In this document: piece by piece, positions 1 through 64,000 of the stretch
How positions within the stretch are numbered: position 1 is the stretch's first letter
Layout: every line of letters begins with the position of its first letter
From: Streptomyces venezuelae
GTDB lineage: Bacteria; Actinomycetota; Actinomycetes; Streptomycetales; Streptomycetaceae
Assembly: GCF_008642355.1 (NCBI RefSeq)
Contig: NZ_CP029193.1
Coordinates: 4,736,001-4,800,000 of the forward strand
Length of the DNA stretch: 64,000 nt
Direction: 5' to 3'
The notes under the pieces: generated by a model
The model's input: the letters and a program-made list of their open reading frames with translations, nothing else
The model's database searches: none
What the model was told of the DNA's origin: nothing
Made by a program: the position numbers and the translations under genes

Positions 1-919
1 TGCGCGCCTGATTCGCAGCTGTCTTGGCGGTGTCGTCGGCCGTTCCTGCCGCGATCTTGCGTGAGCTCTGCTGCAGAGCCTTGATCGCCTTACCGGCCTT
101 GATCCCCTGACGGGCCAACTTGAGGGCGCCGAGGTCCATGAGGACGTCGAACCATGAACCGTTCCCGGTTGCGGCCTGCAAGAGGTGAATTCCGGCGACG
201 ATACCGGTCAGGATGAGCGCGACGACGCCGAGTCCAGGGAAAAGCAGTGCTGCCATACCCAGCGCTGTGGCGGCCCAGCTCAGGGCGTCAGCCAGGGTGC
301 TGAGCCAGTCGAGATCTCCGATCGCCGCCTTGACGTCATTCCACCAACTGTCTTCCATGTCGTCGTCGATGGACTTGCGGATCTTGCCGGCGTAGTGGCT
401 CGCACGTTCGTCGTAATCCCCGGCCGCGGAGTTGAGACGCCTGCGGGCGTCCGACAGGTCTTCTTTGGCCTTCTTGAGGGCGGGGTCCTCGGAGTCGGAA
501 CCCTTGTCGTCCTTCTTGTCCTTCTCTTCGCCGTCCTTGGCCTTCTTGTCGTCGTCCGGCTTGTTCTCGTGCGCATCGATGATGCGCTGGGCTTCCTTGG
601 CGTCGTCGAGAGCCTTGTCCGCCCGCTTCTGGAAGCCTTCCAAGTCCTCGGCCCAGCCGGACAGATGGTTCTTGACTTCGCGGTAGCGGTCCTCTGCCTC
701 GTCGAGCTTGCGGCCGAGCCCACGGGCGTCCTCAGCCAGTTTGTCCGCGTACTGGCCTTTGAGGTTGTCGGCATCGGCCATGGCGGTGAGCGCGGCCGCC
801 TGCGTGCGCAGGTACTCGGCAATCTTCTTCATATGCTTGACCTGACCGCGGACCCCCTCGGGATCGCCCGGTACGGGATCGCTCTCGCGCAGTGGTTGCC
901 AGTCCTTGGGCCGTGCCAT
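1..919 (-). CDS. Large LXG/Rhs-type putative secreted protein, N-terminal 306 residues (partial)
   Basis: The reading frame opens with ATG at 919 (MARPKDW...) and stays open to the left edge, so stop and C-terminus lie outside the window. Residues about 20-170 are highly charged and predicted helical, with a Lys/Asp-rich stretch around 120-140, like the N-terminal helical domain of LXG/WXG-type substrates. Around residues 195-250 comes a hydrophobic part (WAATALGMAALLFPGLGVVA) followed by an amphipathic segment. In Streptomyces this arrangement is usual at the start of long polymorphic-toxin or Rhs proteins; that is family knowledge, and the toxin domain itself is not visible here. The gene follows the WXG100-like gene by 42 bp on the same strand, a typical chaperone/partner plus substrate pair. 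Confidence 0.75.
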   Translation of the reverse strand, partial: MARPKDWQPLRESDPVPGDPEGVRGQVKHMKKIAEYLRTQAAALTAMADADNLKGQYADKLAEDARGLGRKLDEAEDRYREVKNHLSGWAEDLEGFQKRADKALDDAKEAQRIIDAHENKPDDDKKAKDGEEKDKKDDKGSDSEDPALKKAKEDLSDARRRLNSAAGDYDERASHYAGKIRKSIDDDMEDSWWNDVKAAIGDLDWLSTLADALSWAATALGMAALLFPGLGVVALILTGIVAGIHLLQAATGNGSWFDVLMDLGALKLARQGIKAGKAIKALQQSSRKIAAGTADDTAKTAANQAR

Positions 920-961
920 CTCTCCCCCGAAGCCGTGATCGTGCGCCGCGGCTGTGCCGCG

Positions 962-1258
962 CTACTTGTCCTTCTTCTTGCCAGTTTTTGACAACTGGTC
1001 CTCAAGCTTCTGGAAGGCGTCCCGGGTGCCCTCCACCTGCTTCCCGACTTTCTCGAGGTCTTCGAGAAGCCGTTTGCGGTTCTTGTCCCAGTTGTCGACG
1101 AATTCGCCCATGGCGTCCTTGATATCGGAAGCGCCGACCGCGGTTTTGACGTCGTCCTTCCAATCGTCGAGGTTCTTGAACTCCTTCTCGATGGCATTCA
1201 ATTGTTTCGCCGACTTGTCGAGCAGCTGGAAGTCGACGACCAGGTCGGATCCGGACAT
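962..1258 (-). CDS. WXG100-like small helical protein
   Basis: A 98-residue protein with the size and helix-turn-helix layout of WXG100/ESAT-6 proteins. The turn holds a WXG variant (FVDNWDKN, about residues 53-60), and the C-terminal tail is Lys-rich (KTGKKKDK). There is no signal peptide. WXG100 proteins are usually exported as dimers by type VII (Esx) systems or act as partners for LXG-type substrates. GGAG lies five bases before the ATG. The large LXG/Rhs-like gene follows after 42 bp, so the two are probably one operon. A second, weakly related protein of this kind is encoded at 16096-16446. No EccC-type ATPase is present, so the secretion route is inference. Confidence 0.75.
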   Translation of the reverse strand: MSGSDLVVDFQLLDKSAKQLNAIEKEFKNLDDWKDDVKTAVGASDIKDAMGEFVDNWDKNRKRLLEDLEKVGKQVEGTRDAFQKLEDQLSKTGKKKDK

Positions 1259-1427
1259 GTCACTCCGTGGTTCAGGCTCGGCGTACTGCCTTGTGCGCGC
1301 ACTACTTTGCCATGATCACTCTGGCCTGTAGGTCTCGGTTCCGTGGAAGTCCCGAGGGAGTACGACGGCACGGCACGATTCGGCGTGACCGAATGATCAC
1401 GGCTGCCGTGGGCGCGCCGTAGGACTT

Positions 1428-2763
1428 TCAGCCACGCGCCCTGCGCGAGAAGTCCCCCCGCCCCACCCGCCCCGCAAGCCCATCCTCCGCGTCGTTGCCC
1501 AGCAAGGATCCGTACCCCGTCGCCGCCCACACGCTCGAGTCGGCTTCCGCCTCGAAGTAGGGGATGGGGCGGCCGTCCGGGGGTGCCGTGTCGGTGAGGA
1601 CCTCCGGGGCGCGGCGGGTGCGGATCGCGTGGGCGCAGGCCGTGCAGGGGGTTGAAGAAGCAGAGGGGGAGCGGGTCCGGGGTGCCGGCCAGGGCGTCGC
1701 GGCCCTCCGTGACCAGGGCGAGGACCCCGGCCAGGTCGGGCAGCCCGCGCGCGGAGTCGAGCACCGTGCCTGCGGCGGCGTACGCGTCAAGGGCCCGCTG
1801 GAGGCCCGGCGTCGTCCCGGTGTCCGCCGCCCGCGCCGCCTCCCCGAGCGCGAGGACCTCCGCCTCCGCGCGGCGGCGCAGTTCGGCCTCGTCGGCGGCG
1901 CGTGCCGCGGCGAAGACGGCCTGGGGGAGGGCGAAGGGGGCGGCGGCCGATCCGGCGTGGCGGCGGCGTGCGGAACGTACGAGGAAGGCCGCTGGGAGCG
2001 CGAGGGCGAGCGCGGGGATCGCGACGGCGGCGATGAGGGGCCAGGAGGGGCCGCCGCGGTCCTCTCGGCGGCCGTCCGGGTCGCCGTCCCCGGCCAGGCT
2101 CTCGTCCAGCTTCTTCCTCTCCTTCTCGTACTCCGCCGTGCCGTTGCCCCGCTCGATCACCGTCACGGCCTCGGCGGTCAGGTCCGCGAGGCTCGCGTCG
2201 TCGAGTTCGTCCATGAGGCCGACCGCGTCGGCGGCGTCCTCGGCCTGGTGCGCCTCGCCGGGCCACTCGTGGCCGCGGATCGAGTCGGGGAACTCGCCGT
2301 CGGTGGTGAGGAGGATGAGGTCGTCGTCCGGTGGAGCGTCGACGTCCGTCGCGGGCCTGCCGTCCGCCGAGGGGGCGCGGTCGGCGCCGTCCTTGAGACG
2401 GTCGCGTACGACGCCCGCGAGCGTGTCCGCGTCCCCGTTGTACGCATCTCCCTTGGCCAGCGGTACGAGGACGACCTTGATGGGCAGACCTGTGGCCTCG
2501 ATCTGCCGGACGAGTTCCTTCTGGCGGGCCGGGGGCACGGCGGACGCGGCGTACGAAGGGTCGACGTACACCGGGGATTTCGTCAGGGCCCGGGCGATCG
2601 CCTTGCCGGGGGCGGGCGGGGCGGCTGGAGCGGCGAGCACGGGTCCGGCGGACGTCAGGAGGGCGAGAACGGCGGTGCCGGTGATCAGCGCGGCGGCTCC
2701 GGACGCCCCCACCGGGCGGCGACGCGCGGGCGAAGCGGTCGGACGGTTCGGGTCACTGGACAC
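1428..2763 (-). pseudogene. Membrane protein with one PVYV-type domain, frameshifted near the 3' end
   Basis: The GTG start at 2763 overlaps the stop of the upstream gene by 11 bp, so translation is coupled. Residues 1-375 are one frame: signal or anchor segment (about 20-48), one extracytoplasmic alpha/beta domain (about 58-200, containing SPVYVDPSY), a membrane helix (about 241-262) and a cytoplasmic helical part ending LCFFNPLHG. At 1638-1647 the natural sequence changes frame: the next frame gives CTACAHAIRTRRAPEVL and then YFEAEADSSVWAATGYGSL, stopping at 1428. The upstream paralogue has about 21 residues between NPLHG and its CxxC motif that are missing here. The original frame instead reads on to a stop at 1198, inside the next gene. 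Either a disabled or altered C-terminus or an assembly error; see findings. Confidence 0.7.
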
Positions 2764-5386
2764 CGGCGTACTCCCGTACCTGGCGGATGAGTTGTGGAAC
2801 GCCCTTGCGCGCGGCGGGCATCGGTCCCGCGGCGTCCTCGTACGGGACGCGACCCGCGCCGCGTCGGCCCCCGGGCGCCGGCAGCGTGAGGCGGCGCGTG
2901 TGGGCGAGGTCCGGCCGCTCGGTGACGAAGGCGCGGCAGGCGTCGCAGACGGGGATGGTGCGGCGCCGGCTGTCCTCCGGCGCGTACCGCGCGTCGCGCC
3001 AGCCGGTGGCGGGGCCGTGCAGCGGGTTGAGCGCGCAGCAGGGCTTGTCGGTGTCGCGGTTCGCGAGCGCGGCGCGGCCCATGCGGGCGAGAGTGACGGC
3101 GGCGGCGAGGTCGGCGGCCGGTACATCGTCGTCCACGCGCCCGTCGGGCCCGTCGGCGTCCCGGTCGGCGAGCAGGGTGGCGGTGTCGAGGCAGTCCCAC
3201 ACGCGGGTGCGCAGAGCTGAGGGCAGCGCGGCGTCCGGGTCGAACTCGCGGGACAGAGCGGCGAGTTCCTCCTGGGCGGTGCGGCGGAGGTAGGAGGGGG
3301 AGGGGTCGGTCGGGGCGTCGAAGCCGACGAGCGTCCTGCTCCTCCCCGCGGTCCCTCGGCCATTTCCGGCCCCTCGGCCGCTCCCGGTCCCTCGGCCATT
3401 TCCGGTCCCTCGGCCGTTCCCGGTCCCTCGGCCGTTCCCGGTCCCCCGGCCACTCTCGGGCCCTACGCCACTCCCGGGCCTAGGCCCGGCTCCGGCTTCG
3501 GGCCAGGGTCGGATGAGGCGGATGCCCGCGGCCGCGGGACGCAGCCCCGGCACCGTACGCCCCAGGATCCCGAGGACGCCCGCGACCACGCCGAAGACGA
3601 TCACGGCCGCGATCGCGCCCACCAGCAGGCCGGGCCAGAAGTCGGTGCTGAAGAGGCGGGGCAGGGCGGTGTCCTCGACAGGGTCGGGTGCGTCGGTGCC
3701 GATCGACGACGTCTCGGGGGTGTCCGTGCGGGGCGAGTCGTCGAGGAACGTCAGGAGCCTGCCGAGGCGTTCGCCCAGCCGGTGGTCTTCGGAACGCTCG
3801 TCCGACGCGTCGTAGCTGATGCCGTCGGGCAGGTCGAGGGCGACGCGGTTCGCGTCGATGCGCACGTCGTACGTGACGACGTCGATGTCTCCCGAGAGGG
3901 GATCGGCGACGACGTACACGCCGGACCTGCCGAGCCCGCGCTGGACCGCGTCGGCGAAGGCCTCGGGGTCGCCGGCGGACTCGTCCTCGGGCATCTGGGG
4001 CACGAGGACGAGGTATACGGAGCCGTAGTCGGCGTCCTTCATGCGGGAACGGAGGCCGTCGAGCTGCCGGTCCGTGAGGGGCCGAGGGCTCTCGGGGTCG
4101 CTGTAGACCGGGTCGCGGCGCAGCCCGTCGGTGACGCGGTCGACGCGTGATGCCATGTCGGCGGCGGTGGGCGGGGGCGAGGCGCTGGAGGTGGTCTCGT
4201 CGAAGAGAGCGGTGGCGGTGAGGGCGACGGCCGCGGCGAGGACGAGGGCGAGGGCGGCTTCGGTCCAGTGGGGCAGGCGGGTCCGGGTCCGGGGCTGAGG
4301 CCGGGTCCGGTTCCAGTTCCAGCTACGGGTTCGGGGCCGTGACTGGGGCTTGGCGGTTCCCTCCTCCCCCTTGCTCAGAGAGACGACGTCGACGGCGGAT
4401 GTCCGCGGCTGTCGGCGCCGCCACCACCGGCGTACGTAGGGGGAGATCAGCAGGACGAGCAGCGGGAGCCCGGTCAGCGCGATGCCGGTGAGGAAGGACT
4501 GGTTGCGGCGGTCGGTGGGACCGATGTGCAGCTCGTCGGGCTCCTCGCCGCGTTCGTCGCCGCTCGCGCCGTGTGACCCGTACTTCTCGCGGGCGGCCTC
4601 CGCCCGCTGCGCGGCCTTCTCCGGACCCATCGCGACGACGTCGGCGAACCGCTCGAAGCTGAGCAGGGGCCCGGCGTCGTACGGGAGTTCATGGAGCTGG
4701 ACCGACCAGGCGTCCTCGGCGGGCGCGCGTACACCGAAGGCGACGGCCTGGGAGACGGAGTGCTCATCGATGAGCACGTACAGCCCGTCCCGCCCGAGTC
4801 GGTCGTGCACGGCACCGAGCAACGCCTTGCTCTCCATGCTCGCCCCGGGTTCCGGCATCACGAGCACGTAGGTCCGCACACCGGTCCGCCTGGTGACGCC
4901 CTCGGCGATCCGCGCGTAATCGGGGGCGGTGGAGCGGGGAACGGCGCGGGGGAGCTGGTCGGTGACGTAGACGGGGTTCTCGCGGAGGTGAGCGGCGAGG
5001 ACGGCGGCCTGGGTGGACGCGTGCGGGGGTGGGCTGGGGGCGGCGAGGGCGGGAGCGGCTGTGAGGAAGGGGAGGAGAAGGAGAAGGGGAAGCAGGAGGG
5101 AAAGCAGGTGGGGAAGGGGGGTGAGGAGGGTGGCGGGCCCGGCGGCCGGGGGGCGGGGGTGACGGCGCCCGGCGCGGGGCCCGCTCTCCGCGCGCAGCGG
5201 GGCGCCGCCTCGGCCACGGTGAGCGGCCCTCGCTTCGTCACGCAGGGAACTCCGCACTCCGGTGCCCCGAGCAGTGACAGCTCCCTCGCCCCGGGCGTTC
5301 CCCATCCCGTTGCCGTGGCGAACCGGACCACCCCACGCGAGCTCCACGCCCTCCGCCTCCACGGCCACAGCGTCCCCCTCGTTCAT
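2753..5386 (-). CDS. Membrane protein with two PVYV-type extracytoplasmic domains and a C-terminal Cys motif
   Basis: Taking ATG 5386, the product has 877 residues. It looks like two units joined. Unit 1 has a hydrophobic export segment (about 88-116), a domain at about 133-255 (ENPVYVTDQ ... TYVLVMPEPG ... GLYVLIDE) and a helix at 298-317. Unit 2 has a helix (375-395), a domain at about 410-545 (DPVYSDPES ... VYLVLVPQMP ... GVYVVADP), a helix (583-608), a six-residue Gly/Arg/Thr/Asn repeat (646-682) and a cytoplasmic part with CCALNPLHG and VCDACR, which could hold a metal. The domain pattern recalls TPM-type domains, but I cannot assign it with certainty. The downstream gene carries a third copy. 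The start is uncertain: the export segment lies more than 85 residues in and no clear ribosome site precedes 5386, so a later GTG is possible. Confidence 0.7.
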   Translation of the reverse strand: MNEGDAVAVEAEGVELAWGGPVRHGNGMGNARGEGAVTARGTGVRSSLRDEARAAHRGRGGAPLRAESGPRAGRRHPRPPAAGPATLLTPLPHLLSLLLPLLLLLPFLTAAPALAAPSPPPHASTQAAVLAAHLRENPVYVTDQLPRAVPRSTAPDYARIAEGVTRRTGVRTYVLVMPEPGASMESKALLGAVHDRLGRDGLYVLIDEHSVSQAVAFGVRAPAEDAWSVQLHELPYDAGPLLSFERFADVVAMGPEKAAQRAEAAREKYGSHGASGDERGEEPDELHIGPTDRRNQSFLTGIALTGLPLLVLLISPYVRRWWRRRQPRTSAVDVVSLSKGEEGTAKPQSRPRTRSWNWNRTRPQPRTRTRLPHWTEAALALVLAAAVALTATALFDETTSSASPPPTAADMASRVDRVTDGLRRDPVYSDPESPRPLTDRQLDGLRSRMKDADYGSVYLVLVPQMPEDESAGDPEAFADAVQRGLGRSGVYVVADPLSGDIDVVTYDVRIDANRVALDLPDGISYDASDERSEDHRLGERLGRLLTFLDDSPRTDTPETSSIGTDAPDPVEDTALPRLFSTDFWPGLLVGAIAAVIVFGVVAGVLGILGRTVPGLRPAAAGIRLIRPWPEAGAGPRPGSGVGPESGRGTGNGRGTGNGRGTGNGRGTGSGRGAGNGRGTAGRSRTLVGFDAPTDPSPSYLRRTAQEELAALSREFDPDAALPSALRTRVWDCLDTATLLADRDADGPDGRVDDDVPAADLAAAVTLARMGRAALANRDTDKPCCALNPLHGPATGWRDARYAPEDSRRRTIPVCDACRAFVTERPDLAHTRRLTLPAPGGRRGAGRVPYEDAAGPMPAARKGVPQLIRQVREYAGVQ
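3341..3451 (-). repeat. In-frame 18-bp tandem repeat (GRGTGN)
   Basis: About six degenerate copies of an 18-bp unit encode GRGTGN-type hexapeptides (residues about 646-682) in the long membrane protein. They form a flexible linker between the last membrane helix and the Cys-containing cytoplasmic part. Copy number in such repeats often varies between strains. Confidence 0.85.
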
Positions 5387-5746
5387 TCGCCGCACTTTAC
5401 TGTCGCGACGGACGGAGGACCATGGGTGGTGGGGAGGGCGGTGTGAGGGTGGCGTGCGGGTGCCGGGACGGCGTACTGAGCAGGAACGAACAGCCCCGAT
5501 CGTGGCCCCGATCACGCCCCGACCACCGTCGGTGGGACACGAAAACGGAACGGTCGGCGGCGGGCGGCGGGCGGCGGGACAGGCACCACGCTGCGGGATG
5601 CGGGGGCGTCCGCGTCCACCCGGAGGCGCGGCCCAACTGCCACTCTCGTCGAGACCCCAACCCCAACACCAACACCCACGCCCACGCCAACATTCGGAAC
5701 GAGAATTCCCGCGCGGCGTCCGCCCGGCATCCCACATGATGGCCCG
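5387..5746. other. Divergent intergenic region with simple-sequence tracts
   Basis: There is no convincing gene. The stretch separates the minus-strand membrane-protein genes from the plus-strand DinB gene, so it should hold both promoters, but no clear -35/-10 pair stands out. It contains about three copies of the heptamer GGCGGGC (around 5558-5580) and an imperfect C/A-rich hexamer tract (around 5647-5692). All frames across it look like compositional shadows. Confidence 0.6.
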
Positions 5747-6304
5747 ATGCCGCCCGAAGAGACCCCCACCCCCGCCCCCGCCCCACAGCCCACCCCCCGC
5801 AGAACCGACCCCCCGCACGCCGCCGCCGACGAACGCGCCTCGCTCACCGCCTTCCTCCAGTACCAGCGCGAGACGCTCGCGATGAAGTGCGCGGGGCTGA
5901 CCGCCGAGCAGCTCAAGGAGCGGGCCGTACCGCCCTCGGACATGTCACTGCTCGGGCTCGTCCGGCACCTCGCCGAGGTCGAGCGTTCCTGGTTCCGGAA
6001 CGTGCTGAACGGTGAGGCGGCGCACGCGCACTGGCAGGGCCGGGTCCCGGGGGAGCCCGCCGACTTCGACGTGGCGGACGCGGACCCCGACGAGGCGTTC
6101 GAGACGTGGCACGCGGAGTGCGCCCGCTCCCGCGGCATCGTGGAGGCCCTGAACGGCCCAGGCTCCCTCGACACCACCGTCGACTTCCGCGGCGACACGT
6201 ACTCGCTGCGCTACATCCTCACGCACCTGATCGAGGAGTACGCACGCCACAACGGGCACGCCGACCTGCTCAGGGAGCGGATCGACGGCGCCACCGGCGA
6301 GTAG
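5747..6304 (+). CDS. DinB/DUF664 family protein
   Basis: A 185-residue protein of the DinB-like four-helix bundle type (DUF664 branch, common in Streptomyces). After a Pro-rich leader of about 25 residues come the family motifs: TAFLQYQRETL (helix 1), LLGLVRHLAEVERSW (about residues 68-82, first metal His) and LTHLIEEYARHNGHADLL (about 159-176, the other His residues). In this superfamily three His bind a divalent metal, and many members are thiol-dependent transferases or detoxification enzymes; the substrate here is unknown. ATG 5747 is used; a later start inside the Pro-rich leader cannot be excluded. The next gene follows on the same strand after about 100 bp. Confidence 0.88.
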   Translation: MPPEETPTPAPAPQPTPRRTDPPHAAADERASLTAFLQYQRETLAMKCAGLTAEQLKERAVPPSDMSLLGLVRHLAEVERSWFRNVLNGEAAHAHWQGRVPGEPADFDVADADPDEAFETWHAECARSRGIVEALNGPGSLDTTVDFRGDTYSLRYILTHLIEEYARHNGHADLLRERIDGATGE

Positions 6305-6350
6305 ATCCGGGAGCGCGCCCCCGAAACGGCCCCCGTAGGCTGACGGCCGA

Positions 6351-6380
6351 GAACAGCCGAGAACAGCCGAGAACAGCCGG
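6351..6380 (+). repeat. Three tandem copies of a 10-bp unit
   Basis: GAACAGCCGA occurs twice followed by GAACAGCCGG, with the preceding bases adding a further partial copy. It lies between the DinB gene and the next gene, about 26 bp before that gene's start, so it falls in the presumed 5' leader. Confidence 0.85.
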
Positions 6381-6405
6381 ACCGGGGACGGAGAGGGTGC
6401 CAGTC

Positions 6406-7047
6406 ATGGCCCGCTACACAGCACCGCAGACCATCGCGCGCGGCGGCTTCAGCATCAAGGTGCCGGAGACGTGGTGGGAGTTCGACGTGCGCCCCGAGTC
6501 GCGCGACGCGGCGATCCGCCAGATGATCAACGACCGCGTCCGGGCCCGCCCGGAGCTCGCCCCGCACCGGGAGACGTTCGAGGCGTTCCTGCGCAAGGCG
6601 TCGAAGGACGCGTGGCAGTCCGGAGCGCTGTACTGCGGCTGCATGGCGGAGAGCTTCGGCGGCGATACGCCGGTGACGGGCTCGGTGACCGTCTCCCTGG
6701 TCGGTGCCCGCACGCCGGACGGCGACGTCCTCCCCACCGACCCGGACCGCATCGTCGCCCAGCTCGGCGTCCGTGAGGCCAGGCGGGAGGGGGACGCGTG
6801 GCGGAAGGTCGAGACGGTCGACATCCCGGGCGTCGGCCTCGCGGCCCGCACGTACGGCATCGAGGACGTCTCCGTCCCCGGCGACGAGCGCACCATCCGC
6901 GTCGTCCTCATGCAGACCTTCATCCCGGTCCCCGGCCAGGAGGGCAAGGTGGCCCTGGTCTCCGGCAGCAGCCAGCTCCTCGAACTCGCGGACTCGTTCT
7001 TCGACATCTTCGACGCGGTGACTTCTACGTTCCGCTTTGTGGAGTAG
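6406..7047 (+). CDS. Conserved hypothetical protein, soluble, 213 aa
   Basis: I recognise no enzyme family. The sequence begins MARYTAPQTIARGGFSIKVPETWWEF and contains a central segment (residues about 80-115) and a C-terminal segment (about 175-205) compatible with a small alpha/beta fold of the PsbP/Mog1-like kind, in which a 'FSIKVPETW' strand at the start is common. That is a weak resemblance, not an assignment. There is no signal peptide or membrane helix. ATG 6406 is preferred over GTG 6397 because GGAGAGG sits eight bases before the ATG and would be too close to the GTG. It may be co-transcribed with the DinB gene. The 3' end faces the protease gene, with a hairpin region between them. 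Confidence 0.75.
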   Translation: MARYTAPQTIARGGFSIKVPETWWEFDVRPESRDAAIRQMINDRVRARPELAPHRETFEAFLRKASKDAWQSGALYCGCMAESFGGDTPVTGSVTVSLVGARTPDGDVLPTDPDRIVAQLGVREARREGDAWRKVETVDIPGVGLAARTYGIEDVSVPGDERTIRVVLMQTFIPVPGQEGKVALVSGSSQLLELADSFFDIFDAVTSTFRFVE

Positions 7048-7136
7048 AAAGAGCCGCCCTTCGCCATCTTCGCGCCGACCGGAAGCCCCGTGATGCGTGC
7101 ACTTGCTGACGCTGTGTTCGAAAGGGGATGACACGT

Positions 7137-7215
7137 GAGGGGCTGTCGACTTCCCGAAGAATTTCGGGACGGTCAGCCCTCGGTCCGGAGCGCCGCAGAC
7201 TCGCGCCCCGGACCG
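7137..7215. terminator. Hairpins between convergent genes
   Basis: Two stem-loops lie between the ends of the 6406-7047 gene and the protease gene. The first pairs TCCCGAA (7152-7158) with TTCGGGA (7163-7169), extended by an imperfect outer stem (7137-7145 with 7174-7181). The second pairs CGGTCCGG (7181-7188) with CCGGACCG (7208-7215). No U-tract follows, as is usual in Streptomyces terminators. Confidence 0.6.
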
Positions 7216-7223
7216 CGCACGCC

Positions 7224-8090
7224 TCAGCGGCGGTTCATCGCCCGCTTGATCTTCTTCCCCGCCGTCGACTCATCCAGCGTCTTCCACAGCTTCGCCGAGC
7301 TGAGCGACGTGTAGACGCCGGGGGCGCCCTGCGCGCCGCAGCCGTCGCCGTAGGAGACGACGCCGATGAGGATCGGGGCCTCGCGGCCGGGGACCTTGCG
7401 GAAGATGGGGCCTCCGCTGTCGCCCTGGCAGGAGTCCTTCGTCTCGACGCCCGCGCAGAAGTTGACCTTCGCGTCATACTCCTTGTAGCTCGTCCCGCAT
7501 TCGGCGTGGGACAGGATCGGCACCTTCACCTGACGCAGGCGGTCCGGCGTGTGCGTCAGATCCGTGTCCGTGTTGCCCCAGCCCGCGACCGTCGCCTTCT
7601 GGCCCGGTCGGATCAGCGCGTCCGTGCCCTGCGTGGGGAGCGCCACGGGCGAGATGCCGCGGACCGGCTTCTCCAGCTGCAGGAAGGCGACGTCGTACGC
7701 CTCCTTGCCCTTGAGGTAGCGCGGGTGCACGACCACGCCGCCCTTGGCGATGTCGCGTATCTGGCCCTGTCGCGAGGACAGGACCGTGCGGCCCACGGCC
7801 ACCTGGAGCGTCTTCGGCTTCACCGGCTTGCCCGCGTCGTCGACCAGGCAGTGCGCCGCCGTCACCGCCGTGTCGGGAGTGACCAGGCTCGCGCCGCAGA
7901 ACTGGCGGTCGCGCGCACCGCCGGGGCCCTTCTCCAGGACCGCCGTCATGAACGGGTAGGCGTCGTTGGGCACTTCCGTGCCGCCGATGATCGCGTGCGC
8001 TGCGGGGGCCGAGGTGGCGACCATCGCCAGTGCCGCGCCTGTCGCGGCGATACCGGCGGCCATGGAGGACTTGCGCGTGGGGGTTCTCAT
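7224..8090 (-). CDS. Secreted trypsin-like serine protease (S1)
   Basis: A 288-residue preprotein. The signal peptide (about 1-33) ends AHA and is followed at once by IIGGTEV, the N-terminus expected of an active S1 protease. The triad is complete: His80 (TAAHC), Asp133 (YDVAFL) and Ser225 (QGDSGGP). Asp219, six residues before the Ser, corresponds to chymotrypsin Asp189 and predicts cleavage after Arg or Lys. Paired Cys residues suggest disulfides. It should act outside the cell on proteins or peptides. The signal-peptidase site and the zymogen junction seem to coincide, so no separate propeptide is visible. The gene looks monocistronic and converges with the gene ending at 7047. Confidence 0.95.
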   Translation of the reverse strand: MRTPTRKSSMAAGIAATGAALAMVATSAPAAHAIIGGTEVPNDAYPFMTAVLEKGPGGARDRQFCGASLVTPDTAVTAAHCLVDDAGKPVKPKTLQVAVGRTVLSSRQGQIRDIAKGGVVVHPRYLKGKEAYDVAFLQLEKPVRGISPVALPTQGTDALIRPGQKATVAGWGNTDTDLTHTPDRLRQVKVPILSHAECGTSYKEYDAKVNFCAGVETKDSCQGDSGGPIFRKVPGREAPILIGVVSYGDGCGAQGAPGVYTSLSSAKLWKTLDESTAGKKIKRAMNRR

Positions 8091-8169
8091 GGGGGGTTAT
8101 GTCTCTTTCGTGCGTCCGTGTGAGAGGAATGACGAATCACTGGAGAGAGGGGGAATGCGTGCGAAGGGT

Positions 8170-9084
8170 TCATTCTTTTCGTTCCTCGGAATCCTCCGCG
8201 TACAACTTCCGCAGCGGAGTCGACAGTTCGGGGGCACTCGCGCCGGCCGCCTGCGCCGCCGCGAGTGCCCGTACGTACGCCAGCGCCTCCTCGCGCAACG
8301 CCCGCTTCTCGTTGCCCTGCCGGTGGCCCGCCAGCCACGTCACGATGGCCAGGGGGATGAGCGCGCCCGCCAGGTAGCCGACGGGGGCTTGCTGCGTGTG
8401 TCCCCAGCCGATCCCGATGCCTCCGGCGATCAGGAGGATCCAGCCCGCCTCGTCGTGCCAGCCGCCCTCGTCCGCCCTTGCCTCATATTGGGATACGGCC
8501 GCTGATTTCGCTGGAATCGGGATATTGGGGTTGGGGGTGCCGCAGTCGGGCCGGGGTGGGGGGCTACCGGCGAACTCGTACGACGGGATCGGCGCCACCC
8601 CCTTCCCCGTCCCCCCGTCCGAGCGCCCCACCAACCAGTCCGGCACCTGCGTCACCGGCGCCCCGTACGCCGTCGCCGCCGCGATCACCTCGCGGTACCC
8701 GACAAGAAGCGGATGCCGCAACTCCCGTTTCCAGCGCCGCCACACGAGCGCCCAGAGCCAGACCGTCAGGGTCAGCAGGAGGGCCCCCGGGCCGAACCGG
8801 ACGATCGGGGAGCGGTCCGCCAAGGACGGGACCCCCGAGGCGGCGAGGGGCCAGCAGATCGCTGCGATGATCGCCAGCGCGCCCAGCCAGGCCGGCGCGC
8901 TGTTGCCCGCTCCGCGGACCGCCTTCCGGCGTTCACGCAGGAGCGCCGCCGTCGACGCGTCGTCCGTGTAGTCGAAGCCGTGCCGGGCGCCGATGTCGCG
9001 GGCGGCCGCGAGAAGTCTCGGGTCGGCGGCCAGAGTTGCGTGGGTTATGGGGAGGAGTGACGGGTGTTCCGTGGGTGTGCCCAT
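8170..9084 (-). CDS. Unknown four-helix membrane protein
   Basis: A 304-residue protein not assigned to a family. It has a soluble N-terminal part (1-60, DIGARHGFDYTDD), two membrane helices (about 65-85 and 96-115), a polar central region with a Pro/Asn-rich stretch (around 180-190), two more helices (about 215-232 and 237-252) and a C-terminal helical tail rich in Ala and Glu. The two helix pairs suggest an internal duplication. It is on the same strand as the downstream protease gene, with about 80 bp between, so co-transcription is possible. Transport and signalling motifs are absent. Confidence 0.7.
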   Translation of the reverse strand: MGTPTEHPSLLPITHATLAADPRLLAAARDIGARHGFDYTDDASTAALLRERRKAVRGAGNSAPAWLGALAIIAAICWPLAASGVPSLADRSPIVRFGPGALLLTLTVWLWALVWRRWKRELRHPLLVGYREVIAAATAYGAPVTQVPDWLVGRSDGGTGKGVAPIPSYEFAGSPPPRPDCGTPNPNIPIPAKSAAVSQYEARADEGGWHDEAGWILLIAGGIGIGWGHTQQAPVGYLAGALIPLAIVTWLAGHRQGNEKRALREEALAYVRALAAAQAAGASAPELSTPLRKLYAEDSEERKE

Positions 9085-9444
9085 AGTGGCGTCGTGTCCC
9101 TTCGCGCGTGGGGAACCGGCCCGGCCCTCCGAAGCGTCGACTTGGAGGCTGACGGATCATGGCACAGGGCAAATCCCGCCCCTTGAAACCCCTCGGATGC
9201 TCCTCGGAGACCTCTCGGCAGCCGCCGGAACCGAACAGTGTCGATCGCGCGTGGATAACGATGACAGCGGTGAGGTTCGCGATCTTTAACGCGCCTTGAG
9301 GGGCTTATGTGCTGCTGATACGGTGCGATGACTTGACACCGGACCTGGGACTGAATAGCCCGTCCGAGACCGGGTGAGAAACCCGCGAGTGTCACAGATG
9401 ACGATATTTGACCGAATCTTCTTGGGTGTGCGGGGAGCAGTTGC
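9085..9444. other. Divergent intergenic region upstream of the Tad operon
   Basis: There is no gene here. The region lies between the unknown membrane-protein gene (minus) and the Tad operon (plus). It holds the promoter candidate listed separately. No strong inverted repeat is evident. Confidence 0.6.
9333..9361 (+). promoter_or_regulatory. Candidate HrdB-type promoter for the Tad operon
   Basis: A perfect TTGACA (9333-9338) is followed after 17 bp by TAGCCC (9356-9361), a fair fit to the Streptomyces housekeeping -10 element. The first Tad gene starts 83 bp downstream of the -10. Confidence 0.5.
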
Positions 9445-10161
9445 GTGAAGATCCAGGAGCGTACGGGGGCGGGCAACAACCGTTCCGCCGCGCCGGCTCA
9501 GCCGGCGGTCGGTGAGCGACTTCCCGCGCCGCCTCGCGAGCGCAAACCGGCGCTCGCCGCTCTGGCCGTCCTCCTCATCCTCGTCGGTGCCCTCGGCGCC
9601 ACCGTGCTCGTGCTGCGCGCGGGCGACCGGATCGAGGTCGTGAAGGTGACCAAGCCGATCGCCGCCGGTGAAGCCGTCGACGAGAAGACGAACATCACCG
9701 GCGTGATGGTCGCCGAGGACGACTCCATCAACTACGTGAAGTGGGAGCAGCGCGGCGTCCTCGCGAAGCTCAAGGCGAAGAGCGACATCCCCGCGGGTGC
9801 CGTCGCCGTCGGCGAGATGTTCGCCAAGAAGGCCGTGCTGCCCGCAGGCAAGGCCTCCGTCGGCCTCTCCCTGAAGGAGGGGCAGTACCCCTCCGACATC
9901 AAGAGCGGCGACACCGTCGCCGTCTACCCCGTGCTCTCCGGCACCTCCACCGGCAAGGGGTCCAGCGGCGGCAGCTCCGCGAGCGGCACCCCCCTGGTCG
10001 CCGACGCCAAGGTGAACACCATCGCCGCCAAGAGCGACGCCACCGTGAGCACCGGCAACCTCAACATCACCCTCGTCGTCCCGCAGGAGGAGGCCGCGGC
10101 TCTGGCGAGCGCGGCGTCCGAGGGCAAGGCCGTCGTCGCCCGCGTCTCCGACGCCGACTAG
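9445..10161 (+). CDS. SAF-domain pilus assembly protein, CpaB/RcpC-like
   Basis: A 238-residue protein with a cytoplasmic N-terminus rich in Pro/Arg (1-38), one membrane helix (about 39-58) and an extracytoplasmic SAF domain (about 63-135: VVKVTKPIAAGEAVDEKTNI ...). The C-terminal part contains a Ser/Gly-rich loop and the segment LNITLVVPQEEAAALASA, typical of CpaB/RcpC proteins associated with the Tad secretion machinery. GTG 9445 is supported by GGGGAG seven bases upstream. It is the first gene of the Tad operon; the next gene starts 17 bp after its stop. Confidence 0.88.
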   Translation: MKIQERTGAGNNRSAAPAQPAVGERLPAPPRERKPALAALAVLLILVGALGATVLVLRAGDRIEVVKVTKPIAAGEAVDEKTNITGVMVAEDDSINYVKWEQRGVLAKLKAKSDIPAGAVAVGEMFAKKAVLPAGKASVGLSLKEGQYPSDIKSGDTVAVYPVLSGTSTGKGSSGGSSASGTPLVADAKVNTIAAKSDATVSTGNLNITLVVPQEEAAALASAASEGKAVVARVSDAD

Positions 10162-10178
10162 AGTCGAGTACAAGAGAC

Positions 10179-11015
10179 ATGGCGCTCATCGCTCTCGCCG
10201 CCGACAAGGGTTCCCCCGGTGTCACCACAGCGGCCGTCGCACTCGCCGCCGTCTGGCCGCGCCGCGTGCTGGTCGCGGAGACCGACCCCGCCGGTGGCGA
10301 CCTGGTCTACCGCAGTGCCGCCGCGCACGGCGGCCCGCTCAACCCCAACACCGGCATGCTCTCCATCGCGGCCACCGCGCGCCGCGGCCTCGTGCCCGAC
10401 CAACTCTGGGACCACACACAGCCCTTGAGCGGCGGCCTCGAAGTCCTCGTCGGCCTCGGCATCGCCGAGCAGGCCGCAGGTCTCGCGGGGCTCTGGCCCA
10501 CCCTCGGCCGCGCCTTCTCGCAGCTCGCGGACTCCCCGAACGCGCCCGCCGACGTGATAGCGGACTGCGGCCGGATCAGCGGCGACGGCCCGGTCGTCGA
10601 ACTGTTCCCGCACGCGGCGCTCGTGCTGCTCGTCTCGCGCACCGAGCCCGAGGCCATCGCGCGCGTCCGCGACCGCGCAGCGGCCCTCGCCACGAAGCTG
10701 CACGGCGGCCCGAGGGGCGCCGCTTCCCTGGCGCAGCCGCTCATCGGCGTACTCCTGATCGCCGACCCCTCGACATCCGCGAAACTCGTCCACCAGGTCA
10801 ACGACATGCTGATGGCCGCGCAGACCGGTGCGCGTGTCGTGGGCACCCTCGCCGACGACCCCGCGGGCGCCGACCAACTGGCCGGGCGCCGCCGCGGACG
10901 GCTCGACAAGTCGCTGCTCATCCGCTCGGCGCGCAAGGTGACCGTCGACCTGTACCAGCAGTACGGCGCCGCCTGGACCAACCCCGTCGCGCAGCAGCCC
11001 GGGACGGGCCGATGA
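10179..11015 (+). CDS. CpaE/TadZ-like ParA-family protein
   Basis: A 278-residue MinD/ParA-type protein beginning MALIALAADKGSPGVTTAAVAL. In Tad systems such proteins (CpaE/TadZ) place the secretion machine at the cell pole. The P-loop is unusual: KGSPGVTT keeps the first Lys, but the second Lys of KGGxGKT is Val, so nucleotide hydrolysis may be weak or lost. Later ParA-type features are present: ETDPAGGD near the start (switch I region) and DVIADCGR (about residue 125). Its stop overlaps the start of the ATPase gene (ATGA), so production is coupled to CpaF. Confidence 0.87.
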   Translation: MALIALAADKGSPGVTTAAVALAAVWPRRVLVAETDPAGGDLVYRSAAAHGGPLNPNTGMLSIAATARRGLVPDQLWDHTQPLSGGLEVLVGLGIAEQAAGLAGLWPTLGRAFSQLADSPNAPADVIADCGRISGDGPVVELFPHAALVLLVSRTEPEAIARVRDRAAALATKLHGGPRGAASLAQPLIGVLLIADPSTSAKLVHQVNDMLMAAQTGARVVGTLADDPAGADQLAGRRRGRLDKSLLIRSARKVTVDLYQQYGAAWTNPVAQQPGTGR

Positions 11016-12322
11016 GCGCACCCGTCGATCACCAGCTCGTCAAGCGGTTCCGGCAGGACGCCGGTGACCGCATCGCCGAGCAGCGCCGCCTCGACCAGGT
11101 CTCCGGCGTCACCCCGATGTCGGGCGAGGACGAGCGGCACTACGCCCGCGCCGTCATCGCGCAGATCCTGGAGGAGTACGCGCGCGCGGAGATCAACGCC
11201 GGGCGCACCCCTCTCGACGCGGAGACCGAGGAGCAGTACGCGGCCGCCGTGCACGCCGCGCTCTTCGGCGTCGGCCGGCTCCAGCCGCTGCTCGACGACC
11301 CCGAGGTCGAGAACATCGACATCAACGGCTGCGACCAGGTGTTCGTCGGGTACGCCGACGGCCGCGAGGTCAAGGCCGACCCGGTCGCCGAGACCGACGA
11401 GGAGCTCGTCGAGCTGATCCAGGTGCTCGGCGCCTACTCCGGTCTGTCGTCGCGTCCCTTCGACTCCGCCAACCCGCAGCTCGACCTGCGGCTGCCCGAC
11501 GGTTCGCGTCTGTCGGCCGTCATGGACGTCACGCGCCGCCCCGCCCTGTCCATCCGCCGTGCGCGCATGGGCAAGGTCTTCATGTCAGACCTGGTGGGCA
11601 ACGGGACGCTGACGCCCGAGATCGGGCACTTCCTCGCCTGCGCCGTCCGCGCCCGCAAGAACATCATGATCGCGGGCGCGACCAACGCCGGAAAGACCAC
11701 GCTCCTGCGCGCCCTCGCCAACGAGATCCCGCCGCACGAGCGCCTCGTCACCGTCGAGCGCGCCCTCGAACTCGGCCTCGACCAGTTCGCCGACCTGCAC
11801 CCGAACGTCGTCGCGTTCGAGGAGCGGCTGCCCAACTCCGAGGGTCAGGGCGAGATCTCGATGGCGGAGCTCGTGCGCCGGTCCCTGCGCATGAACCCCT
11901 CCCGCGTCATCGTCGGTGAGGTCCTCGGCGACGAGATCGTGACCATGCTCAACGCGATGTCGCAGGGCAACGACGGCTCGCTCTCCACGATCCACGCCAA
12001 CAGCTCCAGCGAGGTCTTCAACCGTATTTCCACTTACGCGCTGCAGGCCTCCGAGCGGCTTCCCATCGAGGCGAGCCAGATGCTCGTCGCGGGCGCCGTC
12101 AACTTCGTCGTCTTCATCCAGCGGCGCAACAACTACCAGTCCGGCGGCAAGCTCCAGCGCATGGTGACCTCCGTCCGCGAGGTCAACGGCGTCGACGGCC
12201 GCGTCCTGTCCAGCGAGGTCTTCGCGGAGGCCCCCGACGGACGGGTCGTCGCCCACGCGCCGATCGCCTGCATGGACGAGCTGGCCGCGTTCGGCTACCG
12301 CCCCGCCGGGCAGTGGGGGTGA
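11012..12322 (+). CDS. cpaF: Tad pilus secretion ATPase CpaF/TadA
   Basis: A 436-residue type II/IV secretion hexameric ATPase. The N-terminal helical domain (about 1-90) precedes the CpaF core: VENIDINGCDQVFV (strand region), Walker A GATNAGKTTLL (about residues 226-236), the Asp box VTVERALELGLD, the Walker B region RVIVGEVLGDEIVTML and the His box SLSTIHANSS. It powers assembly of Flp pilins from the cytoplasmic side, working with the TadB and TadC platform proteins encoded next. ATG 11012 overlaps the preceding stop; tadB starts eight bases after its stop. Confidence 0.96.
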   Translation: MSAPVDHQLVKRFRQDAGDRIAEQRRLDQVSGVTPMSGEDERHYARAVIAQILEEYARAEINAGRTPLDAETEEQYAAAVHAALFGVGRLQPLLDDPEVENIDINGCDQVFVGYADGREVKADPVAETDEELVELIQVLGAYSGLSSRPFDSANPQLDLRLPDGSRLSAVMDVTRRPALSIRRARMGKVFMSDLVGNGTLTPEIGHFLACAVRARKNIMIAGATNAGKTTLLRALANEIPPHERLVTVERALELGLDQFADLHPNVVAFEERLPNSEGQGEISMAELVRRSLRMNPSRVIVGEVLGDEIVTMLNAMSQGNDGSLSTIHANSSSEVFNRISTYALQASERLPIEASQMLVAGAVNFVVFIQRRNNYQSGGKLQRMVTSVREVNGVDGRVLSSEVFAEAPDGRVVAHAPIACMDELAAFGYRPAGQWG

Positions 12323-12329
12323 GCACGAC

Positions 12330-13379
12330 ATGAACACACTCGCCGCTCAGGGCGGCCTCGGCTCCATGGGCGGGCTGTTCTCACTGCCCGTCCTGTACGC
12401 ACTCGGCTGCGGCGTCGCCGCCGGCGGCGGCCTCGCGCTGCTCGCCGTCGCGATCCGCGGCCTGCCGCCCAAGCCCGCGCACGAGAAGCACCGGGCCAGC
12501 GAGCGCGCGAGTGAACTGGTCCGCTTCGTGGGCCGGCGCGGCTCCGCCGCCATCGGCGTGGGCCTGGTCGTGCTGCTCCTCACCCGCTGGGCCGTCGCGG
12601 GCATCGCCTCCGGCATCCTCGTCTTCTTCTGGGACAAGCTGTTCGGCGGCGCGGCCGAGGAGCGCGCCCAGATGAAGCGCGTCGAGGCCCTCGCCGCCTG
12701 GACGGAGTCGCTGCGCGACACGATCGCGGGAGCGGTCGGCCTCGAACAGGCGATCCCCGCATCCGCTCGCGCCGCCGCCCCGGTGCTCCGCCCGCACCTG
12801 GACGCGCTCGTGGACCGCCTCCGCGCACGCACCCCGCTGCCCGAGGCCCTCCAGATACTGGCCGACGAGATCGACGACGCCTCGGCCGACATCATCGTCG
12901 CCGCCCTGATCCTCAACGCCAAGCTGCGCGGCCCCGGCCTGCGCCAGGTCCTCGGCGCGCTCGCCAAGTCGGCGCGCGAAGAGGTCGACATGCGCCAGCG
13001 CGTCATGGCGCAGCGCGCCTCGACCCGCCGCTCGGTGCAGATCGTCGTCGCCGTCTCCATCGCCTTCGTGCTCGGCCTGTCCATCTTCAACCGCGAGTTC
13101 GTCGAGCCGTACGGCACGCCCGTCGGCCAGCTCGTCCTCGCCATGGTCTGCGCGCTGTTCGCACTCGGCTTCTGGTGGCTTCGGAAGCTGTCCACGGTGG
13201 AGACCCCGGACCGCTTCCTCGTCAAGGACGAGCCGGGCGTCCAGTTCGTACGTCCCCGGGGTCCCGGCGGCGCACCCGTGCCCGGCGGCCCCGAGCAGGC
13301 CCCGCAGTTCGGCCGCCCCGGCGCCGCCCCGCAGACCCTGCCGGGGTACACCAACCCGTCCGAGGGGGTACGGCGATGA
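12330..13379 (+). CDS. tadB: Tad inner-membrane platform protein TadB
   Basis: A 349-residue type II secretion F-domain protein. Membrane helices are visible at about 18-38, 70-95, 233-250 and 262-280, with the cytoplasmic F domain between them (WTESLRDTIAGAVGLEQAI ... ADIIVAALILNAKLRG). The Pro/Gly-rich C-terminal tail (about 300-349) is longer than in many homologues. TadB and TadC form the platform on which the ATPase acts. Its stop overlaps the tadC start (ATGA). Confidence 0.93.
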   Translation: MNTLAAQGGLGSMGGLFSLPVLYALGCGVAAGGGLALLAVAIRGLPPKPAHEKHRASERASELVRFVGRRGSAAIGVGLVVLLLTRWAVAGIASGILVFFWDKLFGGAAEERAQMKRVEALAAWTESLRDTIAGAVGLEQAIPASARAAAPVLRPHLDALVDRLRARTPLPEALQILADEIDDASADIIVAALILNAKLRGPGLRQVLGALAKSAREEVDMRQRVMAQRASTRRSVQIVVAVSIAFVLGLSIFNREFVEPYGTPVGQLVLAMVCALFALGFWWLRKLSTVETPDRFLVKDEPGVQFVRPRGPGGAPVPGGPEQAPQFGRPGAAPQTLPGYTNPSEGVRR

Positions 13380-14305
13380 GCCTGACCATGCCCGTAGTGA
13401 TAGGCGCGGTCCTCGGCCTCGGCGTCTTCGCCCTCATCCGCGCCCTGATGCCGTCCAAGCGCAGCGCGATCGCCACTGTCGCGCGCATCGACGCGATGCG
13501 GGCGCGCGGCGCGGCGTACGAGTCGCACCGGGCCACGGGGGACACCGAGAGCCCCGGCCGGTTCGGCACGATGCGCGGCCGCGTGGGTCAGCGGGTCGCC
13601 GAGTTCTACCTCCAGCAGGGCTGGGAACAGCGCTCCCTCCGCGCCGACCTGGCGGTCCTCGACCGCAGCTGGGAGAAGTTCCTGGCGACAAAGGTGCTGC
13701 TCGCCGCGGCAGGCGTGTTCTTCGGCCCGTTCCTCTTCGCCGTGATCTACACGCTCGGCGTCGGCCGCAGCCCGATCATCCCGGTGTGGCTGGCGCTGAT
13801 GTTCGGCGCGCTCTTCTTCTTCCTGCCGGACCTGGAGGTACGCAGGGACGCGGCGGACAAGCGGCGCGACCTGCGCCGCGTCATCGGCGCCTATCTGGAC
13901 CTGGTGTCGATGAGCCTCGCGGGCGGCCGCGGTCTCCCCGAGGCGCTCATGGCGGCGGCGGAGGTCTCCGACGGATGGGCGACGCAACGTATCCGAAGCG
14001 CTCTGGCCGACGCCCGCATCACCGGCGTCAGCCAGTGGCAGGCCCTCGGCTCGCTCGGCGAGGAACTCGGCGTCGAGGAGCTGAAGGACCTGTCGGCGTC
14101 CCTGGCGCTGGTGGCGGACGACGGCGCGAAGGTGCGCGAGTCCCTCGCCTCCCGCGCGGAGACGATGCGACACCGCGAACTGGCCGAGATCGAGGGCAGT
14201 GCGGGCGAGAAATCCCAGTCGATGCTGGTCGCGCAGCTGCTTCTGTGCGCGGGCTTCCTGGTCTTCCTCATCTTCCCGGCGGCGATGCGCGTGTTCCAGG
14301 TCTGA
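13376..14305 (+). CDS. tadC: Tad inner-membrane platform protein TadC
   Basis: A 309-residue F-domain protein paired with TadB. Helices are seen at about 3-24, 107-127, 132-148 and 282-303. The F domain contains YLDLVSMSLAGGRGLPEALMAAA and SAGEKSQSMLVAQLL. ATG 13376 overlaps the tadB stop and is preferred to upstream codons in the same frame, which would lie inside tadB. The pilin gene follows after 85 bp. Confidence 0.93.
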   Translation: MSLTMPVVIGAVLGLGVFALIRALMPSKRSAIATVARIDAMRARGAAYESHRATGDTESPGRFGTMRGRVGQRVAEFYLQQGWEQRSLRADLAVLDRSWEKFLATKVLLAAAGVFFGPFLFAVIYTLGVGRSPIIPVWLALMFGALFFFLPDLEVRRDAADKRRDLRRVIGAYLDLVSMSLAGGRGLPEALMAAAEVSDGWATQRIRSALADARITGVSQWQALGSLGEELGVEELKDLSASLALVADDGAKVRESLASRAETMRHRELAEIEGSAGEKSQSMLVAQLLLCAGFLVFLIFPAAMRVFQV

Positions 14306-14390
14306 CGCGCGTGTGCCAGGACCAGGTGGCGCCGGCGACAACGGGGGTCGGCGCTTCTTCCCCCCACCAACTCTGAGAGGACTACTCATC

Positions 14391-14636
14391 ATGAACGGAC
14401 GGAACTTCAGTCACCCGGCTGTCGACTTCCTCGTGGCCTTCCTCAAGGGCCGTGTGGAGCGGGCCCGCTCCGGCGAGCTCGACCGCGGCGCGTCCGCGGT
14501 CGAGTGGGTCATCATCTCGGCGGTCGTCGTGGCGATCGTCGGCGTGGTCGCCGCGGTCATCAACGCGGCGCTGAAGGGCGGCGCGGACAAGGTCAGCGAC
14601 TGCATCGAGGGCGCGGACGCGGGCAGCACCTGCTGA
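14391..14636 (+). CDS. Flp-type pilin
   Basis: An 81-residue prepilin, probably the major subunit. A long positively charged leader (about 1-32) ends RG, followed by ASAVEWVIISAVVVAIVGVV; the Glu at +5 after the Gly is the hallmark of class III signal peptides cut by A24 prepilin peptidases. The hydrophobic helix is followed by a short polar C-terminus with two Cys (SDCIEG, STC), which could form a disulfide. GAGAGG lies ten bases before ATG 14391. The matching peptidase is encoded at 23130-23855. Confidence 0.9.
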   Translation: MNGRNFSHPAVDFLVAFLKGRVERARSGELDRGASAVEWVIISAVVVAIVGVVAAVINAALKGGADKVSDCIEGADAGSTC

Positions 14637-14686
14637 CCGTCGGACGGTTCACTGTTCGCGGCATCGTGAGAGGCGACGGGGTTCGA

Positions 14687-15157
14687 GTGCGGAGATCGCG
14701 GAGACCGCGGGGACTGCGGGGACTACGGGGATTCGTACGCCGCAGGGTGGAGGCAGCCTCCACCCGCGGCGAATCCGGCATGACCGCGATCGAGTTCGTG
14801 CTGCTCACCCCGGTGCTGTTCTTCATGATCTTCGCGACGGTGCAGTTCGCCCTGTACTTCTTCGCTGACCACGTCGCCCAGGCGGCGGCGCAGGCGGGCG
14901 CGCGCAAGGCCCGTGCCACGGCCGACGAGAACGCGGGCGGCTGGCGGGGCGAGGCGCGTGACGTGGCCGACGCGTACATCCGCCAGCTCGGGCCGAAGCT
15001 CGTGCTCGGCCCGGACGTGAAGACGATCCAGCCGGAGCAGAACACGGTCGGCGTGGAGATCACGGCACGGGTCCCCACGGTCTTCCCCGGCCTCGACCTG
15101 GACGTGCACGCGCGGTCGGCGGGTCCCGTCGAGCGGTTCGTGGAGGACAACGGCTGA
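14687..15157 (+). CDS. TadE-like minor pseudopilin
   Basis: A protein of about 156 residues with an Arg-rich leader (1-30), then GESGMTAIEFVLLTPVLFFMIFATVQF, the TadE signature (Gly, Glu at +5, long helix), and an extracytoplasmic domain rich in Ala and Gln (AAAQAGARKARA). TadE-family pseudopilins help start or stabilise Flp pili. GTG 14687 is used; GTG 14666 is also in frame and possible. The stop overlaps the next start (TGATG). Confidence 0.85.
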   Translation: MRRSRRPRGLRGLRGFVRRRVEAASTRGESGMTAIEFVLLTPVLFFMIFATVQFALYFFADHVAQAAAQAGARKARATADENAGGWRGEARDVADAYIRQLGPKLVLGPDVKTIQPEQNTVGVEITARVPTVFPGLDLDVHARSAGPVERFVEDNG

Positions 15158-15609
15158 TGCGGAACGTACGCCTTCGCCTGCGCGACGTTCGCCCGCGCGC
15201 CGTCCGGCTGCGCGACGACCGGGGCCTCTCCACGGTCGAAGTGGTGATCCTGGCCCCCGTGATGATCCTCCTCATCCTGGTCCTCGTGGCCTTCGGCCAG
15301 CTGGTCGACGGCCGCGGAGCCATCGACGGCGCCGCACGCGACGCGGCACGCGCGGGCTCGATCCAGAAGGAGCACGGCACGGCGCTGGCGGAAGCGCGAG
15401 CGGCGGCGCGGGCCGACCTGGCGGACGTCTGCTCGGGCCCGGTCTCGGTGGTCCAGAAGAGCCAGGGGTTCGACGAGAAGATCGACCCGTTCTTCACGGT
15501 GGAGGTCAGCTGCGAGGTCAGGGGACTCGCCATGCTGGGCCTGGACATCCCGACGACGCTGGAGGCCACCTTCAGCTCCCCGCTGGACCCGTACCGGAGG
15601 CAGGCGTGA
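15157..15609 (+). CDS. Second TadE-like pseudopilin
   Basis: A 150-residue protein, again with an Arg-rich leader (1-21) followed by DRGLSTVEVVILAPVMILLILVLVAF, the class III/TadE pattern, then DGRGAIDGAARDAARAGS, typical of the family. Two Cys (about 89 and 126) may pair outside the membrane. Start and stop overlap the neighbouring genes (TGATG upstream, GTGA downstream), so the three pseudopilins are made together. Confidence 0.87.
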   Translation: MRNVRLRLRDVRPRAVRLRDDRGLSTVEVVILAPVMILLILVLVAFGQLVDGRGAIDGAARDAARAGSIQKEHGTALAEARAAARADLADVCSGPVSVVQKSQGFDEKIDPFFTVEVSCEVRGLAMLGLDIPTTLEATFSSPLDPYRRQA

Positions 15610-16082
15610 CACGCCACACCGTCACCGTCGCCGCCGTACGCGACTGGATCGCGTCCCGCCGCGCGCGCCTCGACGACCGCGGCTCGGGCGCCGGCGCGGT
15701 CATCGTCTTCGCGATCGTCTTCCTCGCGCTCGCGGCGTTCGTCATCGACGGCGGCCTGTCCATCTCCAAGCGGGAACGCGCCGCGGACATCGCGGAACAG
15801 GCCGCGCGCTACGCGGCCCAGGACCTCGACCTGGAAGACATATACGAGGGCGTCAAGGGCGCCCCCATCAACTTCCAGAACTGCGACGCGCGGGTGGCGG
15901 CCTACGTGACGGAGGCGGGCCTCAAGGGCGCGGACGTGGCCAACACGCGCTGCGTGACGGCGAACGCGCAACAGGTCGAGGTCGAGGTCCAGATGACGTA
16001 CAGCCCGGTGTTCACGGGGATGTTCTACGGCGGGGACGTGACGGTGAAGGGACGGGCGGTGGCGGAGAACGAGGTGGGCTGA
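15606..16082 (+). CDS. TadG-like pilus protein (Tad N-terminal domain)
   Basis: A 158-residue protein with the TadG N-terminal signature: DDRGSGAGAVIVFAIVFLALAAFVIDGG (about residues 24-50), then ISKRERAADIAEQAARYAAQDLD. It is much shorter than proteobacterial TadG and lacks a von Willebrand A domain, as usual for Streptomyces versions. GTG 15606 overlaps the preceding stop. It is the last gene of the first Tad block and ends only 13 bp from the stop of the convergent WXG-like gene. Confidence 0.85.
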   Translation: MTRHTVTVAAVRDWIASRRARLDDRGSGAGAVIVFAIVFLALAAFVIDGGLSISKRERAADIAEQAARYAAQDLDLEDIYEGVKGAPINFQNCDARVAAYVTEAGLKGADVANTRCVTANAQQVEVEVQMTYSPVFTGMFYGGDVTVKGRAVAENEVG

Positions 16083-16095
16083 GGCCCCGCGCAGG

Positions 16096-16446
16096 CTACT
16101 TGCCGCCGTCCTTGCCCTTGCCGCCGCCCTTCCCCTCCTTCTCCTTGACCGCGTCGTTGATCTTCTTCGTCAGGTCGTCCTCGAGCTTCTTGAACTCGCG
16201 GACCACCGCGTCGGACAGATCGGCGAGCTGGTCGAGCTGCTGACCGATGTCCTCGCGCCCGTCCTCCCAGTTGGACTCGAAGTCGTCCAACGAGTCGTAG
16301 ACGCCGCCGTCACCGATGTCGTCCTTGTAGGACTCGAAGGTCTTCTTCGTACGGTTCATACGGGTCTTGATGGAGCGCAGCCTGCTGCCGTAGTCCTCAA
16401 GATCGGTGAGCGGAATCGAGAGGTCGCTCTTGCCTTTGGCGCCCAT
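16096..16446 (-). CDS. WXG100-like small helical protein
   Basis: A 116-residue helical protein beginning MGAKGKSDLSIPLTDLEDYG. A WXG-type turn (FESNWEDG, about residues 57-64) separates two helices, and the C-terminal tail is Lys/Gly-rich (KEKEGKGGGKGKDGGK). It resembles the product of 962-1258 in layout, tail and length. GGAGGGG precedes ATG 16446 at a suitable distance. It lies 17 bp after the Rhs gene on the same strand, where an immunity gene or a next toxin would normally be, and has no gene after it on this strand: the Tad operon ends 13 bp away on the other strand. Confidence 0.72.
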   Translation of the reverse strand: MGAKGKSDLSIPLTDLEDYGSRLRSIKTRMNRTKKTFESYKDDIGDGGVYDSLDDFESNWEDGREDIGQQLDQLADLSDAVVREFKKLEDDLTKKINDAVKEKEGKGGGKGKDGGK

Positions 16447-16463
16447 GATTGTTGTCCCCTCCC

Positions 16464-19400
16464 TCAGGTGCCCGAACAGCTTAGGTGTCGGCCGGTCTCC
16501 GGGTCGTAGTAACGGAAGCCGTCGCAGTGCAGGCCCGTTTCCGGGTCGAAGTACTGGCCGGGGGCACGCAGGGGGGTGTACGCCGTGCTGTTCGCCGGCC
16601 ATGCCGTCGTTCCCCAGTGCGTGCTGCGGGTCCGCCATGTGACGGTGCCCCGGTCGTCGACGAGTTCGGTGGGTGTGCCGGTCAGGTCGGTGACGAACGT
16701 GAAGGAGCGCGAGTCGACCGAGTGGATGCGCTCCGTCTGGGCGAGGGGCTGGCCGCCCTCGTGGTCCCAGGTCAGGCTCACCGGGCGCGGCAGGTTCCGG
16801 GCCGTCGTGGTCTGCTCGCAGAGCGTCGTGCCGTCCCAGGTGAAGTCGGTTCGCTCGTCCACCGTGTCCTTGTCGTCGCCGGGTGCCAGCCGCTGTTTCG
16901 TGATGCGGCGGCCCAGCGGGTCGTACGTGTAGAGCCAGCGCGTGCCGTCCGGGGTGACCACCGACGTGAGCCGGTCCTCCGCGTCCCACGTGTACCGCCA
17001 GCACTGCCCGGCCTTCCGTCGCAGGACGACGCGGCCGAGCGCGTCGTGTTCGTAGCGGGTGCTTCCCGCGCGCGTGAGGAGTGTTCCCGTGTACTCCCTC
17101 GGGCCCGTGGACTCGTGGCCGGGGTGGATGTCGGGCCAGGCCGCGTACGTCTGGTTGCCCGCGGCGTCGTAGGCGTAGGTCTCCGTCCAGTTGTGGGCGT
17201 ACACCGCCGTCACCCGGCCCGCCGGGTCGCGGTCGAAGTGGCGTCCGCCGGAGAGCTGGTCGCCGAGGGCGGTGACGGCCCCGTCGGCGCGGTAGGTGTA
17301 CGTGCGGTGCTGGACCGGGCTGCCGTCCGGTGCCGTCACCGTCTGGGCGGTGAGGCGGCCGACTTCGTCGTAGGCGCGTTCCAGGGTCACGCGAGCGTCG
17401 GTCCCGACCCGCCGCTTCACCTCCCTGCCCGCCGCGTCCCGCTCGAACTCCACCGTCCCGCCACCGGACGTGGTGAGTCGGGTGCGGCGGCCCGCCGCGT
17501 CGTACTCCCAGCTGCTGGTCGCCCCCGTCGGAGTCGTCCGTCCCGTACGACGGCCCGCCTCGTCGTACGCGTACGTGAGCGGCCCGCGCCCGTCGACCGT
17601 CTCGGCGAGCAGGCGACCCGAACCATCCCGCTCCAAAGTGAGTCCGCAGTCGGGGCGCACCGCTTCGACCAGGTTGCCGAGCAGGTCGTACACGAAAGTG
17701 GTGACCGCCTCGGCGCTCTCCTTGCGGACCAGCCGGCCCAACGCGTCGTGGGAGAAGGAGATCGACTCTCCGTCGGCGCTCGTCCGCCGCACCAGGCGGC
17801 CCGCCGCGTCGTACGCGTAGGACAGGGTCCGGCCGTCGAAGTCCGTCTCGGCGGTCACGCGGCCCGCGGCATCGTGCCGGTATGTCCAGGACATGCCCCG
17901 CGGGTTGTCCACGCGGGTGAGGCGCAGGGACGCGTCGTAGTCGAAGTGGTGGCGCGTTCCGTCGGCGCCGACACGTGCGGCGAGCAGGTCGAAGTGGGTG
18001 TACTCGAACGACGTGACCTGGCCCAGCTGGTCGGTGTGGGCGACGCAGTTGCCCTCTCCGTCGTACGTCCAGGACTCCACCGCGCCGTCAGGGGCCGTGC
18101 GCCGGACGAGCCGCCCCTCCGGCGACCACGCCAGGTGCGTGGTGTGACGGAGGGGGTCGGTGAGGGCCGTGGGGCGCCCCAGCGCGTCGCGCTGCCAGAC
18201 CGTGACGGCGCCCAGCGGGTCCGTGACCTTGAGCGGCAGGCCCGCGCCGTCGCACCGCACGGTGGTCGTGTGGCCGGCCTCGTCGGTCACCGAGAGCGGG
18301 TGCCCGGCGGGCGTGTAGGCGTGGTGGACGGTGACACCGGACGGCTCGGTGACCGACGTGCAGTTGCCGCGCTCGTCGTACGTGTACTGCCACTTCGTGC
18401 CGTCGGGCAGGTCGACGGCCGTCTTGAGGTTCAGGTCGTTGTAGGTGACGCGAAGGACGGCGCCGTCGGGCCGCGTCACCCGGGTCGGCAGGCCCAGTTC
18501 GTTGTTGACGTACGCCGTGGTGTGCCCGAGCTGGTCCGTCGTGGCGGCGACGTGGTGCAGCGCGTCGTACGTGGTCGTGACCGTGCCGCCGAGCGGGTCG
18601 GTCTCCGCGACGACCAGGCAGTGGTCGTCGACGGTGAAGCGGGAGGTGGCGCCCTCGGCCGTGGTCACCTCGGTGACGCGGCAGCCGGGCCGGGCGGGGT
18701 CGGGCACGTCGTACGTGAAGGTGTGGGCCATGTGCCCGGTCATGCCCCGCCGGGCGACACAGCGGTCCCGGTCGTCGTAGGCGTACGTGGAGCGGCTGTT
18801 GTTCGTGTCCTCCCACGCGGTGAGGCGCAGCCGTTCGTCGTACGTGAACCGCGTCGGCAGGCCGGAGGAGTCGGTGACGGCGGTGAGGTTGCCGTCGGTG
18901 TAGCCATACCGCTTGACGACGAGATCGTCGCCGCTGCCGTCCGCGGCCGCGCCCGCCACGCTGAGCAGGGTGACGCGCCGGTCCTCGACGGTCAGCATCA
19001 CGTAGTAGCCGCCGCTGTGGAGGATCGCGCGCGGGGTGCCCTCCGTGTCGTAGTCGAAGTCGACGGTGTTGCGGTTGCGGTCCGAGACCATGGTCAGCAG
19101 GGCCACGCCGTCGTCCTCGCGGGGCGCGGTGAAACGGCGGGCGATGCCGGTGACCGGGTCGGTGATGCGGTAGCCGCCGTCGGCGAGGCGTTTCAGGGGC
19201 CACCGGGGGCCGGACTCGGGCAGGACGAGTTCCGCGGGCGTTGCCGTGGATCCCGCCGGGTGCGGATACGTGAGGAGCATGCCGTCCTCCGTCACGAACA
19301 CGACCCCGTCCCCGTCGACTTCGAGACGCTGGTCGATCGTGGAGGTCCACATCGGCCCGAACCAGCCGCCGGACCGGTAGCCCGAGGCGACCCGCCGGGT

Positions 19401-19661
19401 GAAGTCCAGTGGCAGCGTGCCGGGCAGCGAGAGGTCCGTCTCCTCCAGGAACACCTGGCCGGTGGCGACGTCGACCGGGCCGCCGCATCCCTTGATCCTG
19501 CTCCTGACGCGGTCGTACGCGCCCTTCCGCCCCTCCTTGACCGCGGTACGGGCCGACTTGGATCCCCTGAGCCCGTCCTTCAACCCCTGAACCCCTTTCC
19601 GGGAGTGGCCGCGTCCCGTCCGGGCCGACCTGGTCCTTCGCGTGTCCTGCGCGCCTTGCAT
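16464..19661 (-). CDS. Rhs-family YD-repeat protein without a toxin tip
   Basis: A protein of about 1,065 residues from ATG 19661. After a basic leader comes the DUF6531-type start (GGPVDVATGQVFLEETDLSLPG), then many YD repeats (such as YDAAGRLVRRTSADGE, YDALGRLVR), which fold into the Rhs shell. The core ends RYYDPETGRHLSCSGT and stop. In other Rhs proteins this point reads ...YLSPDPLGL... and is followed by a variable toxin. Here the toxin and the conserved junction are missing. There is no signal peptide or membrane helix. The start is uncertain because no good ribosome site precedes 19661; a GTG six codons upstream is an alternative. The gene interrupts the Tad locus in opposite orientation. 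Confidence 0.9.
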   Translation of the reverse strand: MQGAQDTRRTRSARTGRGHSRKGVQGLKDGLRGSKSARTAVKEGRKGAYDRVRSRIKGCGGPVDVATGQVFLEETDLSLPGTLPLDFTRRVASGYRSGGWFGPMWTSTIDQRLEVDGDGVVFVTEDGMLLTYPHPAGSTATPAELVLPESGPRWPLKRLADGGYRITDPVTGIARRFTAPREDDGVALLTMVSDRNRNTVDFDYDTEGTPRAILHSGGYYVMLTVEDRRVTLLSVAGAAADGSGDDLVVKRYGYTDGNLTAVTDSSGLPTRFTYDERLRLTAWEDTNNSRSTYAYDDRDRCVARRGMTGHMAHTFTYDVPDPARPGCRVTEVTTAEGATSRFTVDDHCLVVAETDPLGGTVTTTYDALHHVAATTDQLGHTTAYVNNELGLPTRVTRPDGAVLRVTYNDLNLKTAVDLPDGTKWQYTYDERGNCTSVTEPSGVTVHHAYTPAGHPLSVTDEAGHTTTVRCDGAGLPLKVTDPLGAVTVWQRDALGRPTALTDPLRHTTHLAWSPEGRLVRRTAPDGAVESWTYDGEGNCVAHTDQLGQVTSFEYTHFDLLAARVGADGTRHHFDYDASLRLTRVDNPRGMSWTYRHDAAGRVTAETDFDGRTLSYAYDAAGRLVRRTSADGESISFSHDALGRLVRKESAEAVTTFVYDLLGNLVEAVRPDCGLTLERDGSGRLLAETVDGRGPLTYAYDEAGRRTGRTTPTGATSSWEYDAAGRRTRLTTSGGGTVEFERDAAGREVKRRVGTDARVTLERAYDEVGRLTAQTVTAPDGSPVQHRTYTYRADGAVTALGDQLSGGRHFDRDPAGRVTAVYAHNWTETYAYDAAGNQTYAAWPDIHPGHESTGPREYTGTLLTRAGSTRYEHDALGRVVLRRKAGQCWRYTWDAEDRLTSVVTPDGTRWLYTYDPLGRRITKQRLAPGDDKDTVDERTDFTWDGTTLCEQTTTARNLPRPVSLTWDHEGGQPLAQTERIHSVDSRSFTFVTDLTGTPTELVDDRGTVTWRTRSTHWGTTAWPANSTAYTPLRAPGQYFDPETGLHCDGFRYYDPETGRHLSCSGT

Positions 19662-20049
19662 GCCCAGTATCGGCACTTCATTTGAAGGATCCACGGTGGT
19701 GCGGGGCGACGGAAGTGAATGGTGCGCGGGCGCGACGCTCCCGTGCCGGGACTGTGACAGGGGAATCCGTGTGTGGCCGGGGAGCCGAAGCCCCGGGATC
19801 CGTACCGGAACTGTGACGGGAACCCCCGATCCGTACAACCGCGAGCTCAGCGCGGTCCGCGGGCGGCGCACCCGGCCCACGAAGGAAACGGGCCTATCGG
19901 GTGCGGCGGGAGGAAGCGGGCCGCGGGGCCGGTGGCCGGGGCCGTACGGGCCTGTCTGACGTCCGACCCCTTCCGTAACATCACCTCAGTAGGCTCACCC
20001 GCCCCCTCTGACCATCCACTCCTCCCCACAGGACACCAGGACACCTGCC
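19662..20049. other. Divergent intergenic region between Rhs gene and LysM-BTAD gene
   Basis: About 390 bp with no supported gene; the open frames have shadow composition. It should carry the promoters of both flanking genes. TAGGCT at 19990-19995 is a possible -10 for the plus-strand gene, but no matching -35 is seen. No inverted repeat of note. Confidence 0.5.
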
Positions 20050-23000
20050 ATGGCGCGCACCACCTCACGCTCGACGAGCCCGCCGAACCCGCAGTCCCCG
20101 CGGAACCGGACGCCGCAGCCGTTGCCGCGGCGCCGGCGCACGGTCGGGGACTTCGTCAAGGCCTTCCTCGCGTTCGTAGCGCTCGCCGTGCTCCTCGTCG
20201 GCGTACCGGGAGCCCTCGTCGTCTTCGTCGGGTGGCCGCTGCCGGGCGGCACGCCCTCACTGAGCTGGCTGCAGCAGGAGATCACCGTCAGTACGTTCAT
20301 CAACGTACTGACCGTCGTCGTCTGGTTCGCCTGGGCGCAGTTCACCGCCTGCGTGCTCGTCGAGATAAAGGCCGCCCTCTCCGGCGTCGGCATCCCGGGC
20401 CGGGTGCCGGGTGCCGGCGGCAGCCAGATGCTGGCGCGGCAACTCGTCGCCGCCGTGCTGCTCGTGGGTGCCACCGCGGCCAGTTTCGCGCCGGGCCTCT
20501 CGCAGTTCGGGCAGTCCCTGGAGGGCAACCAGAAGCATGCGTCCGCCGCGAGCGCCCAGCAGACCCCCGGTCTCTTCGGGCAGGAACAGCAGGCCGCGGC
20601 GTCCGCCGCCGACGCGCTGGCCGCGCAGGCCGACCAGGCCGCCGCGCACGCCGGTGGCGGCAACGCCGCCAGGGACGGGGACACGAAGTACTACCGGATC
20701 CAGCCCCCCGAGGGACGCCACCACGACTCGCTGTGGGAGGTCGCGGAGCGGCACCTCGGCGACGGCCGCCGGTACAAGGAGATCTACCAGCTCAACAAGG
20801 ACCGTGAGCAGCCCGACGGTTCGAAGCTCAGCGAAGCGAGCCTCATCCGGCCCGGCTGGATCATGGAGATGCCCGCGGACGCGCACGGCGGCGAGCTCGT
20901 CGAGATGCCCGACGAGGCGCCCAAGGTCTCCGAGGACGTCAAGGAGCAGATCTCCGACTACTCCAAGACGGGCGACCAGCGGCAGGGCGGCGGCGCCCAA
21001 GAGGGCGGCGGCCAGGAGCAGGGCGGTCGGCAGCAGGGCGGCGGCAGCTCCGTCGACCACGACACCGCCCACATCGTCCTGCCCGAGCAGCGCCCCGCCG
21101 CGCCGGAGAAGCCCGCCATGCCGCAGGCCCCGGCCACCCCCGAGGCGGAGACCCCGCGGGCGCCCGCCGCCACCGCGAACAGCGGCTCCGAGGGCTTCGA
21201 CTTCGGACTGCCCGAAGCGCTCCTCGGCGCCCCCCTCCTCGCCGCCGGCCTGCTCGGCGCCCTCGGCCGCCGTCGCCGCCACGCCCTGTGGCAGTCGGCC
21301 ATGGGTGCCGTCGGCGGACGCGGAGGCATGCAGCCGCCGACGCCGACCGGCGCCGCGGCCGACGTGCAGGACGCGCTGCTCGTCGGCGCCGACCCCGAGG
21401 GCGTACGCCTCCTCGACCGGTCGCTGCGCGGCCTCGCCGCCTCGCTCACCGAGGAGAACCGTCCCCTGCCGACCGTGTACGCGGCCTGGCTGACCAACGG
21501 TGACCTGCACCTGCAACTCGCCACACCCGCCGGACGCCCGCCCGCGCCCTGGCAGCTCGGCCAGGACCAGACGTTCTGGGTGCTGTCGCGCGCCGACGCC
21601 GAACGGTACGAGGACGTGGACACCGCCGCGCCCTACCCCGGCCTCGTCTGCCTGGGCACCCTGGACGACTCGCGGCTCCTCCTCAACCTGGAGGCCGTGC
21701 CCGGCATCGTGTCGCTGAGCGGCAGCGCCGCCGACCGTGCCGCCGTCTTCGCGTCGGTCGCCGCCGAACTCGCCACCAACGGCTGGTCGGACCGCATGAC
21801 GATCACCGTCGTCGGCTTCGGCCAGGACCTCACCCCGCTCGCGCCCAACCGCCTCCGCCACCTGGAGGACGTCGAGGCCCTCATCGAGACGATGGAGGCC
21901 GAGACGCGGCAGCGGCGCGGCGCCCTCGGCGCCGCCGGGCACGACTCCGTGCTCACCGGCCGCACCGGCCCCGCCCAGCACACCCGCTGGGCCCCGCACC
22001 TGGTGCTGCTCGCCGCCGAGCCGACCGCCGATGACGCCGTCAAGCTCGCCGAACTCGCCGCGGACGCGAGCCGTCTGGGCATCGGCTACCTCGTCGGCGC
22101 GGAGACGGGTGACCTGCCCGGCGCCGCCTGGGAGATGGAGATCACCCGCGACGGCAAACTCCTCGCACCGCTGCTCGGGCTCGAACTGGCCGCGCAGTCG
22201 CTGCCCGAGGCCCAGCAGCGCGCCGTCGTCCAGCTGTTCACGGACGCCGACCCGGAGGGCTCCGGCAACCCCACGGGCCCGGACGACGGCCCCACGGGCG
22301 CCGCGCCGCCGTTCCTCGTCGACGTCACGGAGCAGGGCCGCCCCGCGGTCTACGCCCGCCTCGTCGGCACGTACGAGATCATCGGCCTCGAAACCCCGGA
22401 CGGCGAGCGCAGCCCGCTGCTCCACGAGGCGCTGGCCCTGCTGCTCCTGCACCGCGAGGGAGTCCACCCCCGGGTGCTCGCCTCCGCGCTGTGGCCGCGC
22501 GGTGTCACCGACGACGTGCGGGACGCGCTCCTCGACCGGCTGCGCGACTGGCTCGGCAACGAACCCGACGGCTCGCCCCGGCTGCGCACCGACGACACCG
22601 GCAGGCTCACGCTCGCCAAGTCGGTGGTCTCCGACCTGGACGTGCTGCGGTCGCTCTACCACGAGGCGACGCAGGGCCGCGGGGCCGGCAACCGCGCGGT
22701 GCGCGGCCGGATGCTCACGGACGCCCTGGTTCTCGTGCGCGGCCCGCTGCTCGCCGACCGCCCGCGGGGGCGGTACGGCTGGCTCACGCACGAGATCATC
22801 GACGCACAGCTCCCGCTGCTCGTCGCCGACATCGGACTCGCGCTCTCCGAGTTCCACCTGGAGAAGGGCCGCGCGGAGAAGGCGATCGAGGCGCTCGACG
22901 CGGCGCTGGGCTCGGCGCCCGGCGACGAGCGGCTCTGGAACGAGCTGCTGCGCGCCACACACGCCACGGAGGACCCGGCCCGCCTCCAGCAGGTCGCCGC

Positions 23001-23106
23001 GGACCTCATGGCCCGCAGCGGGGCGCGCGGCCTCCCGCCGCGCACGGAGGCGCTCCTGGACGAGCTCCTGCCGACGTGGCGCAGCGGCGTGTCGGCGGCG
23101 GGCTGA
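20050..23106 (+). CDS. LysM and BTAD domain membrane protein of the Tad locus
   Basis: A 1,018-residue protein. Three membrane helices (about 36-60, 79-102, 136-155) are followed by a LysM-like domain (about 215-277: SLWEVAERHLGDGRRYKEIYQLN), a Gln/Gly-rich linker (about 310-380), a further helix (about 395-410), and a long C-terminal part with a winged-helix-like segment (about 800-865: HPRVLASALWPRGV) and a BTAD-type tetratricopeptide region (about 870-1010). BTAD is the activator domain of SARP regulators such as AfsR. The combination is known from Tad loci of Streptomyces; its role is not established. A regulator that links envelope state to pilus production is inference. The prepilin peptidase gene follows after 23 bp. 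Confidence 0.88.
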   Translation: MARTTSRSTSPPNPQSPRNRTPQPLPRRRRTVGDFVKAFLAFVALAVLLVGVPGALVVFVGWPLPGGTPSLSWLQQEITVSTFINVLTVVVWFAWAQFTACVLVEIKAALSGVGIPGRVPGAGGSQMLARQLVAAVLLVGATAASFAPGLSQFGQSLEGNQKHASAASAQQTPGLFGQEQQAAASAADALAAQADQAAAHAGGGNAARDGDTKYYRIQPPEGRHHDSLWEVAERHLGDGRRYKEIYQLNKDREQPDGSKLSEASLIRPGWIMEMPADAHGGELVEMPDEAPKVSEDVKEQISDYSKTGDQRQGGGAQEGGGQEQGGRQQGGGSSVDHDTAHIVLPEQRPAAPEKPAMPQAPATPEAETPRAPAATANSGSEGFDFGLPEALLGAPLLAAGLLGALGRRRRHALWQSAMGAVGGRGGMQPPTPTGAAADVQDALLVGADPEGVRLLDRSLRGLAASLTEENRPLPTVYAAWLTNGDLHLQLATPAGRPPAPWQLGQDQTFWVLSRADAERYEDVDTAAPYPGLVCLGTLDDSRLLLNLEAVPGIVSLSGSAADRAAVFASVAAELATNGWSDRMTITVVGFGQDLTPLAPNRLRHLEDVEALIETMEAETRQRRGALGAAGHDSVLTGRTGPAQHTRWAPHLVLLAAEPTADDAVKLAELAADASRLGIGYLVGAETGDLPGAAWEMEITRDGKLLAPLLGLELAAQSLPEAQQRAVVQLFTDADPEGSGNPTGPDDGPTGAAPPFLVDVTEQGRPAVYARLVGTYEIIGLETPDGERSPLLHEALALLLLHREGVHPRVLASALWPRGVTDDVRDALLDRLRDWLGNEPDGSPRLRTDDTGRLTLAKSVVSDLDVLRSLYHEATQGRGAGNRAVRGRMLTDALVLVRGPLLADRPRGRYGWLTHEIIDAQLPLLVADIGLALSEFHLEKGRAEKAIEALDAALGSAPGDERLWNELLRATHATEDPARLQQVAADLMARSGARGLPPRTEALLDELLPTWRSGVSAAG

Positions 23107-23129
23107 GCCTACGAGGGAAGCTGTAGCCG

Positions 23130-23855
23130 TTGCTGTTGACACTCATCCTGGGGGGCGCCCTGTGGGGCGCCTTCGCGGGCCTCTTCGTGCCGAGGGCCGC
23201 GTACCGCCTGTCGGTGCCGCCGGGCGAGCCGTGGCGCGCGGAGTGCCCGGAGGGGCACGCGCTCGGTTCGTGGCTGGGCCTCGCCCGGTGCGGGAGGGAG
23301 GGGGGAGCGGGATACGGCCCCCGGACCTCCGCCACGGCCGTCACCACGGCCCTGGTCTGCGCCGCGCTGGCCGCGACCACGGGCACACGCCCCGAGCTGG
23401 CGGTCTGGCTCCTGCTCGCCCCCGCAGGCGTGCTCCTCGCCCTGGTCGACTTCACCGTGCACCGCCTGCCGGACGTCCTGACGCTCCCGCTCGCGGCCGC
23501 GTCGCTCGCGCTGCTGGCAGCGGTGACGCTCGTACCGGAGCAGGCGGGCTCATGGATGGCGTCCCTCTACGGAGCCCTCGCGTTGGCAGGCGCGTACTTC
23601 GTCCTCTTCCTCATCAACCCCAACGGCATGGGGTTCGGCGACGTGAAGCTGGCGCTCGGTCTGGGCGCCGTGCTCGGCTGGTACGGCTGGGGCGTCCTCC
23701 TCGTCGGCACGTTCGCGGGCTTCCTGCTGGCCTCGCTGTACGGCGCGGCCCTGGTCGTCGCCCGCCGCGCGAGCCGCAAGACGGCGATCCCGTTCGGCCC
23801 GTTCCTGATCGGCGGCGCCTTCGTGGGGCTGCTGCTGGGGGGCTGCACCGCCTGA
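23130..23855 (+). CDS. Prepilin peptidase (A24 family)
   Basis: A 241-residue integral membrane aspartic protease. The two catalytic Asp motifs are visible: ALVDFTVHRLPD (about residues 107-118) and GMGFGDVKLALGLG (about 166-179, the GxGD motif). There are about seven membrane helices. A loop with CPEGH near the start recalls part of the Cys-rich cytoplasmic loop of bifunctional enzymes, but the full set is absent. It should process the Flp pilin and the TadE-like proteins. The start is TTG 23130, with GAGGGAAG upstream. Confidence 0.92.
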   Translation: MLLTLILGGALWGAFAGLFVPRAAYRLSVPPGEPWRAECPEGHALGSWLGLARCGREGGAGYGPRTSATAVTTALVCAALAATTGTRPELAVWLLLAPAGVLLALVDFTVHRLPDVLTLPLAAASLALLAAVTLVPEQAGSWMASLYGALALAGAYFVLFLINPNGMGFGDVKLALGLGAVLGWYGWGVLLVGTFAGFLLASLYGAALVVARRASRKTAIPFGPFLIGGAFVGLLLGGCTA

Positions 23856-23935
23856 CGTCGGACGTTCCCCACCCCTGGCGTACGCTGGCTGGGTCCGTCC
23901 ACAACCCTTACGAAACTTACGAAAGGGACGCCCCG

Positions 23936-25135
23936 GTGACCGAGAAGGCCGACCTTCAGTCCGTCCTCGACCGCGCCGCCGCAGGTGGGCGGATCACTCC
24001 GGAAGAGGCGCTCGCCCTCTACCGCGACGCCCCGCTGCACGCGCTCGGCGCCGCCGCCGACGCCGTGCGCCGCCGTCGGTACGCCGGTACGGAGCACATC
24101 GCGACGTACATCATCGAGCGCAACATCAACTACACGAACGTCTGCGTCACGGCCTGCAAGTTCTGCGCCTTCTACGCCGCTCCGAAGGACACGAAGAAGG
24201 GCTGGAGCCGCGACCTCGACGACATCCTGCGCCGCTGCGCGGAGACCGTCGAGCTGGGCGGCACCCAGATCATGTTCCAGGGCGGTCACCACCCGGACTA
24301 CGGCGTCGAGTACTACGAGAAGCACTTCTCCGCCATCAAGGAGAACTTCCCGCAGCTGGTCATCCACTCCCTCGGCGCGTCCGAGGTCGAGCACATGGCC
24401 CGCATCTCCAAGGTCTCGGTCGAGGAGGCCATCCAGCGCATCAACGCGGCGGGCCTCGACTCCTTCGCGGGCGCCGGCGCCGAGCTGCTCCCGGCCCGCC
24501 CCCGCAAGGCCATCGCCCCCCTCAAGGAGTCCGGCGAGCGCTGGCTGGAGATCATGGAGATCTCCCACAACCTGGGCGTCGAGTCCACGTCCACGATGCT
24601 CATGGGCACGGGCGAGACGAACGCCGAGCGCATCGAGCACCTCCGGATGATCCGCGACGTGCAGGACCGGACGGGAGGCTTCCGCGCCTTCATCCCGTAC
24701 ACGTACCAGCCCGAGAACAACCACCTCAAGGGCCGCACGCAGGCGACGATCTTCGAGTACATCCGCATGATCGCGATCGCCCGGATCTTCCTCGACAACG
24801 TCGCGCACATCCAGGGCTCCTGGCTGACGACCGGCAAGGAGGCGGGCCAGCTCACCCTCCACTACGGAGCGGACGACCTCGGCTCGGTCATGCTGGAGGA
24901 GAACGTCGTCTCGTCGGCCGGCGCCAAGCACCGCTCGAACCTCCGCGAGATGATCGACATGATCCGCACGGCGGAGCGGGTCCCGGCGCAGCGCGCCACG
25001 ACGTACGAGCACCTCGTCGTGCACGACGACCCGGCGAACGACCCGGTCGACGACCGTGTCGCCTCGCACATCTCCTCCACGGCGATCGAGGGCGGCACGG
25101 CTCACCCGGAGCTCAAGCTCCTCGCCTCCAACTGA
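23936..25135 (+). CDS. mqnC: Cyclic dehypoxanthinyl futalosine synthase
   Basis: A 399-residue radical SAM enzyme of the futalosine menaquinone pathway; it closes the spiro ring of dehypoxanthine futalosine. The Fe-S ligands are Cys70, Cys74 and Cys77 (CVTACKFC). Other family motifs are [31 protein letters not shown] and [14 protein letters not shown]. Length fits MqnC. GTG 23936 follows an AAAGGGACG ribosome site. It starts 80 bp after the peptidase gene, probably from its own promoter (TACGCT near 23880 is a possible -10). The small amidohydrolase-like gene follows after 17 bp. Confidence 0.97.
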
Positions 25136-25152
25136 GCGCGACCGAGCCTGCC

Positions 25153-25752
25153 TTGCTCACTCTCCACGTCGCCGAGCACACCCCGGAGACGGCGGTCCTG
25201 GTCTCCGGCGCGAGCGTCGCGGCGGTCGGTCCGTACGACGACCTGGCCGCGTCGCACCCGTCGGCCCGCGTCCGCCGCTGGCCCGGCATCCTGACGCCGG
25301 GCCTCCTCAATCCATACGCCCCCGAACTCCTCGAGGCGACGTACCACCCCGACCCGCGCGAGGCCGACACGCTCGGCGTCGATCCCATCGGCGGCGAACG
25401 CGCCCGCGCGCTCTTCGCCGCGGACCCCGCCCGCCTCGGCGCGAGCGCCCGCCGCGGCGTCCAGCGCCTCCTGGCACACGGCACGGTGGCGGTGGCCGGC
25501 GACCTCCGCGCCCGCCCGGCGATCGACGCGCTCCGCAGAGCCTCCCTGGCCCAGGCCCACCGCCCCCCGTCCCTCCCGGGCCCCCCATCCCTCTCCCCGT
25601 CCCCTCTGATCCTCCTCCCACCCCTCTCGCCGGGCTCCCCGGCCCGCTTCGCGATCTTCGACGTCCAAGACCGCCGAGACCTGGTGAGCCGCGGCGCGAG
25701 CACGTGTGTGGCGACGGTGGTGGAGGGCCGGTTGGTGTACAGGGCACGGTGA
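25153..25752 (+). CDS. Amidohydrolase-like (imidazolonepropionase-like) composite-domain protein
   Basis: A 199-residue protein. The N-terminal part ([25 protein letters not shown]) and the last residues ([16 protein letters not shown]) match the two ends of amidohydrolases, which together form their small beta-sandwich domain. The catalytic TIM barrel between them is almost absent, and the usual metal-binding HxH after 'PGLVD' is replaced by [10 protein letters not shown]. It is therefore unlikely to be a normal hydrolase. A Pro/Ser-rich insert lies at about residues 140-160. The TTG start lies 17 bp after mqnC, which suggests co-transcription and a possible link to menaquinone synthesis; that link is inference. 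Confidence 0.7.
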
Positions 25753-25795
25753 GGAGAGGGACTGAGGGGCGGGCTGGGGGGGGACTAAGGGCTTG

Positions 25796-26000
25796 CGGGC
25801 CGCGGTGGTTTTTTTGGGGGGGCGCGAGCCGGAGGGAACCCCTGGGGGTTCGGGCCGCGGCGGTTTTGGGGGCGCGGGGAACTGCGCGAACAACCAAGAC
25901 GAACCGGCACTCGCGAACGCGCCCGCGCGGGGCAGACGCTCCCGCGCAACAGCCCGCCGCAGGCGATCACAGCCCGCCGCAGGCGAAAGAGCCCGCCGCC
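25796..26000 (+). repeat. Intergenic repeat region before menG
   Basis: Two copies of GGGCCGCGGYGGTTTT followed by a G-run (starting near 25798 and 25852), the second continuing into GGGGCGCGGGGAACTGCGCG, a sequence I recognise as a common intergenic repeat of Streptomyces genomes. Between them AACCCC/GGGGTT form a short inverted repeat (25837-25850). Downstream come two copies of AGCCCGCCGCAGGCG (25951-25965, 25971-25985) and a partial third (25990-26000). Confidence 0.75.
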
Positions 26001-26033
26001 AAGGCAGAAGACCGGCCTGACACAATGGGCCGG

Positions 26034-26729
26034 GTGACCCGAGCCACCTTGGACAAGCAGCCGCACGACGTCGCCACCATGTTCGACGACGTCGCAGAAC
26101 GCTACGACCTCACCAACGACGTGCTCTCCCTCGGCCAGACCCGCCTCTGGCGCAAGGAAGTCGCAAAGGCAGTGGACGCCCGCCCCGCCCAGAAGGTCCT
26201 GGACCTCGCCGCCGGCACGGCCACCTCCTCCCAGCCCTTCGCCCAGGCCGGCGCCTACGTCGTCCCGTGCGACTTCTCCCTCGGCATGCTGCGCGTCGGC
26301 AAGCAGCGTCACCCCTGGATGCCGTTCACCGCGGGCGACGGCATGAAGCTGCCGTTCAAGGACGACTCCTTCGACGCCGTCACGATCTCCTTCGGGCTGC
26401 GCAACATCCAGGACACGAGCGCCGCGCTCCGCGAGATGTACCGCGTGACGAAACCCGGCGGCCGCGTCGTGATCTGCGAGTTCTCGCACGCGACGTGGGC
26501 CCCGTTCCGCACGGTGTACGAGGAGTACCTGATGCGCGCGCTGCCCCCGGTCGCCCGCGCCGTCTCCTCGAACCCGGACGCGTACGTCTATCTCGCGGAG
26601 TCGATCCGCTCCTGGCCGGACCAGCCGGCGCTGGCCGCCCTGCTGCAGGACGCGGGCTGGTCGAAGGTGGCCTGGCGGAACCTGACGGGCGGCGTCGTGG
26701 CGCTGCACCGCGGCTTCAAGCAGAGCTGA
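26034..26729 (+). CDS. menG: Demethylmenaquinone methyltransferase
   Basis: A 231-residue UbiE/COQ5-family methyltransferase; it uses S-adenosylmethionine to methylate demethylmenaquinone in the last step of menaquinone synthesis. Motifs: [25 protein letters not shown] (about residues 16-41), SAM-binding [16 protein letters not shown] and the family pattern [10 protein letters not shown]...[15 protein letters not shown] 26034 ([16 protein letters not shown]) gives the family's usual N-terminus; ATG 26025 would add three residues. The stop codon lies inside the first unit of a tandem repeat (26721-26806). Confidence 0.96.
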
Positions 26730-26806
26730 CCACTCAGAGCTGTGACCAGACAGGGCTGACCACTCGGAGCCGACCATTCAAAGCTGACCACTCGGCGCTG
26801 ACCGAC
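26721..26806 (+). repeat. Six tandem 14-16 bp units starting inside menG
   Basis: Units start at 26721, 26735, 26751, 26765, 26779 and 26793; the consensus is close to CAGAGCTGACCACT. The first unit contains the last codons and TGA stop of menG (26727-26729), so the stop codon and its context are copied several times downstream. Confidence 0.9.
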
Positions 26807-26971
26807 AGACCCCTTTCGTAACGCTCCAGTTGAGACTCGGATTGCGCGGACCCGAGGGAACCGGCCACCGGGCAAGATGTGTCCGTTGATACGACCCTGC
26901 CGTTTACTTATACGGCGCTTACGGGCCGGTCCGCATTCCTTGCCGAACTCCTGCATCCACGGAGCGTCTTG

Positions 26972-29521
26972 ATGGCGTCGTACTGTCCACACTGCGGGGT
27001 ACCCACCCCCGATGAGGCCCGCTTCTGCATGAAGTGCGGCCGCGAACGCCTCCCGGCGCCAGAGGCGAAGGAGACTCCGGAGACCCCGCCGGAGCAAGCC
27101 CCACCCGCACCGAAGACCCCACCACCACCCGCCCAGGCCCCCGCACTGGCCCCCGCTCCCGCCCACGCCACCCCCTCGCCCACCCCTCTCGCCGCCTTCC
27201 TCACCCGCACCTTCCGCGGCGACTGGGTCGGCTCAGTACAGGCCGCGCTCTGGCCCGTCGTCCTGCTGCTGGTCGGCGCCGCCGCGCTCGCGACCCCGGC
27301 GTACGGCCAGGACGACGACGCCGTCTTCGGCTTCACCGACCGGCTCCGCATCGCCCTCGCGCTCCTGCTCCAATCGGTCGGCGGCGGCTTCGAGTTCACG
27401 GGCCGCGAGGAGGGCCCGGACTTCGGCTCGGGGTCCGGAAGCGACGGCCTGAGCCTGGACTCGGGCACGGACATGGGTACGGGTTTCGGCTCGGGCTCCG
27501 ACTCCACGGCCACGACCGTCGAAGGCACCGCCTCCCTGCACCTGGTCCCGCTCACGATGACCGCCCTGTGGATCGTGGCGCTCTACATCGGCGTACGCGT
27601 GCTCCGGACCCGTATCACCACCCGCGCCGCAGCCCAGAACAGCAGCACCCCCACCCCCACCTCCACACCCGCCCCGACCCCCACCGCAGGCCTCGAAGCC
27701 GCCGTGCGCGTCGCCCTGTTGGTGACCCTCGGCGTACTCGCACTCGCGCTCTTCGCGCAGCCCGAGATCGAGGGCGTACAACTGTCGTCGTCACCGGTAC
27801 TCGCCGCGCTCGGCGCACTCCTGCTCGGACTCGTCGTCTCCGGCGCGGTGTTGCTCCGCGCGGACACGCAGCTCTGGACGAAGGTGACCGCGCGCCCCGG
27901 AGCACAGTCCCTCATTCGGGCGACAGGCACGGCACTGCGCGCACTGGTCGTCGTACTCGTCCTCTGCTCGGTCGTCGCCTTCATCAGCCTCGCCCAGGTG
28001 GACGACCTGTCCGAGATCACGGACCTCGACGACTCCGGCGTCTCACCGCTCCTGGTCGCGCTCCTGATCCTGCCGAACCTCGCGGTGACCGCACTCGGCA
28101 TCGGCTGGGGAGCGGGTGCGGAGGCCTCGGTGCGCGGCAGTACCTCGATGTACGGGAGCAGGCGCGAGAGCGGGTCGTTCGGGCTCTCCGAACTCGGTGA
28201 CGTCACCAATGACTGGGCGATCGTGGGCGCGTTGGCGCTCGGTCTGGTCTGCGCGCTGACGCTCGGCGTACTCGCCGCGCGGCGCTGCGTGGGCCGTGGT
28301 GAGCAGCTCCTCGCCGCGGGCGTCTTCTTCGGATTCGTCCTGCTGCTCGCCGGGTTCAGCGGGATCGGCGTCGAGGTGTCCGGGCAGGCGTTCGACAGCG
28401 GTTCGGGGTTCGGCGGATCGAGCAGCGGTGGCGGCGGTGGTGTGGAGACGGGCCTGAGCGTCCCGGAGACGCTGCTGTTCGGCCTGCTCTGGATCTTCCC
28501 CGCGGCGCTGCTGGGCCCCTACCTCCTCCAGATGACGGGCCGCCAGTCCGCACCCCCCACCACCCCACCGGCGTACGCGCCCCTCCCCGCGGCCCCCCAC
28601 ACGCCACCGGCTCACACCCCACCGGCTCAGACCCCTGCAGCCCAGTCCCCAGCCGCTCAGACCCCTCCGGCTCAGACCCCTCCGGCCCTGACGCCCCCGG
28701 CCCAGACACCCCCCGCTCCGAACGCCCCCACCCAAACGGCCGCCACCTACACCCCCCACCCCGGCTACCCGGTCCCGGGCCCCCACCCCCTCCCCACCAA
28801 GCCGCGCAACCGGGCCACCGTCTGGGTGGTCACCATCGCCGTGGCCCTCGTCGTCGGAGGCGGCGCCACCGCCGGCGCGCTGCTCTGGCGGGACATGGGG
28901 GACGACAAGACAAGCGGCGCGGACAACGCGAACAAGGACAACAGGCCCGCCGTCAGCCGCTCCGACGATCCGGTCACCACCCCGTCGAGCACCCCGTCCG
29001 AGCACCCGACCGACGCCCCGAGCGCCGATCCGGCCCCGGCCGCCTCGCCCGGCCCGGTCCCCGAAGGCACCGAACGCATCACCGACCCCGAAGGCTTCTC
29101 CTTCGCCGTGCCCGAAGGGTGGTCCCGCCGCCCCGTCAACCCCGAGCGACCCGGGCAGATCACCTATGCCGGTTCGACGGGGCGCGAGGAGTTCCTCGTC
29201 GGCGTCGTGGCCGAGGCCCCCTACACCTCGTACGAGAACTTCAGGAACATCGAGCGGCACACCAAGACCGCGCCGGACAAGTCGGACTACGACCGCATCC
29301 GGATGGAGGAGAACACCTTCCAGGGGCGTGACGGGGCGATCTGGGAGTACACGTACACCGACAAGGGCGGCCGTACGATCCACGCCCTCAACCAGAGCTA
29401 CGTCGCGGAGAACGGCACGGAGTACGCGATCCAGCTCTCCTGGCGCGAGGACTTCTGGCCCGCGGGCGAGGGCGCGAAGACACACACGACCGCACTGGAC
29501 ACGTGGCGCCTCACGGACTGA
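26972..29521 (+). CDS. Zinc-ribbon polytopic membrane protein
   Basis: An 849-residue protein of unknown function. The N-terminus is a zinc ribbon (CPHCGVPTPDEARFCMKCG, residues 5-23), then a Pro-rich linker and a membrane part with about ten helices, interrupted by Gly/Ser/Asp-rich loops (near 160-200 and 470-490). A long Pro/Ala/Gln/Thr-rich segment (about 535-605) leads to a further helix (about 615-637) and an outside C-terminal domain (about 700-849) beginning EGFSFAVPEGWSRR, like the PsbP/LpqN-type domains of actinobacterial surface proteins. GGAGCG precedes ATG 26972. A sensor or envelope role is plausible but not shown. Confidence 0.8.
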   Translation: MASYCPHCGVPTPDEARFCMKCGRERLPAPEAKETPETPPEQAPPAPKTPPPPAQAPALAPAPAHATPSPTPLAAFLTRTFRGDWVGSVQAALWPVVLLLVGAAALATPAYGQDDDAVFGFTDRLRIALALLLQSVGGGFEFTGREEGPDFGSGSGSDGLSLDSGTDMGTGFGSGSDSTATTVEGTASLHLVPLTMTALWIVALYIGVRVLRTRITTRAAAQNSSTPTPTSTPAPTPTAGLEAAVRVALLVTLGVLALALFAQPEIEGVQLSSSPVLAALGALLLGLVVSGAVLLRADTQLWTKVTARPGAQSLIRATGTALRALVVVLVLCSVVAFISLAQVDDLSEITDLDDSGVSPLLVALLILPNLAVTALGIGWGAGAEASVRGSTSMYGSRRESGSFGLSELGDVTNDWAIVGALALGLVCALTLGVLAARRCVGRGEQLLAAGVFFGFVLLLAGFSGIGVEVSGQAFDSGSGFGGSSSGGGGGVETGLSVPETLLFGLLWIFPAALLGPYLLQMTGRQSAPPTTPPAYAPLPAAPHTPPAHTPPAQTPAAQSPAAQTPPAQTPPALTPPAQTPPAPNAPTQTAATYTPHPGYPVPGPHPLPTKPRNRATVWVVTIAVALVVGGGATAGALLWRDMGDDKTSGADNANKDNRPAVSRSDDPVTTPSSTPSEHPTDAPSADPAPAASPGPVPEGTERITDPEGFSFAVPEGWSRRPVNPERPGQITYAGSTGREEFLVGVVAEAPYTSYENFRNIERHTKTAPDKSDYDRIRMEENTFQGRDGAIWEYTYTDKGGRTIHALNQSYVAENGTEYAIQLSWREDFWPAGEGAKTHTTALDTWRLTD
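28590..28740 (+). repeat. In-frame Pro-rich repeat (AQTPPA type)
   Basis: Multiple imperfect copies of a 15-18 bp unit encode AHTPPAQTP/AAQTPPA-like peptides in the zinc-ribbon membrane protein. It forms an extended linker between two membrane parts. Confidence 0.8.
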
Positions 29522-29598
29522 CGCCGGTTCGGTGGCTCGGGCCTGCGGCAGCCCTCAGGCTTGCTGCAGGCTCGCTAGAGCGGGAACCAGCAAGCGCG

Positions 29599-29638
29599 CG
29601 CGTAGAGCGCACGCGAAAGCTCGCGTAGAGCGCACGCG
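29599..29638. repeat. 17-bp exact direct repeat between convergent genes
   Basis: CGCGTAGAGCGCACGCG occurs at 29599-29615 and again at 29622-29638, period 23 bp. The 130 bp around it, between the zinc-ribbon gene and the GNAT gene, contain no gene; imperfect pairing just upstream (29545-29575) could act as a terminator but is weak. Confidence 0.85.
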
Positions 29639-29650
29639 CTCCACACGTGC

Positions 29651-30202
29651 TCAGAGGGTGAGCCGGAAACAGCGCGCCGTCCGCCGCGACGACTCGACGC
29701 CCGGTATCCGCGGGGGAGTGGTGAACGACTCGGCCGGCTCCATGCCGAGCCGCCGCGCGACCGCGATGGACCGTTCGTTCTCGGTGTCGATCATCGCCAC
29801 GACGCTCGGTACCCCCGCGGCCCGCACCCGCTCGACCGTCGCCTCCGCGGCGACGGTCGCGTACCCCTTGCCCCAGGCCGCGCGGCCGAGCCGCCAGCCG
29901 ATCTCGATCTCTCCCACCGGTCCCCACGTCCTGGGCCAGGGCTGGGCGCCGGTGAAGCCGATGGGCGCGCCGGCCGAGTCGAGCATGGTCCACAGGCAGT
30001 AGCCCAGTTCGGCGTCGTGTCTGCGCTGGCGGGCGGTCAGCTCCTCGTACACGGAGAGCTCCGCCGACAACCCGCCGAAGAACCGCATGACCTCGGGGTC
30101 GTCGAAGAGCCGGTGCCAGGCAAAGGCGTCCTCATGTGTGGGGACGCGCAGCTCCACGGTGGGGAGGAGCGGCGCGGGCAGGGTATCGGTCTGCTCGGTC
30201 AC
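29651..30202 (-). CDS. GNAT acetyltransferase (RimJ/RimL type)
   Basis: A 183-residue acetyltransferase of the Acetyltransf_3 group. The start strand VELRVPTHEDAFAWHRLFDDPEVMRFFGG is typical, and the acetyl-CoA pyrophosphate loop RAAWGKGYA (about residues 108-116) is intact. Members acetylate ribosomal proteins, other N-termini or small amines; the substrate here is unknown. GTG 30202 is 97 bp from the divergently transcribed reductase gene. Confidence 0.9.
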   Translation of the reverse strand: MTEQTDTLPAPLLPTVELRVPTHEDAFAWHRLFDDPEVMRFFGGLSAELSVYEELTARQRRHDAELGYCLWTMLDSAGAPIGFTGAQPWPRTWGPVGEIEIGWRLGRAAWGKGYATVAAEATVERVRAAGVPSVVAMIDTENERSIAVARRLGMEPAESFTTPPRIPGVESSRRTARCFRLTL

Positions 30203-30299
30203 GTGTGGCCCTTCGGCTGGCTGATCAGTACCGCCTCATAGACTGCCCATATCCCGTGCCTGTCGGCACACAGATTTCGAGCCTTGGGGAGAACCCGCC

Positions 30300-31586
30300 G
30301 TGACCGAGCCCCTCTCCGAACACACCGCGGACGTGATTGTCGTCGGCGCCGGCCCCGCCGGTTCGACGACGGCGTACTACCTGGCGAAGGCCGGTCTCGA
30401 CGTACTCCTCCTTGAGAAGACCGCGTTCCCACGGGAAAAGGTCTGCGGTGACGGGCTCACGCCCCGCGCCACCAAGCAGCTGGTGTCCATGGGAATCGAC
30501 ATCTCCGAAGAGGCGGGCTGGCTGCGGAACAAGGGCCTGCGCATCATCGGCGGCGGTGTGCGGCTCCAGTTGGACTGGCCGGAACTCGCCTCCTACCCCG
30601 ACTACGGCCTCGTCCGGAAGCGTGACGACTTCGACGAGCAGCTCGCGCGGCAGGCACAGAAGGCGGGCGCACGTCTGTACGAGCGGTGCAACGTCGGCGA
30701 GCCCGTCCTCGACGACCGGACCGGTCGCATCACCGGCGTGCACGCCAAGATGGGCGAGGAGAAGACGCCGGTCACCTTCCACGCCCCGCTCGTCGTCGCG
30801 GCCGACGGCAACTCCTCGCGGATCTCGCTCGCCATGGGGTTGCACCGACGCGAGGACCGCCCGATGGGCGTCGCGGTCCGCACGTACTTCACCTCGCCCC
30901 GCCACGACGACGACTACCTGGAGTCCTGGCTGGAACTGTGGGACCGCCGCGGCCCCGGCGAGGACCGCCTCCTGCCCGGCTACGGCTGGGTCTTCGGCAT
31001 GGGCGACGGCACGTCCAACGTCGGCCTCGGCATCCTCAACTCCTCCAAGTCGTTCCGCGAGCTGGACTGGCGCGAGGTCCTCAAGGCCTGGTGCGCGTCG
31101 ATGCCGGAGGACTGGGGCTACACCCCGGAGAACATGACGACGCCGATCCGCGGCGCCGCCCTGCCGATGGCCTTCAACCGTCAGCCGCACTACACGAAGG
31201 GGCTGCTGCTCGTCGGCGACGCCGGCGGCCTGGTGAACCCCTTCAACGGCGAGGGCATCGCGTACGCCATGGAGTCCGGGCAGATCGCGGCGGACGTCAT
31301 CGCGCAGGCACACGCGCGTGCCACCCCTGCCCAGCGTGAACTGGCGCTGCAGAACTACCCGAAGACGCTGAAGGAGGTCTACGGCGGCTACTACACGCTG
31401 GGCCGTGCCTTCGTGAAGCTCATCGGCAACCCGAAGGTCATGAAGATCGCGACCCAGCGCGGCCTGACCCACCCGGTCCTGATGCGGTTCACCCTGAAGA
31501 TGCTGGCGAACCTGACGGACCCGATGGGCGGCGACGCGATGGACCGCATCATCAACGGCCTCAGCAAGGTGGCTCCGAAGGCGTAA
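30300..31586 (+). CDS. Geranylgeranyl reductase family FAD protein, probable menaquinone side-chain reductase
   Basis: A 428-residue flavoprotein. The FAD-binding GAGPAGS motif is at residues 17-23, followed by KVCGDGLTPRA (about 49-59), the family marker, and the second FAD motif LLVGDAGGLVNPFNGEGIAYAMESG (about 303-327). Family members reduce isoprenoid double bonds; the mycobacterial homologue MenJ saturates one bond of the menaquinone tail. With mqnC, menG and nuo close by, that role is the best guess. GTG 30300 is preceded by GGGGAG. The stop codon lies in the first unit of a tandem repeat. Confidence 0.9.
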   Translation: MTEPLSEHTADVIVVGAGPAGSTTAYYLAKAGLDVLLLEKTAFPREKVCGDGLTPRATKQLVSMGIDISEEAGWLRNKGLRIIGGGVRLQLDWPELASYPDYGLVRKRDDFDEQLARQAQKAGARLYERCNVGEPVLDDRTGRITGVHAKMGEEKTPVTFHAPLVVAADGNSSRISLAMGLHRREDRPMGVAVRTYFTSPRHDDDYLESWLELWDRRGPGEDRLLPGYGWVFGMGDGTSNVGLGILNSSKSFRELDWREVLKAWCASMPEDWGYTPENMTTPIRGAALPMAFNRQPHYTKGLLLVGDAGGLVNPFNGEGIAYAMESGQIAADVIAQAHARATPAQRELALQNYPKTLKEVYGGYYTLGRAFVKLIGNPKVMKIATQRGLTHPVLMRFTLKMLANLTDPMGGDAMDRIINGLSKVAPKA

Positions 31587-31650
31587 CCCGGGGGCGGCAC
31601 CGAAGGCGTAAGCCCGGTAGGCGCTCCGAAGGCGTAACCCCGGTGGGCGG
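31572..31650 (+). repeat. Three 25-26 bp tandem units starting inside the reductase gene
   Basis: Units start at 31572, 31597 and 31623 and share GCWCCGAAGGCGTAA followed by a G/C run. The first holds the last codons (APKA) and TAA stop of the reductase gene, so stop and context are repeated twice downstream. The region lies just before the ABM monooxygenase gene. Confidence 0.9.
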
Positions 31651-31678
31651 TCCGCGCAGTACGGTGCAAAATGGACGC

Positions 31679-32008
31679 ATGATATTTATTGCCGTCAAGT
31701 TCACCGTCCGGCCCGAGCACAGCGACAGCTGGCTCGAGCGGACCGCCGCATTCACCGCCGCCACGCGCGCGGAGCCGGGCAACATCTTCTTCGAGTGGTC
31801 CCGCTCGGTGGAGGACCCGAACCAGTTCGTGCTCCTGGAGGCCTTCGCCGACGGGGACGCGGGCGCCGCGCACGTGAACTCCGACCACTTCAAGGCCGGT
31901 CTGGAGACGATGGGCGAGCTCATCGCGTCTGTCCCGCAGATCGTGAACACCGAGATCGAGGGCAGCGGTTGGTCCGAGATGGCGGAGCTGAAGCCGAAGA
32001 ACGCGTGA
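31679..32008 (+). CDS. Antibiotic biosynthesis monooxygenase (ABM) domain protein
   Basis: A 109-residue ABM-fold protein (MIFIAVKFTVRPEHSDSWLERTAAFTAATRAEPGNIFFEWSRS...; kept motifs include FVLLEAFADGDAGAAHVNSDHFK). Small cofactor-free members such as E. coli YgiN act on quinols. Its place right after the putative menaquinone reductase makes a quinone-related role attractive; that is inference. ATG 31679 is used; the ribosome site is weak and the upstream repeats separate it from the reductase gene by 92 bp. Confidence 0.85.
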   Translation: MIFIAVKFTVRPEHSDSWLERTAAFTAATRAEPGNIFFEWSRSVEDPNQFVLLEAFADGDAGAAHVNSDHFKAGLETMGELIASVPQIVNTEIEGSGWSEMAELKPKNA

Positions 32009-32050
32009 AGCAGACCTCACGGAACGCCTGAGAAGGCGTCTCAGGGCACA

Positions 32051-32090
32051 CCAAGGGCCGGAACCCCTCCAGGGGGGTTCCGGCCCTTGG
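32051..32090. terminator. Strong bidirectional terminator
   Basis: A perfect 17-bp stem, CCAAGGGCCGGAACCCC (32051-32067) with its complement (32074-32090), six-base loop. It lies between the convergent ABM gene and NlpC/P60 gene. Confidence 0.92.
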
Positions 32091-32109
32091 TCGTGGCTCT
32101 AAGAGGCCG

Positions 32110-32928
32110 TCAGAGGACGCGCACGGCGCCCGAGGCCGGGTAGCCCGAGAGGTCCTGGATGACAACACCCTTGCTGGGGTTGGCGGCGTCCAGGTACTGG
32201 CCGTTGCCGATGTACACACCGACGTGGTACGCGGAGCCCTTGCCGCCCCAGTACAGGATGTCGCCGACCTGCAGGTTCGAGGTGCCCACCTCGGTGCCCA
32301 TCGTCGACTGGTCCTGCGAGACGCGCGGAAGGTCCACACCCGCCTGCTTGAACGCGGCCTGCACCAGGCTGGAGCAGTCCCAGGCGTTCGGGCCCGAGGC
32401 ACCCATCACGTAAGCGTCGCCCAGCTGAGCCTTGAGGAAGCTGATGACACTGCCGACGCTGCCGCTCGCGGGGGCGACGGAGTCGGAGGCGCTCGTGGAA
32501 CCGCCACCGGACTGCGTGGAGAGGTTCGTGCGCTCGGCGGAACGCGAAGCGCGCTCCTCCTCGGCCTTCTTCTTCGCGGCGGCCTCGGCCTTGCGCTCGG
32601 CCTCGGCCTTCTTCTCCGCCTTCGCGAGGTCTTCCTTGGCCTGCTTGGCGGCCTTGGAGGCGGCGGCGTCCTGCTCGGCGCGCGACTCGTAGGTGTCGGC
32701 GGCCTGCTGGGTGGCGTCGGCCGACTGCGCGATCTGAGCGGACAGATCGGTGGAGAGGGTGGGCATCTCGATGGTCTCGGACACCGACTCGGCAGCGTTA
32801 GCCGTACCGGCCGCCGCGGCCACTGCCAGGGTGCTGAGGACGCCACCGGCAACTCCGGCACGCAGGGCAATCTTCGAGGCGCTGCGACGGGGCTTCCGGT
32901 GGCTGGGTATGTGAGCGGTGTGGGACAT
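32110..32928 (-). CDS. Secreted NlpC/P60 peptidoglycan hydrolase
   Basis: A 272-residue preprotein. The signal peptide (about 1-46, ending ANA) is followed by a long Ala/Lys/Glu coiled coil (about 60-135), a Ser/Gly linker and a C-terminal NlpC/P60 domain (about 158-272). Cys185 (AWDCSSLV) and His235 (AYHVGVYIG) are the catalytic pair; the third residue is probably Asp247 or Asn250. Such enzymes cut peptide stems of peptidoglycan during growth and sporulation. ATG 32928 starts at MSHTAHIPSHRKP; no strong ribosome site is visible, and an upstream ATG in frame (33078) seems less likely. Confidence 0.93.
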   Translation of the reverse strand: MSHTAHIPSHRKPRRSASKIALRAGVAGGVLSTLAVAAAAGTANAAESVSETIEMPTLSTDLSAQIAQSADATQQAADTYESRAEQDAAASKAAKQAKEDLAKAEKKAEAERKAEAAAKKKAEEERASRSAERTNLSTQSGGGSTSASDSVAPASGSVGSVISFLKAQLGDAYVMGASGPNAWDCSSLVQAAFKQAGVDLPRVSQDQSTMGTEVGTSNLQVGDILYWGGKGSAYHVGVYIGNGQYLDAANPSKGVVIQDLSGYPASGAVRVL

Positions 32929-33387
32929 GAGAACAACTGCTAGCAGGGACCCACGGTTCCCTTCAAGAAACGTGTGCTGCGCCACAGTTGCGGTTTCTGA
33001 GCTCGAATCCCGGGCGTGTCGCTTCTTATTGACGCCGTAACGGGCAATGCGGACAGTGTCGATCACGCCTGTGATCATGGGTTTTCTGCGATACGCCCGA
33101 ATTGCCCTCGGTCTACCACCCGTTGAGTCCGTTGGCCAAGCCCGGTTTATTCACGGAAGTGGCGGGTGTGGCACAGGTCACAGCGTGGGCTCCTGGGGAT
33201 CTCCCTGAGATCTCGCTGAGACATCCCTGAGATCTCCCGAAGATTCCGGCACTGGTTCATAGGGGTCACCGCCCCGGCCCGCAGGGGCCCGCCGGACTCC
33301 TCCACTCCACCGCGACCGCCGCTCGTGAATCCGCGCACGCGTCCACATGCGTCCACACGCCTGCCGCCAAAGTGTGAACGCGGCTCT

Positions 33388-33442
33388 CTATCAAGCGAAC
33401 CCGTCCAGCGCCAATTTGCTTGTGGCTGCCATCGCTTGATAG
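33388..33442. repeat. 11-bp perfect inverted repeat with 33-bp spacing
   Basis: CTATCAAGCGA (33388-33398) and TCGCTTGATAG (33432-33442) are exact reverse complements, about 290 bp upstream of nuoA. It could be a regulator site pair or the stem of an RNA. Confidence 0.7.
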
Positions 33443-33613
33443 TGCGACACGTCTTCGACCAGCAACGACGCGCTGAGATGTCACCTCTAGTGATCACTCA
33501 GGCGCTTCGCGTACGAAGGTCACCGCTCATCCGACTTCATGATCCTTCGTCAGGTGGTGGAGATCACAAAGCCGTTGTCGTACCCCGTGTCGCAGATCAC
33601 AGACCGCCGGGCA

Positions 33614-33619
33614 TAGGAT
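33614..33619 (+). promoter_or_regulatory. Candidate -10 of the nuo promoter
   Basis: TAGGAT fits the HrdB -10 consensus (TAgRRT). No good TTGAC-type -35 is seen at 17-18 bp. It lies 15 bp upstream of the Rex-type site and about 115 bp before nuoA. Confidence 0.45.
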
Positions 33620-33634
33620 GCGGGGCAGTTGGGC

Positions 33635-33652
33635 TTGTGACCTGCTTCACAT
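33635..33652 (+). promoter_or_regulatory. Rex operator
   Basis: TTGTGACCTGCTTCACAT matches 12 of 14 fixed positions of the Streptomyces Rex site (TTGTGAA-N4-TTCACAA). Rex is a redox-sensing repressor that leaves DNA when NADH rises, and nuo is among its known targets in Streptomyces. Being just downstream of the -10, the site would block early transcription. Confidence 0.85.
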
Positions 33653-33732
33653 GTAAGCGATCTTCGAAGGGGAGCAGGGCGCGGTCCGATGCAACCGCCA
33701 ACAGTCAGTGCCGACTGAGAGGAGCGAGGAGC

Positions 33733-34092
33733 GTGAACGCCTATGCGCCCATCCTCGTGCTGGGAGCCCTCGGGGCAGGCTTTGCGATCTTCTCCGTGGT
33801 CATGGCCACGCTTATCGGTCCAAAGCGGTACAACCGCGCGAAGCTAGAGGCCTATGAGTGCGGCATCGAGCCGACGCCGACGCCGGCAGGCGGCGGACGA
33901 TTCCCCATCAAGTACTACCTGACGGCGATGCTCTTCATCGTCTTCGACATCGAGATCGTCTTCCTCTATCCCTGGGCCGTCACCTTCGACGCGCTGGGGA
34001 TCTTCGGGCTCGTGGAGATGCTGCTCTTCGTGCTCACCGTCTTCGTTGCGTACGCGTACGTATGGCGGCGCGGCGGCCTGGAATGGGACTAA
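33733..34092 (+). CDS. nuoA: NADH-quinone oxidoreductase subunit A
   Basis: A 119-residue membrane subunit of complex I with three helices (about 5-28, 62-82, 88-108). The family loop YECGIEPTPTPAGGGRFPIKYYLTAMLFIVFDIEIVFLYPW is intact, including the conserved Cys and Glu/Asp residues that link to the quinone site. GTG 33733 follows GAGGAGC. It is the first gene of the 14-gene nuo operon; nuoB follows after 21 bp. Confidence 0.97.
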   Translation: MNAYAPILVLGALGAGFAIFSVVMATLIGPKRYNRAKLEAYECGIEPTPTPAGGGRFPIKYYLTAMLFIVFDIEIVFLYPWAVTFDALGIFGLVEMLLFVLTVFVAYAYVWRRGGLEWD

Positions 34093-34113
34093 GGGTCTGA
34101 GGGGTCAAAGAGC

Positions 34114-34668
34114 ATGGGAATCGAAGAGAAGCTGCCGAGCGGGTTTCTGCTGACCACCGTCGAGCAGGCCGCGGGCTGGATGCGGAAGTCGTCCGTCTTC
34201 CCCGCCACGTTCGGCCTCGCCTGCTGCGCCATCGAGATGATGACGACCGGTGCCGGGCGCTATGACATGGCGCGCTTCGGCATGGAGGTGTTCCGCGGCT
34301 CACCGCGCCAGGCCGACCTGATGATCGTGGCGGGCCGGGTGAGCCAGAAGATGGCGCCGGTGCTCCGCCAGGTCTACGACCAGATGCCCAACCCCAAGTG
34401 GGTCATCTCCATGGGTGTTTGCGCGTCATCGGGTGGAATGTTCAACAATTACGCCATTGTGCAGGGTGTCGACCATGTTGTCCCGGTCGACATCTATTTG
34501 CCCGGCTGCCCACCGCGCCCCGAGATGCTGTTGGACGCGATCCTCAAGCTCCACGAGAAGATCCAGAACACCAAGCTCGGCGTGAACGCGGAAGAAGCCG
34601 CCCGTGAGGCGGAGGAGGCGGCCCTCAAGGCGCTCCCCACCATCGAGATGAAGGGGCTGCTGCGGTGA
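34114..34668 (+). CDS. nuoB: NADH-quinone oxidoreductase subunit B
   Basis: A 184-residue peripheral-arm subunit that carries cluster N2, the last [4Fe-4S] before the quinone. Its ligands are Cys37, Cys38, Cys103 and Cys132 ([28 protein letters not shown]). A helical, Ala/Glu-rich tail follows residue 150. The stop overlaps the nuoC start (GTGA). Confidence 0.97.
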
Positions 34669-35387
34669 GCGACGCGCACGACGAGCACCTGAACGGCAAC
34701 GGCGTCCCCGCGCCGCGCGACGAGGCCGGCGAGGTCATCGGCGTACGCAAGGGCATGTTCGGCGCCAACAACGGCGGCGACACCTCCGGCTACGGCGGGC
34801 TCGTACGGACCATCACCCTGCCCGGCGCCTCCTCGCGGCCTTACGGAGGCTGGTTCGACGAAGTCGCGGACGAACTGGAAGGCGCCCTCGAAGAGCAGGG
34901 CCTCGTCCCGGAGAACGCGATCGAGAAGACGGTCGTCGACCGCGGCGAGCTCACCTTCCACATCGAACGCGAGCACCTCGTCCGCGTGGCAAGGACCCTG
35001 CGCGACGACCCGGCGCTGCGCTTCGAGCTCTGCACGGGCGTCAGCGGGGTGCACCTCCCCGGCGACAAGGGCCGCGAGCTGCACGCCGTCTACCACCTGC
35101 GCTCGATCACCCACAACCGGCTGATCCGGCTCGAAGTCGGCGTCCCCGAGGCCGATCCGCACGTGCCCTCACTGGTCGCGGTCTACCCGACCAACGACTG
35201 GCACGAGCGCGAGGCGTACGACTTCTTCGGCCTGATCTTCGACGGCCACCCGGCGCTCACGCGGATCATGATGCCGGACGACTGGCAGGGCTTCCCGCAG
35301 CGCAAGGACTACCCCCTCGGCGGCATCCCCGTCGAATACAAGGGCGCCCAGATCCCGGCTCCGGACCAGCGGAGGTCGTACAGCTGA
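34665..35387 (+). CDS. nuoC: NADH-quinone oxidoreductase subunit C
   Basis: A 240-residue 30-kDa subunit. The first 75 residues are polar and variable; the core includes [25 protein letters not shown] and the family signature [44 protein letters not shown] (about 174-220), in which the motif ExxxYDxFG is intact. It is separate from nuoD, as usual in actinobacteria. GTG 34665 overlaps nuoB, and the stop overlaps the nuoD start. Confidence 0.97.
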
Positions 35388-36721
35388 TGTCTGCCACTCA
35401 GGGAACTTCCCACGCTTCCCCCCGCGAGACGACCGAGGGGACCGTATATACGGTCACCGGCGGCGACTGGGACGAGGTCGTCCAGTCGGCGGCCAAGGCC
35501 GACGACGAGCGCATCATCGTCAACATGGGCCCCCAGCACCCGTCCACGCACGGCGTGCTCCGCCTCATCCTGGAGATCGAGGGCGAGACCGTCTCCGAAG
35601 CCCGTTGCGGCATCGGATACCTCCACACCGGCATCGAGAAGAACCTCGAATACCGCACGTGGACGCAGGGCACGACGTTCGTCACGCGCATGGACTACCT
35701 GACGCCGTTCTTCAACGAGACGGCGTACTGCCTCGGGGTCGAGAAGCTCCTCGGCATCGAGGACCAGATCCCGGACCGCGCCTCGGTCATCCGCGTGCTC
35801 CTCATGGAGCTCAACCGCCTCTCCTCGCACCTGGTGTGCATCGCCACCGGCGGCATGGAGCTCGGCGCCACAACGATCATGATCTACGGCTTCCGGGATC
35901 GTGAACTCGTTCTCGATGTCTTCGAACTCATCACGGGCCTGCGCATGAACCACGCGTACGTCCGTCCCGGCGGACTCGCCCAGGACCTGCCCCCCGGCAC
36001 GGTCGACCAGCTCCGCGAGTTCGTGAAGACCATGAAGAAGAACATCCCGGAGTACGACAAGCTCGCCACCGGGAACCCCATCTTCAAGGCCCGCATGCAG
36101 GACGTCGGCTACCTCGACCTCACCGGCTGCATGGCCCTCGGCGCCACGGGCCCGGTCCTGCGCTCGGCGGGACTCCCGCACGACCTGCGCAAGTCCCAGC
36201 CCTACTGCGGCTACGAGAACTACGAGTTCGATGTCCCGACCGCCGACACCTGCGACTCCTACGGGCGCTTCCTGATCCGCCTGGAAGAGATGCGGCAGTC
36301 ACTGCGCATCATCGAGCAGTGCATCGACCGGCTCGCCCCCGGGCCGGTCATGGTCGAGGACAAGAAGATCGCCTGGCCCGCCCAACTGGCCCTCGGGCCC
36401 GACGGACTCGGCAACTCGCTCGACCACATCAAGAAGATCATGGGCACCTCCATGGAGTCCCTCATCCACCACTTCAAGCTGGTGACCGAGGGCTTCCGGG
36501 TCCCGCCCGGCCAGACGTACACGGCGGTCGAGTCGCCCAAGGGTGAACTCGGCGTGCACATCGTCTCCGACGGCGGCACCCGCCCCTACCGGGTCCACTT
36601 CCGCGACCCGTCCTTCACCAACCTGCAGGCCATGGCGGCCATGTGCGAAGGCGGCCAGGTCGCCGACGTCATCGTCGCCGTCGCGTCCATCGACCCCGTG
36701 ATGGGAGGCGTCGACCGGTGA
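35387..36721 (+). CDS. nuoD: NADH-quinone oxidoreductase subunit D
   Basis: A 444-residue 49-kDa subunit forming the quinone cavity with NuoB. Signatures: [15 protein letters not shown] (about residues 45-59, with the quinone-contacting His) and [19 protein letters not shown]. The N-terminal 40 residues are an extra polar extension. ATG 35387 overlaps the nuoC stop; the stop overlaps nuoE (GTGA). Confidence 0.97.
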
Positions 36722-37569
36722 CCACCACTCCTTCGGAACAGGGCACGGGCGTCAGCCTGGGCATGCCCCAACTCCCCGCCCCCGACTACCCGGCCGACGT
36801 GCGGGCCCGCCTGGAGGTGGACGCCAAGGAGGTCATCGCCCGCTACCCCGGGTCCCGGTCCGCCCTCCTCCCGCTGCTGCACCTGGTGCAGTCGGAGGAA
36901 GGCCACGTCACCCGCACGGGCATGCGGTTCTGTGCCGAGATGCTGGGCCTGACCACCGCCGAGGTCACGGCCGTGGCGACCTTCTACACCATGTACCGGC
37001 GCAAGCCGTCCGGTGACTACCAGGTCGGTGTCTGCACCAACACGCTGTGCGCCGTCATGGGCGGCGACGCGATCTTCGACGAACTCAAGCAGCACCTCGG
37101 CGTCGGCAACGACGAGACGACCGAGGACGGCAAGATCACTCTTGAGCACATCGAGTGCAACGCCGCCTGCGACTTCGCCCCGGTGGTGATGGTCAACTGG
37201 GAGTTCTTCGACAACCAGACCCCCGAGTCCGCGAAGCAGCTCGTCGACGACCTGCGCGCGGGCGTACCGGTCGAGCCCACGCGCGGGGCGCCGCTCTGCA
37301 CGTACAAGGAGACCGCCCGGATCCTGGCGGGCTTCCCCGACCAGCGCCCCGGTGCCGTCGAGGCGAGCGGCGGGGCCGGCCCCGCCTCACTCATCGGACT
37401 CCGTCTGGCCAAGGGCGAGGAGCCGCAGCCGCGCGTGGTCCACCCCCGCGCGGGAGGCCCCCAGGACGAGGCCCCCGCCGAGCACCTCAGCTCGCACGAC
37501 GCACCGCAGGAGACCTCGGCGTCCGACCCGGCGCACCCGGCAGGGCCCGCCGCCGAGGAGGGGGAGTGA
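36718..37569 (+). CDS. nuoE: NADH-quinone oxidoreductase subunit E with long C-terminal extension
   Basis: A 283-residue 24-kDa subunit. The [2Fe-2S] (N1a) ligands are Cys106, Cys111, Cys147 and Cys151 ([16 protein letters not shown]). The thioredoxin-like core ends near residue 200; the last 80 residues are Pro/Ala/Glu-rich and absent from short homologues such as those of E. coli. Overlaps nuoD and nuoF. Confidence 0.96.
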
Positions 37570-38930
37570 TGACCTTGGCAGCCGAGATCGACCACGAGAC
37601 CAGCCCCGAGAAGCTGCTCGCACCGGTCCTTTCCGCCTTCTGGGACGAGGAGAAGTCCTGGACGCTGGAGACCTACCGGCGGCACGAGGGGTACGAAGGC
37701 CTGCGCAAGGCGCTCGCCATGGCCCCGGACGACGTCATCGCGTACGTGAAGGACTCCGGCCTTCGGGGCAGGGGCGGCGCGGGATTCCCCACTGGAATGA
37801 AGTGGCAGTTCATTCCGCAGGGAGACGGCAAGCCGCACTATCTAGTTGTCAACGCCGACGAATCGGAGCCGGGAACCTGCAAGGACATCCCGCTCCTTTT
37901 CGCGAACCCGCATTCCCTCATCGAGGGGATCGTCATCGCGTGCCATGCGATCAGGTCGTCGCATGCCTTCATCTATCTGCGGGGCGAGGTCGTCCCCGTC
38001 CTGCGCAGGCTGCACGAGGCCGTCCGCGAGGCCTATGCGGCGGGCTACCTCGGGAAGAACGTGCTGGGCAGCGGACTCGATCTCGAACTCACCGTGCACG
38101 CGGGCGCGGGCGCGTACATCTGTGGTGAAGAGACCGCACTGCTCGACTCGCTCGAAGGCCGCCGCGGCCAACCGCGACTGCGTCCCCCCTTCCCTGCCGT
38201 CGCGGGCCTCTACGCGTGCCCCACTGTCGTCAACAACGTCGAGTCCATCGCGTCCGTTCCCGCGATCCTCAATCGGGGGAAAGACTGGTTCAAGTCGATG
38301 GGCAGCGAGAAGTCGCCGGGCTTCACGCTGTACTCGCTGAGCGGGCACGTCACCAACCCCGGACAGTACGAGGGGCCGCTCGGCATCACACTGCGCCAGC
38401 TCCTCGACATGAGCGGCGGCATGCGCGCCGGGCACCGCCTCAAGTTCTGGACGCCGGGCGGCTCCTCGACGCCGATGTTCACCGACGAGCACCTCGACGT
38501 CCCTCTCGACTACGAGGGCGTCGGCGCCGCCGGATCGATGCTCGGCACCAAGGCGCTGCAGTGCTTCGACGAGACCACGTGCGTCGTGCGGGCCGTGACC
38601 CGCTGGACCGAGTTCTACGCCCACGAGTCCTGCGGCAAGTGCACTCCCTGCCGTGAAGGAACGTACTGGCTCGTGCAGTTGCTCCGTGACATCGAGGCCG
38701 GCAAGGGCGCCATGTCCGACCTGGACAAGCTGAACGACATCGCCGACAACATCAACGGCAAGTCCTTCTGCGCCCTGGGCGACGGCGCGGCCTCGCCGAT
38801 CTTCTCCTCCCTCAAGTACTTCCGTGCGGAGTACGAGCAGCACATCACCGGCAAGGGCTGCCCCTTCGACCCGGCCAAGTCGACTCTCTGGGCCGACCGG
38901 CCCGCTGAAAGCGCGCAGGTGAACGCATGA
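37569..38930 (+). CDS. nuoF: NADH-quinone oxidoreductase subunit F
   Basis: A 453-residue 51-kDa subunit that oxidises NADH through FMN. Motifs: [16 protein letters not shown] (NADH loop, about residues 64-79), [12 protein letters not shown] (FMN site), [13 protein letters not shown], and [11 protein letters not shown] (about 356-366) with a fourth Cys (SFCALG) for the N3 [4Fe-4S] cluster. ATG 37569 shares a base with the nuoE stop; GTG 37566 just upstream is also in frame. The stop overlaps nuoG. Confidence 0.97.
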
Positions 38931-41440
38931 CAGTGACCACCAACAACGCTCCCTCCGGGGGCGGGGAGGCGGCGGTTCCGCCCGAGGATCTCGTCTCGCT
39001 GACCATCGACGGCATCGAGATCAGCGTCCCCAAGGGGACGCTGGTGATCCGGGCGGCCGAGCTGCTCGGCATCGAGATCCCGCGGTTCTGCGACCACCCG
39101 CTGCTCGACCCGGCGGGTGCCTGCCGGCAGTGCATCGTCGAGGTGGAGGGCCAGCGCAAGCCGATGGCGTCCTGCACCATCACCTGCACCGACGGCATGG
39201 TCGTGAAGTCGCAGCTGACCTCGCCCGTCGCGGAGAAGGCGCAGCGCGGCGTGATGGAGCTGCTGCTCATCAACCACCCGCTGGACTGCCCCGTCTGCGA
39301 CAAGGGCGGCGAGTGCCCGCTGCAGAACCAGGCGATGCAGGTCGGCGACTCGGACACCCGCTTCGAAGGCAAGAAGCGGACGTTCCAGAAGCCGGTGCCG
39401 ATCTCCACCCAGGTGCTGCTCGACCGCGAGCGATGCGTGCTCTGCGCGCGCTGCACCCGCTTCAGCAACCAGATCGCGGGCGACCCGATGATCGAGCTCA
39501 TCGAGCGCGGTGCCCTCCAGCAGGTCGGCACCGGCGAGGGCGACCCCTTCGAGTCGTACTTCTCCGGGAACACCATCCAGATCTGTCCGGTCGGAGCGCT
39601 GACCTCGGCGGCGTATCGCTTCCGCTCCCGCCCGTTCGACCTGGTGTCGTCGCCCTCGGTGTGCGAGCACTGCTCGGGCGGCTGCGCCACGCGTACGGAC
39701 CACCGGCGCGGCAAGGTCATGCGGCGGCTCGCCGCGGACGACCCCGAGGTCAACGAAGAGTGGATGTGCGACAAGGGACGCTTCGGCTTCCGTTACGCGC
39801 AGCGCCCCGACCGGCTCACCACGCCCCTGGTGCGGAACTCCTCGACGGGTGAGCTGGAGCCGGCGAGCTGGCCCGAGGCCCTGGAGATCGCGGCCAACGG
39901 TCTCGCCGCCGCACGCGGCCGGGCCGGGGTCCTCGTCGGCGGCCGCCTCACCGTGGAGGACGCCTACGCGTACAGCAAGTACGCGCGCGTGGCGCTCGAC
40001 ACGAACGACATCGACTTCCGTGCGCGCGTGCACAGCAGCGAGGAGGCCGACTTCCTCGCGGCGCGGGTGGCGGGCCGGGGCCGGGACCTCGACGGGACCG
40101 GCGTCACGTACGCCCTCCTGGAGAAGGCGCCCGCCGTCCTGCTCGCCGGATTCGAGGCCGAGGAGGAGGCGCCCGGCGTCTTCCTGAGGCTGCGCAAGGC
40201 CTGGCGCAAGCACGGTCAGCGCACCTTCTCCCTCGCCCCGTACGCGACCCGTGGCCTGGAGAAGGCGGGTGGCACGCTGCTGCCCGCGGCGCCGGGCACC
40301 GAGACCGAGTGGCTGGACGCGCTCGCCGCGGGCGTCGGCCTGGAGGCTCCCGGCACCGAGGCGTCCGAGGCGCTGCGCGCCGAGGGCGCGGTCATCGTCG
40401 TCGGTGAGCGGCTCGCGGCCGTGCCCGGCGGACTCACCGCCGCGGTGCGGGCCGCCTCGGCGACCGGCGCCCGGCTGGTGTGGATTCCGCGCAGGGCCGG
40501 GGAGCGCGCCGCCGTCGAGGTGGGCGCCCTGCCGTCACTGCTGCCCGGCGGGCGCCCGGCCACCGACCCGCGCGCGCGGGACGAGGTCGCGGCCGCCTGG
40601 GGCGTCGCCGAACTCCCGCACCGCTACGGCCGTGACACCGGCCAGATCATCGAGGCCGCCGCGACCGGCGAGCTCGGTGCCCTTCTGGTGGCGGGTGTCG
40701 AGGTCGCCGACCTGCCGGACCCGGCACGCACGCGTGCGGCGCTCGACGAGGTCGGCTTCCTGGTCTCCCTGGAGCTGAGGCCCAGCGAGGTGACGGACCG
40801 GGCCGATGTGGTCCTGCCCGTCGCCGCCGTCGCGGAGAAGCCGGGCACCTTCCTCAACTGGGAGGGCAGGGCGCGGATGTTCGACGCCGCGCTGAAGCCG
40901 GACCAGATGACGCGCAGGCTGGCGCCCACCGACGCGCGCGTGCTGCACATGCTCGCCGACGCGGGTGACATCCACCTGGGCCTGCCCGACCTGCTGACCC
41001 TCCGCCGCGAGCTGGACCGGCTCGGCGGCTGGGACGGGCCGCACGCCTCGAACCCCTTGGAGACCGGCACCCAGCCGCCGCGGCCCGCCGTCGGCGAAGC
41101 CGTCCTCTCGGGGCACAGGCTGCTGCTCGACCAGGGCCGCCTCCAGGACGGCGACGAGGCCCTCGCCGGTACGCGGCACGCCGCCCACGCGCGCGTGTCC
41201 GCGGCCACCGCGGCGGAAGCGGGCGTGAAGGACGGCGATCTCCTGTCGGTCTCCGGACCGGCGGGAGCGACCGAACTCCCGCTGCAGATCACGGAGATGC
41301 CCGACCGCGTGGTCTGGCTGCCGCTGAACTCGACCGGGGGAGGCGTCACGTCGGACACCGGCGCCCGTCCCGGTGACCTCGTCCGCATCGGCCCGGCGGT
41401 CCTGCCGGAGCCCACTGAGGCCCCGGAGGTGACGTCGTGA
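38927..41440 (+). CDS. nuoG: NADH-quinone oxidoreductase subunit G
   Basis: An 837-residue 75-kDa subunit. The N-terminal ferredoxin-like domain holds the [2Fe-2S] site ([21 protein letters not shown]), the His-Cys3 cluster N5 ([17 protein letters not shown]) and the N4 cluster ([10 protein letters not shown] plus CPVGAL). The extra CEHCSGGC followed by a further Cys matches the ligands of cluster N7, kept only in some bacteria. The rest is a molybdopterin-oxidoreductase fold (from about residue 250) that has lost its cofactor in this family. The start overlaps nuoF, the stop overlaps nuoH. Confidence 0.97.
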
Positions 41441-42816
41441 CGCACACCCTGGTGCCGCTTGCGGCGGAAGACCTGTCCATGTTCGGCCGCGACCCCTGGT
41501 GGCTGGTCGCCTTCAAGGCGGTCTTCTGCTTCGCGTTCCTGATGGTGACGGTTCTCCTCGCCATCGTCTGGGAGCGCAAGGTCGTCGCCTGGATGCAGCT
41601 GCGCATCGGCCCCAACCGGAACGGCCCCTGGGGTCTGCTGCAGTCCCTCGCGGACGGCGTCAAGCTGATGCTCAAGGAAGACGTGATCGTCAAGCGCGCG
41701 GACAAGGTGGTCTACATCCTTGCCCCGGTCATCGCTGCGATCCCGGCCTTCATGGCGATCGCGGTGATCCCGTTCGGGCCAGCGGGCAACGAGGTCTCGA
41801 TCTTCGGCCATCGCACCACGATGCAGCTCACGGACCTGCCGATCGCGATGCTCTACATCCTCGCGGTCGCCTCGGTCGGCATCTACGGCATCGTGCTCGC
41901 GGGCTGGAGCTCCGGATCGACGTACCCGCTCCTCGGCGGCCTGCGCTCCTGCGCGCAGATGATCTCGTACGAGATCGCGATGGGCGCGGCCTTCGCCTCC
42001 GTCTTCCTCTACTCCGGGTCGATGTCGACGTCGGCGATCGTCGAGGCGCAGGCGGACCGCTGGTACGTCCTGCTGCTTCCCGTCTCCTTCATCATCTACA
42101 TCGTCACGATGATCGGCGAGACGAACCGCGCGCCGTTCGACATGCCGGAGTCCGAGGGCGACCTCGTCGGCGGCTTCAACACCGAGTACTCGTCCATCAA
42201 GTTCGCGATGTTCATGCTCGCCGAGTACATCAACATGGTCACCGTCTCGGCGGTGTCGGCCACGCTCTTCCTGGGCGGCTGGCGGGCGCCGTATCCGATC
42301 AGCACGTTCTGGGAGGGCGCGAACCACGGCTGGTGGCCGATGCTCTGGTTCGTGATCAAGGTCCAGCTGCTGCTGTTCTTCTTCATCTGGCTGCGCGGCT
42401 CGCTGCCCCGCGTCCGCTACGACCAGCTGATGAAGCTCGGCTGGAAGGTCCTGATCCCGGTCTCCGTCGTCTGGCTCATGCTGGTCGCCACGGTCAGGGC
42501 GATGCGGAACGAGGACTACGAATTCACCTCGATCGCGCTCTATGTCGGCGGCGGGGTCATCGCGCTGCTGCTGCTCTCCGTCGTCGTCGACATCTTCCGC
42601 GACAGGCGCGAGAAGGAAGCCGCCGCCGAGGAGGAGAAGCCGGTCGCCTTCGACCCCATGGCCGGCGGATTCCCCGTGCCGCCGCTGCCCGGCCAGAGCC
42701 TGCCACCCGTCCCGCGCCGACGCTCGCGCCAGGAGCGGGAGCTGATTGTCAGTGGTGGACCGGATACTCAAAGTGACGGAACCCGAAGTGACGGAAAGGA
42801 GGCGTCCGATGGCTGA
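41437..42816 (+). CDS. nuoH: NADH-quinone oxidoreductase subunit H
   Basis: A 459-residue membrane subunit with about nine helices, linking the quinone site to the proton channels. Signatures: [38 protein letters not shown] and [27 protein letters not shown]. Beyond the core it has a polar C-terminal tail of about 75 residues (Pro/Arg-rich), which is longer than in E. coli. GTG 41437 overlaps nuoG; the stop lies 8 bp inside nuoI. Confidence 0.97.
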
Positions 42817-43468
42817 GTCGAACCAGGAGTCGCACGAGTCGAACCAATCGAACCAGGGGTTCCAGAACCCTGTCGCGGGCTTCGGCGTGACCTTCAAGGC
42901 CATGTTCAAGAAGCGGCTGACCGAGCAGTATCCCGAGCAGCAGAAGACCACTGCTCCCCGCTTCCACGGCAGGCACCAGCTGAACCGCCATCCGGACGGC
43001 CTGGAGAAGTGCGTCGGCTGTGAGCTCTGCGCCTGGGCCTGTCCCGCGGACGCCATCTATGTGGAGGGCGCGGACAACACGGACGAGGAGAGGTACTCGC
43101 CCGGTGAGCGGTACGGCCGCGTCTACCAGATCAACTACGCCCGCTGCATCCTGTGCGGCCTGTGCATCGAGGCGTGCCCCACGCGCGCGTTGACGATGAC
43201 GAACGAGTTCGAGCTGGCCGACAGCAGCCGCGAGAACCTCATCTACACCAAGGAGCAGCTGCTCGCCGGCCTCGAAGAGGGCATGGTCGACTCGCCGCAC
43301 GCGATCTTCCCCGGCACGGACGAGCAGGACTACTACCGCGGCCTGGTCACCGAGGCCGCGCCCGGCACCGTGCCGCAGGTCGCCGTCTCCAAGGGCGAGA
43401 CGCCGCAAGAGGCGGCCGCGGACTTCGGAGACGGCGAGCCCGCCTCGGAGAAGGTGGTCGGCCGATGA
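42809..43468 (+). CDS. nuoI: NADH-quinone oxidoreductase subunit I
   Basis: A 219-residue subunit with two [4Fe-4S] clusters (N6a, N6b): [20 protein letters not shown] and [26 protein letters not shown] 42809 is chosen because AAGGAGG lies seven bases upstream; the frame is open from a GTG at 42746, but that start has no ribosome site. The polar, Asn/Ser/Gln-rich N-terminus and a C-terminal extension of about 50 residues flank the core. Confidence 0.97.
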
Positions 43469-44304
43469 CGCAGCTCGCCGCCTACTCGACCTCGACCGGC
43501 GAGGCCTTCCAGTTCTGGGTGCTCGGCACGGTCGCGGTGATCGGCGCCCTGTGCACCATCCTCATGAGGAAGGCCGTGCACAGCGCGCTCTGCCTGGCCG
43601 GGACCATGATCATCCTCGCGGTGTTCTACCTGGCCAACGGCGCGTACTTCCTGGGCATCGTCCAGATCGTCGTCTACACCGGCGCGATCATGATGCTCTT
43701 CCTCTTCGTCGTCATGCTCGTCGGCGTCACCGCGGCGGACTCCCTGAAGGAGACCATCAAGGGGCAGCGCTGGCTGGCGCTCCTGTGTGGGCTCGGCTTC
43801 GCGGTGTTGCTCTTCGCGGGCATCGGGAACGCCTCCATGAAGGAGTTCAACGGCCTCGGCAAGGCGAACGCCGGCGGAAACGTGGAGGGCCTCGCGGGGC
43901 TCATCTTCACCAAGTACGTCTTCGCCTTCGAGATCACCGGCGCCCTGCTCATCACGGCGACGGTCGGCGCGATGGTGCTGACCCACCGCGAGCGCACGGA
44001 GCGCGCCCAGACTCAGCGCGAGCTGTCCGAGCAGCGCGTGCGCGAGGGCAAGCACCTGCCGCCGCTGCCCGCCCCTGGTGTGTACGCGCGGCACAACGCC
44101 GTGGACATCGCGGGCCTGCTCCCCGACGGCACCCCGTCGGAGCTCACGGTCAACAAGACGTTGCGTGACCGCGGCCAGATCCGCGACGTGTCGAACGAGG
44201 CGCTGGACGACCTGCGGGCGCTCGAACAGCGCTCCACCGACCGTCTGGAGCGGCCCGACGTGCGGAGCGGCGACATCGGGCGGACCGAGGAGGCGTCGAA
44301 GTGA
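43465..44304 (+). CDS. nuoJ: NADH-quinone oxidoreductase subunit J with long C-terminal tail
   Basis: A 279-residue membrane subunit. The five helices lie within the first 175 residues ([24 protein letters not shown] is the signature helix 3 region). The remaining 100 residues are a charged cytoplasmic tail ([17 protein letters not shown]...), much longer than in E. coli (184 residues in all). ATG 43465 overlaps nuoI; the stop overlaps nuoK. Confidence 0.96.
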
Positions 44305-44600
44305 ACCCCGTCAACTACCTGTACCTCGCCGCCCTGTTGTTCACGATCGGTGCGACCGGCGTGCTCATCAGGCGGAACGCGATCGTGGTGTTCATGTGCA
44401 TCGAGCTCATGCTCAACGCCTGCAACCTCGCGTTCGTGGCGTTCTCCCGGATGCACGGCAACCTCGACGGCCAGATCATCGCGTTCTTCACGATGGTCGT
44501 CGCCGCCGCGGAGGTCGTGGTCGGGCTCGCGATCATCGTGTCGCTGTTCCGTTCCCGCCACTCGGCCTCGGTCGACGACGCCAGCCTGATGAAGCTCTGA
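44301..44600 (+). CDS. nuoK: NADH-quinone oxidoreductase subunit K
   Basis: A 99-residue, three-helix antiporter-like subunit. The Glu residues in helix 2 and 3 used in proton transfer are present ([29 protein letters not shown]). GTG 44301 overlaps the nuoJ stop; nuoL follows after 14 bp. Confidence 0.97.
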
Positions 44601-44614
44601 GGGGTCGCTGAATC

Positions 44615-46561
<1,947 letters not shown>

Positions 46562-46566
46562 TACCG

Positions 46567-48138
46567 ATGTCCTTTCCCCTGCTGACAGCGACGGCGGTCC
46601 TGCCCGCGGTCGGCGCGATCGCCACGGCAGCCGTCCCGGCCGCCCGGCGGACCGCCGCCAAGTGGCTCGCCCTGCTCGTCTCGCTCGCCACGCTCGGTCT
46701 CGCGCTGACCGTGCTCGTACGGTTCGACCCCGACGGCGACCGCTATCAACTGACCGAATCGCACGCCTGGATCAGTGAGTTCGGGGTGCGCTACGAGCTC
46801 GGGGTCGACGGCATCGCCGTCGCGCTCCTCGCGCTCACCGCGCTCCTGATCCCCTTCATCATCCTGGCGGGCTGGCACGACGCCGACCCCCTGGAGACGA
46901 AGTCGTCCCGCTGGCGCCCGACCCAGGGCTTCTTCGCCCTGATCCTGGCCGTCGAAGCGATGGTGATCATCTCCTTCGAGGCGACGGACGTCTTCCTCTT
47001 CTACATCTTCTTCGAAGCCATGCTCATCCCGATGTACTTCCTCATCGGCGGCTTCGGTGACCGCGCCCACGCGGGCACGGACGAGAACGCCTCGGCGCAG
47101 CGCTCGTACGCGGCCGTGAAGTTCCTCCTGTACAACCTCGTCGGCGGCCTCATCATGCTGGCCGCCGTGATCGGGCTCTACGTAGTGGCGGGAAACTTCT
47201 CCCTCCAGGAGATCTCCGCCGCGCGCGCGGACGGCTCGCTCGACATGGCGACCAACACGGAGCGGCTGCTCTTCCTCGGCTTCTTCTTCGCCTTCGCGGT
47301 GAAGGCGCCGCTGTGGCCGCTGCACACCTGGCTGCCGAACGCGATGGGGGAGTCCACCGCCCCGGTCGCCGTCCTGATCACCGCGGTCGTGGACAAGGTC
47401 GGCACGTTCGCGATGCTGCGGTTCTGCCTCGGCCTCTTCCCGGAGGCGAGCGACTGGGCGACGCCGGTCGTCCTCGTCCTCGCGCTGATCAGCATCATCT
47501 ACGGAGCGCTGCTCGCGGTCGGCCAGCGCGACATCAAGCGCCTGGTGGCGTACGCGTCGATCTCGCACTTCGGCTTCATCATCCTCGGCATCTTCGCGAT
47601 GACCTCGCAGGGCCAGTCCGGCGCGACGCTCTACATGGTCAACCACGGCATCTCGACCGCCGCGCTGATGCTGGTCGCCGGCTTCCTGATCTCGCGGCGC
47701 GGCTCGCGTCTGATCGCCGACTACGGAGGGGTGCAGAAGGTCGCACCGGTGCTCGCCGGTACCTTCCTGATCGGCGGCCTGGCCACGCTCTCGCTGCCCG
47801 GCCTCGCACCGTTCGTCAGCGAATTCCTGGTCCTCGTCGGCGCGTTCGCGCGCTATCCGGTGGTCGGGATCATCGCGACCGTCGGCATCGTGCTGGCCGC
47901 GCTGTACACGCTCGTCCTCTACCAGCGGACGATGACGGGGCCCGTGAAGGCGGAGGTCTCGGCCATGCCCGACCTGCGGGTGCGTGAACTGGTCGTCGTC
48001 GCCCCGCTGATCGCCCTCCTGATCGGCCTGGGCGTCTACCCGAAGCCGCTCACCGATCTGGTGAACCCGGCGGTCGAGCACACGATGTCCGACGTACAGA
48101 AGAAAGACCCCAAGCCCGATGTGGAGGCGGCCAAGTGA
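46567..48138 (+). CDS. nuoM: NADH-quinone oxidoreductase subunit M
   Basis: A 523-residue antiporter-like subunit with about 14 helices. Motifs: FFEAMLIPMYFLIGGFG (conserved Glu), FAVKAPLWPLHTWLPNAMGESTAPVAVLITAVVDKVGTFAMLRF (conserved Lys residues) and SISHFGFIILGIFAM. ATG 46567 comes six bases after the nuoL stop; its own stop overlaps nuoN (GTGA). Confidence 0.97.
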   Translation: MSFPLLTATAVLPAVGAIATAAVPAARRTAAKWLALLVSLATLGLALTVLVRFDPDGDRYQLTESHAWISEFGVRYELGVDGIAVALLALTALLIPFIILAGWHDADPLETKSSRWRPTQGFFALILAVEAMVIISFEATDVFLFYIFFEAMLIPMYFLIGGFGDRAHAGTDENASAQRSYAAVKFLLYNLVGGLIMLAAVIGLYVVAGNFSLQEISAARADGSLDMATNTERLLFLGFFFAFAVKAPLWPLHTWLPNAMGESTAPVAVLITAVVDKVGTFAMLRFCLGLFPEASDWATPVVLVLALISIIYGALLAVGQRDIKRLVAYASISHFGFIILGIFAMTSQGQSGATLYMVNHGISTAALMLVAGFLISRRGSRLIADYGGVQKVAPVLAGTFLIGGLATLSLPGLAPFVSEFLVLVGAFARYPVVGIIATVGIVLAALYTLVLYQRTMTGPVKAEVSAMPDLRVRELVVVAPLIALLIGLGVYPKPLTDLVNPAVEHTMSDVQKKDPKPDVEAAK

Positions 48139-49784
48139 GCGCAACAGCCGTCCACAGCCTGTGGACAACGGCGGCCGACCCGATCGACAAGATCGACGCG
48201 CCCACCATCGAGTACGGGCAGCTGTCGCCGGTGCTGATCGTCATCGGCGCGGCCGTCATCGGAGTGCTCATCGAGGCCTTCGTCCCGCGCAAGTCCCGTT
48301 ACTACGCCCAGCTGTTCCTCTCCGTGGTCTCCCTGGCCGCCGCCTTCGCCGCGGTCGTCGGGCTCGCGGCCCGCGGCTTCGGGACCACCAAGGCGCAGAT
48401 CGCCGCGATGGGTGCCATCGCCGTCGACGGACCAGCCCTCTTCCTCCAGGGCACGATCCTGCTCACCGGAATCGTCGCGATCTTCACCTTCGCGGAGCGG
48501 CGTCTCGACCCGGTGGCGCACGGCAACCGCGTCGACTCGTTCGTGGCGCAGGCCGGGTCCGTCCCGGGCAGTGAGGGCGAACAGGCCGCCACCAAAGCCG
48601 GTTTCGCCACCACCGAGGTGTTCCCGCTGGCGCTCTTCGCCATCGGCGGCATGCTCGTCTTCCCGGCGGCCAACGACCTCCTGACGCTCTTCATCGCACT
48701 GGAAGTCTTCTCCCTGCCGCTGTACCTGCTGTGCGCCCTCGCCCGCCGCAAGCGCCTCATGTCGCAGGAATCCGCCGTCAAGTACTTCCTGCTCGGCGCG
48801 TTCGCATCGGCGTTCACGCTCTTCGGCATCGCGCTCCTCTACGGATACGCGGGCTCCGTGTCGTACGCGACGGTCGCGGACGTCGTCGAGGGCAACGTCA
48901 AGACCGTGGACCCTGCGCTCGCCGACACCATGGGCAACGACGCGCTGCTCCTCATCGGCGTCGCGATGGTGGTGATGGGGCTGCTCTTCAAGGTGGGCGC
49001 GGTGCCGTTCCACATGTGGACCCCGGACGTGTACCAGGGCGCCCCGACACCGGTCACCGGCTTCATGGCGGCGGCGACGAAGGTGGCCGCCTTCGGTGCC
49101 CTCCTGCGCCTCCTCTACGTGGTCCTTCCCGGGCTGCGCTGGGATTGGCGGCCGGTCATGTGGGGTGTCGCGGTCATCACGATGCTGGGCGGCGCGATCA
49201 TCGCGATCACGCAGACCGACATCAAGCGGCTCCTCGCGTATTCGTCCGTCGCACACGCGGGTTTCATCCTCGCCGGTGTCATCGCCACCACCCCGGACGG
49301 CATCTCCTCCGTCCTCTTCTACCTGGGTGCCTACTCCTTCGTGACCATCGGCGCCTTCGCGGTCGTCACGCTGGTGCGGGACGCGGGCGGCGAGGCGACG
49401 CACCTCTCCAAGTGGGCGGGGCTCGGCCGCAGGTCCCCGCTGGTGGCAGCGGTCTTCGCGGTCTTCCTCCTCGCCTTCGCCGGCATTCCGCTGACCTCCG
49501 GGTTCGCCGGGAAGTTCGCGGTCTTCAAGGCGGCGGCGGAGGGCGGCGCGGGCCCGCTGGTCGTGGTCGGTGTGCTGTCGTCGGCGATCGCCGCGTTCTT
49601 CTACATCCGCGTGATCGTGCTGATGTTCTTCAGCGAGCCGAAGGCGGACGGCCCCACGGTCGCCGTGCCCTCGCCGCTGACGATGACGGCGATCGGCGTG
49701 GGCGTCGCGGTGACGCTCGTGCTCGGTGTGGCCCCGCAGTACTTCCTGGACCTGGCGAACCAGGCGGGAGTCTTCGTCCGCTAG
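48135..49784 (+). CDS. nuoN: NADH-quinone oxidoreductase subunit N
   Basis: A 549-residue antiporter-like subunit, the last of the operon. Motifs: LFIALEVFSLPLYLLCALARR (conserved Glu), LFKVGAVPFHMWTPDVYQGAPTPVTGFMAAATKVAAFGALLRL and YSSVAHAGFILAGV. About 14 helices. GTG 48135 overlaps nuoM. A strong terminator hairpin follows 23 bp after the stop. Confidence 0.97.
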   Translation: MSATAVHSLWTTAADPIDKIDAPTIEYGQLSPVLIVIGAAVIGVLIEAFVPRKSRYYAQLFLSVVSLAAAFAAVVGLAARGFGTTKAQIAAMGAIAVDGPALFLQGTILLTGIVAIFTFAERRLDPVAHGNRVDSFVAQAGSVPGSEGEQAATKAGFATTEVFPLALFAIGGMLVFPAANDLLTLFIALEVFSLPLYLLCALARRKRLMSQESAVKYFLLGAFASAFTLFGIALLYGYAGSVSYATVADVVEGNVKTVDPALADTMGNDALLLIGVAMVVMGLLFKVGAVPFHMWTPDVYQGAPTPVTGFMAAATKVAAFGALLRLLYVVLPGLRWDWRPVMWGVAVITMLGGAIIAITQTDIKRLLAYSSVAHAGFILAGVIATTPDGISSVLFYLGAYSFVTIGAFAVVTLVRDAGGEATHLSKWAGLGRRSPLVAAVFAVFLLAFAGIPLTSGFAGKFAVFKAAAEGGAGPLVVVGVLSSAIAAFFYIRVIVLMFFSEPKADGPTVAVPSPLTMTAIGVGVAVTLVLGVAPQYFLDLANQAGVFVR

Positions 49785-49807
49785 CCACGGTCCTTCGTCT
49801 GCACGCT

Positions 49808-49842
49808 GCCGCCCGGCATCCCGAGAAGGGGTGCCGGGCGGC
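49808..49842 (+). terminator. Terminator of the nuo operon
   Basis: A 15-bp stem (49808-49822 with 49828-49842; one G-T wobble) around a five-base loop GAGAA, starting 23 bp after the nuoN stop. The GC-rich stem without a U-run is typical of Streptomyces. Confidence 0.9.
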
Positions 49843-49942
49843 GGCCTGTGGATAACTGTCCGGGGTGTCGGTGGGGAGCCCTATCGTGGAGGCAGTGGTC
49901 GAGGTAGTGGCCGAGGCAGGAAGCACGGCGGGGGACAGGGCG

Positions 49943-52000
<2,058 letters not shown>

Positions 52001-52128
52001 GCGCCCCCTGCCTACGAAGATCACGTGGGTGCGGCGGTCTCTGGGGCGGCGCTCATCGGCGCTTCCACAGGGCGGAGTTTCGCGGGTCGGAGCGGCGTAT
52101 CGGTCGGGAACCACCGAGGCGTGCACGT

Positions 52129-52149
52129 ACGTGTGATGGGATCACGCGT
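52129..52149. terminator. Short hairpin between recQ and the GntR gene
   Basis: ACGTGTGAT (52129-52137) pairs with ATCACGCGT (52141-52149), with one wobble and a three-base loop. It overlaps the stop codon of the minus-strand regulator gene, so a terminator role is uncertain. Confidence 0.4.
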
Positions 52150-52534
52150 GGTCCAGCGCCTCCCTCACCGCCCGCAAGGCCGCCGCGTCGTCCGCCCCGA
52201 GGGAGCGGGCTTCGGCTACGAACTGTGCCGCCAGCACGGCGAGTTGCCCGGGGTCAGGAGTGGCCGTGCCCGCCGGAAGCGGGGCGACCCTCGTGCCGGC
52301 GCCGCGGCGCGTGTGGATGAGGGAGGCCGCTTCCAGCGCGCGGTAGGAGCGGGCCACCGTTCCTGCTGCCAGGCCCAGGTCGGCGGCGAGTTGGCGGACG
52401 GGTGGGAGGCGTTCACCCTCGGCGAGGCGGCCCGTGGTGATGAGGGCGGCGAGTTGCGCCCGGATCTGTTCGTAGGGCGGGACGGGGCTCGTGGTGTCGA
52501 CCCGGACGGCGGGGCCTCTGGCCGGGCCCGTCAT
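52142..52534 (-). CDS. GntR-family regulator, short YtrA type
   Basis: A 130-residue regulator. The winged HTH is complete (about 16-82: PPYEQIRAQLAALITTGRLAEGERLPPVRQLAADLGLAAGTVARSYRALEAASLIHTRRGAGTRV), followed by only about 45 residues of helical dimerisation region, as in the YtrA subfamily. ATG 52534 overlaps the stop of the upstream membrane-protein gene (ATGA); an upstream start in the same frame would lie inside that gene. Short YtrA regulators usually repress their own operon; the paired 22-bp sites near 53399-53478 are good candidates for its operators. Confidence 0.93.
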   Translation of the reverse strand: MTGPARGPAVRVDTTSPVPPYEQIRAQLAALITTGRLAEGERLPPVRQLAADLGLAAGTVARSYRALEAASLIHTRRGAGTRVAPLPAGTATPDPGQLAVLAAQFVAEARSLGADDAAALRAVREALDHA

Positions 52535-53355
52535 CGGCGGCCCGCCCGGGGAGCGACGATCGTGGTCAGGGACCACGCCATCGTGGATGCCGCGGACAGG
52601 GCCACGGGGACGAGTATCCAGGCCGACCCGGACGCGCCCATGCAGTCGAGGCCCAGAAGCGAGCCTGCGGCGAAGGTCGTCGTTCCCAGCAGGGGAGTGG
52701 AGACCAGCAGCCCCCAGGCCGCGGTGATCGCGAGCGCCCGGTCACGGCGTGGCTGTTCCTCCGAGGGGCGGCGGGCTATCCGGCGCAGGGACCACGCGCA
52801 CGCGGCTGTGCCGAGGGCGAGCGAGGCCAGGACCGGGCCTCCGTAGAAGAGGCCGGGCCAGGGGCCGACGGTCTGGGTCATGCCCTGGCAGGTGGCGGAC
52901 AGGGTGCGTCCGGCTCGGCCCTGGTCGTCGGGCGAGGCCATGACGGCGGCCGTGACGACGAGGGCGATGAGGGCCAGCGCCTGTGCGACGAGCAGGTGTG
53001 TTGTCCGGCGCGGTACGTAGTCCCTGACTCTGCGCGGGGTGAGGCCGGCGCTGCGGATCGGGCCGCGGGGCGGAGGTGTGAGGGCGTCGCCGAGCAGTAC
53101 TCCGGCGACGGCGCAGAGGCCGAACGCCGGTATGGCGTACAGGATCCCGATGCCCAGGCCGTCGTCGCGGGACGCCACCGCCCAGGCCGCGGCGGCACCT
53201 GCGGCGAGGCCGGCCCACCGGGCGTACAGATCTACGCGGGCGCGCGCGGCTTCCTCTGGCGGGAGAGGAGGGGCAGGCGAGGGGGATGAGGGAGGTGAGA
53301 GCGCTGACGCGGTACGGGTCGTGGCGGTACTCGTGTCGGTGTCGGTGTGCTGCAT
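52531..53355 (-). CDS. Six-helix membrane protein co-expressed with the GntR regulator
   Basis: A 274-residue protein. The first 45 residues are Ser/Thr/Pro-rich and cytoplasmic; helices appear at about 48-65, 70-90, 124-143, 165-187, 210-232 and 240-262. An N-terminal stretch EEAARARVDLYARWAGLAAGAAA and the segment GLTPRRVRDYVPRR between helices 2 and 3 are the only charged features. I do not recognise a transporter family. GGGGG lies before ATG 53355. The gene is translationally coupled to the regulator, so its product is probably the controlled function. Confidence 0.8.
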   Translation of the reverse strand: MQHTDTDTSTATTRTASALSPPSSPSPAPPLPPEEAARARVDLYARWAGLAAGAAAAWAVASRDDGLGIGILYAIPAFGLCAVAGVLLGDALTPPPRGPIRSAGLTPRRVRDYVPRRTTHLLVAQALALIALVVTAAVMASPDDQGRAGRTLSATCQGMTQTVGPWPGLFYGGPVLASLALGTAACAWSLRRIARRPSEEQPRRDRALAITAAWGLLVSTPLLGTTTFAAGSLLGLDCMGASGSAWILVPVALSAASTMAWSLTTIVAPRAGRR

Positions 53356-53398
53356 GGTGAACCCCCGAGTGATCGGTGCCGGGTGGTCGGGCCCGGAC

Positions 53399-53478
53399 CT
53401 GTACTCAGCGCCCGTTTGTATCAAGCGCTGAGTACAAGTTCACCTCACTCGGAGTTTTGTGTCAAGTGTTTGGTACAA
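53399..53478. promoter_or_regulatory. Paired operator sites upstream of the membrane protein-GntR operon
   Basis: Two related 22-bp boxes, 53416-53437 and 53457-53478, both begin TTGT and end GTACAA; 17 of 22 positions agree and starts are 41 bp apart. The first also forms an 11-bp perfect inverted repeat with upstream bases: GTACTCAGCGC (53401-53411) and GCGCTGAGTAC (53425-53435). On the minus strand each box contains a -35-like hexamer, TTGATA and TTGACA. Binding by the YtrA-type regulator would cover the promoter. Confidence 0.8.
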
Positions 53479-53494
53479 GCTCGTGGAGTGGGGG

Positions 53495-54784
53495 TCAGCG
53501 CGCTGCCGCGATCCGGCCCGTCACCTCGCCCAGTCCGACCTTCGTGCCGTTCGGGCCCGGTGCCCAAGCCGAGAGCGTGACCACGTCGCCGTCCTCCAGG
53601 AAAGTCCGCTTGCCGTCCGGAAGTTCGAGGGGGTCGCGACCGTTCCAGGTCATCTCGATCAGCGAGCCGAACTGGCCGGGCTCGGGGCCGCTGACCGTGC
53701 CCGAGCCGTACAGGTCGCCGGTGCGCAACGAGGCGCCGTTGACCGTCATGTGCGCGAGCTGCTGCGCGGCCGTCCAGTACACCGTGGAGAACGGCGGTTC
53801 CGAGATGACCTGGCCGTTCAGGGTGACGGTCATGCGCAGGTCATAGCCGCCCGGCTCGTCCGCCGCGGACTCCGCGGAGTCGTCCAGGTAGGGCAGGAGC
53901 TGGTGCGTGCGCTCGGGGGGTGCGATCCGCGCCGAGTCCAGTGCTTCCAGCGGGGTGATCCATGCCGACACCGACGTGGCGAACGACTTGCCGAGGAACG
54001 GGCCGAGCGGCACGTACTCCCATGCCTGGATGTCGCGTGCGGACCAATCGTTGAGGAGGGTCAGTCCGAAGACGTGCTCCCGGAAGTCCGCGAGGGGGAC
54101 GGCGGTGCCCTGCTCCGATGAGGCGCCGACGACGAACCCGACCTCCGCCTCGATGTCGAGCCGGACGGACGGGCCGAAGACGGGGACCGGGTCCGCGGGT
54201 GACTTGCGCTGGCCCGTCGGGCGGACGACGTCCGTGCCGGACACCACGACCGTGCCGGACCGGCCGTGGTAACCGATGGGCAGGTGCTTCCAGTTGGGCG
54301 TCAGCGGTGACGGCGCGTCCGGCCGGAACATCTGCCCCAGGTTGGAGGCGTGGTGCTCGGAGGCGTAGAAGTCGACGTAGTCCGCGACCTCGAAGGGCAG
54401 GTGCAGGGTCACGTCGGAGAGGGGGTGCAGCAGGGGGCGTACGGCCTCACGGTGGGCGGGCACCGTCACCCATGCCGTCAGTGCGCGCCGCACGTCGGAC
54501 CAGGCCCTGCGGCCTGCGGCGAGGAGCGGGTTCAGCGTGGTCCGGGCGAGGAGTGAGACGTAGGGGGAGCCGAGCGCGGCGGCCGCGGCGCCCGCGTCCA
54601 GGACGTACGAGCCGAGCCGTACCCCCACCCTGCGTCGGCCGTCCGCCTCCCCGGCCAGGGAGAACACGCCGTAGGGAAGGTTGTGGGGGCCGAAGGGGTC
54701 GCCCTCGGGAAGTCCGAAGGGATCGCCTCCGGGAAGGTCGGCGGAGTCACCGGCGGCGGGGTCGAGCGGGGTCTGCTCGGACAT
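53495..54784 (-). CDS. Fumarylacetoacetase
   Basis: A 429-residue protein, near the usual length for FAH (about 420). It hydrolyses fumarylacetoacetate to fumarate and acetoacetate, the last step of tyrosine and phenylalanine breakdown. The N-terminal SH3-like domain precedes the catalytic domain with DFYASEHHASNLGQMFRP (active-site Asp and His), EAEVGFVVG (metal-binding Glu) and LLNDWSARDIQAWEYVPLGPFLGKSF. A Gly/Asp/Pro-rich N-terminus has two copies of a GDPFG motif. ATG 54784; GAGGCAGG upstream is a good ribosome site. The gene seems to stand alone: the next gene on its strand starts 140 bp on. Confidence 0.95.
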   Translation of the reverse strand: MSEQTPLDPAAGDSADLPGGDPFGLPEGDPFGPHNLPYGVFSLAGEADGRRRVGVRLGSYVLDAGAAAAALGSPYVSLLARTTLNPLLAAGRRAWSDVRRALTAWVTVPAHREAVRPLLHPLSDVTLHLPFEVADYVDFYASEHHASNLGQMFRPDAPSPLTPNWKHLPIGYHGRSGTVVVSGTDVVRPTGQRKSPADPVPVFGPSVRLDIEAEVGFVVGASSEQGTAVPLADFREHVFGLTLLNDWSARDIQAWEYVPLGPFLGKSFATSVSAWITPLEALDSARIAPPERTHQLLPYLDDSAESAADEPGGYDLRMTVTLNGQVISEPPFSTVYWTAAQQLAHMTVNGASLRTGDLYGSGTVSGPEPGQFGSLIEMTWNGRDPLELPDGKRTFLEDGDVVTLSAWAPGPNGTKVGLGEVTGRIAAAR

Positions 54785-55104
54785 GCGTACCTGCCTCGCT
54801 TTCCATAGGGATGTGCCACACGTTACGTGTGGATACCCCAGTTGCGGCAGTGTCTAAAGAGTCAGCAATGTGCGGATAAGACCCGCTGAACCCTTCGATT
54901 CCACCTCGTGTGCGGCGCACTTGGCGCTCGCATATGACTACCCGGCACGGGCGGCGCGGCATAGTCGGAACGAGGCATGCCGGAATGTAATCCTCCACTT
55001 TTCGGTGAACCGGCGGGCACCGGATACGGTCCGGGCTCACCCGCCCGTATGCGCACCTTGCCAAGCAGCTTCCGGCCGGGCCCAGGATCCGTATTCTCTG
55101 GATC
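54785..55104. other. Divergent intergenic region between fumarylacetoacetase and HAD genes
   Basis: 320 bp without a gene. An inverted repeat, CCACACG-TTA-CGTGTGG (54816-54832), lies 32-48 bp before the fumarylacetoacetase start and could be an operator. Nothing else stands out. Confidence 0.6.
54816..54832. promoter_or_regulatory. Candidate operator: inverted repeat before the fumarylacetoacetase gene
   Basis: Perfect 7-bp arms, CCACACG and CGTGTGG, around TTA. The position between presumed promoter and ribosome site suits a repressor site. The regulator is not known and not encoded nearby in an obvious way. Confidence 0.5.
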
Positions 55105-55914
55105 ATGTCCGCCTCCCTCGCATATGCACTCATCGCCACTGACCTGGACGGGACGCTGCTGCGCGGCGACGACACGGTCTCGGACCGGTCGCGGCGGGCG
55201 CTGGCCGCCGCCGGCGGGGCGGGCGCCCGGCACCTCGTGGTGACAGGCCGTCCGGCCCCACGCGTGCGGCCGCTCTTCGACGCACTCGGGTACGACGGCC
55301 TGGCCGTGTGCGGTCAAGGAGCCCAGCTGTACGACGCGGGCGCGCACCGGATGGAGTGGTCGGTGACGCTCGACCGCGAGCTCGCCGAAGTCGCGCTCGG
55401 AAAGATCGAGGCAGAGGTCGGGCAGGTCCACGCGGCCGTGGACCAGGACGGCGTGGAGGGCCTCACGCTCATCGAGCCGGGGTACGAGATGCCGCACCCC
55501 ACGCTGCCCGCGGTGCGGGTGCCTGGGCGGGACGTGCTGTGGGAGGAGCCCATCAGCAAGGTGCTGCTGCGCCATCCGACGCTGGCCGACGACGAGTTGG
55601 CGGCGGTGGCGCGGGGCGCGGCGGGCTCGCTGGCGTCGGTGACCATGTCAGGGCCGGGCACGGTGGAGCTCCAGCCGTGCGGGGTGACCAAGGCGACCGG
55701 GCTCGCGCTGGCCGCCGAGCGGCTCGGACTGACGGCCGCCGACACGATCGCCTTCGGGGACATGCCCAACGACATCCCCATGTTCCTGTGGGCCGCGCAC
55801 GGCGTGGCCATGGCCAATGCCCACGGGGAACTGAAATCGGTGGCCGATGAGTTGACCCTCTCGAACGAGGACGACGGCATCGCCGTCGTCCTCGAACGTC
55901 TCATGGGGTTCTGA
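55105..55914 (+). CDS. HAD-superfamily hydrolase (Cof type)
   Basis: A 269-residue phosphatase. Motif I is ATDLDGTLL (residues 9-17, nucleophile Asp12), motif II VTGRP (about 46-50), motif III Lys in TKATGLALAAERLG and motif IV IAFGDMPNDIPMF (about 212-224). The large cap between motifs II and III is of the Cof/IIB type. Members act on sugar phosphates, flavin precursors or similar compounds; the substrate is open. It ends 15 bp from the stop of the convergent hydrolase gene. Confidence 0.93.
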   Translation: MSASLAYALIATDLDGTLLRGDDTVSDRSRRALAAAGGAGARHLVVTGRPAPRVRPLFDALGYDGLAVCGQGAQLYDAGAHRMEWSVTLDRELAEVALGKIEAEVGQVHAAVDQDGVEGLTLIEPGYEMPHPTLPAVRVPGRDVLWEEPISKVLLRHPTLADDELAAVARGAAGSLASVTMSGPGTVELQPCGVTKATGLALAAERLGLTAADTIAFGDMPNDIPMFLWAAHGVAMANAHGELKSVADELTLSNEDDGIAVVLERLMGF

Positions 55915-55929
55915 CGTCTTACGAAGGCT

Positions 55930-57921
55930 CTAGCCGGCCGTCCGCCGGATCCGCTTCTCCCAGGTGCGGTGAAAGACGATCTCGTCACCGTCCTTGCACA
56001 CCACCTCGTTCGACGTGATGAAGTCCGCCGCGTCGCAGGTGATCTCCGAACGTGTCTCCACGCGCGTGTCCCAGCCGAGGTCGGGCCGGTGCAGTCGGAT
56101 CGTCCAGTCCGAGCGGGTGCGGGCGCTCAGCGGGTCGCCCTCCTGGATCGTGTACGTCTCCAGGGCGTCCTCGGTGAACTCCAGCCCATCGGGGTACACG
56201 CGCGTGCCGCCGTACCGCGGGTCGACCTCGAGCCGCCACTCGCCCTTGGCGACATCGCGTACGACCAGGCGCTCGGGCCGCTGCTCGTCCAGGGTCGCCG
56301 GATACACCACGCCCAGCGGCTCCGACTGCTCGGCGGGTGCGAAGGTGATCGACGGGTCCAAGTCGCCGTCTCGAACCGGAAGTTCCAGGGTGCTGCCGAC
56401 GGGCTCCAGGGTGAAGCCCACCGAGTCGGCCTGCGGCCAGATCCAGGGCCAGTAGGCCGAGGACACGGCGAGCCGGATGCGGTGGCCCGGCGGGAAGGTG
56501 TGGCCGATGCCGTTCAGCTCGAACGTGACGTCCTCGGTGGCGCCGAGGGGCCAGGCGTCCGCGCGGTCCCTGCCGTTCCGTGCGGAGAGGTTCAGGACAC
56601 CCCGGGTGACGAGGGTGGACGAGCCGTCCGGCGCGACGTCACAGAGTCGTGCGACGGCCTGGCCGTACGGCACGTCCATCCGCAGCCGCAGGGTCACCTT
56701 GGGGCGCCCCAGGATGCGTACCCGCGCGGGCACCTCGAACTCGAAGCACGCCGACTTCGCGTCCTCGTCCCGCTGGTCCGGCGGCAGGTCCGCGTCGTTG
56801 CCGAAGGGGAAGTAGCGGCCCGCGTCCAGGCCCGTGTGCTGGGGGGAGGCGACGACTACGGGGGTGCCCTGGAGGGCGTACGGGACGGGGGTGACGTTCG
56901 GGGACGGCCAGGAGGGGTCGCCCACCCAGCCGCCGGACAGCTCCCGGTAGACCGTCGCCGGCGGGTGGGAATCGCTGATCCAGGAGCGCAGCTTCGGCTC
57001 GGCCATCACTCCGGAGTCGATGCCTTTGAGGTGGTGGTCCCACCAGCGCAGGGTCTCCTGGAGGAAACCGATGGAGGGTCCCGGGGGCAGCCCGCGGTCC
57101 GGGTACTGGTGCGACCAGGGACCGATGAGGCCGCGCACCCTGTCGTCGGGGAGGTGCTCGACGAGGCGCAGGACTGTGTCGCGGTACGGGTCGTGCCAGC
57201 CGCCCACCGCGAGGACCGCGGCGCCGATCGCGGAGTAGTCCTCGCAGACGCTGCCGTGCCGCCAGTAGTCGTCCCGGGTCTGGTGGTCCAGCCAGGTGTG
57301 GATGAAGGGCTCCACGGCCGCGAGGCGCGTCAGCCACATGTCGCGCCAGGCGTCGCCCACGAAGTGCGGGTCCGGCGGACGCGAGACGAAGGCCAGCATG
57401 GTCGCCGCCCACGCGTGCATGTCCACCGCGAGAACGGACCCGCCCATGTAGTGCACGTCGTTGTCGTAGCGGTCGTCGGCCGAACAGACCGTGACGATCG
57501 CCTTGAGCGGCTCGGGGGCGAGCGCCGCGATCTGCAGGGAGTTGAAACCGCCCCAGGAGATGCCGAACATGCCGACCTTGCCGGTCGACCACTCCTGGGC
57601 GGCCAGCCAGTTCACCACCTCCACGCCGTCGGCCAGCTCCTGCGCCGAGTACTCGTCGGTGGGCAGGCCCTCGCTGTTGCCGTGCCCGCGGACGTCGACC
57701 CGCACGGAGGCGTAGCCGTGGCCCGCGTACCAGGGGTGCCGCTGCCAGTCCCGCGGCGCCGTCCAGTCGCTGAGTCGGTACGGGAGGTACTCGAGGAGCA
57801 CGGGCACGGGTTCGTCGGTCACGGGGCGCCACACGCGCGCGTAGAGCGTGGTCCCGTCGGCGAGGGGTACGCGGAAGTCCTCGCGGGTCGTCTCGTACGG
57901 GTAGGAGTCGCGGATCTGCAT
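55930..57921 (-). CDS. CocE/NonD-family serine hydrolase
   Basis: A 663-residue alpha/beta hydrolase of the X-Pro dipeptidyl-peptidase S15 group. The nucleophile is in MFGISWGGFNSLQ (about residues 118-130); Asp and His of the triad would lie in LAVGGWHDPYRDT and LIGPWSHQYPD. The C-terminal half is the jelly-roll domain common to CocE and X-Pro peptidases (RLRMDVPYGQAVARLCDV ... GHRIRLAVSSAYWP). There is no signal peptide, so it acts in the cytoplasm on esters, amides or short peptides. It follows the POT transporter gene by 28 bp, which suits use of imported peptides. Confidence 0.93.
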   Translation of the reverse strand: MQIRDSYPYETTREDFRVPLADGTTLYARVWRPVTDEPVPVLLEYLPYRLSDWTAPRDWQRHPWYAGHGYASVRVDVRGHGNSEGLPTDEYSAQELADGVEVVNWLAAQEWSTGKVGMFGISWGGFNSLQIAALAPEPLKAIVTVCSADDRYDNDVHYMGGSVLAVDMHAWAATMLAFVSRPPDPHFVGDAWRDMWLTRLAAVEPFIHTWLDHQTRDDYWRHGSVCEDYSAIGAAVLAVGGWHDPYRDTVLRLVEHLPDDRVRGLIGPWSHQYPDRGLPPGPSIGFLQETLRWWDHHLKGIDSGVMAEPKLRSWISDSHPPATVYRELSGGWVGDPSWPSPNVTPVPYALQGTPVVVASPQHTGLDAGRYFPFGNDADLPPDQRDEDAKSACFEFEVPARVRILGRPKVTLRLRMDVPYGQAVARLCDVAPDGSSTLVTRGVLNLSARNGRDRADAWPLGATEDVTFELNGIGHTFPPGHRIRLAVSSAYWPWIWPQADSVGFTLEPVGSTLELPVRDGDLDPSITFAPAEQSEPLGVVYPATLDEQRPERLVVRDVAKGEWRLEVDPRYGGTRVYPDGLEFTEDALETYTIQEGDPLSARTRSDWTIRLHRPDLGWDTRVETRSEITCDAADFITSNEVVCKDGDEIVFHRTWEKRIRRTAG

Positions 57922-57949
57922 GAGTGGAACCTCAGTGGACGGGGTGTCC

Positions 57950-59464
57950 TCAGTGGACGGGGTGCATGGTGCGGCGCAGCCACGGCGCCAGGGCGATCAC
58001 GGCGATGCCCGCGACCACGGCGACGGCGCCGTTCACGCCGAAGTACGCGGGATGGGAGACCTCTCCGTAGACCTTCACGACCTGCGCCTGGATGCCGTTG
58101 GCGAGCGCGAGGGAGAGGAACCACAGCGCCATGGTCTGGCTGGCGAAGGCCTTGGGGGCGAGCTTCGTCGTCGCCGACATCCCGGACGTCTCCAGGAGGA
58201 CGTCGCCGAGCCCGAGCAGCAGGTACGAGCCGACGATCCACCAGGCCGCCATCTTGTACGTGTCGTCGGCGTGCCCCGAGGTGGGCAGCACCATGAGGAG
58301 GAACGACAGGCCGCCCAGGATCACGCCGAACGCGATCTTGTTGGACGCGTGCGGCTGGCGGGGTCCCATCCGCGCCCAGACGGCGGCGACGACCGGCGCG
58401 AGGGCCACCTCGAAGGCGCCGAGCGCGGACGCGTACCAGCTGGCGGGGAAGTGGTATCCGAGGATCGATGTCTCCGCGTTCGACGCGGCGAGGAGCATCA
58501 TCGTCGAGTACGCCTGGAAGAGGATGAAGTTGAAGACCACGGAGGCGGCGAAGAGGACTACGTAGGGGCGCAGTCTGCGCCGTTCGTCACCCGTGACGCG
58601 CGGGCTGCGGAACATCACCGCGAAGTAGATGACCGGCGCGATCACCGAGATGAGGGTGAGCAGGTCGACGAAGCGGTCCATGGTCAGCCAGCCCACGGCG
58701 GCGAGCAGCCCCGCGAGGGCGGCGGCCACGAGGCAGCCGGCGACGATCATGAGGACGGCCCGGCGCATCGCGTCCCTGGGGAGCGCGAACTCGGCGGAGG
58801 CCTTCCGTCCGGCGAGGTGGCGCCGTCCCAGGACGTACTGGACGAGACCGAAGGTCATGCCGATCGCGGCCGCCGAGAAGCCCCAGTGCCAGCCCTTGTG
58901 GTCGCCGAGCCAGCCGGTGATCAGCGGGCCCGCGAAGGCGCCCACGTTGATCGCCATGTAGTACAGCGCGAAGCCGGCGTCGCGCCGCTGGTCCTCGGTG
59001 CGGTAGAGCTTGCCGACCATGGAGGCGACGTTCGGCTTGAGCAATCCGGTGCCCGCGCTGATGAGGCCGAGGCCCACCCAGGTCATCGTCGCCGTCGGCA
59101 CGGCCATCGAGTAGTGCCCGCAGGCGATGAGGACGCCGCCCCACAGCACCGCCCGGTACGAGCCGAGGATGCGGTCGGCGAGCCAGCCGCCGGCCACGGA
59201 GACGAGGTAGACCAGAGTGCCGTACGCCGCTGATACCGACGCGGCCGTCCCGGCATCCATCCCCATGCCGTCGTTCGTGACGGCGTCGGCGAAGTAGAGG
59301 ACCAGGATGGCCTGCATGCCGAGGAACGAGAAACGCTCCCAGACCTCCAGGCCCGAGAGCGTGAGCAGGCCGCGCGGCTGCCCGAAGAAGGCGTGGTCGT
59401 CGCCCGGCGCTGGGTCACCGGGCGGCTCGGCAGGCGGCTCGTACTCGGCCGTAGTACGGGACAA
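57950..59464 (-). CDS. POT-family proton-dependent oligopeptide transporter
   Basis: A 504-residue MFS protein with about 14 helices. POT features are the GLEVWERFSFLGMQAILVLYFADAV start (an ExxERF-type motif in helix 1) and KPNVASMVGKLY with FALYYMAINVGAFAGPLITGWLG. These carriers bring di- and tripeptides in with protons. TTG 59464 is chosen because GGGAGCAG lies just upstream; no ATG or GTG is available near the start. It is the first gene of a two-gene operon with the CocE-type hydrolase. Confidence 0.93.
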   Translation of the reverse strand: MSRTTAEYEPPAEPPGDPAPGDDHAFFGQPRGLLTLSGLEVWERFSFLGMQAILVLYFADAVTNDGMGMDAGTAASVSAAYGTLVYLVSVAGGWLADRILGSYRAVLWGGVLIACGHYSMAVPTATMTWVGLGLISAGTGLLKPNVASMVGKLYRTEDQRRDAGFALYYMAINVGAFAGPLITGWLGDHKGWHWGFSAAAIGMTFGLVQYVLGRRHLAGRKASAEFALPRDAMRRAVLMIVAGCLVAAALAGLLAAVGWLTMDRFVDLLTLISVIAPVIYFAVMFRSPRVTGDERRRLRPYVVLFAASVVFNFILFQAYSTMMLLAASNAETSILGYHFPASWYASALGAFEVALAPVVAAVWARMGPRQPHASNKIAFGVILGGLSFLLMVLPTSGHADDTYKMAAWWIVGSYLLLGLGDVLLETSGMSATTKLAPKAFASQTMALWFLSLALANGIQAQVVKVYGEVSHPAYFGVNGAVAVVAGIAVIALAPWLRRTMHPVH

Positions 59465-59780
59465 AGGGGGCTGCTCCCGATCGTTACGGTGGTTGTGGTG
59501 CGGGACGGGCTTGTCGGTCGTATGGGCTGATCAAGAACATACCGGTGACCTTCGGCCACCGCGCGGGCTGGTCTGCCGAGCGGGCCGCGGAGGCCGGTGC
59601 ACCGTGCCGACCTGGGCCGCGACGTGCGACGGGCGGGCAGGTGCTCGCCGTGATCGAAAGTCGACCGGATACGCTGACTTGAGTGATGGCAGCGACACAT
59701 CGACAAACCCGTGTCATCGAACGAGAACCAATGATCGACCGAGTTGGCCGTGTGATCGTCAGCAGACAGGAGAACCTCTC
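59465..59780. other. Divergent intergenic region between POT and polyprenyl synthase genes
   Basis: About 315 bp; no gene is supported. It should hold promoters for both directions, but I could not fix a -35/-10 pair. A weak inverted repeat GACAC/GTGTC occurs near 59693-59714. Confidence 0.5.
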
Positions 59781-60791
59781 GTGACCGTCGTCGGGCCTTT
59801 CGGGCTGAGCGTGCGGGACCAGGCTCTCGAAGCCGATGTCCAGGTCGGATTGGCGGCTGTCGAGGAGGGACTGCTCGAAGCCACCAAGAGTGAGGTGCCC
59901 TTCATCACCGAAGCCGCCCAGCACCTCGTCCGTGCCGGGGGCAAGCGTTTCCGTCCGCTGCTCGTGATGCTCGCTGCCCAGTTCGGTGACCCCTACGCGC
60001 CGCGTGTGGTGCCCTCCGCCGTTGTCGTCGAGCTGACGCACCTCGCGACGCTGTACCACGACGACGTCATGGACGAGGCGGACGTACGCCGCGGCGTCGC
60101 CAGCGCCAACCAGCGCTGGGGCAACTCCGTCGCCGTCCTGACCGGCGACTTCCTCTTCGCCCGCGCCTCCTACATCCTGGCCGACCTCGGCCCCGAGGCC
60201 GTCCGCATCCAGGCCGAGGCGTTCGAACGCCTGGTCACCGGCCAGATCCTGGAGACCGCGGGCCCCGCGGAGGGCCGCGACCCGGTCGACCACTACCTGG
60301 ACGTGCTCAGGGGCAAGACCGGCTCCCTGGTCGCGGTGGCCTGCCGGTTCGGCGCGATGATGTCCGGCGCCGACGAGACCGTCGTCGACGTCCTCACCCA
60401 GTACGGGGAGCGGCTCGGCGTCGCCTTCCAGCTCGCCGACGACGTGCTCGACATCGCCTCCGACTCGCACGAGTCCGGCAAGACGCCCGGCACCGACCTG
60501 CGCGAGGGCATCCCCACGCTGCCGGTCCTGAGGCTGCGCGAGCGGGCCGCGCGGCTCGGTCTCGCCGAGGACATCGCCCTGTGCGAGCTCCTCGACTCCG
60601 ACCTCACGGACGACGCACGGCACGCGGAGGCCCTCCACAGGCTGCGTGCGCACCCCGCGCTGGAGGACGCCCGCAGGGACACCGTGTGCTACGCGGAGGG
60701 CGCACGCGCCGCCCTGGGGCCGCTGCCGGAGGGCGACGCCAAGGCGTCCCTGCTGGAGCTCTGCGACCTGGTCGTGCACCGGGCGGGCTGA
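59781..60791 (+). CDS. Polyprenyl diphosphate synthase
   Basis: A 336-residue trans-isoprenyl diphosphate synthase. The two Asp-rich motifs are HDDVMDEADVRRG (about residues 94-106, DDxxD) and QLADDVLDIASD (about 214-225); GGKRFRPLLVMLA binds the pyrophosphate of the homoallylic substrate. The small residues just before the first motif (ATLYHDD) fit long-chain products (C35-C50). A role in making the menaquinone tail is likely from context. AGGAG precedes GTG 59781. Confidence 0.95.
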   Translation: MTVVGPFGLSVRDQALEADVQVGLAAVEEGLLEATKSEVPFITEAAQHLVRAGGKRFRPLLVMLAAQFGDPYAPRVVPSAVVVELTHLATLYHDDVMDEADVRRGVASANQRWGNSVAVLTGDFLFARASYILADLGPEAVRIQAEAFERLVTGQILETAGPAEGRDPVDHYLDVLRGKTGSLVAVACRFGAMMSGADETVVDVLTQYGERLGVAFQLADDVLDIASDSHESGKTPGTDLREGIPTLPVLRLRERAARLGLAEDIALCELLDSDLTDDARHAEALHRLRAHPALEDARRDTVCYAEGARAALGPLPEGDAKASLLELCDLVVHRAG

Positions 60792-61013
60792 GCCCGATCC
60801 CCTACGGGATGGGGGAGGTGCCGCCGTTTCATGTCATCCCGTGGCAGTACGTGGAGTTGCCCCCGGGGTCTGACGCTTCTCGTTGGCCGATTTGGTCGGA
60901 TGGAGTCCAGCGAGAACAACCACTCCTGACCAATTCGGGTGAGAATGGCGGCACAGGGTGGACGCAGGCACGTACAGGTAAGGCCGCCGCCGACCACGGA
61001 GGTAAGGCAGACA

Positions 61014-62309
61014 ATGGCACCGTACGAACCGGAGAAGGACACCAGCGAGGCCGGGGAGCTGCGCGCAGGACGCCGCAAGGCGGCCCGTTACGCCGTCCCG
61101 ATCGCGGTGGCGGGGGTGGCGGCGGCGACCATCGGGCTCGTCCCGGCGCTCGCCACGTCGGGCGACCCGGACCTGCCGAAGGTCACCGCGCAGGAACTCA
61201 TCGAGAAGATCGCCGCGTCGGACACGCAGCAGCTGTCCGGCAACGTCAAGATCAGCACCGACCTGGGACTGCCGTCGATGGGCGGCATGGCGGGCGGCTT
61301 CGGCGGAGGCGGCGGTGCGGACCGGGGCGAGGACGGCGAGGACAAGGGCTCGGCGGCCGACCCCAAGAGCAAGCTGATGGAGCTGGCGTCCGGCACGCAC
61401 ACGCTGCGCGTCGCGGCCGACGGCCCCGACAAGCAGAAGGTGTCCGTCCTCGGGGACGCCTCCGAGTACAGCGTGATCCACGACGGCGACGAGGTGTGGG
61501 CGTACGACAGCGCGTCGAACGAGGCGTATCACGCCACGGAGAAGGGCGCCTCTTCAGAGAAGGGGTCCTCTTCGGAGAAGGGCTCTTCTTCGGAGAAGGG
61601 CGACAAGGGCGGGCTCAAGGGGCACGACGGTGAGCTTCCCGCCACCCCCGCGGACTTTGCCGAGCAGGCTCTGAAGGCGGTCGACGACACCACGTCCGTG
61701 AAGGTCGACGGCACCGCACAGGTCGCCGGCCGTGACGCGTACCGGCTGGTGATCAAGCCGAAGCAGTCCGGCTCGACGGTCGGCCAGATCACGGTCGCGG
61801 TGGACGAGAAGACCGGCACACCGCTCAAGTTCACTCTGACCCCCGCCTCCGGAGGCGCGGCCGTCGTCGACGCGGGCTTCACGAAGGTCGACTTCGACAA
61901 GCCGTCGGCGTCCACCTTCGACTTCACGCCCCCGAAGGGCACGAAGGTCACCGAGGCCGACGAGCACGGCAAGGAAGGCCGCGACTTCCGGGACAAGGGC
62001 GGCAAGGACGGTCAGGAGTTCGACAAGGGCGACCTCAACGAGCCGAGGATCATCGGTGAGGGCTGGAGCACCATCGCCGAGCTGAAGCTGCCGGGCGGCC
62101 AGGGCCTCCCGACGGCCGGTTCGGGCGATGTCCCGCCGGACGCGCAGAAGCTCCTTGACTCGCTGGGTGACCAGGTCGACGGCAAGTTCGGCTCCGGCAC
62201 GGTCTTCTCGACCCGACTCATCAACGCCCTCGTCACCGACGACGGCACCGTCTACGTAGGAGCGGTCACGAAGGACGCGCTGGTAAAGGCGGCGAACGAC
62301 GCGCACTGA
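61014..62309 (+). CDS. LolA-like anchored outer-surface protein
   Basis: A 431-residue protein with one N-terminal membrane helix (about 26-47) and an outside LolA/LppX-like beta domain (about 56-330: VTAQELIEKIAASDTQQLSGNVKIST ... YRLVIKPKQSGSTVGQITVAVDEKTGTPLKFTLTP). No lipobox Cys is seen, so it is anchored by its helix. A Gly/Asp loop (about 92-115) and a Ser/Glu/Lys/Gly repeat (about 179-196) interrupt the domain. In actinobacteria such proteins often stand next to ABC exporters and may carry lipids; that is inference. GGAGGT precedes ATG 61014. A terminator hairpin follows, before the ABC genes. Confidence 0.85.
   Translation: MAPYEPEKDTSEAGELRAGRRKAARYAVPIAVAGVAAATIGLVPALATSGDPDLPKVTAQELIEKIAASDTQQLSGNVKISTDLGLPSMGGMAGGFGGGGGADRGEDGEDKGSAADPKSKLMELASGTHTLRVAADGPDKQKVSVLGDASEYSVIHDGDEVWAYDSASNEAYHATEKGASSEKGSSSEKGSSSEKGDKGGLKGHDGELPATPADFAEQALKAVDDTTSVKVDGTAQVAGRDAYRLVIKPKQSGSTVGQITVAVDEKTGTPLKFTLTPASGGAAVVDAGFTKVDFDKPSASTFDFTPPKGTKVTEADEHGKEGRDFRDKGGKDGQEFDKGDLNEPRIIGEGWSTIAELKLPGGQGLPTAGSGDVPPDAQKLLDSLGDQVDGKFGSGTVFSTRLINALVTDDGTVYVGAVTKDALVKAANDAH
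61548..61601 (+). repeat. Three in-frame 18-bp repeats (SSEKG type)
   Basis: Units at 61548, 61566 and 61584 encode (A/S)SSEKG hexapeptides. They form a surface loop in the LolA-like protein. Confidence 0.88.
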
Positions 62310-62357
62310 TGCGGCACGCGCGGCACGTCTCGCGCGTTGACGTAGGGAACGGCGGAT

Positions 62358-62393
62358 GGAAGGTGCCTGTCGGCGCATGCCGGGGCACCTTCC
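62358..62393 (+). terminator. Hairpin between the LolA-like gene and the ABC genes
   Basis: GGAAGGTGCC (62358-62367) pairs perfectly with GGCACCTTCC (62384-62393); the loop contains a second small stem, CGGC/GCCG (62371-62374 with 62379-62382). It lies 49 bp after the LolA-like stop and 37 bp before the ABC start, so it may stop or dampen read-through. Confidence 0.8.
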
Positions 62394-62429
62394 GTCCGTC
62401 TCGTCGCACGTGGGCAAGAGGGAGGCAAC

Positions 62430-63476
62430 GTGCCGGGTACCAACGGCAGCTCGGTGGGTGCGGTGGGCTCGGTGGAGCGCGCGCGCCCGGCGGGTGCAGC
62501 GGGCTCGGCGGGTGCGGTGGGCTCCGTGGAGCACGTCATCGAGACGCACGCGCTGACCAAGCGGTACGGAAAGCACCTCGCTGTCGACCGGCTCGACCTC
62601 ACCATCCCCGTAGGCAGCGTTTTCGGTTTCCTCGGGCCGAACGGCTCGGGCAAGACCACCACGATCCGCATGCTGATGGGCCTCATCGAGCCGACCTCCG
62701 GCCGCGCCCAGGTCCTCGGCCGCCCCATGCCACGCTCCACGCGCAGTGTGCTGCCGCACGTAGGGGCGCTCATCGAGGGACCCGCCCTGTACGGCTTTCT
62801 GTCGGGCCGCGACAACCTCCTGCGGTACGACTCCGCGGACCCGACCGCCGACCCGCGGACGCGCCGCGCACGGGCCGAGGCGGCACTGGACCGGGTCGGG
62901 CTCACCGCGGCCGCCGGCAAGAAGGCGAAGGCGTACTCCCTCGGTATGAAGCAGCGGCTCGGGCTCGCGGCGGCGCTGCTCCAGCCGCGCAGGCTCCTCG
63001 TCCTCGACGAACCGACGAACGGCCTCGACCCGCAGGGCATGCGCGAGATCCGCACCCTGGTGCGGGAGCTGGCGGCCGAGGGCACGACCGTCTTCCTCTC
63101 CTCGCACCTCCTCGACGAGATCGAACAGGTCTGCACGCACGCGGCCGTGATGACGCGGGGCCGCCTCATCACGCAGGGTCCTGTCGCGGAGCTCGCGGCC
63201 GGTGCGCGCGGCAGGCTCGTCGTGACGACACCGGACGCAGGCGACGCGGCGCGCGTCCTGAAGGAGCACGGCGTGACGGACCTCGTCGTGTCGGACGACC
63301 GCGTCACGGGCGAACCACCGGCTCAGGACGGGTCCGGCCAGGAAATGGAGCTGGCCGAGTTGAACGCGGCACTGGTCGGTGCGGGCGTACGCGTCCGCGG
63401 CTTCGGACTCGAACGGGCCTCTCTCGAGGATGCGTTTGTGGCACTGACGGGGGAGGGGTTCGATGTCGCGGGCTGA
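62430..63476 (+). CDS. ABC exporter ATP-binding protein
   Basis: A 348-residue ATPase. Walker A FLGPNGSGKTTTIRM (about residues 68-82), Q-loop region HVGALIEGPALYG, signature YSLGMKQRLGLA (about 170-181), Walker B LLVLDEPTNGLD and H-loop SSHLLDE are all present, in the order of CcmA/DrrA-type importers and exporters of drugs or lipids. The first 35 residues hold an AGAVGSVE-like repeat not found in most relatives. GTG 62430 follows GAGGGAGG. Its stop lies 14 bp inside the permease gene. Confidence 0.95.
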   Translation: MPGTNGSSVGAVGSVERARPAGAAGSAGAVGSVEHVIETHALTKRYGKHLAVDRLDLTIPVGSVFGFLGPNGSGKTTTIRMLMGLIEPTSGRAQVLGRPMPRSTRSVLPHVGALIEGPALYGFLSGRDNLLRYDSADPTADPRTRRARAEAALDRVGLTAAAGKKAKAYSLGMKQRLGLAAALLQPRRLLVLDEPTNGLDPQGMREIRTLVRELAAEGTTVFLSSHLLDEIEQVCTHAAVMTRGRLITQGPVAELAAGARGRLVVTTPDAGDAARVLKEHGVTDLVVSDDRVTGEPPAQDGSGQEMELAELNAALVGAGVRVRGFGLERASLEDAFVALTGEGFDVAG

Positions 63477-64000
63477 GACGGTCGAGGCGGCCGGGGTCAC
63501 GGAAGGCGAGAGCACCTCCGACCCGGCGTCGGCGGGTGCCGGGCGGGAGACGCGGTGGATCTGGACGCTCGGCCTGTTCCGCAGCGAGCTGGGGATCACC
63601 TTCCGCCGCTGGCGGACCCTCGCACTGCTCGGCGTGCTGGCCGCCGTGCCGATCCTCGTCGGCATCGCTGTCAAGATCGAGACCAGCGACGGCTCCACGA
63701 TCGGCGGAGGCGGTGAGGAAGGCGGGCCCGCTTTCATCGCACAGATCACCAACAACGGCCTGTTCCTGGTCTTCACGGCCCTCGCCGCGACCCTGCCGGT
63801 CTTCCTGCCGATGGCGATCGGTGTCGTCGCGGGGGACGCGGTCGCGGGTGAGGCCAGCGCGGGCACGCTGCGCTACCTGCTCGTCGCGCCCGCGGGGCGG
63901 ACCCGGCTGCTCCTCGTGAAGTACGCGACCACGCTGACGTTCTGCCTGGTCGCGACTCTGGTCGTGGCCGCGTCCGCGCTCGCGACCGGTGCGCTGCTCT
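63463..64000 (+). CDS. ABC-2 type permease, N-terminal part (cut by window end)
   Basis: 179 residues are visible. A polar start (1-33) is followed by WTLGLFRSELGITFRRWRTLALLGVLAAVPILVGIAV (amphipathic part and helix 1), an outside loop (about 75-95) and helices at about 98-122 (VFTALAATLPVFLPMAIGVVAGD) and 153-178. The motif DAVAGEASAGTLRYLLVAPAGRTRLLLVKY is typical of ABC-2 permeases. ATG 63463 overlaps the ATPase gene by 14 bp, with GGGGGAGG upstream. Confidence 0.92.
   Translation, partial: MSRAETVEAAGVTEGESTSDPASAGAGRETRWIWTLGLFRSELGITFRRWRTLALLGVLAAVPILVGIAVKIETSDGSTIGGGGEEGGPAFIAQITNNGLFLVFTALAATLPVFLPMAIGVVAGDAVAGEASAGTLRYLLVAPAGRTRLLLVKYATTLTFCLVATLVVAASALATGALL

Follow-up and report, generated by a model that had tools for sequence, protein, structure and literature searches.

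A truncated Rhs gene and a WXG-like gene in an insertion hotspot of a Streptomyces Tad pilus locus, within a putative type VII secretion island

The gap between the TadG-like gene and the LysM/BTAD-type gene of the Streptomyces venezuelae Tad locus is a hotspot for toxin cassettes of the type VII secretion system (T7SS). The Rhs gene and the WXG-like gene found in this gap are probably explained by a T7SS island around the Tad locus, with the WXG-like gene as a resident partner and a T7SS-signal/Rhs toxin that was inserted and then lost both of its ends. The gap would form one wing of this island, and the WXG-like product would partner T7SS-signal toxins that are exported by an EssC-like ATPase, whose gene lies on the other side of the Tad operon. 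The toxin gene would have been inserted upstream of the older WXG-like gene. Later, the export domain at its N terminus and its toxin-bearing end would have been lost along with any immunity gene, leaving the core directly before the WXG-like gene. The stronger result is the T7SS association, which reaches beyond positions 16096..19661, while the Rhs gene offers no more than a modest case of a toxin cassette that was disarmed.

Locus organization and the insertion hotspot

The window, i.e. the whole stretch of DNA that was analysed, comprises 64,000 nucleotides; its features are listed in Table 1. Pfam matches in the Tad locus are T2SSE, T2SSF (twice), TadE and Tad, with RcpC below its cut-off, and the pilin-like stretch (14199-14636) gave no significant Pfam family match. 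The family scan of the BTAD gene returned LysM at 0.004 only, and its BTAD label has no significant family match; the pilin, BTAD and prepilin peptidase labels derive from the sequence-only reading together with sequence and position.

Table 1. Features of the window and of the neighbouring ATPase (window positions unless marked G000)
Feature	Position	Strand	Basis or remark
T7SS-signal cassette, intact-looking	1..1258	-	PF21725 and WXG100 scans
Tad/Flp pilus locus	9445..16082	+	Pfam and gene calls; pilin and unlabelled ORFs by position/sequence alone
CpaB/RcpC-like	9445-10161	+	
ORF, unlabelled, Tad locus	10266-11015	+	
TadA	11012-12322	+	
Two T2SSF proteins	12330-13379 and 13376-14305	+	
Pilin-like ORF	14391-14636	+	label by position/sequence
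ORF, unlabelled, Tad locus	14780-15157	+	
TadE	15157-15609	+	
TadG-like	15606-16082	+	
WXG-like small protein, 116 aa	16096-16446	-	orthologue search, hairpin model, Foldseek
Rhs remnant: DUF6531 and RHS/YD repeats, open frame	16464-19661	-	domain scans, S. atriruber comparison
Rhs-remnant-to-BTAD intergenic region	19662..20049	.	blastn
LysM/BTAD-type gene, far border of hotspot	20050..23106	+	comes after Tad genes in relatives
Prepilin peptidase ORF	23130..23855	+	label from reader and sequence; in relatives usually after BTAD
EssC-like, FHA-bearing T7SS ATPase	G000:4720813-4725576		profile and fold searches

As the sequence-only reading described, the plus-strand block is interrupted by the minus-strand WXG-like and Rhs ORFs, begins to be so 13 bp beyond the end of the TadG-like ORF, and resumes with the BTAD gene. 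The same reading ascribed to the insert a separation of about 8.5 kb between the pilin and its peptidase. This distance is correct, but the insert contributes only ~3.7 kb of it, because insert-free relatives keep the 3-kb BTAD gene between the pilin and peptidase genes; the TadG-BTAD gap measures 3967 bp here versus 272 bp in genome G247.

The proposed insertion site proved to be real. TadG and BTAD lie 51-457 bp apart in 13 of the 62 genus-sample loci that have both genes in the fetched stretch, and the remaining loci mostly carry variable cargo in the gap (a further 80 loci were chosen by their WXG-like gene and are excluded from all frequencies except the count of 100 loci given below). 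Cargo unrelated to the present genes includes SsgA and sigma-factor domains and, as judged by eye, kinase- and transporter-like genes. At the same place and on the same strand, S. indiaensis encodes an Rhs protein followed by a CdiI-type immunity protein (CdiI_3, 2.8e-15) and a WXG protein, with the Rhs protein of 1462 aa carrying a WXG100_2 N-terminus (2.9e-7) and an Ntox28 toxin (2.2e-53). The Rhs gene of the window is found again beside BTAD in S. atriruber.

The Rhs remnant

The Rhs frame matches RHS_repeat (1.2e-94) and DUF6531 (7.1e-23), and both of its ends are incomplete. No T7SS_signal or WXG100-like N-terminal export domain was found by Pfam scan. At the other end, Rhs_assc_core (TIGR03696) is matched over 3-47 of 76 positions and the frame stops four residues later, while the intact comparators L136 and L156 match 3-76; the core is cut at 47/76 and therefore no toxin follows it, in agreement with Pfam and NCBIfam scans that returned no C-terminal toxin domain. 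The notion of a toxin-delivery module thus does not apply to the copy in the window, where export domain and toxin are both absent.

The S. atriruber Rhs shares 82% DNA identity with the remnant over 2989 bp and retains a T7SS_signal (E 6.7e-11). It is the only close copy among the relatives examined, on the basis of two scored candidates per genome and the fetched loci. By this alignment, the lost part included both the export domain and the start codon originally used, with the first remaining ATG at the junction, and the intergenic region towards BTAD aligns (82%, blastn) with sequence that lies upstream of Rhs in S. atriruber. By eye, no clear ribosome site is evident at this ATG. A repeated motif is also visible by eye upstream of the Rhs gene. 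We read the gene as a disabled T7SS effector that lacks both ends.

The frame is open over 1065 codons without stops, and polarised changes on the Rhs branch, 51 v 35 that alter an amino acid and 41 v 27 that are synonymous (p = 1), give no amino-acid excess. No long-standing decay is therefore visible, which counts against the proposed explanation, and a strong pseudogene claim is weakened by this branch test. Both observations would suit a truncated core that is still working, either as a shell or scaffold protein or as a silent template that recombines toxin ends with other Rhs genes, an alternative that is possible, if unlikely. A template role has been suggested in the text on truncated Listeria LrhA genes (Bowran et al. 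2023, PMC10327511), and G000 has two further open frames with a T7SS signal that are as long as an Rhs gene (1534 and 1544 aa). Against a working core stand the loss of the original start and export domain, the position of the ATG at the junction with its unclear ribosome site, the absent toxin, and a pairwise dN/dS of 0.37 compared to 0.16-0.27 for intact Rhs pairs, a value that is not branch-specific.

The WXG-like protein

An orthologue of the WXG-like protein at E<1e-20 is present in 58 of 295 genomes, and its gene occupies the TadG-BTAD gap in 38 of the 62 genus-sample loci, counting one broken copy and one fragment. Pairwise dN/dS among seven species is 0.10-0.37. Proteins of the WXG100 family carry a W-x-G motif in the turn. 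The present protein has W-x-x-G in 33 of 33 aligned orthologue rows, and its W60 sits inside model helix 2 rather than in a turn. No WXG model was matched in Pfam (E up to 0.001) or NCBIfam (E up to 1), and membership of the WXG100 family was rejected on these scans. The fold model is a helical hairpin (helices 13-43 and 47-106, mean pLDDT 69), for which the top five Foldseek matches are WXG100/Esx proteins at E-values of 0.39-0.78, which are not significant. Any resemblance of the protein to WXG100 is confined to its predicted fold, and the mismatch with the family models, the W-x-x-G motif inside helix 2 and the Foldseek E-values count against the proposed explanation. Gene neighbourhood and co-occurrence indicate that the protein is most likely a small helical T7SS partner, putatively acting in targeting or co-secretion.

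Association with an EssC-like type VII secretion system

The EssC-like ATPase gene is located 26 kb from TadE, on the opposite side of the Tad operon from the WXG-like gene, with ~20 kb and other genes between it and the first Tad gene. The ATPase contains FtsK_SpoIIIE in two stretches, scores 558 bits with TIGR03928, under the cut-off of 778, and has an FHA fold (best E 8.8e-7); for residues 1-90 our guess is a ubiquitin-like fold. A neighbouring gene (L197:7877-8191) encodes a WXG100_ESAT6 protein (TIGR03930, 46.6 bits over 44.85). A Ser/Thr kinase gene lies near the ATPase, but it is not specific to this locus, since a kinase-like piece is also present near the different ATPase of G247.

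T7SS-signal proteins cluster at the Tad locus. PF21725 hits within 50 kb of TadE number 45 of 104, with 1.2 expected, and occur in 19 of 24 genomes. They are found near Tad in 18/18 genomes with a strong ATPase hit beside Tad versus 0/5 without a strong hit; in the remaining genome, G012, the ATPase is 1.27 Mb away and there is one PF21725 hit. The left end of the window holds a second cassette, in which a WXG-like gene (962-1258; WXG100 E 0.002, below cut-off) is followed by a T7SS-signal gene (PF21725 E 1.1e-9) that runs from 919 past the left end of the window (~449 aa). This cassette would be part of the same T7SS island as the WXG/Rhs gap. An assignment of its toxin as 'stop-broken' was rejected, as the TAG is the in-frame stop of the WXG-like gene and not a lesion.

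The WXG-like gene and the ATPase also co-occur, with the ATPase in 55 of 58 WXG carriers versus 14 of the 237 genomes without WXG. Among 75 TadE carriers, 51 have both genes, two WXG alone, ten the ATPase alone and 12 neither (p 1.6e-6), although these counts come from related genomes and are not independent. The 14 genomes with the ATPase and without WXG at the E cut used count against the proposed explanation, as does the small size of the pair test described below.

Such non-independence, together with the unrelated genes in the gap, would fit a merely permissive site where the WXG-ATPase co-occurrence stems from shared ancestry and neighbourhood rather than from function. This is considered unlikely in view of coupled changes on the Tad tree (72 rows), where in nine independent pairs WXG and the ATPase change in the same direction in 5.8 and in opposite directions in 0.2 (median p 0.03); the test is small, with p up to 0.22, and WXG fails to change along with the ATPase in 3.1 of the 9 pairs. 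Furthermore, both genes are kept although they lie on different contigs in G037, G120, G156 and G086 and >200 kb apart in G121 and G186. In G247, a different EssC-like module has taken the place of this ATPase module by Tad, and all that remains of WXG is a scar of its 3' end.

A more far-reaching and quite doubtful idea is that the Tad pilus and the EssC-like T7SS work together as a single contact-dependent weapon: a neighbour would be held by the pili during export of T7SS-signal toxins through the T7SS. In G247, the T7SS module was swapped for another EssC-like type yet stands beside Tad, as if Tad were a fixed dock.

Separate histories of the two genes

The sequence-only reading treated Rhs and WXG as a single cassette, possibly exposed on the pilus or shed together with it. 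S. sp. WAC 01529, S. sp. G44 and S. silaceus carry the WXG-like gene without Rhs in the gap, 215-453 bp before BTAD, and the histories of the two genes are therefore separate; the WXG-like gene is the older resident. Among fetched loci, a minus-strand Rhs adjoining WXG occurs only in S. indiaensis and in S. atriruber, where two contigs presumed to be adjacent are involved. The Rhs/WXG order is not the common one in these loci, even though WXG itself is frequent there, and the ancestral order that would have refuted an insertion is not seen. Likewise, 100 distinct TadG and WXG loci, many of them picked by WXG and some on stretches that end early, lack a full-length-cluster Rhs in 79 cases and have it on the plus strand in 20 and on the minus strand in one. 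Intact Rhs relatives bear a T7SS_signal or WXG100-like N-terminus, which indicates type VII export rather than display with the pilus, and no link of Rhs to the pilus fibre was found in this analysis. Joint gain as one surface toxin cassette, maybe acting with the pilus, is suggested by the shared strand, the 17 bp between the genes and the intact Rhs-immunity-WXG run of S. indiaensis, yet it is very improbable given the 79 loci, the T7SS-type rather than pilus-type export domains and the close relatives with WXG alone, of which G44 and WAC 01529 largely refute it.

Relation to known systems and significance

The Bacillota systems T7SSg and T7SSh are described as always encoded beside Tad genes, the meaning of which was left open (Garrett, Higginson, Palmer 2024, PMC11217815). 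They resemble the Streptomyces arrangement in having an EssC/EccC-type ATPase and a WXG100 gene beside a Tad locus, but according to that text their ATPases are without FHA. Assignment of the Streptomyces system to T7SSg/T7SSh was rejected, as its ATPase has an FHA fold. The word Streptomyces is absent from the main text of PMC11217815. T7SSd of Actinomycetota, as outlined there, likewise has an FHA-bearing EssC-like ATPase, WXG100 and a nearby Ser/Thr kinase gene (PMC11217815); no TsdI-like giant protein or TsdH was recognised by eye in the gene calls covering 36 kb to the left of the window (L196/L197).

The Listeria EssC8 locus (LrhA, LxpABC) similarly combines a T7SS-linked DUF6531 Rhs toxin with small partners and an immunity gene, and its description includes truncated Rhs copies without the N-terminal targeting domain (Bowran 2023, PMC10327511). 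Listeria belongs to another phylum, and its truncated copies are reported there to be without partner genes as well, whereas the WXG-like gene stays here (PMC10327511). In Myxococcus, a Tad-type pilus (Kil/Tad) is tied to contact killing (PMC8460266, PMC12075869); the complex named in PMC12075869 is T3SS-like, not T7SS. An ESX system of Streptomyces is described in PMC8401907, and no Tad-adjacent EssC-like T7SS in Streptomyces was found by title and abstract start in the open-licence PMC literature.

A similar T7SS-Tad pairing is now seen in a phylum other than Bacillota, in a genus for which hundreds of genomes are available. Streptomyces adds a hotspot for T7SS toxin cassettes and a small partner-like gene, on the far side of the pilus operon, whose gain or loss is coupled to that of the ATPase. 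Through this pairing, hotspot and coupled gain or loss, the T7SS-Tad question can be put to the test by deleting genes in strains that grow in culture.

Locus layout

Gene calling and Pfam searches upheld the coordinates, strands and 13-bp gap of the sequence-only reading: between the TadG-like and BTAD ORFs of the Tad pilus locus (the BTAD label coming from position and sequence) lie, on the minus strand, an Rhs ORF of 1065 aa from an ATG at 19661 and a WXG-like ORF of 116 aa (see table). The genome (G000) is one contig of 8.02 Mb, in which the window is C1:4736001-4800000.

Features of the Tad region and its flanks, in window numbering
Feature	Position	Strand	Basis
WXG-like gene of a second cassette, across Tad from the first	962-1258	-	gene call
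T7SS-signal gene, intact-looking, after the WXG-like gene	start 919, past left end	-	PF21725
Protein like cargo family c1	6406-7047	+	by eye; no Pfam match
TadG-like gene	ends 16082		ORF/gene calling
WXG-like gene	16096-16446	-	ORF/gene calling
Rhs remnant	16464-19661	-	ORF/gene calling, Pfam
Recurring 'GGAACTGTGACGGG'-like motif upstream of Rhs, perhaps promoter or operator	19700-19840		by eye, in relatives too
BTAD gene	from 20050		ORF/gene calling

The WXG-like gene is a separate resident of the gap

The proposal that Rhs and WXG form one cassette was not borne out; the WXG-like gene has been in the gap for longer and has a history of its own. It is carried by 58 of the 295 genus genomes at E<1e-20, a cut chosen once the list had been seen. 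In the genus sample, 62 loci have both ends, and WXG lies between TadG and BTAD in 38 of these, counting a frameshifted copy (L059) and a 27-residue fragment (L061); it lies elsewhere in the stretch in three and is missing from 21, three of which (L042, L089, L095) come from genomes having WXG elsewhere. Thirteen loci without one end (nine BTAD, four TadG) were left out, and L071, L072 and L108 appear in no row. No other gene is called beside WXG in L032, L052, L082 and L086, nor in L110, where the TadG side is outside the stretch. Genome G247 clusters with the lineage of the window in the Tad tree; its gap is 272 bp long and still shows a scar left by the 3' end of WXG. Pairwise dN/dS of the gene is 0.10-0.37 among seven species.

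The model of the WXG-like protein is a hairpin (pLDDT 69), whose best five PDB matches are WXG100/Esx proteins (probability 0.66-0.99, E 0.39-0.78). This fits a WXG100-like partner, short of proof.

The TadG-BTAD gap is an insertion hotspot. In the 38 loci, the TadG-WXG distance is 44-6047 bp and the WXG-BTAD distance 215-14,700 bp. Gene calling on all fetched loci yielded 951 cargo proteins in 161 clusters, both locus collections being counted with duplicates kept and up to 12 kb taken beyond WXG where BTAD was not reached. Among the cargo representatives are a T7SS_signal toxin-like protein, a 1520-aa Rhs carrying a YwqJ deaminase domain, and Barstar, XRE/DUF5753, HATPase, SsgA and sigma-factor proteins; 12 of the 20 representatives scanned lack a Pfam match. 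The WXG gene can move, since in several loci (e.g. L043, L104, L124) it adjoins genes that by eye resemble the S10 ribosomal operon.

Several side observations concern these surroundings. In L043, L104, L124, L099, L128 and L157 WXG/c1(/Rhs) genes adjoin the S10-operon-like ribosomal protein genes, c1 being a very common cargo family neighbouring WXG and T7SS toxins; a protein that by eye is c1-like, without a Pfam match, is also seen at L197:10668-11264. A c2/c3 pair (secreted-looking, ~350 aa, and lipoprotein-like, ~200 aa, both without Pfam match) stands at the hotspot edges in both orientations, often duplicated (L197, many of L031-L188). In G101 and G275, TadE is ~130 kb from WXG.

The Rhs gene is a remnant

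The Rhs ORF at this site is a remnant. It holds DUF6531 and 15 RHS-repeat stretches (Pfam), its TIGR03696 match breaks off at 47/76 with the frame ending four residues further, and no T7SS_signal domain (PF21725) was found in it by the Pfam scan. S. atriruber (G081) has the same Rhs by BTAD on the same strand, 82% identical in DNA across 2989 bp; there, 356 residues stand ahead of the DUF6531-opening motif versus 58 in the window, and T7SS_signal is matched at E 6.7e-11, the toxin end being out of view as the contig breaks off within the gene. On a second S. atriruber contig, which we infer to adjoin the first, a small ORF lies at the contig end, upstream of WXG; it has no Pfam match and is, at a guess, an immunity gene. 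In the remaining genomes, with two candidates scored in each, Rhs matches reach 65% identity at most.

S. indiaensis (L156, the same as L090) shows the pattern intact, with site and orientation unchanged: Rhs, a CdiI_3 gene and WXG; this Rhs has 1462 aa with WXG100_2 and Ntox28, T7SS_signal being just under the cut-off. In S. huasconensis the sole gene called between WXG and BTAD is of the Barstar family, which is the appearance expected of an orphaned immunity gene.

Between the window and S. atriruber, dN/dS is 0.37 for the Rhs core (966 codons), 0.16 for BTAD and 0.11 for TadC; the 14 closest intact Rhs pairs within the chosen identity range, with the same genomes recurring in several rows, give 0.16-0.27. 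Changes polarised with five outgroup Rhs genes number 51 (amino-acid) and 41 (synonymous) on the window branch and 35 and 27 on the S. atriruber branch. No branch-specific relaxation is seen in the window Rhs with this polarisation, which leaves either a recent truncation or a core still under constraint.

A type VII secretion system across the Tad operon

Besides a canonical EccC at 6.09 Mb, the genome has a 1587-aa EssC-like ATPase, encoded at 4720813-4725576. Its best model is TIGR03928 EssC (558 bits, not reaching the cut-off of 778), followed by EccCa (409) and EccCb (328), and near its N-terminus an FHA fold is indicated by 48 Foldseek matches at E<=0.001, the best being FHA domains. Next to it are a WXG100_ESAT6 gene above cut-off, a Ser/Thr kinase gene, and a further gene whose WXG100_2 match falls slightly short of the cut-off.

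In 29 of 32 Tad genomes, picked mostly for few contigs, TadE and the best EssC-like match (E<=0.001, whatever its strength) are no more than 38 kb apart (exceptions G012, G088, G010); of 13 genomes without a TadE orthologue at the cut used, seven have a weak match and six none. G247 (L221, G247:4536001-4556000) has a different EssC-like ATPase by Tad, 45% identical over 1358 aa (TIGR03928, 568 bits), next to a WXG100-type gene under cut-off (37 bits), and from this case T7SS modules may be exchanged in the Tad neighbourhood.

PF21725 gave 104 matches at E<=1e-4 in 24 Tad genomes, 32 within 20 kb of TadE and 45 within 50 kb, where uniform placement expects 0.5 and 1.2; the Poisson p is formal only, the genomes being related and tandem cassette duplication possible. 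A match within 50 kb of TadE is present in 18/18 genomes with a strong ATPase match beside Tad and 0/5 without one. G012, its ATPase 1.27 Mb off, has one such match.

With its N-terminal 300 aa as query (E<=1e-20), the ATPase is found in 69/295 genomes: 55 carry both WXG and ATPase, 14 ATPase only, 223 neither and three WXG only (G050, 82% complete; G101; G211, with WXG frameshifted). For the 75 TadE carriers the figures are 51 both, two WXG only, 10 ATPase only and 12 neither. Five WXG carriers lack a TadE orthologue; four of these have the ATPase (G086, G120, G121, G186; not G050), and WXG therefore seems to track the ATPase, not Tad. Across nine independent pairs differing in ATPase, WXG went along with the ATPase in 5.8, went against it in 0.2 and showed no difference in 3.1 (averages; sign test median p 0.031, range 0.016-0.22); the pairs come from supported branches of a Tad tree built quickly from 72 rows, with G211 scored as carrying WXG.

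Proposed mechanism

Display of Rhs/WXG with the pilus, as the sequence-only reading had suggested, is unsupported. A similar neighbourhood to that of the Streptomyces Tad-T7SS is found for T7SSg/h of Bacillota (PMC11217815), a likeness that bears on a possible working Tad-T7SS link; set against such a link, Tad occurs without the ATPase in 14/75 and the ATPase without Tad in 8/69. The likeliest role of the WXG-like protein is that of a partner to T7SS-signal toxins, which the EssC-like system would export. Rhs toxins that had inserted next to WXG would be former clients of this protein, and the Rhs of this S. venezuelae strain, cut at both ends, would be harmless or silent.
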